37,596 bases of DNA, from positions 1 through 37,596 of the forward strand of contig CAMATD010000018.1 of NCBI GenBank assembly GCA_945860785.1. Direction: 5' to 3'. The notes under the pieces were generated by a model, which was not told the DNA's origin, did not search any database, and saw only the letters and a list, made by a program, of their open reading frames with translations. This document shows, in pieces, positions 1-37,596 of this stretch. The number at the start of each line of letters is the position of its first letter. Position 1 is the stretch's first letter. Source of the DNA: Variovorax sp. YR752. Lineage in GTDB: Bacteria > Pseudomonadota > Gammaproteobacteria > Burkholderiales > Burkholderiaceae_C. A program made the position numbers and the translations under genes.

Positions 1-1432
1 CGTCGATGTGGCTGGCGTCCTTGAAGGTCAGCAGCTTGTAGGCCGGCACGTAGGCCGCCATCGAAGGCGCCTGGATGTTCACCAGGCCGTGGCCGTCGTC
101 GTAGTTGCGGATCGCCGTGTCGTTGAAGTGCATGTGGCCACCGACGTGCACCTGCAGGCCCGTGTCGGCCAGCGCCTTGGTCACGTCCTCGGTGGGTCGG
201 CGCACCATCTGCATCTTGCCCGCGCCGAGCAGCGCGATGATGTCGTCGGAAGCACCGTTGAAGAACTCGCTCATCGGGAAATGGCTGAAGGCCACCACCT
301 GCTTGCCCTGCTTCTTGCCGCGCGCGACCACGTCCTTCAGCCACGCGATCACGTGCGGCTTGTGGGTCAGCATCTTGTTGTAGCCCGCATCGCCGGAGCC
401 GTTGAAGTCGTTGACGCCGGCGCCGGTCGGCACGTAGACGTTCGCATCGATGCCGACGAGCCACAGGCCCTCGACCGGTTCCACGAGATAGCTGGTGTCG
501 GGCACGTTGCGGCAGAAGGTGTAGCCGTCTTTCTTGTAGGTGCCGCCTGCGCCCTGCGCGCAGATCTCGAACTCGCGCTTGCTCCAGACCGCTTGTTCCC
601 TGGCCTGCGCCACCGTGTAGTTCTGGTAGGTGTAGGTGCTGTAGGGCGTTTCGAAATAGCGGTATTCGGCCTTGGGCATGAAGCCGTGCTGGTCGAGCGC
701 CTGGGTGATGCCCGCGTAGCCCAGCTCCTTCACTTCCTCGGTGCAGTACGAGGCGTTGACCTTGCCCCATTCGCCGCTGTAGTTCGCGGCCGCGCAGTCG
801 CCGTTGCCGCCGCGGCTGAAGATGGCTTGCGGGGCGCCGGTGCGGCCGGAGGTGGCGTCGACGCCGAGGTAATCGGTCTTGCCACCCGGACGCTCGATGG
901 GACGGTTCGGGTCGTGGTTGCCGGGTGCGGCGAAGAACTGGATGCCATGCTTGGCGGCGTACTCGTCGAGGATCTTCTGCAGGCCACGCATGTGCACGGG
1001 CTGGCCGTCGTCCGAGAAGTCGCCCGGCAGCGCAATGAGCTTCACGCCGCGCGCCACGGCGTCGTCCAGCGCCGCCATGAACGCGAAGTAGTTTTCGTTG
1101 AACAGGCGCGTGGAGGTCATCTGCGCATGCATCAGGCGGATGGTCGCGTTGCGGCCTGACTTCGGGTTGAAGACGCCAGGGAACGAGCCGTCCTTGAAGT
1201 TGGCGTAGACGTCGTGAAAGTGGATGTCCGGCATGAAGGCGACCTGCACCTCCGGACCCTTCTCGGGCTCGGGCGGCGTGACCGCCACCGGCGCAGGCGC
1301 AGGTGCCGCCGGCGGAATGAAGAAGGCGCCGGGCTTGTCGTCGTTGCCGCCACAAGCCGCAAGCAGCGAGAGGGCAGCCAGGACGGCGAGCGCTGCCGGC
1401 GCACGCGACGTGCGAAGTAGGGAGAAGGTCAT
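1..1432 (-). CDS. Lipoprotein metallophosphoesterase (3' end outside window)
   Basis: The minus-strand frame opens at an ATG at 1432 and runs off the left edge, so the C-terminus is missing. The N-terminus is a lipoprotein signal: a basic start, a leucine/alanine core and the lipobox LLAAC followed by GGND, then a Pro/Ala-rich linker. The calcineurin-like phosphoesterase motifs follow in order: MPDIHFHD (DxH), LPGDFSDDG (GD), APGNHDPN (GNHD) and, near the edge, VGGHMHFND (GHxH). I infer a periplasmic or outer-membrane-anchored metal-dependent phosphohydrolase; the substrate cannot be told. No strong ribosome-binding site is visible before the ATG, but the signal peptide fixes the start. The long plus-strand frame over the same bases is a GC-driven shadow. 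Confidence 0.85.
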   Translation of the reverse strand, partial: MTFSLLRTSRAPAALAVLAALSLLAACGGNDDKPGAFFIPPAAPAPAPVAVTPPEPEKGPEVQVAFMPDIHFHDVYANFKDGSFPGVFNPKSGRNATIRLMHAQMTSTRLFNENYFAFMAALDDAVARGVKLIALPGDFSDDGQPVHMRGLQKILDEYAAKHGIQFFAAPGNHDPNRPIERPGGKTDYLGVDATSGRTGAPQAIFSRGGNGDCAAANYSGEWGKVNASYCTEEVKELGYAGITQALDQHGFMPKAEYRYFETPYSTYTYQNYTVAQAREQAVWSKREFEICAQGAGGTYKKDGYTFCRNVPDTSYLVEPVEGLWLVGIDANVYVPTGAGVNDFNGSGDAGYNKMLTHKPHVIAWLKDVVARGKKQGKQVVAFSHFPMSEFFNGASDDIIALLGAGKMQMVRRPTEDVTKALADTGLQVHVGGHMHFNDTAIRNYDDGHGLVNIQAPSMAAYVPAYKLLTFKDASHID

Positions 1433-1601
1433 AGGGAAAAGGAGTTCGCGAAAGAAATGGCGAGGCGCCTTGCCATCCCTTCCGGGGTGGCCGAACGCGG
1501 GCCGGATCATGCGGGGGTTGTATGACCTCTCCAAGGCAAATGCATGACATCAGAGGCTGACCAACAACTGACCAAAAGCGAGCGAACGCGCCACAAAGCA
1601 A

Positions 1602-1628
1602 ACGGCCCGCGGTGATGCGCGGGCTGTT
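1602..1628 (-). terminator. Candidate rho-independent terminator of the TonB receptor/PepSY operon
   Basis: Read on the minus strand there is a GC-rich hairpin (CCCGCG / CGCGGG with a short loop) followed by GTTTGCTTTG, a weak T-rich tail. It lies about 50 bases after the stop of the last gene of the minus-strand group. Confidence 0.45.
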
Positions 1629-1677
1629 CTGCCAAGTTGTCTGATCTCGCCGCCGAAGATCGGCGACTCCCGTGCCT

Positions 1678-1866
1678 CTAGCGGCCGGGAGACCGGCGCC
1701 AGCCGTACCAGGCGCCCACCGCGACCGGAATGCCCAATGCGACCCAGGCCAGCTTGTCGCCCCATCCGCCGTCACTGAAAAGAGCGGAGATCAACCCGAA
1801 GGTCGTCAACAGGCCCAGCACGATCGGCCAGCCCCACATGCGCCAGAGGGAGTGGTGCTGCTTCAT
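1678..1866 (-). CDS. Small two-helix membrane protein
   Basis: A 62-residue protein with two hydrophobic stretches (about residues 10-30 and 38-55) and a basic C-terminus (WRRSPGR). It lies 35 bases after the PepSY gene in the same direction and ends in TAG just before the candidate terminator, so it is probably the last gene of that operon. I do not recognise a named family. Short membrane proteins often follow PepSY/TonB-receptor genes in Burkholderiales, and a role in siderophore-iron handling is only guilt by association. Confidence 0.6.
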   Translation of the reverse strand: MKQHHSLWRMWGWPIVLGLLTTFGLISALFSDGGWGDKLAWVALGIPVAVGAWYGWRRSPGR

Positions 1867-1901
1867 GCCTGTGCCTTCATGGCCGGTGCGGGATCAGGTT
1901 G

Positions 1902-3068
1902 CTAACCCGAGACGGGCGGCGTGCGCCCCGCAGCCGTCGACGCCGGCACCGCCGCGGGTGTCTTGGGCGCAGGCACGGTGTTGCCGCGCTTGAGCCACAG
2001 GTAGAGCCCGCTGCCCAGCACGATGATGGTCGCGATGTCGAGCAGCGCCCAGAGGATCTGCATCGGCATGCCGCCATAGTCGCCGAAGTGCAGCGGCTGC
2101 GACACGAGCAGGCCCGTGAGGTACCAGGGCATCTTCGGCGCCGCCGTGACTTCCGCAGTCTTGGCATCGACCAGCACCGGCTGCAGCAGCTTCGAGGTGA
2201 AAGGCTCGCTGCCGTGCAGGAAGAAGGTGGTGTGGTGCGGGCTCGAGAACGACGTGCCCGGGAAGGCGATGAAGGACAGCTTCATGCCCGGTGCGCGCTG
2301 CATGGCGACGTCCATCGAGCGTTGCACCGAGGCGCGTTCGGTCACCGCGACGACCGACTCGTCCTTGTAGGGCGCGAGCAGCGTGCTGAGCTGGTCGTAC
2401 TGCCAGTACTTGATGATCAGGTCGGCCCACGTGTTGATCATGCCGGTGGAGCCCACCACGAAGAGCCACACCAGCGTGACGATGCCCAGCAGGTTGTGCA
2501 GGTCGAGCCACTTGAGGCGTGGGCGCTTCTCGCGCCGCACGGTGCCGAAGTCGAGCTTGCGCATGAAAGGCGAGTAGAGCACCACGCCGGAGACGATGGC
2601 CACCAGCAGCAGCAGGCCCATGAAGCCGAGGAAGAGCTTGCCCGCGAGCCCCGCGAAGAGATCGACGTGCAGCTTGAACATCACGTACATGAAGCCCTCG
2701 TCGAACTTCGGCTGCGCCAGCACGACGCCGGTGCGCGCGTCGACCGCCACCGACTTGAAGTCGTCGGTCGGCGCCGGCGTGGGCGTGAGCGTGACAAACC
2801 ACAGGCCGTCATCGTCATCCGGCTGCGAAGCGAACTGCACGATGCGGTCGGGGTGCTTCGCCTTGGCGATATCGAGCACCCGGTCCAAGCTGATGCGCGG
2901 CGTATCGGCGGGCATCTTCGGCGCCTCGACCTCGGTGCCCAGCAGGTGGCCGATCTCGTGATGGAAGATGAGCGGCAGCCCCGTGATGCACAGCAGCATG
3001 AACACGGTGCACACGAGGCTGCTCCACTTGTGCACCCAGGCCCAGGTCTTGATCTTTCGGCTGTTCAT
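1902..3068 (-). CDS. PepSY-associated TM helix protein
   Basis: A 388-residue inner-membrane protein. The first helix (about residues 12-34) begins with WVHKWSSL, the usual start of PepSY_TM proteins; further helices lie near 136-162, 190-215 and at the C-terminus (about 340-365). PepSY-like segments with DxxTG (VDARTGVVLAQ) fall in the periplasmic loop. Members of this family next to TonB-dependent siderophore receptors are thought to act in reduction or release of ferric-siderophore iron. The start is 29 bases after the receptor's stop codon (3097), so the two were likely co-transcribed from the Fur-like site at 5224. The gene is intact although the receptor upstream is broken. It ends in TAG. 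Confidence 0.88.
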   Translation of the reverse strand: MNSRKIKTWAWVHKWSSLVCTVFMLLCITGLPLIFHHEIGHLLGTEVEAPKMPADTPRISLDRVLDIAKAKHPDRIVQFASQPDDDDGLWFVTLTPTPAPTDDFKSVAVDARTGVVLAQPKFDEGFMYVMFKLHVDLFAGLAGKLFLGFMGLLLLVAIVSGVVLYSPFMRKLDFGTVRREKRPRLKWLDLHNLLGIVTLVWLFVVGSTGMINTWADLIIKYWQYDQLSTLLAPYKDESVVAVTERASVQRSMDVAMQRAPGMKLSFIAFPGTSFSSPHHTTFFLHGSEPFTSKLLQPVLVDAKTAEVTAAPKMPWYLTGLLVSQPLHFGDYGGMPMQILWALLDIATIIVLGSGLYLWLKRGNTVPAPKTPAAVPASTAAGRTPPVSG

Positions 3069-3096
3069 GTCGCCGTGGCTGTGATGTTGGGGGATT

Positions 3097-5199
3097 CTAG
3101 AAACGGTAGGTCGCGCTCGCGACGATGTTGCGGCGGGAGCCGTACCAGCAGTCTCCGCGCGAGAGGCAGGTGCTGAAGTACACCTTGTCCGTCACGTTGT
3201 TGATGTTGAGTGCATAGCGCTAGCGCTCGGTATCGTAAGCAAACACGAGGTCGGCCAGCGCAACGTCCGGCACGCGCGGGCCGACACCGCTTTGCATGTC
3301 CCGGAACGAACTCATCAGGCGCACGCCGGCACCGGCCGAGAAGCCGTTCACGCCGCCGATGGAGAACCGGTACTTGGCCCAGACGCTCGCCTGGTGCCTG
3401 GGCAGGCCCTCGATCAGCGCGTCGGCGTCGGTGTAGTTGTAGTGGGCGATCAGGTCGAGGTTCGGGCCGATCGAGCCCTTGGCTTCGAGCTCCACGCCCC
3501 GGGTCTTGGTCTGGCCGAGCTGCGTGAACACCTTCGGCGGCGACTCGACGATCTGGTTCTTTTCGCGCAGGTCGTACACCGCGGCGCTGAACGCCATGGC
3601 ACGCTCCCTGAAGCTCGTACTTCACGCCGACTTCCCATTGCTCGCCGCGCAGCGGCGTGAAGATGCGCCCCTCGCGCGGCGACTGCGGCGTGAACGATTC
3701 GCTGTAGCTCACGTACGGCGACCAGCCCGACGGCGAGGCGTACATCACGCCGAAGCGCTTGGTGGTCGCGCTGCTCTTTTCGTCGTCGCTGCCGACGGCG
3801 CTCGACACCGCCTTGTCGTGGCGCAGGCCCGCGACGAAGATCCAGTTGTCGAGCTTGATCTGGTCCTGCAGGTAGAAGCCGTTCTGGCGTTGACGGGTCT
3901 GCGGCCGCGCCGTGCGCTCAGGCACGTCGACATGGCCGTAGACCGGTGCGTAGACGTCGATGGTGTCGAAGGTCGTTCCGCTCCAGACGTTCTCGCGCTG
4001 GCGCGCGAAGTCCGCGCCCATGAGCAGCGTGTGCTTGAAGGCGCCGGTCTGGAAATGGCCTTCGACGTGGTTGTCGAGCGTCTGGGTGGTGTTGCGCGTC
4101 AGCGAGCTGTCGTAGTAGCGGCCCAGCACGCGCTTGAAGATCGGGTCTGCCGCCCAGCCGCCAGGGTCGCTGAACGAATCGCCGTAGTGGTAGCGGTTGT
4201 CGTTTTCGTTCTTGGCGTAGCGGAAGTTCTGGCGCACGGTCCAGCTGTCGTTGAACTTGTGCTCGAACTGCCAGCCGAAGGTCTTGCGCTCGCTGTCGTA
4301 GTAGTCGGCGCCGGGCTCGCCGATGAAGCGGCTGGTTGGAACGCGGCCGTTCAGGCTCGGCAGCAGCGTGCCCTGCCACGGAAGGAACTGCGAGCTGCTG
4401 CCGCTCTTGTCCTTCTGCCACAGCCCCTGCAGCGTCAGCAAGGTCGCTGCGTTGGGCCGCCAGGTCAGCGACGGCGCGATCACGCTGCGGTCGTCGGGCA
4501 CGTGATCCACCTGGGTGTCCGACTTGCGCTGCAGGGCGATCAGCCGGTACGAGAGCGTGCCGTCGGCATTCAGCGGACCGGTCAGGTCGGCCTAGATCTG
4601 CTTGCGGCCGAAGCTGCCGAACTGCACGCCCACTTCGCGCTGAGCCTCCTGCAGCGGCCGCTTGCTGACCATGTTGACCACACCGGCGGCCGTGCCCGCA
4701 CCGAACAGCATGCCCGACGGGCCGCGCAGCACTTCGAGCCGCTCCAGCGTGTAGGGCTCGGTGCGCGTGGTGCTGGTGTAGTAGCCGTAGGACTGCCGCA
4801 GGCCATCGAGATAGACATCGGGGTAGGCGCCCCGCGCACCCGGACCGAATCGGTCCGCGAGTCGAGGCCATAGGCATCGGAGCGCACACCGGCGGCGTAG
4901 TTGAGCGCGTCCTGCAGGTTGGTCGCGCCCTGGTCGACCATCTGGTCGCGCGTGACCACGGTGACGGACTGCGGCGTTTCGGACAGCGGTGTATCGGTCT
5001 TGGTAGCGGTCACGGCATTTCTGGCGCGATAGCCGATCACCGGCGATTTCGCGGTTTCGGCCTCCGCATTCGCGTCGACCCGTACTTCAGGCAGCGAGCC
5101 TGTCTCGGCGGATTGCGCCGTCGCCTGGTGCTGAACATAAATCGCCATGCATCCCGCCAGCACCGAAGCGGCTTTGCGCCGCGCCAACAACCTCGTCAT
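3097..5199 (-). pseudogene. TonB-dependent siderophore receptor, broken
   Basis: Assembled across frames this is one siderophore receptor of the FhuA/FpvA type, about 700 residues. It starts with MTRLLARRK at 5199 after a purine-rich GGAGCAGGA, then a signal sequence, a plug domain (SVTVVTRDQMVDQGATNLQDAL; VRVRG; LERLEVLRGPSG; GAGTAAGVVN), and beta-barrel strands ending in ATYRF with a terminal aromatic, as expected for outer-membrane proteins. It is interrupted four times: a frameshift near 4830 after VRVRGA, an in-frame TAG near 4594 in KQI-stop-ADLTG, a frameshift near 3600 after VKYELQ, and an in-frame TAG near 3220 in TER-stop-RYALN. As given it cannot make a receptor. Both TAGs are one transition from CAG or TGG. 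Confidence 0.85.
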
Positions 5200-5223
5200 T
5201 CCTGCTCCACTCCACAAACACAA

Positions 5224-5244
5224 TTAAGAACTATTCTCATTATA
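5224..5244. promoter_or_regulatory. Candidate Fur box upstream of the siderophore receptor
   Basis: On the minus strand AATGAGAATAGTTCTTA forms an imperfect palindrome close to the Fur consensus (GATAATGATAATCATTATC). It lies 25-45 bases upstream of the receptor start, where Fur sites normally sit. It is AT-rich against a GC-rich background. Confidence 0.5.
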
Positions 5245-5375
5245 GTAGTCACAAAGTCTCACTTCGTCCAATTCCGCGCTCGACGAAGGGCGTTCCGGCG
5301 CGTGGCGGCGCCATTGGCCAGAGTCAAAGCGGCTACGATGCCGCCCGCACGCCTCTCCGTGCGTAGGCAGGCCCC

Positions 5376-5907
5376 ATGCTCAAGCTCATTGCCTCTTTGT
5401 TTCCCGCGTTGCGCGGCCCGGCCCTGCTGCTGATTGCCTCTGTGCTCGTGGGCTGCGCCGGACAACTACAACCGCTATCGCGTCGACATGCTCAAGCTGG
5501 GCGTGAACCTGTACGAGGTCAGCACCCAGCAACTCAAGCGCAGCGGCCAGTTCCGCGACCTGCTCAAGAAGGCGCGCGGCCGCCTGCACGCCAAGCTGGC
5601 CCTGGTCGACCGCCAGTGGGTGCTGCTCGGCTCCATGAACCTCGACCCGCGCTCCGCCCGGCTGAACACCGAATTCGGCGTGCGCGTACGCAGTTTCGAC
5701 CTGACCCAGGCCCTGCTCTTCGCCTACCAGCTCGACGACATCGAGGGCGTCTACCGGGTGGTTCTCAAGCCGGACGGCCAGAACGTGCAGTGGGTCGGCA
5801 CCGGCGACGTCGACAACGAAGTGCTCGACAGCGAGCCCGACTCGAGCATGCTGACGCGCCTGCAGTTGCTGCTTTTCTCGTGGTTTGTACCTATAGACCA
5901 GTTGTAA
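5376..5907 (+). pseudogene. Phospholipase D / cardiolipin synthase-like (ClsC-type) lipoprotein, internally deleted
   Basis: The ATG at 5376 opens a lipoprotein signal (leucine-rich core, LVGCAG lipobox), and the frame then shifts immediately. From about 5462 another frame encodes the C-terminal half of a PLD-superfamily enzyme: NYNRYRVDMLKLGVNLYEVS, then the HKD motif LHAKLALVDR with GSMNLDPRS, and a hydrophobic end (LLLFSWFVPIDQL). Family members have two HKD motifs and about 500 residues; here the first half is missing between the lipobox and the second half. The product, if any, would lack the first catalytic motif. The natural-looking C-terminus stops at 5907, five bases before the inferred transposon end. 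Confidence 0.8.
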
Positions 5908-5912
5908 GCGAG

Positions 5913-6050
5913 TGTCGTTACTCACCCAACTCGGAACTGAGCTCTCGCAGAAATCAACGACTTAGCGCCGCCTGACTCACGGAGCACTGAATCCCCGTCT
6001 CGTCCAAATCTGAACTTTCGGGCGTCTGTCTCACTTAACTCTGAATCTTT
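5913..6050 (+). repeat. Transposon end with four transposase-binding repeats
   Basis: TGTCGTTACTCA opens the end. Four degenerate direct repeats of 23 bases align without gaps at 5919-5941, 5974-5996, 5997-6019 and 6028-6050, with an approximate consensus GWCTCACYYAACTCTGAAY. Repeats 3 and 4 are the most alike; repeat 1 overlaps the terminal sequence. Spacings between starts are 55, 23 and 31 bases. Multiple irregularly spaced copies of a roughly 20-bp site within 150 bp of a TGT end are typical of TnsB/TniA binding arrays. The repeats are too few and too irregular for CRISPR. Confidence 0.65.
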
Positions 6051-6360
6051 CAGAGCCTGTGGACCTCCTGTCATGCCGCGCCTGCGGTGCGCCGGAACGG
6101 CTGGGTGCAACTGCGGCGCGATTGTTATGAGAACGCCTCGTGTAGTGGCGCCGATGAGCACGCCTCTTAAGGTTGCTCGGAAAACCGCCGCCGCCCATGG
6201 CTCCAACCACCCCGGCCAAGTGCAAGTACAAAAAGCGTGTGTGCGGTCGCGTGGGGGACGCTTAATGAGCGGCCGGGAGCCGACAGGCCAAGGGCATGCG
6301 CAGCGATTGGCCCTTGACCTGCACTCCGAGATCAAGGCCACGGGTCGGCCGGAGAATGCG
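6051..6360. other. Gene-free stretch inside the transposon end
   Basis: About 310 bases between the repeat array and the 3' end of the hydrolase gene. No convincing gene, RNA or further repeat copy was seen. Short frames here show no recognisable protein. Confidence 0.5.
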
Positions 6361-7674
6361 TCAGAAAGTCGACAATGCCGCCTGCCAGAAAGCATGGGCC
6401 ACTTCGGGCTTGGAAATGTCGTTGTGAGCGCCGCTGAGGCCTCCGCCCTCACAGATATACGTGCCAGCATCGACGTTATAGACCGTACCCCGTTCGAAGT
6501 CGTAGATTGAACCGAGCGGCGTCATGTCCAGGTCAATGGCTTTGATTCCAGGCCCCTGCAGTCCGAAGGCTCCCACGCCACCGTAGCGCGGAAGGTCCGT
6601 GGGTGCGTCAAGTACGATCTGGCCGGCCACACCTGCAGCAAGTGGGTACAGGCGACCCACTGCTGTGTCGTGCTGCGACCGGGTAGTGACAATAGGTCCC
6701 TGGACGGCGGAAGAGTCAAGAACGCGCCGGAAGTAGCCGGGTACCCCATTGGCCAAGGCGATCTCGCTGCAGTAGGACCAGAGCGACAACGCACCCTGAA
6801 CAAGAAACAGGCTGGACACTGGCCGGGACAGCATTCGACCGCCCGGCCCGGCCAGTGTGGCGGATGCTGCGATGCAACCGAAGCTATGCCCCATCAGATG
6901 GAATCGGATACTCGCATCTGCCGCTGACAACAAGGCGTTGAGCAACTCGAACATGCCCTCCTCGCCGACTTGTCTCGCCCGGTCTTTCATTCGCCAGAAA
7001 GACAATTGAATCAGCGGCGAAAGCAGTGCATTGGTGAATGAACCGTACGTGGTAGCGTCGGATCTACCGTTGAGAAAGGCGACCTCAGGTTGGAACGGCT
7101 CGCGATCCATGTCGGGCAAGCCGCCAGCTAACAGCACATCGCGTGAGCACTCCTGCTCAAGCTCGACGTACGCTTGGTGAACCTCCTTGGGTAACTGTGG
7201 TGGGTCGGCATCGGTAAGCGCAGCCTCAAAGAGGATGCGAAGCGCGTTCCTTGCACGCGCACTGTCGCTGAGCGTTGCCGCAGCACTGGCGACAAGTTCC
7301 TCAACTTCGATCGCAGTAGTGTCGTAACTCGCGGGCGATGCTGGGTGCGCTTCGTCGCCCCAGGGAAGGCTCGGCCAGTGCAGCCCGACGATCAGCGGAT
7401 TGAAGGTTGGGCAGCGTTCGCGCGCCTGCCTCAGGTCGTCCTTACATCTTGCCATAGCGCCAACCCATTCTTGGAACTGTGCGCGTGCGGCAGGCCAGTC
7501 CCCCTTCCAGTCATGCGTCATTAAGAAGATGTCCGAAATCGATCCCGCACTCAGTGCAGCTATCAGTTCGTCGGCGGGACGCACTCCGTCTGCATCTGGT
7601 CGCGGGCGGCCCTTTTCGTCAAAGCTCACAAGGTGATAGGCAAGGTCGCTACCAGCAATTTTTTCCAGGCTCAT
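6361..7674 (-). CDS. Alpha/beta-hydrolase-fold protein, candidate effector lipase/esterase
   Basis: A 437-residue intact protein and the last gene of the four-gene operon. The nucleophile elbow GHSFG lies at residues 262-266, preceded by a strand (RFHLM) and followed by a helix (CIAASATLA). An early strand with IFLMTHDWKGDW (49-60) resembles the HGW-type oxyanion region of serine hydrolases. Late in the protein GAHNDI supplies a plausible catalytic His. No signal peptide is seen, so it is likely cytoplasmic. Its start lies inside the end of the caspase-like gene (26-base overlap), so the two are probably translationally coupled. Hydrolases of this fold serve as lipid- or ester-cleaving effectors in some defence systems; that role is inferred. 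It could also be a protease-activated zymogen. It ends in TGA. Confidence 0.8.
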   Translation of the reverse strand: MSLEKIAGSDLAYHLVSFDEKGRPRPDADGVRPADELIAALSAGSISDIFLMTHDWKGDWPAARAQFQEWVGAMARCKDDLRQARERCPTFNPLIVGLHWPSLPWGDEAHPASPASYDTTAIEVEELVASAAATLSDSARARNALRILFEAALTDADPPQLPKEVHQAYVELEQECSRDVLLAGGLPDMDREPFQPEVAFLNGRSDATTYGSFTNALLSPLIQLSFWRMKDRARQVGEEGMFELLNALLSAADASIRFHLMGHSFGCIAASATLAGPGGRMLSRPVSSLFLVQGALSLWSYCSEIALANGVPGYFRRVLDSSAVQGPIVTTRSQHDTAVGRLYPLAAGVAGQIVLDAPTDLPRYGGVGAFGLQGPGIKAIDLDMTPLGSIYDFERGTVYNVDAGTYICEGGGLSGAHNDISKPEVAHAFWQAALSTF

Positions 7675-9153
7675 GGTGGAACTCCTTGTGAAGAATCGGC
7701 GGTTTGACTGGCAGACGTACCGCGGGATCGCCTAGGATGACGAAGCTGCGCACGTCGTTGTGCCCGGTCCAAAGCATCGTGATATCAGCGTCGTGCGCGG
7801 CATTGCGCTCGCGCTCGTGGTCGGCATCGATCTCGCCGGCCAGTGCGATCGCGAGGTCGGCAAACTTCAAGCCGAAATCCTGCATGGCGTAGCCCACGGG
7901 CAGCCCCCGCATGAGCGCCTTCGATGCGCTCATGAAGACAGCAGGGTCGGGCCCCGCTTGGGGCCAATTGAACGAATAGCTCCAAGCACGCTCCACGTGC
8001 GCCACGACGGCGAGCGCCGGACCTGCATCAAGGCTCAGGAGACGCTGCGGCAGACGCGAGATGAACGCCTGGGGCGCCAATTCGCCAGGCTTGTCGCCAC
8101 CTCTCGAGTAGTCGTCCCACCGTGGAGTGCCACCCCCCAAAGCACGCGAAATTAAAGGCGATCATGCCAGAGGCACAGGCCTCCGCCGGGAGATCATCCC
8201 CCGAAAAATAAAATTCCGGCGGAATTGCACCGCGATGCCGCAACGGGCCTGGCCAGTCCTGGCAGAGCAGCGCGCCCTGATGGCGTAGCTGCAAAGGATG
8301 ACTGCTCGGAAAGCCCAGGCCGTGGCTTGCTGTGAACAGGAGGTCGGGAGTTGCCGAAAGCTTGAAAGCTTGGAGCAGGCGGCTTTTGGACGCGTCGAGG
8401 CCCGCGGCAAGTTCGACGGTCCAGTCCAGCGCAGCGTCGGCGGCCGCCGCCGAAGCAGCAGCCGTCGCCAGCGGGCGCATCAGTTGCTCCGTGCTCATTT
8501 GAGTTGCGCGATCCCCTGGATTGCTGACCGCAAAAAAGAGAGCTTTTCTTGGCCTTGGCACACAAGGAGCTTCGGATTGGCATACCCCGAGTGCATAGCG
8601 ATGTACTTCAGGGATCGAAATGAAGGGTAGTCGGCCGACTGCATAGTTAAGGCTCAGTTCATACTGGAACCGAAACGGTAATTCTTCCGGGCTTCCCACG
8701 AGGAGCAAATAAAAGGGCACCTTGTCCGGCGCCGCAGCACCAGGACTTTTCCTTCGAGGTGCGCGCGCAAGCCAGGAGCGAGCCGTGTCGTTGGGCTTGT
8801 AGCCGTCTGCTCCCGCGAAGATTTTGAAAAGCAACTGAGCCTGACTACGCCGGAGTTCCAGAAGCGGTTCGAGGGCTTCGAGGAGAGGGGCATGGTCGCA
8901 GGTGCGACGGAAACACAACGGCCCATCCCACAGATGCGAGGTCGGTGCCGACGTAACCCAAACCCAGGCCTAGAGTCGCCTCCTTTGATGTTTTGACGGC
9001 CATCATCCGGAGTTCCATCTCCGTAAGCCCTGGGCCTCGCGCCAACTGCGCCAGCTGCCCGGCCGTAAGCTCCGACGTCAGTGGCAGGCCGTCGACGGCG
9101 TTGATGCCGTTGAAGCTGATGTGCTCGGCAGGGACGTCAGCGTCAGCACTCAT
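7649..9153 (-). pseudogene. Caspase-like cysteine protease (C25/CHAT-type), frameshifted
   Basis: Assembled across three frames this is about 500 residues. The N-terminus starts with MSADADVPAEHISFNG at 9153. A core segment with PFYLLLVGSPEELPF and YAVGRLPF resembles gingipain-like C25 proteins. The clan-CD dyad motifs follow: TASHGLGFP (His) and FNFACFGG (Cys). The C-terminus ends FVILGDPAVRLP..., typical of such proteins. Frameshifts lie near 8930 (LAS to LWDGPLCF) and at 8133-8138. The second is a run of six C (six G on the coding strand) directly after the catalytic Cys codon; five G would restore CFGGGTPRW. The start overlaps the nSTAND stop as ATGA (9150-9153). Likely role: protease activated by the nSTAND partner (inference). 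Confidence 0.75.
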
Positions 9154-12100
9154 CGTAGAGCCTGCATTTTGGCCCGCGACAGCATCGCCGCGCGGTTCAG
9201 ATCGAATGAGTACAGCTTGTCAGCACCAATGACCACATTCAGAAGGGACCGGTCTGTGTACATGGTCAACACCGACGTTCCCAGCCGAGCCATCACCCCA
9301 CAGCTCTCGTGCTGGCCGGCGTCCATGCGGCAGATGACGATCTGTCCGTCCTTTTCCGCCGAAAGCGCGACTGGGCGTCCGTCGCGAAGCCCGGTCGCGA
9401 GCGTAGTGATGCCGCGCCGGTGCAGCGTGCTGACGCGGTTCTGTTTGTTCGACTTCGGATCCCAAACGATCAGCCCGTCTTCCTCAGTGCCGGCGAGAAT
9501 CGTTTGCCCGTCTTCGCTGAACTCGAGGACGTTCACGTTGCTGTTGCCAGGTTCGGAAACCGTCGAGTCGCTCGTGTTGTTCTCGGCATCGATGGTCCAG
9601 ATGTGCAATCGGCGGGAGACATTGGTTGCAGCCGCAACCTGCGAACCCGATTTATCAACTGCGAGCGCTTCAATCTCTTCATCAACGGCAGGCATGGACT
9701 TCTCCGACCAGGAGCCCGCAGTGGCAGTGAACATCGAAATGCGTTTGCCAACGGCAACGAACAAGCGATGGCCATCCGCACTGAATCTCTGGATCCCCTT
9801 AAGCTCCCCGTTCGTACATGGCTTGCTCGGTTCCGCCGGGCGCTCGCGCGACAGCGAAGCCCACTGGCGCACCTGGACCGTTCCCGTGCAATAACGCAGC
9901 GAGACCGTATCGCCCGAGGAAGAAAGAGCGACCGCCGCCACCGACTGGCCAGCAAAGAAGGGGCCGTTCACGGCATGAAATTGCCCGTCCTTGCGGTTCC
10001 AACGCAACAACTCCCGACGCTCCTTATCGCCTAACGGCGACGATAGCCTCGAGACTGGCATCCGCAGCCATCGTCGCGGGCAATGGCTGGCTGCTTGGCG
10101 ACGCTGTGTGGATGTTGTCAGCAAGGGCACTCGAGCGCGTGGAGTCAATGAGCCGAACGAGACGGCGTCCGCCCGCAGCAACGAAACTCTCCGAACCGGG
10201 CACAAAGGCGACGCTGTAGAGCTTTTCGCCCAATCCATAGACACGCCGCACATTGACCATCCTCAAGAAGACCTCGAGATTCGCGGCGTCCTGATCTAGG
10301 ACCCATCGCATCATTGCCTCGTCGGCGCCGACGGAGACCATCGCATCGCCACCGGGTGAGAAACTCATGGCGTTGACCATGCCCTGGTGGGACATCGTCT
10401 CGTGAAGGCGCTCACCAACGCGCTTCGATGCCGTCGCCAAATCCCAAGCATGAATCGCTCCGACATAGTCTCCCGCCAGAAGCCACCGTCCGTTCGGACT
10501 GGCGGCCAGCGACCGGATAGCCATTCCGGGGCCTGCACGCACGGACAGCGATCGGAAGGGGGCTCGCTTGCTGTCCGTGCCGTTTGCCAGGTCCCAGATG
10601 CCGATATCTCCGTTCCAATCTGCAGAGGCCACAAGATCTTGAGTTGAACCTGTGGTCGGTATCGCAACCACCTGGGAGATCACGGTCTTGTGAAGGCGAG
10701 CGCCGACGCTTTTCCACTCCTCCGAAGGTTGTTCGGTGCTCCATACGAGAAGACGACCGTCGTAGGTGCCCACGACGAGCTTGGAGCCGTCACGGTTGAA
10801 CGCCGCGGAATTGCTGTCACCCGCGGTTGTACCGTACTGACTGGCAGCAGCGGTGGGGCAATTGCCACTTGCACTGCACCGGTGTCCTCGACTCTCCAGA
10901 GCACGACGCGACCATTCGTGTCGGTCACGGCCATTAGCTTTCGTCCCGGATGGCGAGCGATTGCGTAGATGCTCGACATCGAAGTCAGCAGCACGCCAGC
11001 CGGCGAGTCGACAGTCCTCAAAGGCCAAGCACGCAAGCTGCCGTCCCATCCCCCGGAATAGAGTGTCTTGCCGTCATCGCTGAAGGCAAGTGCACGCACA
11101 AGATCCGTGTGGCTGCCTAGTGTCGCAAGCACGGGGGGCTGCAGGCCAAGTACCTGAGTGAAGGCAAAGTCGGATTCGAACCGGGCATCCGAGTCTCCGA
11201 CATCGACGGCGTCGATGGTCCTGATCACCGAACTGAGAGCCTCTGGACCGCGACCGTCGCGCGCCATTGAGGTGGCACGGACGAGTTCCAGCTGTCGCTG
11301 ATTGCGGGCAATTTCCTGGTATGCGGACCTGTACTGGAATACTGCTACCAATGCGATGACAAGCAATATTCCTAGGCCAGACTCGAGAACCCGCAGGCGC
11401 CGTCGGCCTTTACGAAGGGCCTGCGAAGCTCGCAGGAACTCGGTATCGACGTCCGAAAGCGACTCAGGTGAGTTTTTCTCGATATCTTCTGCCGCCTCCA
11501 GTTCCGCACCGGAGAACAGGGCGCTCAAAGGCTTGCCACCTCGGATCCATGCTTCCGACTGTATTTGCAGTCGGCTTAGATGTGTCTTTCGCCAGCGGAC
11601 GTTGCTGCTCTGGATGGGGGCGATGAGCCGATCGTGCGAGAGTTCGATCCATTCACGGTCTCCCGTGTTTTCCTGTCGCAGAAGGTGCTGGGATTCCAAG
11701 ATCGAAAGCCAGGGCCGCAGCGTCGCATAGACGGGGGAGTCCGAATCTGTGAGCACGCGCGATCGAATGCGCGTAGTTGTGATGAGGTTGTACTCGATCT
11801 AGTCCCGGATCTTGCGCTGTACCGCAACGCTCGGGGCGACCTGCGCAACGGCAGCATCGAAATAGTCGACCAACAACTCGTCAACCTCGCTCGTGGTGCC
11901 CTGCCCACGAATGTCGCCGACCGGTACTACCCGCCCTTTGCCCTCGACGATCCGTTCCCACAGGCGTCGACAAGTCACTTGCAGCAGCATTGGCTCAACA
12001 TAGCGTCCAAGGAATCGCTCTGCCTCGAGATCGCTTGACCCTGCCCCGCGCTGCACGGCTCTCAGATCGTCGACCAGCACGCGTGCCGCTTCAGGATCGA

Positions 12101-12932
12101 AGAAACCACCGGCCGGCTTCTCGACGGCTTCGCGCGCAGGTTCGGCCTCCAAGGGCAGAAGACGATAGCGAAATGACAAACCCGTGGGAAAGAAGTGTCG
12201 GAACGGCTCGAGCTCAGCAACGTGGTCTTCGCGCATCGACAGCAGAACCCAGATGTTGTCGCCGCGCCTGGTGATGCTCTCAGTGTCGGAGCTGGCCTCA
12301 TCCGTCAGAATCGTCGGGTCGAACGCCGGTAGGGACCGCGCGCCAAGCATCTCTCCGAGTTGGCGCAGGAACTCCCTTTTCTGTTTCCAGTCGGAGCCGC
12401 GCAGGGTGAAGAGTTCCTCGAACTGATCAAAAACGAAGAGATGAAGCTTGCCTGGATCGTCGGCTAGACGCTTCGCCGCGTACTGGTCCAGGGTGAGCGC
12501 CGCAAGCTCGCTGTCATGGAGACGGTCGCCGGAGTGGTCCACGGTCGATTCAAGCGTGCGCATCAGATCGAGCGCGTAGCCGTTGCATCCGTCGAGCCCG
12601 TCGCTGCAGCAGCCCAATCGGATTACGGGATGACATTGCAGCCGTGTCCGTGGCGTGCTCTCCAGCCGGGGAATCAGTCCAGCCTGGATGAGCGAGGTCT
12701 TGCCCGCGCCGGAAGGCGAGATCAACAGGGCAATCCGCTTGCTGGTCAGCAGGGAGCCGAGCTCGCGGATTTCGCGCTCGCGCCCGTAGAGCGAGTCTCC
12801 CCTCCGAAAGGGGACGGGACCAACATAGGGATTGGATGCGGACGGCTGAACCGCGCCGGTCGAAGGTGCCGGCCGGCTCGCCTGGGACAACGTGTTCGTG
12901 TCGACCGTAGGAAGTATTGACGTGGCGTTCAT
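9150..12932 (-). pseudogene. nSTAND NTPase - transmembrane - WD40 protein, interrupted
   Basis: About 1260 residues when joined. It starts MNATSILPTV at 12932 in an ATGA overlap with the CHAT-SIR2 stop. Residues 35-60 carry the nSTAND1 leader (NPYVGPVPFRRGD, LYGREREI). Walker A is SPSGAGKTS (72-80) and Walker B FVFDQFEELF (about 166-175). The STAND helical region continues to a single membrane helix (GILLVIALVAVFQY), then WD40-type repeats fill the C-terminal half (LAFSDDGKTLYSGGWDG, FNRDGSKLVVGTYDG, MSFSPGGDAMVSVGADE, LEFSEDGQTILAGTEED). Defects: an in-frame TAG at about 11799 in KIRD-stop-IEYNL, probably TGG or CAG, and frameshifts near 10845 and 10035. Family knowledge: STAND proteins are ligand-triggered ATPase switches, with the repeats as sensor. 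The membrane helix suggests an inner-membrane location. Confidence 0.85.
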
Positions 12933-15033
12933 GGGCGCGACTCGATGCGGCGAACGAGCTCTGAGATGAATTCGTCTGCCGAGCTCCATGCAATCTTGAT
13001 CTTTCCGCGTTCCTGGAAATACTTCCTCATGTATCTCGCGGCACGCTCTGGGTGCAGCAACCGCCCCTCAGTCGGGCTGATCTGCGCCGCCAAGCGTGAG
13101 CATTGGTCTCCCAACGCGTTTCCTGGCTGCTTCAGGATCCCTCAAAGCAGCCAGGAAATCCCAGTCTTCCGGCTGGAAACCGAGCAGCAGAAGACCCGAC
13201 CCGGAAAGGGCGCTCGATACCGGCGCCGGAATGCTGACGGCATTCATTGCTTCGTTCCGCGTGACCGCGATCAGGAAATCGAAGTAGTCGTCCTCCGTCA
13301 AAACCAGGCTCGTCGGATATTCGAGATTTCCGAATGCTTGGAATATCAATGGCTGCTGAATGCTGGGCACATAGTCCCTAGGAAGCTCGGGGCCGATTCG
13401 CTGCGGCGTGTCGTTGTGCATGATCCATGTACACAGATGAACAACCGGTTCTTTGCCGATGTCCCGCAGCGCATCGCGCAGCAGGTTGTCCCGGTTCGCG
13501 CTCACGAAGACGGCGATGTCGAGCTTGGCCAGCAGCAGATGAGGATCCCTCTTGTTCAGTTCCCGCTGCCTACGGCCGATGTGGCTCATGAGCGTGTTCA
13601 CCAGATCGGTAGTGAGGGGACCTGCCCAGGCTCTCGCCAATTTGCTGCAGGTCGTCCCAGTACCGCGACCGAATCTGCATCGCCAGTTCGGCGCGAAGCT
13701 CTTGGATCATGACTGCCTTGGTCTTCCGGTAGGCTCGGAACTGCGCGACCTGCGCCAGATCATCCCGATCCCGGGGGGTCAGGGGAAACTCATAGCGCTC
13801 GGCCCATTTGCGCGCAATGTCGCGCGTTGCTCCGAACATGGATTCAACGAGACCCGGCCCCAGTACTGGAACGCACTGGTGGTTGTCGATGTCCGTGATA
13901 ACCGTGTCCCAGTCCTCGAAGTATTCGTCATCGAAGACCGCCGTCTGCAGGAGTCGTCCTGTCTTGAGGCGCATGAACAGCGTCGGCATCCACCAGTCCG
14001 CTTGATCGCGGATGTCGCCGCGCGCCTTCGCCATTGCGTAATCGACCTGGCCGGATCGCGCCAGCTCCGTGAAGAAGCGCGCGAAGAACCTGCTGGCAGA
14101 CTTCATCGAGATCTTTCCCTGCATGGCGACCACGGCGCCAACGCCCGCCTCAGCCAAGCGGGGGCCGAGTGCAGAAAGTACCCCACGATCCTGGTTGCCC
14201 GCGCTTTCACACGACGCGAGTACCACTAGGCGGGGCCGTTCGATCATGTCCCTCATCCGCTCGACCAGCTCCTTGGCCTTGACTGAATGCGCGGTACCGG
14301 CGTCATTTTCCAGAAGCAGCCGAGGATCGCCTTCGACGGTGAAGGTGCCGTGGCACACGACATAGAGGATGTCAGCGTAGTGATCGCGGAGTCGGGCAAC
14401 GATGTTGTAGACCGTTGCCGGAGACTTGAGCACGTCACAGACGATGCCCAGCCCATCCCGCTCTCCTATCCGCAATGCATTGCCGAGCCTTTCGATTTCG
14501 CCTTTCGTGTCGATGGCTTCCAATCCCCACTTCGTCTTGAGGTCCGATGGGTTTGCAACAACGACCAGGACGCGAGGCTTGGTCCCGGGTTCGAACGGTT
14601 TGAAGCGAAATTCCTGCGCGGTAAGGAATCGAGAAAGCCACACGTTGTCCTGCAGTGAGAGCGGCGTCCCTGTGGCAGGGTCGCACAGCGTCTCCCAGCG
14701 CAGGTCATGCAGTTCTGGCGCACTGCTTTGGATGGCCAGTCGCAGGCGCAAGCCATCGCGCTCCCTCGAGACTGACTGAGCCCGCTGCAGCGCACCAGTC
14801 AGTGCGTTCCCAGCACCGTCACCATCGAAAAGCATCTTGGTGAGCATCCGGCCGTACTCAACCGCATCGGAGGAAACCTCGAGCAGCCTGTCGAAGTTGA
14901 AGGAGACCTCCATGGGTTCCACGAGAACGGATGCAATGTCACTCAGCGGGTCGTTGAGCCGTACCGTCACGCAGTAGCGGCCCCGGTCAATCCATTCAAG
15001 TCGAAGCTCGAGTTCGCAGTAACTTCGTGGCAT
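12929..15033 (-). pseudogene. CHAT protease - SIR2-like domain fusion, frameshifted
   Basis: About 700 residues when joined. I choose MPRSYCELEL at 15033 over an upstream Met (15075), because the upstream residues look unlike coding sequence. The N-terminal beta-rich region leads into a CHAT domain with the His motif YVVCHGTF (His about 228) and Cys motif LASCESAG (Cys about 275), then AVVAMQGKIS and the usual CHAT tail. A linker leads to a SIR2-like domain: CVPVLGPGLV (about 387-396), then in the next frame PTSLVLTEDDYFDFL and SGSGLLLLGFQPEDWDF, diagnostic of SIR2_2-type proteins. Frameshifts lie near 13633 and 13090. The third frame ends SELVRRIESRP with TGA overlapping the next ATG. It is the first gene of the operon; likely a protease coupled to NAD hydrolysis or binding (inference). 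Confidence 0.85.
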
Positions 15034-15106
15034 CGTTTCACAACCAAGTGAGGGGCAAGGATGAGCGACGAACATGCGGATTTACAGGTTCGCCAGCTTG
15101 ATGCGC

Positions 15107-15128
15107 TCACTGGGAGAGCTCCCAGTGA
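15107..15128. promoter_or_regulatory. Palindrome upstream of the CHAT-SIR2 operon
   Basis: TCACTGGGA and TCCCAGTGA form perfect 9-base arms around GAGC, 74 bases upstream of the first start codon of the operon and 113 bases after the CoiA-like gene. No T-run follows on either strand, so it is more likely an operator or RNA hairpin than a terminator. The binding protein is unknown. Confidence 0.5.
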
Positions 15129-15241
15129 TTCGTTGGCGGAGTCTAGAACCGCCTCTTGTTCATGGGAATACCATGAATCGGGGGGAAAGCATGTATTCAG
15201 CCGAAGCCATTCAACGCTCGTGATGGTTGGTCAGCAAAGCG

Positions 15242-15979
15242 CTAATAGAGAAAATTGCGCATGTTGCTTGAGAATTTCGCGGCCTCCGTGGATTGACCAG
15301 CGTTGCTTGAGCACTGGCGCCAGCTTTGCCAATTTGTCTTTTGAGCATCCACCGAAGGTGTGGCGCGCAGCCTTTGATCATCATCCGTTGGCGCGAAGAG
15401 CGAATGCTGCTCCGGCGGCTGCGGCAAACCAGGGCCAGCCCAATCCAGTACAGGTAGTGGTTGACGTCGGATTCGTGAGATGACGTGCCAGGAGCGCACC
15501 TCGATCCATGGAAATCCCGCCGCCTGAAAAGCCGCCTTCTTTTTGGCATTGACCGTGTGCGTGTGCCACACCTCGATCACCAGCAAGATCCGGTGAGTGC
15601 GCACACACCTCACGACCAAGTCGGGCACAAACCGGCTGCTTCCGATCCTGAGGGACCTCTCGGTCTCCACTGCAATCGCAGCAGTCAGGCTCACAAGACA
15701 GGCAAAAGCTCGCCAAGTCACGCCGGCATGGAACAGTCCCATCAGACCCTCGCGCGCCTTCAATTCCATTGCAAGGCGTCGAATTGCCCGCTGGTGTGGA
15801 GTGCCCTGCGGATCGCGGGGGCGGCGATTCTGCTGCGTCCGTCGAGCCCTGTGCCGTATGCGTGAATGTCTGAACACCCGCGTGCAGCACGCCAGCCCGC
15901 GCAGCCTTGGTTTCTCACTGCGCTCTACGTTGATCGTGCCCTCGGGACTATCGGCGGCGGAAATATTCCACGAATCCAA
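15242..15979 (-). CDS. CoiA-like / PD-(D/E)XK nuclease-like protein
   Basis: The C-terminal two thirds carry a restriction-nuclease-like core: FVPDLVVRC, then LLVIEVWHTHTVNAKKKAAF, then FPWIEVRSW. The PD ... IEV ... TH ... K pattern is that of competence protein CoiA-family nucleases, where the IEV(x)TH segment is the hallmark. The first 70 or so residues are Arg-rich and lack the Cys pairs usual in CoiA N-termini. The real start may therefore be the Met at 15769 (MELKAREGLM), or the N-terminus may be degraded. It lies upstream of and co-oriented with the CHAT-SIR2 operon, separated by about 200 bases, so it may or may not belong to it. Function is inferred from motifs only. Confidence 0.6.
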   Translation of the reverse strand: MDSWNISAADSPEGTINVERSEKPRLRGLACCTRVFRHSRIRHRARRTQQNRRPRDPQGTPHQRAIRRLAMELKAREGLMGLFHAGVTWRAFACLVSLTAAIAVETERSLRIGSSRFVPDLVVRCVRTHRILLVIEVWHTHTVNAKKKAAFQAAGFPWIEVRSWHVISRIRRQPLPVLDWAGPGLPQPPEQHSLFAPTDDDQRLRATPSVDAQKTNWQSWRQCSSNAGQSTEAAKFSSNMRNFLY

Positions 15980-16248
15980 TGGGGAAAATCGACAAAATTA
16001 AGATGATCACTCCTAAATAGATATCAATTTATGACAATTAATATCATTCGCAAGATCGAATTTTAAAAGAGTTCTATTGAGCGATGCGGCTCCGAGGTCC
16101 GGCGGATGGCGTGCAAATTGACATGAATTGCAATGATGGGCGAGCCATCATCGCTCCGACCGGATTGCACGTGGAGGCATTGAAGCTTAGAGTTACAACG
16201 CGTAAGGAGGCCGCTGTTTCTCACTAGAGACTAATCGATTGGTTTTCG
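15980..16248. promoter_or_regulatory. AT-rich divergent intergenic region with an inverted repeat
   Basis: The region lies between the minus-strand CoiA-like gene and the plus-strand regulator and is clearly more AT-rich than the genes to its left, suggesting promoters in both directions. ATGATGG and CCATCAT form 7-base arms with a 5-base spacer at 16133-16151, a possible operator. No gene was seen. Confidence 0.35.
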
Positions 16249-17064
16249 ATGAACCCACGCCAGTCGTCACTGAGTACTAAAAACTTCCGGCTTGTTAGCG
16301 CGCCGATGCCGGGCATGGTGGAAAAAATTAGAAGGCTCCTCAAAAACTATGCGGGACTGGAACAGCCCTTCATTGCCTGGGTGGGTGAAAACCCTGTCCA
16401 TTCGATGGAGTTGCAAGAAAACTTTGCCCTGCTTAACTGCGGGACGGTTTCGTTCGCACCGAAGGAAGATTTCTTGCTGTGTATTAAGCGCGGCGAATGG
16501 TTTGATGCAGTCGTCATTGTGGGACCGATGAAATTTCCCTGGATGATTTTCTCACGATCCGCAAATTCTACGACGTTGCGGCGTTAGCTGTTTTTGATAA
16601 TTTTCAATTAAAAAAATTACTTAGCGGCGCAGGGGAAAGGTTTTTTCGACTGAATAACGTTGACCTCGTTCATTTCATGCTGAGTCCGCCTGAACTTGCA
16701 TTGAGATTGTTGTCGCTTATTTCTGCAGCTTCCCGACTCAATAGTCCTTTTCAACAAACTTGGGGCGATTATCTATTCAAAGCAGGCCTCGACATTGTGG
16801 AACATGGACAAGTTTCTGTTCAGCTGGAGTCGAATGAGTTTGATTTGGCATTGGAATTGTTTTGCAATATTGGCCAAATTCTGCCGCGCGAGCGCTTGAT
16901 GAAATGCATGCACGGGACGGAATTGAATATTCAACATCGATCGCTCGATGTGGCTCTCGGTTGTTGAAAAAAAACTAGGTCTTTATGAAGAAAATGGGAT
17001 TTCTCCAAATGCCATATATGGCCGAGGCTACATCTTGCGAATTTCAAAGGAATTGAATGCGTAG
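16249..17064 (+). pseudogene. Winged-helix transcriptional regulator with degenerate receiver-like N-terminus
   Basis: Joined across three frames this is about 270 residues. The N-terminal half (FIAWVGENPVHSMELQENF, FDAVVIVGP, VAALAVFDNF) has the alternating pattern of a response-regulator receiver but shows no acidic pocket or phospho-acceptor Asp. The C-terminal half is an OmpR-type winged helix: TWGDYLFKAG, VQLESNEFDLALELF, ILPRERLMKCMHG, RSLDVALSVVEKKLGL, IYGRGYILRI. Frameshifts lie near 16530 and 16960. The gene sits 136 bases upstream of the YadA-like adhesin in the same direction, so it may have controlled it. It is a paralogue of the minus-strand gene at 19234-20049. The ribosome-binding site before 16249 is weak, so the start is uncertain. 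Confidence 0.7.
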
Positions 17065-17200
17065 CGAGCTTTTTATTCGGTTTGGGTGAAGTTGATCGCG
17101 ATATTTTCTTGATTTGTGGAAATTTTAAAACGTGAGTGGTTTTCGACTGGCCCAATTGCGCCCGTCGGATGATTCTAAAAAACTTCGAGGGGCGTCTGAT

Positions 17201-18565
17201 ATGAACAAGGTTTTCAAGATTATTTGGAGCTCGGCCGCCGGGGCCTGGTGTGTTGTCGGGGAGCAAACCAAGGGGCGAGGAAAGGCCAAAAGCCAAACCA
17301 GCGTCGCTCGACATGCGATGGTCGCCGTGACCATGGCGATGGGCTTGGGAAGCTGGAACCACGCGATCGATGGCATCGCCGGATCAAACGCCGGTGTCAA
17401 CGCGGCAAACGCAAACGCTTTATCAACTTTTGGTTCGGGCGGTGGCGTGGTGTCCTCGTCCTTCAATGGCGTTGCACTTGCCGGAGCGTCCGACTGCGGA
17501 ATCATTGGGAATATGAACGCGGCTGCCGTGTACGGAACTGGTGCGTCGTTCACCGGCGGGTTCTATGGGTTCGGCACGCAAGCCTCCGCCGTATCGTGGA
17601 GCGCCGCGCAAAACGCTGGAACCGGTCAGGCCGGCGGGATCAACAACTACGCGGGCGCCCAGACCTTGGGTAACGTCAATGTCACGGCAGCCAATATCGC
17701 CAGTGCGGCGGCCAATGTCAGCGCATTCGGTATGAACTCGTTCGCAACGGGCTGCGGCTCGCAAGCAAACGGATTGGGCGCGACGGCCATAGGTTGGAAT
17801 GCCTCTGCGCCCGGTGCCGGCGGAATTGCGATGGGGGTGAATGCCAATGCAGCGGCTCAGGGTGGGATTGCTCTGGGAACACAGGCCAGAGCGGTGGCCG
17901 TGGACTCCCTGGCGCTGGGGACGCTCGCAAATTCTGCGGCGACGCGTGCGATTGCAATCGGTAGCCAAGCGAATGCGCAATATGCAGACAGTGTGGCGCT
18001 CGGTGCCAACTCCACGATGGGAGCCGCCGCACCAACTGGCACGGGTTACATCACCGGCACCGCGGCACCGGCGGCGGAAGTGTCCGTCGGAAGTTCTACA
18101 AACTTGCGCCGAATCACCAACGTTGCCGACGGGGCGGCGGCCCAGGACGTGGCAACGATTTCCCAACTGAGCACGAGCAACACCAGCCTCTCCACCTCTG
18201 TGGCGAGTCTCTCGACTTCCACCTCAACCGGGTTAAGCACGGCGACGAGCGGCATCTCCAGCTTGTCCACGGGCCTGAGCACCACCAACAGCAGTGTTGG
18301 TAGCCTGTCGACCTCCACGTCGAGCGGCTTGAGCACGGCAACAAGCAGCATCTCCAGCTTGTCGACGGGGTTGAAATCAAAAGAGCTGCGACCCGACTCC
18401 GAGGTGGCCTGGTACAACCTCGGGCTGGCGTTGAGCCAACTTGAGCGCACCGGCGAGGCGGAGCTCGCATACCGCCAAGTCCTCAGCATTCGCCCATCTT
18501 TTGCGGAAGCCAATATAAATCTTGCCAATCTTTTGAGTCGCAGTCGCGGCAGCGCTTCTCTCTGA
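17201..18565 (+). CDS. YadA-like trimeric autotransporter adhesin N-terminus fused to a TPR fragment
   Basis: It starts at ATG 17201 (MNKVFKIIW) after GAGGGG, not at the longer frame's start (17132). Residues 1-30 are an extended signal peptide region (ESPR: AAGAWCVVGEQTKGRGK), followed by a hydrophobic signal core. The head has YadA-type repeats (GATAIGWNA, GGIAMGVNA, GGIALGTQA, DSLALGTLA, RAIAIGSQA, DSVALGANS). The neck motif is LRRITNVADG with DVATISQL, and then a Ser/Thr/Leu stalk. After STGL at 18373 the sequence switches to unrelated TPR residues (VAWYNLGLALSQLERTGEAE, YRQVLSIRPSFAEANINLAN). No membrane-anchor beta-barrel is present, so surface display should fail. The junction looks like a deletion joining two genes. 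Confidence 0.8.
   Translation: MNKVFKIIWSSAAGAWCVVGEQTKGRGKAKSQTSVARHAMVAVTMAMGLGSWNHAIDGIAGSNAGVNAANANALSTFGSGGGVVSSSFNGVALAGASDCGIIGNMNAAAVYGTGASFTGGFYGFGTQASAVSWSAAQNAGTGQAGGINNYAGAQTLGNVNVTAANIASAAANVSAFGMNSFATGCGSQANGLGATAIGWNASAPGAGGIAMGVNANAAAQGGIALGTQARAVAVDSLALGTLANSAATRAIAIGSQANAQYADSVALGANSTMGAAAPTGTGYITGTAAPAAEVSVGSSTNLRRITNVADGAAAQDVATISQLSTSNTSLSTSVASLSTSTSTGLSTATSGISSLSTGLSTTNSSVGSLSTSTSSGLSTATSSISSLSTGLKSKELRPDSEVAWYNLGLALSQLERTGEAELAYRQVLSIRPSFAEANINLANLLSRSRGSASL
18200..18373 (+). repeat. 96-bp stalk repeat, 1.8 copies
   Basis: Copy 1 at 18200-18295 encodes a 32-residue unit starting VASLSTSTSTGLSTAT. Copy 2 at 18296-18373 starts VGSLSTSTSSGLSTAT and is cut after 26 residues by the TPR fusion. 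Such repeats are recombination-prone and may explain the deletion. Confidence 0.75.
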
Positions 18566-19233
18566 AGAATTCATCAGGACTTGGTGGATCCCTTTTCGCG
18601 CCAAGCATCAATCCGGGTGCCGCTGAAGGCGAGGCGTCTTGGTGGATTCTTTCTTTACTCGCCAGTTCGGCAACTGGCGTTCTCCTTTCACTGCCGGTCT
18701 CATATTGACGGAGGTCTAGATGGTCATGCCGATGTGTACGACGGCTTGAAACAATGCTGCCGGATCGCGCTGGCTTCGTCGTTTGCCACCGAAGACGCGC
18801 TCGGCGCCGCGCTCAATGACAAGTGCATGTCGTGGGCGAAGGATTGGGAAGCTCGGCGGCCCGCTGCCCACCGATCGCGTCCTCGCTGATTCGATCAACG
18901 TGTGAGGGCTGTCAGTTGGGGGAAGTAACTCGCCGACGCGGCTGTTCAGGTGCGTTGGCAGCCAGGTCGGCACATCGTTCAGCTAGGCCACGGATCATGG
19001 CCGTTGACTACGTGCCGACGCTACTCAAGGTGGTCAGACTGATCGCTCATGCTGTTGCAAGCGGATGCGCGCCTAGATTGTCGGCGCGTTGGATGGCGCG
19101 AGGGCCATGGAAGCGGCGCAGTAGAAGAGGTCCAATGCCTGGCGATGTCCGGCCGTTAGCTTTCTGCCATTGCGGTGCCGAACCAAGGTGCGCACCACTG
19201 ATCGGTGCTGACGCGTGCGACGCTGTCGGTGGC
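18566..19233. other. Gene-poor region, no recognised gene
   Basis: The frames here on both strands are short or give proteins I cannot match. A faint likeness to a transposase segment (VDYVPTLLKVVR, near 19010) is too weak to call. It probably holds degraded remains of the gene that supplied the TPR fragment and of other insertions. Confidence 0.4.
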
Positions 19234-20049
19234 TCAATTCAGCGCCTGATGCTTCAACGCGAGGAGTTGATAGCCTCGAGCATAGATCGTTTGGAGCACG
19301 AAGCCATTCTCTTCGTGCAATTGAAGTTTCTTGCAGATATTGCAGACACAGACATCCATGGTCCGAGAGTCCTTATTCAAAATTTCGGCGCAAAACCCAC
19401 TTATCAATTGTTCCTTGGTCAGGAGGCGGCCGAGATTTTGAAAAAATTCAAGAGCCACGATAAATTCTTTAGGCTTGAGGCGTATGGGGACGCCTTTGCA
19501 CATCACTGTTTTCCCATCTGCGCGGAAACAATAATCACCCCAAATTCTCCGCTCAAAACCAGGTTGCAATGAAACTTGCATCGTTAGTAGGAAAAGACGC
19601 AATGCTAAGCTGCGCTAATCAGCAATGAACGAGGTAAGCACAATTCGATTCAATCGAAAGAAGATTTCATTTTTTCGCCTGATGGAGTCGAACCTGATGT
19701 TCTCGAGTACGCAAAATATATGAGCATCGGACAGCTCCTTGATGGCCCGCAGCCGGTCGATATCGATGGTGCTTGGAGTCAAAAGAGTTATGGAATCAAA
19801 AAATTTGCCCTGCCGCATATGGGGAAGCAAATTCTCTAAACACGTCAGCGGCGTTACTCTGCATCCCAGCATTTCGAAGTGATTGCGGAGTGTTGCTATA
19901 TTCGGAGCATCTTCGTGGATCAACGCAATGGAAGGATTTCCGATTCCCGCATCCATATCAAAAACATTTTCCAAACTCCCTTTAACCTCTAGGTAGGGCC
20001 TGGATTTCTTGAGATGAGTGCCAGCGAGAGCTGCATGGCTGATTGTCAT
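19234..20049 (-). pseudogene. Winged-helix regulator, paralogue of the 16249 gene, split by an amber codon
   Basis: One frame of 271 codons starts at ATG 20049 behind a strong AAGGAGGT ribosome-binding site and is interrupted by a single in-frame TAG near 19612 (SFIAD-stop-RSLALRLF). The N-terminal part (NPSIALIHEDAPNIATL, FDSITLLTPSTIDIDRL, HIFCVLENI) is receiver-like; the C-terminal part is a winged helix (RIWGDYCFRADG, IRLKPKEFIVALEFF, LLTKEQLISGF, TMDVCVCNICKKL, IYARGYQLLAL). It matches the 16249 regulator along its whole length. If the TAG was CAG (Gln), the gene was recently intact. The neighbouring divergent region (20050-20629) likely holds its promoter. Confidence 0.75.
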
Positions 20050-20161
20050 TGCCTACCTCCTTATGCGAAAAATGGATCATGCGACTTTAGGAGCACCACG
20101 TTAGCCAAAGTGCGGGAGGGCAAATCTAAGCTTTCTGAACTCAACGGGCAACAGTGTAAAC

Positions 20162-20178
20162 ACGTCAATTGATGACGT
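20162..20178. promoter_or_regulatory. TGACGT-type inverted repeat in the divergent intergenic region
   Basis: ACGTCA and TGACGT flank a 5-base spacer here, and a compact palindrome TGACGTCA lies at 20477-20484. Both are inside the 580-base gap between the divergent regulator (20049) and response regulator (20630). The shared half-site suggests one binding protein for both genes, but short palindromes arise by chance. No gene was found in the rest of 20050-20629. Confidence 0.3.
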
Positions 20179-20629
20179 TATTTTTCAGTAAATTTCATCC
20201 CCTACAACTGAGGCTGTGAAATTTTTGGGGTTCAACTCGAATTTGCTTGGGCTTGAAGTTCTTTACGCCTTTGCGCGCGTCATAAATTGACCCTGATTGA
20301 AAAAATGAGCAATTCATTTGCCGGCAAAAATGCGAACAAGTTCCGAATATTTCTGTGCAAGACACTGCCACTTGCGCCGAGGGGCAACCCGCGGGTCTGG
20401 TTTTCTGCTCGTAACTGAACTGCTCCCTGGGAGGGGTCAGCCACCGTCGGGCCTACTCGGCTGGCCATGTACGCCTTGACGTCATCGATGAAAACAAGAG
20501 AAAATTTGTGCTATAAATTCGAAGCAATCAAGTAATCTATGGCGCAAATTCTTGCCGGATTGCAATAATTGTCACCACTCCTGCGAATTGACATTCGCCA
20601 GGCCTGCCTGAAAAAATATTGAGGCACTC

Positions 20630-21372
20630 ATGGAAACCCAAAATTCTCTACCGGCTGATCGCCCAGTGATTTTTTTGATCGAAGATGAGCAGGCGTTGCT
20701 GGACGCTTGGGTGGAAAGTCTCAATCAAATGGGTTTCGAGGCTTTCAGATTCCCGACCGCAATGGCCTTCTATCGAGCTTTTTCCGTTGCGCGCTGCCAT
20801 ATCGTTGTAATTGATGTAGAACTACCCGATGAAAACGGTTTTTCAATCGCGCGACATATTCGCTCCATCCAGAACGTTGGAATTGTTTTTGCAACTGGGC
20901 GCAAAAATTGGAGGACCGCCTAGAGGGATTGCGCTCGGGGGCCGATGCCTTTTTGGTTAAACCGGTTCATACAGAGGAGCTGGCCTACACCTTGGAGGCC
21001 GTGTATCGGCGAATCAAAAACTCATCCGATGCGGATCCTAGAACGCCCTCCTCCCTCTTATCCGCGCCGCTGGTGTCCGAGAAGTCCGAGCGATGGACGC
21101 TCTCGGAGGGGAATTGGGTCCTGCTGGATCCTTCCGGCCGCGCGTTACGCTTGACGAGTTCAGAACGGATCATCCTGGCGATGCTATTCAATCAAAGAAA
21201 TGAACCCGTAGAGCGCAGCCAGCTTGCCTTGGCTCTGGACGGCGGCTCGAAGGAATGCACATCTCAGCGAGTTGTCACATTGATCAGCCGGCTTCGGCGT
21301 AAAGCTGTAGAAGCGGGCATGCCCTTGCCTTTGCATTCCGCGAGAGGAATTGGGTACGAATTCCATGGGTGA
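20630..21372 (+). pseudogene. OmpR-family response regulator, one frameshift
   Basis: About 247 residues when joined. ATG 20630 follows GAGG at good spacing. The receiver is complete: acidic pair in FLIEDEQ, phospho-acceptor Asp in VVIDVELPDENGF, Thr in FATGRK, and Lys in AFLVKPVHTEEL. The winged helix follows (LRLTSSERIILAMLF, VERSQLALALDG, RVVTLISRLRRKAVEAG, ARGIGYEFHG). The break is at an A5 run (20903-20907); six A would give RKKLEDRLEGL and restore the frame. Probable partner: the histidine kinase at 21867-23950, which faces it from the other side of the IS remnant. Confidence 0.8.
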
Positions 21373-21389
21373 AAATCCACTGGAAACCA

Positions 21390-21866
21390 GGCCCTTGATT
21401 TCCTCGGCTTGTTGTTGTGAACTTGCCCAGATTTGCCTTGCAACGGCGCATCGCCTGCGGCGCCCCCTTGCGGTCCGTCACTTCGGCGATGGTGACTGCA
21501 ACAGCATGAGGCAGTCCCTGGGTATCAACCCCGATGTGACGCTTGATGCCCGAGACCTTCTTGCCCGCGTCATACCCCTTGCGAGCTGCCGTATCCGTGT
21601 TCTTCACGCTCTGCGCGTCCACGAGCAATAACGTCGGCTGTACGTTTCGCCTCAGTCTCTCTCGGGCCGCGCAACCTGATTTTTTTAAAGCCCGCTCCAG
21701 CACACTGATGCCGTGCTCGTCGGGTCACCGTCGTTGGCTTCGTGCGCCGACGCACGCTTTGCAGCAGCGCCTGGACTTCTTCAAACTTCTCGCGACTGAT
21801 GTCGCTGGCGTATTTTCTTTCTCACGTCACCATTTTCGCGTTACGAGCAAGATCGTGAACAGACTC
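21390..21866 (-). mobile_element. IS5-family (IS1031-like) transposase remnant
   Basis: On the minus strand pieces of an IS5-type transposase are recognisable. The N-terminus contains YASDISREKFEEV and VRRRTKPTT. An internal deletion then joins to PDEHGISVLERALKK, followed by the catalytic-core segment LLLVDAQSVKNTDTAARKGY, KKVSGIKRHIGVDTQG and AEVTDRKGAPQA. The right end begins GAGTCTGTTCACGATC, directly after the TAA of the histidine kinase, and looks like a terminal inverted repeat. The left end is lost. It cannot transpose itself. Confidence 0.75.
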
Positions 21867-23950
21867 TTAGTCGTATGGAGACTTGATCTCGTCCGGCACC
21901 GCACGCCTGCTGGGCTGGCCCGAAAACGGGAGCGGCTGGGGGTGAGGGTCCGCTGCCTCAGGTTGAGTCGCCGGTGGGGTGGCGATCGGAAGTGCAAGCC
22001 GAAAGATGGTTCCTTGCTCTGTGCTCGAGATCAGCATCACATCGCCGCAATATTGACGCGCGATAGTCTGCGAAATGTGCAGTCCCAAGCCGGTCCCTCG
22101 AACTCGCGAGGAGTGTTCCCCTCTGAAATAACGATTGAAGAGCAAGGGTTGTTCCTCGGCCGGAATGGGGCGACCGACGTTGCAGACATCGATGAGAAAG
22201 AGCTGTTCCCGGACGGTGCAACTGACGATCACCGCAGACGCGCCATCTGAATACTTGATGGCGTTCTGATAAATGTTCGAGAGCGCGATCTCGAGTGCAG
22301 CAGGGTCACCTTGAATCCAGACTTGGGCATTGCATTCGCGCAGCTCATACCGGCTGCCAGGCCCATAGGACCCCACGGCCAAGACCTTTCGCACGAGCGC
22401 ATTGAGGTCGACGATTTCCTCGGCTTTAGGCTTCAGATCGGCTTCCAGCGCGCCGCTCAACACTATGTTGTCGACCAAATTTGAAATTCGAGTGACAACT
22501 TCACGAATTTTTCCGATGGCCTTTTTAACTTGGTCGCTTTCACCGGTCTTGGAAACCAACAAGGCATGACTAATGGCGTCGACAGCGTTCAAAGGAGACC
22601 TGATTTCGTGTGAAACGACAGCAACAAACTCACCTTGACGTCTTTTTTCCTCAAGAGCGAAGGCTGCCGTCGCTTCAGATTTTTCACGACGGGTCTTTTC
22701 TTTTATAAATTCGACCTTCACGTCACCTGCTCTCCACGCGATGACGGCATTGAGGAGAAGGAAGAAGAGGAGCTGCGCAAATTGGACGATAATTTCACTG
22801 AAGAGTGGGTAATCGAAGTTGGTCACTCCTGTCTTCAGGATGAGGTAGATGCCCCATGACCCTGCCTGAATGAAAAAGGGCACTGCGAGAAAAATATGGT
22901 CGCGCGTGAAATGCCGATGTAGCAATCGCGCAACCAATACCGCATTGAAAACGCCAAGCGCCAATCCAAAGATCTGCACATACCAGATCGCACGACCAGC
23001 AACGCCGAGGATTGCAAGAACGCAGAGGGCCAGCAGTATTGCGCGCACGCAGTCAAGCACGCGAGCGATGCGTCTGAAGTGCTGCCGGTAGTTAAATATC
23101 GCGCTGGTGAAGGCTTGCGAACTGAACATGCACGCGTAGACCGACCGCGTCGGTGAACCTGTCGCTCAGTGTCGCGCTTTTTGGAGAGAGCACTAGATTT
23201 CCGTACCCCTACGCTATGTAAGCGGCCAGCGCGGCTGTCGCTAGGAAAATGAAATTCCAGAAATAGACTGCCGCACGCGTCCAAACCCAGAAAAGGAACG
23301 CAAGAAGGACCATCACGCTCGCCCCGCCAGCGAAGAACAGATAAATGCCCGCGCGTCTTCTTTCGTACTGCTCGAAACCCTTGGGCTGCTAAGCTTGAAG
23401 CCTCAGCGGCATGGAGCCATGGCTGCTAATTTGCAGGTATATCGTTTTCTCGGAAACAATCCCCGATACCGGGAAGGCAATTTGACTACCGCCTATTTTC
23501 CATTCATCGAGTCGATGCTGATCTCCCAGCACAAACAGGACTTGGTTGTTTCCGCTTTCATCCGGAACATAGACGCGGATGTCGTCGAGCCATGGTGGAG
23601 ACAAATGAATGACCCAGTCGGCCGGGGCGTCCTTGCTGCGAAACAAGGTGAGTTTCAACCATAAGGTCGCATCGTGCGCAGAGCATACGCTCGGCGCGGG
23701 CTTGAAATCGAAACTACCAAGAGCGGCCAGTACTTCGCTCAGCGTGAGCGTTGTTCGAAGGATCGGAAAGAAAACTCACGCCCGACGTGAGGGGGATTCC
23801 GACCTCGATACCTTGATTTTTTTCGAGCGTGACAGCTGAGCAATTCTTGCTGATCAGAAAAAGAATGAGGCCGATCAAGATCGCAAACCTGTGCCAATCC
23901 GAGATGGGGCAATGGACGCGTCGACTTGAATCGCGCCGGTCAATGTTCAT
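21867..23950 (-). pseudogene. 7TMR-DISM sensor histidine kinase, interrupted
   Basis: Joined, about 690 residues. It starts MNIDRRDSSRRV at 23950 after GGAG, with a signal/first helix (FAILIGLILFLIS). A 7TMR-DISMED2-type extracellular domain follows (VLAALGSFDF, ATLWLKLTLF, WVIHLSPPWLDDIRVYVPD), then several membrane helices, a HisKA box (VAVVSHEIRSPLNAVDAI) and a HATPase_c domain (IYQNAIKYSDGA, RGTGLGLHIS). Defects are a frameshift near 23758, in-frame TAG near 23389 (RLQA-stop-QPKGF), TAG near 23213 (AYIA-stop-GYGN) and a frameshift near 23130. The portion from 23129 downward, with the whole kinase core, is one intact frame and could be expressed as a soluble-side fragment. Confidence 0.8.
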
Positions 23951-24146
23951 GACAGCATCTCCGGCGGTGTTGAATAGGGCGTCTCGGGATCGGGTTGGGT
24001 TTGCGTGCTCCGCAGGAAAAAATCGGTTTCTCTTCCATGAGAAGAAGTATCTCTCGGACATGAGCGTCGGAGAGCGCCCTGCTCCTCGGACTTGACGACT
24101 TCGAGTCGAACTTGCCGCCGATGGCAGCCAAGAAAGGCGGCTGAAC

Positions 24147-24422
24147 ATGGCCAACGCCATTCACACCTCCGACCCTCGCCACTTCAAGCGACTTTGGCTG
24201 AGCTTCGGAGGCTCCATCTGCGGCCTACGCCGCACCGGAGAGGTCCGATATGACCACCCGATGTTCCCGCATCCAGTCCGCGCAAATGATCGGCGCCACG
24301 ATGTTCCGGCCGTATTGATGTCCCGTTTGAATCAAGTAGTTGCGGCGAACCATGCCAGCTCATCGAAGGGTTCCAGACACCGTTCATTCGAGCTTCTGGA
24401 GCAGTCCTCCGCTCGCAGCTGA
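24147..24422 (+). CDS. Small protein, possibly HicA-like
   Basis: A 91-residue frame with a good ribosome-binding site (AAAGGCGG, 7 bases before ATG). Residues 10-65 (RHFKRLWLSFGGSICGLRRT, EVRYDHPMF, DVPAVLMSRLNQVV) have the spacing of HicA/YcfA-type small RNA-binding folds, with a G-x-RR-x-GE-x-RY-x-HP core. No HicB partner is visible next to it. The match is from pattern memory only, so the family is uncertain; the ribosome-binding site is the better evidence that it is a gene. Confidence 0.4.
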   Translation: MANAIHTSDPRHFKRLWLSFGGSICGLRRTGEVRYDHPMFPHPVRANDRRHDVPAVLMSRLNQVVAANHASSSKGSRHRSFELLEQSSARS

Positions 24423-24489
24423 AGAAGTACGGTATGCATGCTTCGCACCCAAACGGCATCAGTCCGGAAAATAGCCCCAGCCACGTCTC

Positions 24490-25443
24490 TTGAGCTGGCA
24501 AATGCCGATGTGCACTCACCCAACAGAATACTGGTTAAAAAAAACAGTGCGTTGTTACAATACACCCAGCGAGTCAGAAATCGGCAAAGAAACAAGCATC
24601 GAGTGGACGCACCACACCTTCAACCCTTGGTGGGGTTGCGTGCGAGTGTCCGCCGCTTGCGACCATTGCTACGCGGAAACCTGGGCTAGGCGCTTGGGCG
24701 AGGATGTTTGGGGTGCGAAGTCCGAGCGCCGCTTCTTCGGTGATGCCCACTGGAAAGAACCCCTGAAGTGGGATCGCGAAGCGAAGGCTCAAAAGATCCG
24801 GTGGCGCGTGTTCTGTGCGTCCATGGCCGATGTCTTCGAAAATCGCAAGGATCTGGTCCCCCATCGGCAACGCCTCCTCGAACTCATTGCAGCAACACCA
24901 AATCTGGATTGGCTGCTCCTCACCAAGCGCATCCACCTAGTTCGCAAGCAGTTACCGAAAGGGTACGAACTTCCATCAAACGTTTGGCTTGGTGCGACCG
25001 TCGAAAACCAGGCGGCCGCAGGCAAGCGTTTGAAATACCTTTTGGAATTCACCACCCCATCGGTCCGTTTCCTCTCTTGCGAGCCGTTGCTCGGTCCTCT
25101 AGATCTGCGTGAGTGGCTTCAAGTCGGCACAACAGGCACGCGAGTGGACTGGGTCATCGCTGGCGGCGAATCCGGTCCAGGTTCGCGCCCGATGGAGCCC
25201 CAGTGGCCAGAAGAGCTACGTGAGCAATGCAACGCCGCCGGCGTCGCGTTTCACTTCAAACAATGGGGCCACTGGGCTCCGGTCGAGCAGGCTGCAGACG
25301 CTCTGACAGCGCGAACCGCGATCCATATCATTCGGCGCGATGGTTCGGAGGTCAAGCTGGCTGCAGTCGGAAAAGGGAAGGCCGGACGCTCACTGGGCGG
25401 CCGATACTGGGACCAGTTTCCAAACACTGGAAAACAGGTCTAG
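24490..25443 (+). CDS. Three-Cys-motif protein, phage Gp37/Gp68 family (DUF5131)
   Basis: The conserved N-terminus IEWTHHTFNPWWGC followed by C-x6-C-x2-C (GCVRVSAACDHCYAE) identifies the Gp37/Gp68 family. Further family motifs are VFCASMADVFE, LDWLLLTKR, VWLGATVENQ, LSCEPLLGPLDL, DWVIAGGESGPGSRPM and FHFKQWG. The cysteine cluster and overall layout resemble radical-SAM-type iron-sulphur proteins, though the reaction is unknown to me. The start is unclear: the frame opens at TTG 24490, but homologous sequence begins only near 24595, and the GTG at 24547 or Mets at 24502/24508 are alternatives. It is followed 36 bases later by tcmP, its standard partner, so this is a recognised gene pair. Confidence 0.85.
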   Translation: MSWQMPMCTHPTEYWLKKTVRCYNTPSESEIGKETSIEWTHHTFNPWWGCVRVSAACDHCYAETWARRLGEDVWGAKSERRFFGDAHWKEPLKWDREAKAQKIRWRVFCASMADVFENRKDLVPHRQRLLELIAATPNLDWLLLTKRIHLVRKQLPKGYELPSNVWLGATVENQAAAGKRLKYLLEFTTPSVRFLSCEPLLGPLDLREWLQVGTTGTRVDWVIAGGESGPGSRPMEPQWPEELREQCNAAGVAFHFKQWGHWAPVEQAADALTARTAIHIIRRDGSEVKLAAVGKGKAGRSLGGRYWDQFPNTGKQV

Positions 25444-25479
25444 CACCTATCTACCCACGCACTGCGGAAAGGCTCGCTC

Positions 25480-26760
25480 TTGGCACAGAATCACTATGAC
25501 TGGGCAGACGGGCCCGCAGAGCTTGATGCACACAGTCTGACAAAGCATGAGGTGCTGGTCGGATATCTTCTTCGCTATTTCGAGCAGCGGACGCTAAATG
25601 CCCGCGGGCGAGAAAGACTGCGTATCACACTTGTCGACGGGTTCTGCGGAGGTGGGCTCTATACGATCCGAGGAAAGCGACAGGAAGTTCTTGGCTCCCC
25701 GCTTCGCATGTTGGCGGCGGTCGAGGAAGCCCGCATTTTGATCAACCAGGGCCGGACCAAGCCCATCGAGCTGGATGTCCAGTACGTGTGCATCGACAAG
25801 GATGCCCGCGCGCTTGCCCATCTCACCAAGGTTCTCAACGATCGTGGATACGGAGCTGAAATCAATCGCTCTATCCACCTCATGCGCGACGAATTTGCAG
25901 CGGCTTCACCTGCAGTTCTCAAACTCGTCAAGGACCATACGCCGCGCGCGACGACAGCACTTTTCTTTCTCGATCAATACGGCTACAGCGACGTGCCTGC
26001 ACCGCTGATCCAGCAAATCTTCAAAGAGCTTCCTGGAAGCGAAGTGGTACTGACATTTCACGTCTCCTCGTTCGCGACGTACACCAATGACGAATTCACG
26101 GACCATGTCTCCAGCAAACTGGTGATCGACATCCGATCTGCGCTCGGAGGAAAGTCGATCGAGCAGATCAAAGAAGACGATGCCGATTGGCGCCGCTTCA
26201 TCCAGGCGGCCCTGTACCAGGCATTGGTTCGCAACTGCGGCGCCGAGTTCTTCACTCCATTCTTTATTCGCGGCGACGGAAGTGGTCATGGCGAATACTG
26301 GCTTGTTCATCTTTCGCGGCATCCGCGCGCGCAGGATGTCATGAAGCAGGTGCACTGGAAGCACCAGAACCACTTCATCCACTACGGCGGCCCCGGGCTG
26401 GATATGCTCGCGACCCACACGATGGGCTTCAGACAGGAGTTCACCGGCGGCTTCTGCTTCGGCGACGTTGCGCAACGCCAGTCCGCCGATGCCCTAGTCC
26501 AACAACTTGCCCAAAACATCTTCAAGCGCGGCCAGCCTGTGCGGATGGGTGAGCTGTTCTCGTCCACCTGCAATACCTCGCCAGGAACTTCAGGCATGTA
26601 CAAAGAGGCGCTTGAAGTGCTGGCCGGCGAACAAGACATTGTGATCACCGCCGAGGATGGAACATCTCGAAAAAGAGCTCGGTACATGCGCGATACCGAT
26701 TGGATCGAGCGCAGCCACCAGACCGTTCTTTTCAGTCGCCCGGAGCGGAATCAGCCATGA
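25480..26760 (+). CDS. tcmP: Three-Cys-motif partner protein TcmP
   Basis: A 426-residue protein starting at TTG 25480 after GGAAAGG, spaced six bases. The N-terminus (HSLTKHEVLVGYLLRYFEQR) and LVDGFCGGGLY, a glycine-rich Rossmann/methyltransferase-like motif I, are typical of the TcmP family. FFLDQYGYSDVP fits the DPxG-type motif IV. The C-terminal half (IFKELPGSEVVLTFHV onward) is the family's variable domain. TcmP proteins are found beside three-Cys-motif Gp37/Gp68 proteins, as here; the biochemical job of the pair is not established as far as I know. It is translationally coupled to the next gene by an ATGA overlap (26757-26760). Confidence 0.85.
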   Translation: MAQNHYDWADGPAELDAHSLTKHEVLVGYLLRYFEQRTLNARGRERLRITLVDGFCGGGLYTIRGKRQEVLGSPLRMLAAVEEARILINQGRTKPIELDVQYVCIDKDARALAHLTKVLNDRGYGAEINRSIHLMRDEFAAASPAVLKLVKDHTPRATTALFFLDQYGYSDVPAPLIQQIFKELPGSEVVLTFHVSSFATYTNDEFTDHVSSKLVIDIRSALGGKSIEQIKEDDADWRRFIQAALYQALVRNCGAEFFTPFFIRGDGSGHGEYWLVHLSRHPRAQDVMKQVHWKHQNHFIHYGGPGLDMLATHTMGFRQEFTGGFCFGDVAQRQSADALVQQLAQNIFKRGQPVRMGELFSSTCNTSPGTSGMYKEALEVLAGEQDIVITAEDGTSRKRARYMRDTDWIERSHQTVLFSRPERNQP

Positions 26761-27602
26761 GTTTTCTGCTCGCGCATGCACCCGATCCGCTGCCGATGCT
26801 GCCAGTGGAACTCGGACGTGCCGGGGAAGGCGTTGGCCGCTGGGTTCCGGAGATGAAGCACACCTTCCTTGCGAAGTATGTAGAGGGTACCCGCCGGGCC
26901 AGGGAGAAGTTCAAACAGCGCGTATACGTGGATCTCTTCTGTGGTCCCGGGCGGGTCCAGGTCAAAGGGGAGACGATGACACGCCCTGGTGGTGCTCAGG
27001 TCGCCTGGCAACATTCCCGACGCGATGGTGCAGAGTTCACGTCGTGTCTTGTCGGTGATCTAGATGTCACGCGAGCATCAGCATGCGCCGAACGACTACT
27101 AGCGGCAGGTGCACCAGCGCGTGCATTCCCGGGGGCCGCTGAAGCAACAGTCGACCGGGTGATCAAGGCCATCCCCAATAACGCGCTATGTCTGGTCTAT
27201 CTGGATCCGTACAACCTTCAGTACCTTTCGTTCAGCGTCATTGAGAAGCTGGCGCGACTGCACTACGTTGATTTCGCTGTGCATTTCAGCACAATGGACC
27301 TGAGGCGTAACGTGTTGATGGAATACAACCCGGAACGCGCGCGTTTCGACGCGGCAGCCCCTGGATGGCGGCAACATGTGGATCCCGCTGCATTTGTGCG
27401 AGGGGATACAGACGAGGCGTTTTTTGACTACTGGTGCGGCCTAGTAAGAGGCCTCGGCTTCTCCATTAGCCAGCGAATGCCCCTCGTTCGGGACGAAGGA
27501 AATCGACCGCTCTATCACCTCGTTTTCTTCAGTCGTCACGAGTTGCCGAACAGGATCTGGGGAGATGTGGCCCAGGGCGTTAACCGCGAGTTCAACTTTT
27601 AA
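26757..27602 (+). CDS. Second TcmP-like protein
   Basis: A 281-residue protein starting at ATG 26757 inside the previous stop. The frame is open further upstream, but the ATGA overlap decides the start. The N-terminal half repeats the TcmP pattern: WVPEMKHTFLAKYVEGTR, YVDLFCGPGRVQ, LVGDLDVTRA and VYLDPYNLQYLS, with a methyltransferase-like GPG and DPY. The C-terminal half (FFDYWCGLVRGLGFS, LYHLVFFSRHELPNRIW) resembles short TcmP forms. It is a diverged paralogue of its neighbour, so three genes form one operon: three-Cys protein, TcmP, TcmP2. The stop is TAA. The 125 bases after it hold no gene. Confidence 0.8.
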   Translation: MSFLLAHAPDPLPMLPVELGRAGEGVGRWVPEMKHTFLAKYVEGTRRAREKFKQRVYVDLFCGPGRVQVKGETMTRPGGAQVAWQHSRRDGAEFTSCLVGDLDVTRASACAERLLAAGAPARAFPGAAEATVDRVIKAIPNNALCLVYLDPYNLQYLSFSVIEKLARLHYVDFAVHFSTMDLRRNVLMEYNPERARFDAAAPGWRQHVDPAAFVRGDTDEAFFDYWCGLVRGLGFSISQRMPLVRDEGNRPLYHLVFFSRHELPNRIWGDVAQGVNREFNF

Positions 27603-27727
27603 CTACTAGGCGCCGAGCCGCGGCGGACCGCTTCCTCCACAACTACTCTGCGCCGGCCGCTCAAGCGGCAGCAAGTGAGCCTGCGATACGGTAGACACGA
27701 GCGTGCGCAGCGGCCCGCAGGAGTGCG

Positions 27728-28588
27728 TTATCTGTAGCTCGGCACGACCTTGGGGACCCCTCGCGTCGCCAGAAACCTGTTCACCTTCTCGATGATGAAC
27801 TTTCGGTTCGCGTTGTACTGTGGCGCCGCGCTTTGATTCAGCTGTCCATTCTTGTGGTCTCTAGCGGCACTGACACGCAAATCGCTAACCATTTTGAGCA
27901 GGTCTGCGCGCATCCTCTTATTGTCACCTTTCGGCAGCAAATTTTGCGGAAGGGCGGAGCAGATTAGGGCGCCAGATAGCCGATCACGCAGTAGACCTGA
28001 TTGAAGAAAGAACACGGTATCGCTCACGCCCGCGATGAAGTCGTCGCAGCTCAACTTGTGCGCGAAGTCGTCGGTGAACGCGGGCCGCTCGAAGGCGGTG
28101 CGGAGAGCCTTCAAGTCTTCCAATTGCTGATCACTACCGAAGGCAGAAGCGTACTCCTTGTAGCAGTCCTGCACGAGGCCGTTGTACCTGTTGAGCCTGT
28201 CGTTGAAATGCTTCCAACTCCAATAGGTGACTGTGAATGGGTAGGCGTTGCTCTGATTCAAATCAGTCACCGCGTCGTGAAGCGCAGTGTCTTCAGGGAC
28301 GGTCGTTGCGATCACCAGCGTATCCAGCTTCGGTCGAAAGTGCAGGACGTCGTCTACTTCACTTTTGACTTGCGCCTTGAGCAGCGTCCTCCCCGACTGC
28401 AGCTGCTTGCATTGAACACCCAGGTGCCCACCAGTTAGCAACTCGCCGTAGACGTCAACGCCGTACTGACGCTGCCCAAGGCGACCGTATTCGCGCACGG
28501 TGCCTTCCACGCAGGACTGCTCGAGCCACCGCGCGACCAAGAGCTGAAAATCTTGCCAGTTGGCAGGGGGAGGAAAGTTGAGAATCAT
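27728..28588 (-). CDS. Restriction-endonuclease-like (Mrr/PD-(D/E)XK) protein
   Basis: I choose MILNFPPPANW at 28588; the frame is open upstream to 28672 but those residues are not protein-like. Residues 9-20 (WQDFQLLVARWL), YGRLGQRQYGVDVYG and HLGVQCKQ match the E ... (G)xDxxG ... QxK pattern of Mrr-like restriction nucleases. A segment VATTVPEDTALHDAV follows, as in domains of this group that read 'DTLVIATT'. The C-terminal 150 residues are unrecognised and could be a target or effector domain. No methyltransferase partner sits beside it, suggesting a modification-dependent or abortive nuclease. It lies tail-to-tail with the TcmP operon. Confidence 0.65.
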   Translation of the reverse strand: MILNFPPPANWQDFQLLVARWLEQSCVEGTVREYGRLGQRQYGVDVYGELLTGGHLGVQCKQLQSGRTLLKAQVKSEVDDVLHFRPKLDTLVIATTVPEDTALHDAVTDLNQSNAYPFTVTYWSWKHFNDRLNRYNGLVQDCYKEYASAFGSDQQLEDLKALRTAFERPAFTDDFAHKLSCDDFIAGVSDTVFFLQSGLLRDRLSGALICSALPQNLLPKGDNKRMRADLLKMVSDLRVSAARDHKNGQLNQSAAPQYNANRKFIIEKVNRFLATRGVPKVVPSYR

Positions 28589-28844
28589 GCTCCCGCGAGC
28601 GTACCAAACAGGCGGCGTCGACAGGGGCGAGTGCTCGCGGACGGCTTCGCGCGGGCCGACCATACCAAACAAGCGACCGTGGGACCGGCAATTTACACTA
28701 GGCCGCCAGAGGCGAGCACCGGACGCTTACGGACGGAATCCTTGCTCGAACCCGCAGTCGTCGCGCCGCACTGCCCGGAGGCAGGTCGCGGGCGCGGCCA
28801 TAGCTGAGTTGCTTTGAGGCGCGCAAGACGGGATTTCCGGATGC

Positions 28845-29330
28845 TTACAGCACAGGTTCAACGAAACCCGCGAACATGCGAGCAACGATCGTCCTGCAAA
28901 GCAAACCCGACGGGATGCACGAGGCGAACTTGATCCCCTCGGCAAACGTCGCCAACTCTTCATCAGTCAGTTGGACGGTCGTTTCACTATCTTTCTTAGG
29001 CATCAGCGCTGCTGCCGGCGCCTGAACACTCAGCGCATCAAACTTGACGCGTGCCCCTCCGCTGGTAGCCGCCCGCGCATAGGTCCGGTTTTCCTTAGTG
29101 CCAGCAAACGTCCAGGTGCGCGTCTGAGTGCCTTCGAGCCTGGATATGAAGTGCGCATCGGGGGACAACGCCAGTTCTTCCGTCAAGGCCGCAAGCTCGA
29201 TCTTGCCCCGCTGGGACAGATGAACAGCGGGCAGTGCTCCCTCCACCAGTGCGGCACGGATGCCCGAGACAGGCCAGTCATGAGCAAACGACCCTGCAAA
29301 AGCGTGAAAGCGTCGCTCTAGATTCGAGTC
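28845..29330 (-). pseudogene. C-terminal fragment, possibly of a DEAD/DEAH helicase
   Basis: The open frame continues upstream past the listed start (29246) to about 29330, where it runs into the end of the next gene. Residues include RFHAFAG, LPAVHLSQRGK, RTWTFAGTKENRTYAR and IKFASCIPSGLLCRTIVARMF. The WTFAG segment resembles the C-terminal region of Lhr-like or related helicases. No ATPase motifs are present, so it is at best the tail of a larger gene truncated by the neighbouring insertion. Expression is unlikely; identity is tentative. Confidence 0.35.
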
Positions 29331-29980
29331 GGTCGCTTGATCGTGTAGCCCAGCTTGCTAAGGCTTGCGTCGAAGCGCTCGCTCTCAGCCTGCAGCGTCA
29401 GCAGATTGTGAGAAAGGTATTCCTGTCGAAGCTTCACCTGGTCCAAACGAAGCATGGTCTTAGCCTCGGTGGCCAGCCTGTCCAAGTTGAACTGGGCCGC
29501 AGCGATCAAGTCCCTGACCGCGATAAGCGTTATGACGCCTTCGTAGTTCGGCATTGCAAGCAGCGGGCACTCCCTTACCTGAGCAGCCAAGACACCATAG
29601 AACGAGTCATCGCCTGTGAAGTTGGTCTTGGGCCATTCTTGAGCATTAGGACCGCTGAGGGCTTGAAGCGCAGCGGAGAACTCACTGATGGCCGTGTCGA
29701 TGATCGCGCTGATTCCAGCGAGCGCCTTGGCCTCGTCGTGTACTTTGAGCTCCATCTGCAATCGGCGGTTCTGCCGCGCCTGATCTTGGCTGACCCAGAT
29801 GACGGCGCCAACCGCAAGCAAACCGCCTACCACTTGCGCCCACGCCGAGGCCTTGCCGTCGAGGAAGGTGTAGATGCCGGGCCAGCCATCGCAAACATGC
29901 ACTGTGACGGCGGCCACCATCAGCAGCGCGCCAGTCATCGCGGCGATCTCAGCCCAATGTATTTTCTTTGTATTCGCCAT
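29318..29980 (-). CDS. Two-helix membrane protein of unknown function
   Basis: A 220-residue protein starting MANTKKIHWAEIAAM at 29980, chosen for AGGAG nine bases upstream. Two membrane helices (about residues 10-28 and 42-60) are followed by a long, charged, helix-rich cytoplasmic region from QDQARQNRRLQM to the end. The layout resembles small anchored coiled-coil proteins; no enzymatic motif is seen. Its end overlaps the tail fragment at 28845-29330, which marks a junction. The product family is not recognised. Confidence 0.55.
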   Translation of the reverse strand: MANTKKIHWAEIAAMTGALLMVAAVTVHVCDGWPGIYTFLDGKASAWAQVVGGLLAVGAVIWVSQDQARQNRRLQMELKVHDEAKALAGISAIIDTAISEFSAALQALSGPNAQEWPKTNFTGDDSFYGVLAAQVRECPLLAMPNYEGVITLIAVRDLIAAAQFNLDRLATEAKTMLRLDQVKLRQEYLSHNLLTLQAESERFDASLSKLGYTIKRPTRI

Positions 29981-30086
29981 GGTCTCGCTCCTCTTCGCGC
30001 GGAGCATAGCAGCGCCCACCACATTCACTTCGTCCCGCTGACGGCATCAGGCGCGGCGCGCATCGCCTTTCTGGAGAGGGGGTGCT

Positions 30087-30290
30087 GTGAACATTGCTGA
30101 TGGCTTCGACCTGGTGGTTCGTACCGCCACAGCAGTGGCGCGCCCCGACCCCGAGTTGCGGGTCGACGAATGGTCCGAGGAGTCCATGGTGTTGCCGAAA
30201 AGCGCGCCGCACTCTGACCCCTTCCGCTATGAGCGCACTCCCTACGCGCGACGCACTGCCCAGGTGCTATCGTCGGGTCACCCTCAATCA
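30087..30290 (+). pseudogene. Phage terminase large subunit (GpA-like) N-terminal fragment
   Basis: From a GTG/ATG region at 30087 the frame gives ARPDPELRVDEWSEESMVLP and FRYERTPYARRTAQVLSSGHP, which matches the start of GpA-type terminases (the 'EWAD..R.L', 'RTPY' pattern). The similarity stops near 30290, after roughly 65 residues, well short of the ATPase motifs. It is a phage relic, not a working terminase. Confidence 0.65.
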
Positions 30291-30315
30291 ACACCCGCGA
30301 CCCGAAGTCGTTCGG

Positions 30316-30555
30316 ATGGACTACGAGATCCCGCCAGACGGTGCCCTGCATGTGAGGGTTCGTGCCGCCAATGCGGGCTACATGCTCCGCCGCTGGACCG
30401 TGGATTGCTCACCGGATCACAGCCTTAAAGATATTGAGTACGCCCTCTGGCTACCTGACCCCCTGGCACTCTATGGAGCGAGCAATGCCTACCTCGCTCC
30501 AGGCTACAAGGATCCGAGGCCCGAGGGACCAGCTAGGACAATCAAGGCGCTATAA
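30316..30555 (+). CDS. Hypothetical protein, uncertain
   Basis: A possible 79-residue frame from ATG 30316 (MDYEIPPDGALHVRVRAANA) with no clear ribosome-binding site. It overlaps nothing else and its composition is protein-like, but I recognise no family. It lies directly after the terminase fragment and could be another phage remnant. Confidence 0.25.
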   Translation: MDYEIPPDGALHVRVRAANAGYMLRRWTVDCSPDHSLKDIEYALWLPDPLALYGASNAYLAPGYKDPRPEGPARTIKAL

Positions 30556-30696
30556 CTCACGCGAGTCCGGGATGGGGCCGCGCGAAATTCTGGTCAGTTA
30601 TATGTGGCATCTCAGCGGCGAAATCGCGCCAGCCCTAGCGTTCATAAGAGGGCCAGTTTGGAGGCATATGCATTCGTGAGGAAGCTGCCGCATTTT

Positions 30697-31542
30697 TCAT
30701 TGTTGACCCTTTATGTGAAGAGGTTGCACATCGATGACCAAAGCCGGATTGAACGCCTTGTTCTCGATCCTGCCGCTCCAGTTCACGTAGCCACGCGGGT
30801 TGCACACCACCCGGCAAGAGCGGACTCGATAGTCGAACTGCTGATGCGTGTGGCCATGCACCCAGAGCACGGGCACATCAAAGAATGCATCTGGAAGCTC
30901 GTTGACGAAGGCGCCTGAGGCCCAGTCATCGGCGTAGCGCTCAGCCAGCGAGCCGCGATGGGGTGCATGGTGCGTCACGACCACCGTTGGTCCGGCGAAC
31001 GGTTCCGAAAGCTTCTCGCGCAACCAGGCACGCTGTGCCTGATGAATCCGCAGCGTATCCACTGCCTGAAGTTTCCGCCCCTGCTTGTCGCGCCAGGTAT
31101 CGGGTTCTGCTGACTCGTCGACCGTCCGGGTCAGCGCGTAATCGTTCAGCAAATTGGTCGCCATCTTCATGGCACGCCCGACGTCGCTGATCGGTCCTTC
31201 GGGTGTCTCGATGGCGAGCTCGAAATCGGTCCACAGCGTCGCGCCGAGGAACCGCACGCCGTCGATCACCAGTTCGTCACCATCAAGCAAATGGACATTG
31301 CTGCCTTCGGCTTCGCGGCGCGCTTCGGCCAGTGTCGTGTCCAGTCGTCCGTCGTAGTACTCGTGGTTTCCAAGCAGATAGATCACCGGCTTGCCACGAA
31401 AGCGGTCCGCCGCCCACTGGACGGCGCGCTTGGCTGGCGAATGAATGTCGCCGGCGAGGATGACGACATCGAATTCGAGATCAGGCACCGGCTCGAAGGG
31501 CGCGAACTCGAGGTGAAGGTCGGAGAGGACCAGTACTTTCAT
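30697..31542 (-). CDS. Calcineurin-like metallophosphoesterase 1
   Basis: An intact 281-residue protein with all five family motifs: LSDLHLEF (DxH, 7-13), AGDIH (30-34), LGNHEYYD (57-64), VVTHHAPH (about 197-204) and VHGHTHQQ (about 227-234). It is a cytoplasmic, metal-dependent phosphohydrolase; substrate unknown. Its ATG overlaps the stop of the upstream HAD gene (31539-31542), so the two products are probably made together. Its N-terminus closely resembles the truncated phosphoesterase at 34082-34300, a paralogue at the other end of the cassette. Confidence 0.9.
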   Translation of the reverse strand: MKVLVLSDLHLEFAPFEPVPDLEFDVVILAGDIHSPAKRAVQWAADRFRGKPVIYLLGNHEYYDGRLDTTLAEARREAEGSNVHLLDGDELVIDGVRFLGATLWTDFELAIETPEGPISDVGRAMKMATNLLNDYALTRTVDESAEPDTWRDKQGRKLQAVDTLRIHQAQRAWLREKLSEPFAGPTVVVTHHAPHRGSLAERYADDWASGAFVNELPDAFFDVPVLWVHGHTHQQFDYRVRSCRVVCNPRGYVNWSGRIENKAFNPALVIDVQPLHIKGQQ

Positions 31543-31991
31543 TGGGATGCCCCTTCAAAGCGAGCGCGAAGCTCGGCACTGGCCTTGTCGTCAAAGCCCA
31601 CGAACGAGTTGCACACCACCAGATGGTCCTTGCAGCGATCGAACTGCCAATAGGCATCGTCGAGTGCGACCCAGGGCTCGTCGACCGCATCGTGAAGCTG
31701 GAGCCAAGCGAGGATTTCTCCTTCGCGCTTCCTGTACAGCGGCTGAAGGCCAAAGCCCGAAGGAGGGATAGCTCCAACGATGCGGGTCCGGATGTCGCTG
31801 GAGAACGGCTTCAGCAGCGTCTTGTTGAGCAGGTGCTCACGCCAGGACGAACTGATCACGATCTTCACGAACGGGAACTCGCGCAACAACGCCTCCAGGC
31901 GCGGCAGGAAGCAGAAGTCGGCACCGCCGTTGAGGATGTGGTCCTCCCCTTCGGGATGCAGCACGCCATCGAAATCGAGGAACAGGATCAC
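31539..31991 (-). CDS. HAD phosphatase, Swiss-Army-Knife RNA-repair type (1)
   Basis: A 150-residue single-domain HAD protein starting with GTG at 31991. Motif I is FLDFDGVLHP (both Asp present), motif II VVISSSWR-like (IVISSSWREH), and the acidic motif is WVALDDAYW. The size and LHP ... SSSWR ... ALDD pattern match the HAD domain found in 'Swiss Army Knife' RNA-repair proteins and stand-alone relatives (Burroughs and Aravind). The start codon overlaps the stop of a phosphoesterase remnant (31988-32080) as GTGA, which shows an older gene order. Predicted role: removal of 3'-phosphate or related groups from RNA ends (inference). Confidence 0.8.
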   Translation of the reverse strand: MILFLDFDGVLHPEGEDHILNGGADFCFLPRLEALLREFPFVKIVISSSWREHLLNKTLLKPFSSDIRTRIVGAIPPSGFGLQPLYRKREGEILAWLQLHDAVDEPWVALDDAYWQFDRCKDHLVVCNSFVGFDDKASAELRARFEGASQ

Positions 31992-32080
31992 TCCGGACCT
32001 CCCACTCCACTCCTATCCAGCGGCCACGTCGGGTGCGAGCCCATGTCGACCCCGAAAGCGCGGAGCGGTATCTCGGCGGT
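31988..32080 (-). pseudogene. C-terminal remnant of a metallophosphoesterase, duplicate of the 32101 gene's region
   Basis: On the minus strand the frame reads TAEIPLRAFGVDMGSHPTWP, then LDRSGVGGPE and TGA. It matches TAAAPFRAFGVDMGSHLAWP ... ETGLGGPP in the gene at 32101-33009, with the DNA copies at about 31999-32080 and 32260-32341. It ends in a GTGA overlap with the HAD gene, so a full-length copy once ran straight into that HAD gene. Only about 30 residues survive. Confidence 0.75.
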
Positions 32081-32100
32081 CCTCATACGACACCGCCGTG

Positions 32101-33009
32101 TCAAATTGCGTTAAGCATCGATCGCACCTTCTCAGAACCACCCCCGGTAGCGAACGCCGCTGGCGTTTGGCCATCGAGCCATTCGTGCGGCTTGTCCAAC
32201 CAAACTCGGGCCTCTGCGCCAAACACCTGAGCAGCGAGATCCAGCAAGTCTTGTGGAGGACCTCCCAACCCCGTCTCATCCCGCGGCCACGCCAGGTGCG
32301 ATCCCATATCGACCCCGAAGGCACGGAACGGCGCCGCGGCGGTCAGCGTGCCTTCGGCGATGTTCTGATGATGGTGGCCATGAACCACCAGTTGGACACC
32401 GAGCGCCTCGGTGAGTTCGTCGATTGCTTGGCAGCCATGCGGGTGCGCTGCTGGCGCTTCGTGCGTCACCAGGATGTCGGCGGGCGGGCTCCGCAGCAGT
32501 TGCTGATATTCGTCCGGGCAGATGGTGGAGCGGTGCCGGCGGGCAATGCCGTCTCGCCACCGCTCTTCGCGGCGCATAGACCGGTGCAGCGCATCGGCCG
32601 AAGCGGATGCGGCTTCTTTGATCGGCTGCCGCGGATCCCAGATCTTGCTGCGGAAGATGCCGCCCAGGCCCGCGACCTTGTACCCGGAGATCTCGACGAC
32701 GCGTCCGTGCAGGTTGCGATCTGCGAGCTCAGATCCAAACAGGCGATCGAAATCGCCATCCGAATCAGTATCGTGATTGCCAGGGATCCAGCGGACCTCG
32801 GTGAGATCCAGGATCGGGCTCAGCTCGACGTGCAAAGGCTGGCGCGCCTGGATGTCGCCCAGCAGCACAATCGCCTCGGGCCGGAAGCGCTCGACCGCGG
32901 CGATCACGGGCTTGAGGTCGCCATGAGGGTCGCCGAAGAACATCAGCTTGGGAGCCGACTGTCTGAGCGCGGATCGCGCGTGGAGGTCCAATGGGATGAG
33001 AGGATTCAT
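32101..33009 (-). CDS. Calcineurin-like metallophosphoesterase 2
   Basis: A 302-residue protein from ATG 33009. Motifs: FFGDPHGDL (26-32, DxH), LLGDIQ (49-54), IPGNHDTDSD (75-84), LVTHEAPAAHPHG and VVHGHHHQN. It differs from phosphoesterase 1 and so represents a second family in the cassette. Upstream, 101 bases separate it from the second HAD gene. Downstream of its stop is the duplicated remnant of its own C-terminal region. The C-terminal 50 residues after GPPQDLLDLAAQVFG are an extension not present in the remnant. Substrate unknown. Confidence 0.88.
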   Translation of the reverse strand: MNPLIPLDLHARSALRQSAPKLMFFGDPHGDLKPVIAAVERFRPEAIVLLGDIQARQPLHVELSPILDLTEVRWIPGNHDTDSDGDFDRLFGSELADRNLHGRVVEISGYKVAGLGGIFRSKIWDPRQPIKEAASASADALHRSMRREERWRDGIARRHRSTICPDEYQQLLRSPPADILVTHEAPAAHPHGCQAIDELTEALGVQLVVHGHHHQNIAEGTLTAAAPFRAFGVDMGSHLAWPRDETGLGGPPQDLLDLAAQVFGAEARVWLDKPHEWLDGQTPAAFATGGGSEKVRSMLNAI

Positions 33010-33110
33010 TTCACATGTACGCCGACGTGGCGAAGAAAAGTGACGATGAAGCTTGAGCTGCGCGCCTTTCTTGAACCAAGAACAGTTCGCCAGCGAATCC
33101 GAAGTGCGGC

Positions 33111-33641
33111 TCAACGGCGAGCCTCGAACCACAGGAAGTGCGAGCGCAACTCCTGAAAACTATCTTCATCGAACGCACGCGTGGGGTCGGTGAGGACGAG
33201 TCGTTCGAAGTCCGCTTTAAAGCTCTGGGGCCAATCATCCAGTGCAACCCACTCTGCGTCACTGCGGCCGTTTCCATCGAGCCAGGCCTGAATTTCCAAC
33301 TGGCACCGGTTTTGGACCGTCATATTGGGGTCAATCTGTGGCGTCGCTCCGATAATCCGATGCCGAATGTCAGCGCTGAAATACCGTTGCAGTTGCTCGA
33401 TGCTTTCGGCTCGCCGCCAATCCGACGAGATGACGACATCCACAGACTTGAACTCTCGAAGGAGATCTTCCAGAAGCGGTAGATGGCTGAAGAATTTGCT
33501 GCTGAACGAATAGTCCGCCCCGACAGGATGAAGAACGCCATCTACATCTAGGAATAGCAGATCGCTGGAGTCACCAGTGCGGCCAGAGACGTCATGGATC
33601 ATGATCGCTTCCACCATAGGTAGACGACCGGGTTCGATCAT
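33111..33641 (-). CDS. HAD phosphatase, Swiss-Army-Knife RNA-repair type (2)
   Basis: A 176-residue protein whose ATG at 33641 overlaps the stop of the antitoxin-like gene (ATGA). Motif I is LLFLDVDGVLHPVG, motif II VVISSDWRRAES, and the C-terminal acidic motif EWVALDDWPQ. It is the same family as the HAD at 31539 but diverged, with a 25-residue N-terminal extension; a later Met (MIHDVSG) could also start translation. Coupling to an MbcA/ParS-like protein upstream is unusual for a HAD phosphatase. Confidence 0.8.
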   Translation of the reverse strand: MIEPGRLPMVEAIMIHDVSGRTGDSSDLLFLDVDGVLHPVGADYSFSSKFFSHLPLLEDLLREFKSVDVVISSDWRRAESIEQLQRYFSADIRHRIIGATPQIDPNMTVQNRCQLEIQAWLDGNGRSDAEWVALDDWPQSFKADFERLVLTDPTRAFDEDSFQELRSHFLWFEARR

Positions 33642-34063
33642 CCGACGAACCCGGCCTGGTAGGACTCCAGGAGATCGATCACGGCGTCAGCTCGTCCCTC
33701 GGCCACCAGTGTTTCAGCGGTCTTGTAGGCAAGCGGTGCCCGGGGCTCGTTCCTATACCAAAGGATGCTGGCCTCAAGGTCGCCTCCCGAGGTCTCCCTT
33801 GCGGCGGCCAGTACTCGCAGGCTCGTGCGGATATGCGATTGGATGCTCTCTGCCGCGGGCGCGCGAATGACCGTGCTTCGGTGGACATGCGCATTGCTGG
33901 CGAAGGAAGCGATATCCAGGCCCATTATCTCGATGAACTTCGCCGGCAACAGGATCTGGCGCCCGTCCACCACATCGCAAAGCTGTTGGGCTAGACGTCG
34001 GTGGTCTGCGGTCCTCTGGCTCGCCGGATCGTGCAGTAGTCGTTGAGTTGGAGCTTGGTCCAT
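33638..34063 (-). CDS. MbcA/ParS/Xre-antitoxin-like (DUF2384) protein
   Basis: A 141-residue protein. The C-terminal 50 residues have the DUF2384 toxin-binding pattern: LWYRNEPRAPLAYKTAETLV, AEGRADAVIDLLESYQAG. The middle (AQQLCDVVDGRQILLPAKFIEIMGLD, HVHRSTV) fits the degenerate helix-turn-helix of the family. These proteins normally neutralise RES-domain toxins encoded directly downstream. No RES toxin is present; instead the stop overlaps the start of a HAD phosphatase gene. It may be a captured antitoxin controlling the HAD/phosphoesterase operon, or the HAD may occupy the toxin position (inference). Confidence 0.7.
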   Translation of the reverse strand: MDQAPTQRLLHDPASQRTADHRRLAQQLCDVVDGRQILLPAKFIEIMGLDIASFASNAHVHRSTVIRAPAAESIQSHIRTSLRVLAAARETSGGDLEASILWYRNEPRAPLAYKTAETLVAEGRADAVIDLLESYQAGFVG

Positions 34064-34081
34064 GGCTTTCCTTCGACGGGC

Positions 34082-34300
34082 CTATGAAGCGATATTGCGG
34101 TGCCGCCGATTCGGCCGGATGCCCGGTACGAAGACGATGGGGACCGCCTCACCGAAGTTCTCCGCCCGCCGGGCCCAGCGCATGGCCTTGGAGGCAGGCA
34201 CGGAGATATCTCCGCCAAGGATCACGACGTCATAGTCGATCTTCGGGACGTTGAAGATACCGAACTCGAGATGCAGGTCGGAAAGAACAAGCAGTTTCAT
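34082..34300 (-). pseudogene. Truncated metallophosphoesterase 3 (N-terminal fragment)
   Basis: About 58 residues are phosphoesterase-like: LLVLSDLHLEFGIFNV, YDVVILGGDISVPASKAM, EAVPIVFVPG. The next expected motif is GNHE; the similarity ends right after the G (near 34130), and a short unrelated tail (IRPNRRHRNIAS) follows to the stop. Only two of five metal-binding motifs remain, so it cannot be active. It resembles the start of the gene at 30697-31542. Confidence 0.8.
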
Positions 34301-34355
34301 CGCGGCAGTCTTTCAAAGTAGGGTCGACGTGCGCAAACCGGGTATCGATACGACA

Positions 34356-35153
34356 TCACTGAACCCCTGCATGTTGGCTCTTGTGCTCAAGAACAAACAA
34401 CTCGAAAGGCTTGCGAAGTTCGTCCGCTGTAGGGAACCCCGGTCCGGCAATCAGTCCAAATCGCTCCATCATTTGCAGCCCCTGATCAACTGAGAGTGCC
34501 TTGCAGAATGGATTGCTCATCCTTCCATGTGCCACAGCCGACAAGAATGCGCATCCGTTGCGCAAACGTGCCGCATCCAGCATGGAGAGCCTGTGGAGAG
34601 GAAGAGATCCCACAAAGACTGGCGGTGTCTTCCACAGCAGATCGCCGCAGCAACTGCACTGACTCAGAAAAGCGATACCTCGACCCTGCGGTCCGCCTTT
34701 TTCCATGGGCGTCTGCAGCATGACCGCGGCGCGACAATGCGGGCATCTGTCTTCCATCAGGCACTCGTGCGTGTAGCACATGCGCCAAGGGTTGAAACGC
34801 CAGTGCACGGGGAAATTCGGGGTTGTTTGATCTCGAAGACAAAGCGGACAGAAGCGATAGCGCGGCATCTTCTCCACTCGAAGCAATACTTCGTTCTGTA
34901 ATCGGAGCGAGACTCCCACGCAAAAGATGCGCTGCACAAGATCAAAACTCGACGGCGGCAAGCCGCAGCGCGCAGCGATCTTCCGAACATCCTTGCGTGT
35001 GAAGTTCACATCTACATCGTTGCGATCCCCAACACCCAACCATCTGCACAGCTCCTTGAACGTTAGGCCCTGGCTTGCCGCCCCTCTGCACAACCACGAT
35101 GTGGGAGCTTCAAGAAAATCTGGCCGGCACATTCCAAACAACTCTTGATTCAT
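34356..35153 (-). CDS. tniQ: TniQ-family protein (second copy)
   Basis: A 265-residue protein from ATG 35153 (MNQELFGMCRPDFLEAPTSW), chosen because TniQ homology starts there although the frame is open to 35315. The N-terminal 'SWLCRGAASQGLTFKEL' segment is TniQ-like; zinc-finger cysteines follow in FCPLCLRDQ, CYTHECLMEDRCPHCRAAV and CSCCGDLLW. TniQ proteins link target recognition to the TniB/TnsC ATPase. The gene begins eight bases after the frameshifted first tniQ, in the same direction. Two TniQ-type genes suggest two targeting modes or subfunctionalised copies. Confidence 0.8.
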   Translation of the reverse strand: MNQELFGMCRPDFLEAPTSWLCRGAASQGLTFKELCRWLGVGDRNDVDVNFTRKDVRKIAARCGLPPSSFDLVQRIFCVGVSLRLQNEVLLRVEKMPRYRFCPLCLRDQTTPNFPVHWRFNPWRMCYTHECLMEDRCPHCRAAVMLQTPMEKGGPQGRGIAFLSQCSCCGDLLWKTPPVFVGSLPLHRLSMLDAARLRNGCAFLSAVAHGRMSNPFCKALSVDQGLQMMERFGLIAGPGFPTADELRKPFELFVLEHKSQHAGVQ

Positions 35154-35161
35154 GAGGGCAT

Positions 35162-36126
35162 CTAGAACAGAGACTGTTGACTCAGCACCCCTCGGGATGC
35201 TCCGAATCTGGCGGACAGTCTTCTTGCAAAGATTCGGTGAAGCAGAAGCTCTGCGACCTGCGCATCGATCACGGACACTCGCTTCAGTACCAGGCTTTCC
35301 AGCCCTCCCTCCCACACCGTTCGTCTCAGAGAAGTCATTCGCGCGCTATCAGATGACTCCATCTGTATCAAGCGCTCGAGTCCGCGAGCGACAATCAACG
35401 CCCATGTCCTTGAAGAAAGTCGATGCAAGCTTGGAAACTGCACCGCACAGTCCTCTCTGCCAACAATGCCCATTGCCACGGTGATGCGCATGATCCACAT
35501 CCAATGTGGCCAGGGCCCACCACGCAGGCAGCAAAGCGGCCAGTTCGCAGCGATGCGCCTCCCCAGCGACATGCGCGCTGAACAGCGCTAGAGAAAAGTC
35601 CGGCCATTTTGTAGACCTCCGATGGCTCACCCGGGGTCGATTCGATGTAAGCGCCGCATTTGCACACATCGATTGAAGGTCTGTCCCAAGTCAACGGATG
35701 CTTGCAACGCACGCATTGCTCAACCATCGGTACATGATGAATGGGGCATACCGCATGGCAGCTGTAGTCCCATGCCCCCGGGCAATAACCAAAGCAATGA
35801 AGACAGGTAGGACAGACTTGGGGGCGCCTGAAACGCAAGCACGGAGCAATCAACGTTGTCTGGCCGAAATAGAGGATCGCTGGAGTTCTGCCCACGCGAC
35901 CATAGATCGGCAATCGAGCACGCAGCTCCGAAGGATCGGCAGCCAAGACTGCCGCCAATTTCAAGCTGTCCTCGGCATTGAACGGGCGCGGCTGCAGTAC
36001 GGCGAGTCGAGATCGCAACCACGACATCGATACGAGGTTGGCCGTCGCCACACGAAGAACCCAGCTCATCCCGGATTCACCAGCGGCTGGAAACTTTCCG
36101 ATCGGCAAGCTAGGCAGCGCTTGCAT
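35162..36126 (-). pseudogene. tniQ: TniQ-family protein (first copy), frameshifted
   Basis: It starts MQALPSLPIGKFPAAGESGM at 36126, overlapping the tniB stop by 17 bases. The N-terminus has the GES.SW..R pattern (GESGMSWVLRVATANLVS), then zinc-finger cysteines (CPTCLHCFGYCPGAWDYSC, CPIHHVPMVEQCVRCKHPL, CKCGAYI). The C-terminal half needs two more frames: after EVYKMA near 35600, and after LATLDV near 35495, continuing MRITVAMGIVGRED ... to QSLF. Joined it is about 320 residues. If the shifts are real, transposition may depend on the second tniQ. Confidence 0.8.
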
Positions 36127-37075
36127 AGGGACACGGCATGCTTGCTGTCGAGCCAAAGATTGCACGAAACGCCTTGGCGGCATCCGCCTCGATCAGCGTT
36201 CGGGCGCCCCTCTCCGCGACACAGAGGTCACACTCGGTGATGAACCTCTTGAATGTTCGCGCATTGCCTCGAGTCACACGATGCAGATTTCTCATCTGTT
36301 CACCAAACAAAAAGAACGAGAAATCAAATCCTTCACATTGCTTAAGAAACGAGGTGGCAAACGCCACGAACGTGGCATCGAACTCGAAGTTGTCCAATCG
36401 CTCATGCGCTGTCAAGCGACTCGCGAGCGCGGACTCCGTTTTCTCAAGCTCTGAGAGTCGCTCAGTTCCAACCAGCGCGATCCCTATCCCGGTTTCATCC
36501 ATCAACTCGCAGATCAGGTCTGTCGCTGATGTGCCCTCCTCCATGTGGGATGTCGTTCGACGGGATGCGGAGCCAAGAATGTTCGACGCTTCGTCGATCC
36601 AAAGAAGCCGCCCTTGCTTGTGCCGGATCGCTTCCTTTGCCACATGGATTCGAGGCTCCAGGGTGTCGTAACCCGTTCTACGGATTGGATATCCGTGCTT
36701 GCGAAGAATCGAACTCACTATGTGCCCCGCAGATGAGCTCTTCTTGGCCCGAATGCCAATCACGTCATGTCGCGGCAAGAATAGATCGTCCTGCGGAAGG
36801 GACGCAGCAAAGTATTTCAGCACAGAGGTTTTCCCTGTCCCGAACGGCCCCTCAAGGCAGATACCTTGTGGCATCCCCGTCTTTCCAGCCAATTCGTAGA
36901 CGCGGCTGACTGCGTTGACGGCATTCATGAATGCGGGGTGAGCAACAAAGACGTCGTCGATCGGAAGTGCTGCTCTCAGGGCTTCCGCAGAATACGTGGT
37001 GTAGCGACGCACCAAAGTACGCCGATCCTCCATCTCGTACTCGTTGAGATCAACATCTGTTGCGGGATCAACCAT
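36110..37075 (-). CDS. tniB: TniB/TnsC-like AAA+ ATPase
   Basis: A 321-residue protein. Walker A is GPFGTGKTS (76-84) and Walker B RLLWIDEAS (156-164). A sensor segment IALVGTERLSELEKTESALA near 205-225 and FKRFITECDLC fit TniB/TnsC transposition regulators. It sits nine bases after the tniA/tnsB-like stop and overlaps the first tniQ, giving the usual A-B-Q order. Its role is to bridge the transposase and the target-selecting TniQ. Confidence 0.88.
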   Translation of the reverse strand: MVDPATDVDLNEYEMEDRRTLVRRYTTYSAEALRAALPIDDVFVAHPAFMNAVNAVSRVYELAGKTGMPQGICLEGPFGTGKTSVLKYFAASLPQDDLFLPRHDVIGIRAKKSSSAGHIVSSILRKHGYPIRRTGYDTLEPRIHVAKEAIRHKQGRLLWIDEASNILGSASRRTTSHMEEGTSATDLICELMDETGIGIALVGTERLSELEKTESALASRLTAHERLDNFEFDATFVAFATSFLKQCEGFDFSFFLFGEQMRNLHRVTRGNARTFKRFITECDLCVAERGARTLIEADAAKAFRAIFGSTASMPCPYASAA

Positions 37076-37084
37076 TTTTATAGA

Positions 37085-37596
37085 TCACCTCATCTTGAAT
37101 GTTTCGTAGGCTGGCACTTCGTGGATTGGCGTGCACACCTCCTCACGCGCGAGCATCTTGCTGGGCACCGAGGGCACGGCCCTCCGGTCATCACTGGGAA
37201 GCACAATCTGATTGGAGGAGAGCCCCGAGTACTTGGCAGCAATGCGCATATCGGGCCGTCGGTTTTTGCGCGCAAGGGGCTCCATCCAAAGCTCATGAAG
37301 CTCTTGCTTGGCTTGCATCAGCCGTTCATAAGTGCCTCCTGTGACGTGTGTCTCGCGCGCATGCTGACGGATCAGCTTGTGCTGGATCCATGACAACCCC
37401 AGTGTGTATTCGGGCCGAAGACTGGGCACGATGAGCCACTCATCGTTCCGAGGGTTCTTCACATACACGCTGGACAGCTCGTCCGGGTTCCACTTGACGA
37501 GGGTCTTGAACTTGTGACCGACATGCTTCTTCAGATCATGGAGAGCCGTGTCCGAATAGGACAAACCGTGGAACTCCACGCCCCCCTGCGCGACCA
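37085..37596 (-). CDS. tniA: TniA/TnsB-like transposase, C-terminal part (5' end outside window)
   Basis: The frame is open to the right edge (GGVEFHGLSYSDTALHDL at its start). The segment LVKWNPDELSSVYVKNPRNDEW is the Mu-type transposase C-terminal beta-barrel signature (KV..NP.D.S.iyV). The remainder is a basic helical tail (LARKNRRPDMRIAAKYSG) typical for contact with TniB/TnsC. The DDE catalytic domain lies beyond the window. The element's right end should lie upstream of this gene's start. Confidence 0.85.
   Translation of the reverse strand, partial: VAQGGVEFHGLSYSDTALHDLKKHVGHKFKTLVKWNPDELSSVYVKNPRNDEWLIVPSLRPEYTLGLSWIQHKLIRQHARETHVTGGTYERLMQAKQELHELWMEPLARKNRRPDMRIAAKYSGLSSNQIVLPSDDRRAVPSVPSKMLAREEVCTPIHEVPAYETFKMR

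What the first reader, a model, noticed from the sequence alone, without database searches (positions are those of the whole stretch)
6361..15033. Four-gene operon: CHAT-SIR2, nSTAND-TM-WD40, caspase-like protease, alpha/beta hydrolase
Seen: four minus-strand genes joined by two ATGA overlaps (12929-12932, 9150-9153) and one 26-base overlap (7649-7674), with CHAT His/Cys, SIR2, Walker A/B, WD40, clan-CD His/Cys and GHSFG motifs. Known: STAND ATPases, CHAT/caspase-like proteases and SIR2 NADases are parts of prokaryotic conflict systems. Inferred: a ligand-sensing, membrane-anchored NTPase triggers two protease steps, ending in NAD loss and lipid or ester hydrolysis. I do not know of a described system with exactly this four-part makeup.
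Basis: partly seen in the sequence, partly recalled or inferred. Interest (0 to 1): 0.92.

Follow-up and report, generated by a model that had tools for sequence, protein, structure and literature searches.

The report
Sensor-protease-hydrolase operon in bacteria
A soil bacterium carries a damaged copy of a four-gene operon whose relatives recur in distant bacteria and look like a two-part alarm: a membrane sensor with one protease, and a separately mobile pair of a second protease and a lipase-like enzyme, possibly used to kill or stall a cell under attack.

Summary
The four-gene block at 6361-15033 is real, with both ATGA junctions and the 26-base overlap as described. In this assembly three of the four genes are interrupted; only the hydrolase is open throughout. 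The genome is Variovorax-like. The set is not a chance cluster: CHAT-SIR2, nSTAND1, C25 (gingipain-fold) protease and alpha/beta hydrolase lie together in 21 of 80 hydrolase loci, from six phyla, in several gene orders. Hydrolase and C25 protease co-evolve (rho 0.81; 0.88 within the four-gene set), as do CHAT, SIR2 and nSTAND (0.80-0.95); across the blocks 0.44-0.68. The pair also sits beside CHAT-nSTAND fusions, TPR-CHAT proteins and a kinase: a portable executioner pair. Best reading: a STAND-sensed protease relay that unleashes a lipase-like hydrolase. No named system turned up in the searches made, but Kaur 2020 noted caspase-hydrolase pairs in MoxR-vWA systems, and Canu is a proven parallel. 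No defence-island enrichment was seen. A new variant of a known kind.

The parts
12929..15033 (-). Gene A: CHAT protease domain fused to a degenerate SIR2_2 domain; read in three frames here (13570-15033; 13068-13640; 12932-13141)
   Evidence: PF12770 2.8e-29 and PF13289 4.3e-13; CHAT His and Cys kept; frame changes located against L027
9150..12932 (-). Gene B: nSTAND1 NTPase, transmembrane helix, WD40 beta-propeller; one in-frame stop and two frame changes here
   Evidence: PF20703 6.2e-25; PF00400 1e-10, 1.5e-14 and 0.0016 in three pieces; 19-residue hydrophobic stretch, mean KD 2.24; lesions
7649..9153 (-). Gene C: C25 (gingipain-fold) cysteine protease, catalytic His and Cys kept; two frame changes here
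   Evidence: tblastn of the pieces to loci whose gene is annotated 'C25 family cysteine peptidase'; model of relative L027 C best matches RgpB and Kgp; His and Cys in 58 of 58 relatives' rows, both kept in the window piece
6361..7674 (-). Gene D: alpha/beta hydrolase, lipase/esterase-like, intact, 437 aa; Ser264-Asp336-His417
   Evidence: Ser 80/80, Asp 80/80, His 78/80 (2 gaps) of the 80 rows counted out of 83; AlphaFold2 model pLDDT 87.5; top PDB folds are DDHD domains, an esterase and lipases, none at E <= 0.001 (best 2e-3)
12929..12932 (-). ATGA overlap of A stop and B start
   Evidence: read directly
9150..9153 (-). ATGA overlap of B stop and C start
   Evidence: read directly
7649..7674 (-). 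26-base overlap of C end and D start
   Evidence: read directly

Best explanation
A two-module conflict (cell-suicide or growth-arrest) system. Sensor module: nSTAND-TM-WD40 protein (B), membrane-anchored, binds a trigger through its WD40 part, uses NTP to assemble, and activates its partner CHAT protease (A), whose SIR2 domain is no longer a canonical NADase and most likely acts as a nucleotide-binding or adaptor part. Executioner module: a gingipain-fold C25 protease (C) and a lipase-like alpha/beta hydrolase (D). CHAT activity switches on C, and C (or, where C is missing, a CHAT partner) cuts or releases D, which then attacks a lipid or ester and stops the cell. Shown here: gene content and recurrence, kept catalytic residues of CHAT, C and D, degenerate SIR2, linkage, two co-evolving blocks, partner exchange. 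Inferred: activation order, cleavage of D, lipid substrate, anti-invader purpose. The copy in the window is probably not functional as assembled.
For: 21 of 80 loci hold CHAT-SIR2, nSTAND, C and D together, in 6 phyla. Of 47 loci with at least 6 kb on both sides of D, 35 have C, 43 have CHAT, 45 have one or both. Reciprocal: 6 of 198 relatives' genomes have C; 5 of the 6 are among the 8 of 198 with D, and in those five C and D lie on one contig within a few kb. Co-evolution: D-C rho 0.81, D-CHAT 0.36, C-CHAT 0.37 in 44 loci; in 16 four-gene loci D-C 0.88, CHAT-SIR2 0.95, CHAT-nSTAND 0.80, SIR2-nSTAND 0.80, across the blocks 0.44-0.68. Fusions: CHAT-nSTAND in 14 and D-CHAT in at least 7 of 80 (L059 is fused too). 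Catalytic residues: CHAT His and Cys 22 of 22 rows, C His and Cys 58 of 58 rows, D triad. Partner exchange: CHAT with weak HEAT matches, TPR-CHAT, TPR-S-CHAT, kinase-D-C, D-X-CHAT-C. Established parallel: protease-activated pro-nucleases in Hachiman, AVAST and Canu (PMC12799240, abstract and passages).
Against: No experiment. No defence-island enrichment: 43 PADLOC families matched among 129 neighbour ORFs against 59 among 129 control ORFs (families, not genes, are counted); the 25 commonest Pfam families of the neighbours that were shown, of 125, are mostly metabolism, transport and regulation. No hit in phage records or viral contigs. The low CHAT correlations may partly be noise: CHAT is the most diverged of the three (median distance 3.82 against 1.65 and 2.23), and in the 16 four-gene loci shared splits within the sensor block (6-8 of 13) are no more than across the blocks (5-8 of 13). 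An active-site-blocking insertion in D could not be measured; pLDDT under 50 is seen at 107-118, 209-212 and 354-356. A DR..FDP motif near residue 190 is a possible cut site, but its Arg is in 37 of 58 C-bearing and 5 of 22 C-less rows (at least three of those five on short or cut contigs), and W or N in many cyanobacteria. Two actinobacterial B proteins have no room for WD40. D's fold match is weak.
Confidence: 0.5

Rival explanations
1. Parallel effectors, no relay: CHAT, C25 and hydrolase are each switched on by the STAND assembly and act on separate cellular targets; C does not cut D.
For: Each enzyme keeps its own catalytic residues. In 15 of 80 loci D lies near or is fused to CHAT without a C hit.
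Against: D and C co-evolve far more tightly than either does with CHAT and are neighbours in 20 of 21 four-gene loci (my reading), which fits a direct pair. D without C has another clan-CD protease as partner, often by fusion.
Confidence: 0.25
2. NAD-depleting system: the SIR2 domain is the lethal NADase and the hydrolase is accessory.
For: SIR2_2 profile match; PADLOC ThsA model 1e-5; the Asn is kept in the window and 5 of 22 relatives' rows.
Against: The catalytic His is missing in 22 of 22 relatives' rows and in the window; phmmer aligns the window's FG to the HG of ThsA. My SIR2 HMM finds no such domain in the cyanobacterial CHAT-nSTAND fusion loci that keep D and C.
Confidence: 0.07
3. 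A regulated stress-response or housekeeping proteolysis module, not a conflict system; lethality and phage are irrelevant.
For: No defence-gene enrichment around the loci; no phage or viral-contig copies.
Against: Very patchy spread over distant phyla (8 of 198 relatives), different versions within one genus, plasmid-borne relatives (26 plasmid records), and an architecture typical of conflict systems (PMC7159879 and PMC8195603 passages).
Confidence: 0.18

Closest known systems
Canu and the nuclease-protease pairs of Hachiman/AVAST (Science 2025, PMC12799240; abstract and passages seen)
   Same: Protease plus partner enzyme inherited as a pair and shared by unrelated sensors; caspase-family protease in Canu; the authors think further proteolytically activated enzyme classes possible and name protease co-evolution as a hallmark.
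   Different: Their effector is an MBL-fold nuclease with a trypsin-like or MALT1-like protease; here an alpha/beta hydrolase with a gingipain-fold C25 protease. Activation is proven there, not here.
VMAP MoxR-vWA ternary conflict systems (Kaur 2020, PMC7159879; passages seen)
   Different: Core there is MoxR ATPase + vWA + VMAP; here nSTAND-WD40 + CHAT-SIR2, with no MoxR or vWA. Whether the hydrolases are homologous was not tested.
STAND/NLR-like proteins with caspase-type partners, and the apoptosome (Apaf-1 with WD40; passage)
   Same: STAND NTPase with WD40 sensor coupled to a clan-CD protease.
   Different: Four separate genes with a second protease of gingipain fold and a lipase-like enzyme.
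ThsA-type SIR2 NADases
   Same: SIR2_2 family.
   Different: Catalytic His absent in the 22 relatives' rows and the window.
Gingipains RgpB/Kgp (peptidase family C25)
   Same: Predicted fold (TM about 0.47-0.49), His-Cys dyad, annotated name of relatives.
   Different: Member of what looks like an intracellular operon rather than a secreted protease (my reading; no signal-peptide tool was run).

Membership tests
CHAT protease (PF12770) | Profile match over the cut-off and His-Cys dyad | tested here: met
   102.9 bits against 24; His and Cys in 22 of 22 relatives' rows and in the window
CHAT protease (PF12770) | Proteolytic activity | not testable with these tools
   needs biochemistry
SIR2 NADase (ThsA type) | SIR2-like profile | tested here: met
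   PF13289 50 bits against 24.5
SIR2 NADase (ThsA type) | Catalytic His (HG motif) | tested here: not met
   F 19, L 2, N 1 of 22 rows; F in the window; alignment to ThsA; that this His is catalytic is recalled knowledge
nSTAND1 NTPase | Profile, Walker A and Walker B | tested here: met
   89.1 bits against 27.1; Walker A pattern in 23 of 23 relatives' rows, my Walker B pattern in 16 of 23
Peptidase family C25 (gingipain) | Fold and His-Cys dyad | tested here: met
   RgpB E 4.3e-7, Kgp 1.4e-6; dyad in 58 of 58 rows
Peptidase family C25 (gingipain) | Sequence-profile match of the window pieces | tested here: not met
   no Pfam, PADLOC or NCBIfam hit for the three pieces
Alpha/beta hydrolase, lipase-like | Fold with nucleophile elbow and Ser-Asp-His triad | tested here: met
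   GHSFG; Ser264, Asp336, His417; top PDB hits are DDHD domains, an esterase, lipases, but none at E <= 0.001; the diverged Gemmobacter member matches DUF900 at 1.6e-4
Protease-activated effector pair (Canu-like) | Protease and effector co-evolve and move together | tested here: met
Protease-activated effector pair (Canu-like) | Active-site-blocking insertion in the effector | tested here: inconclusive
   only stretches of low pLDDT seen; coordinates not available
Protease-activated effector pair (Canu-like) | MBL-fold nuclease effector | tested here: not met
   effector is an alpha/beta hydrolase
VMAP MoxR-vWA ternary system | MoxR and vWA genes in the operon | tested here: not met
   absent among the four operon genes and the 29 proteins of relatives' loci scanned
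Named antiphage system in PADLOC 2.0 | System-specific model match | tested here: not met
   only partial matches to CHAT-, ThsA- and WD40-type models of other systems

The most novel reading that the evidence does not exclude
A portable 'hydrolase-C25' executioner pair: a lipase-like proenzyme and the gingipain-fold protease that unlocks it, exchanged as a unit among unrelated bacterial alarm systems (CHAT-SIR2/nSTAND-WD40, CHAT-nSTAND fusions, CHAT-HEAT-like, TPR-CHAT, a kinase), with the SIR2 domain reused as a non-catalytic nucleotide sensor. It would be the lipid-attacking counterpart of the nuclease-protease pairs.
Probability: 0.4. Interest if true: 0.82.

Novelty: new variant of a known kind. 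Interest (0 to 1): 0.63.

Why it matters
Proteolytic activation of a killer enzyme is well shown for bacterial pro-nucleases; PMC12799240 (passages) thinks further enzyme classes possible and gives hallmarks. This pair meets the co-evolution hallmark with a different enzyme class, occurs in many phyla, and has open-frame copies in named strains, so the idea becomes directly testable. It also warns against reading every SIR2 domain in a conflict operon as a NADase.

Tried and rejected
Considered and set aside: (1) NADase effector, because the catalytic His is absent. (2) Chance clustering, because of recurrence and reciprocal linkage. (3) Defence island: 129 of 135 neighbour ORFs of 18 four-gene loci (one of the 18 gave no ORF) against 129 of 251 ORFs of 16 control regions gave no enrichment; the tool counts families and lists 25 of them, the controls come from relatives of the window and not from the same species, so the test is coarse. 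(4) Phage-borne cargo: no hit in phage records; 74 pattern hits in viral contigs, none confirmed. (5) A universal Arg cut site in D: pattern not consistent. (6) Solved-structure searches by sequence with the hydrolase and C25 profiles gave nothing meaningful. (7) Promoters and terminators: none and nine found, neither above the shuffles by much.

Rows and limits: L020 and L067, and L021 and L102, are the same loci fetched twice; they stand in the residue counts but were cut to one each for (L020, L021 dropped). For one search L020, L022 and the near-copies L060, L062, L079 were dropped, and L030 and L101 fell out for want of a full-length C. One search counts 80 of 83 D rows: 3 rows with only a partial C were in neither class. 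The 80 loci are the best of 141 relatives found with the hydrolase as bait, so counts lean towards close relatives of D. Domains in the loci were called with my own iterated HMMs, not with Pfam; cut contigs make absences unreliable, hence the separate count for 47 loci with long flanks. One search used the single window protein and a 40-row profile, so the two tallies differ in sensitivity. Gene orders in the 21 four-gene loci were read by me. Trees were quick ones. The HEAT matches of L096, L099 and L102 lie under Pfam's cut-off.
Full report
1. What is in the window. The block 6361-15033 on the minus strand holds four genes in the order A (CHAT-SIR2), B (nSTAND1-TM-WD40), C (clan-CD protease), D (alpha/beta hydrolase). 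Pfam gives CHAT, SIR2_2, nSTAND1 and WD40 with good scores; the pieces of C and D match no curated family. Only D is an open gene. A, B and C are each interrupted: frame changes in A near 13642-13622 and 13155-13150; in B an in-frame stop at 11799-11801, a frame change at 10851-10812 and, by the ORF list, another between about 10250 and 10078; in C frame changes at 8911-8852 and near 8137. One copy each of rpoB and gyrA in the same genome is whole, but the assembly has 445 contigs and is 86.8% complete. I cannot say whether the operon has decayed or the contig is poor. The genome shares its genus code with genomes whose matched contigs have the same lengths as contigs of records titled Variovorax (G029 and Variovorax sp. 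OV700, 106290 bases; G083 and Variovorax sp. JS1663, 33824 bases).

2. The set recurs. The intact hydrolase was used as bait. It has relatives on plasmids of Planktothrix, Nostoc and Sinorhizobium beside genes annotated as C25 family cysteine peptidase, CHAT domain protein and, in part, WD40 or ATP-binding protein. A scan of one genome per species found 141 relatives; the best 80 were fetched. With HMMs iterated in the box, 57 of 80 loci have C, 61 have CHAT, and 21 have CHAT-SIR2, nSTAND, C and D together (my sums of its rows for 57 and 61). The 21 lie in Pseudomonadota, Actinomycetota, Gemmatimonadota, Verrucomicrobiota, Acidobacteriota and Cyanobacteriota. Of 47 loci with at least 6 kb on both sides of D, 35 have C, 43 CHAT, 45 one or both. 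From the other side, C is found in 6 of 198 relatives' genomes, and 5 of these 6 are among the 8 of 198 with D. CHAT alone makes 86 matches in 61 genomes of the genus (my sum).

3. Two modules. As I read, the 21 four-gene loci keep A beside B in 21 and C beside D in 20, but the pairs move against each other: A-B-C-D as in the window in 5 (L027, L081, L094, L100, L104), A-B-D-C in 10 (L056, L060, L062, L067, L074, L077, L079, L088, L095, L098), D-A-B-C in 1 (L030), pairs on opposite strands in 5 (L052, L071, L082, L092, L101). Tree distances agree for D and C (rho 0.81; 28 of 41 splits shared) but much less for D and CHAT (0.36; 17) or C and CHAT (0.37; 15) in 44 loci (all three correlations reach the smallest p that 199 shuffles allow). 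CHAT is more diverged and so noisier (median distance 3.82 against 1.65 and 2.23). In 16 four-gene loci the pattern is D-C 0.88, CHAT-SIR2 0.95, CHAT-nSTAND 0.80, SIR2-nSTAND 0.80, across the blocks 0.44-0.68; here CHAT, SIR2 and nSTAND agree with each other in spite of their divergence. Split sharing within the sensor block is no higher (6-8 of 13) than across the blocks (5-8 of 13), so the case for that block rests on distances; D-C shares 11 of 13. On the D tree the CHAT-SIR2 label needs 8 changes, at least 5 forced by well-supported branches (quick tree).

4. Partner exchange. The D-C pair also sits with CHAT-nSTAND fusions in cyanobacteria and Gemmata (14 of 80), CHAT proteins with weak HEAT matches (L096, L099, L102; under Pfam's cut-off), TPR-CHAT proteins (L058), TPR-S-CHAT with nSTAND-WD40 (L042), and, in diverged form, a kinase-D-C array (L025) and a D-X-CHAT-C operon (L026, L017). 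Where no C is seen, D is fused to a CHAT domain (at least 7 of 80; L059 is an eighth) or lies near one (8 of 80, L059 included), among them a TIR/SEFIR-NNH1-CHAT protein (L093). 8 of 80 loci show neither C nor CHAT, 6 of them with short flanks. So D nearly always has a clan-CD protease as partner.

5. Active sites. CHAT His and Cys are kept in 22 of 22 relatives' rows (21 distinct loci); C His and Cys in 58 of 58 rows; D Ser and Asp in 80 of 80 and His in 78 of 80 (2 gaps); the window keeps all of these. The SIR2 domain is different: the position of the catalytic His is F in 19, L in 2, N in 1 of 22 rows, and F in the window; the Asn is kept in 5 of 22 and the window. phmmer aligns this place to the HG motif of ThsA (a weak match, E 0.15); that this His is catalytic is established knowledge, recalled. 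An ordinary NADase step is therefore unlikely. Walker A is found in 23 of 23 nSTAND rows; a hydrophobic helix follows the NTPase domain in 21 of 23, the exceptions being a fragment (L030) and L071.

6. Folds. The C model (relative L027; pLDDT 89.5) matches gingipains RgpB and Kgp first (E 4.3e-7 to 4.3e-6, TM about 0.47-0.49). The D model (window; pLDDT 87.5) matches DDHD domains, an esterase and lipases, but only weakly (E 2e-3 at best). Its secondary structure suggests a large insertion at about 100-215 between the strand at 93-99 and the nucleophile strand at 257-263, with pLDDT under 50 at 107-118 and 209-212; a gating role is conceivable and untested. A DR..FDP motif near residue 190 is common but not universal.

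7. Mechanism. Most likely: trigger binds WD40 of the membrane-anchored B; B assembles with NTP; CHAT of A is activated (CHAT-nSTAND fusions suggest that the two act together); CHAT activates C; C unleashes D; D attacks a lipid or ester. Only anatomy, linkage and co-evolution are shown; the order of steps, the substrate and the purpose are inferred. Against a defence role stand the absence of defence-gene enrichment around the loci (43 PADLOC families matched among 129 neighbour ORFs, 59 among 129 controls) and the lack of hits in phage and viral collections.

8. What is known. Kaur 2020 (PMC7159879, passages) reports that in VMAP systems a caspase domain always has a neighbouring alpha/beta-hydrolase gene. 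The Science 2025 paper (PMC12799240, abstract and passages) proves protease-activated nucleases and thinks other enzyme classes possible. PMC8195603 and PMC10907252 (passages) describe related STAND systems. No paper in the listings seen names the present four-part set (searches; the library holds open-licence papers only, and five of the ten listings were capped). I therefore file it as a new variant of a known kind, with the portable hydrolase-C25 pair as the part that could be new.

Noticed in passing
window 34356-37594: TniQ, TniB and a Mu-transposase C-terminal gene: the right end of the window holds Tn7/Tn5053-type transposition genes, so part of the window may be a mobile island.
   Followed up: no
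window 24490-27602: DUF5131 gene next to two genes that match the phage-defence candidate families PDC-M30/PDC-M41, the second only weakly.
   Followed up: no
window 17132-18565: A long ORF that reads as an adhesin-like repeat protein and then turns into TPR-like sequence; possibly a chimeric assembly junction (translation, my reading).
   Followed up: no
window 3065-5223: TonB-dependent receptor-like gene that also seems to change frame (my reading), like genes A-C.
   Followed up: no
L071 (Gemmatimonas sp.), 11339-17363: Four C25-like hits in one four-gene-type locus: expansion of the protease.
   Followed up: no
L094 and L104 (Kitasatospora, Kibdelosporangium): nSTAND protein ends 71-76 residues after the NTPase domain, with a hydrophobic helix but no room for WD40.
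   Followed up: partly
L025 7329-11360: Protein-kinase gene directly upstream of diverged hydrolase and C25 genes in a genome of the window's genus.
   Followed up: partly
L026 1359-7025 and L017 13971-19378: Compact D-X-CHAT-C operon; X is an unknown protein of 493 and 450 aa shared by both (23% identity, 5e-12), without any Pfam match at E 0.01.
   Followed up: partly
window 30697-33641: Two metallophosphoesterase genes, each next to a small gene (31539-31991 and 33111-33641) that reads alike in both; apparent tandem duplication (my reading).
   Followed up: no
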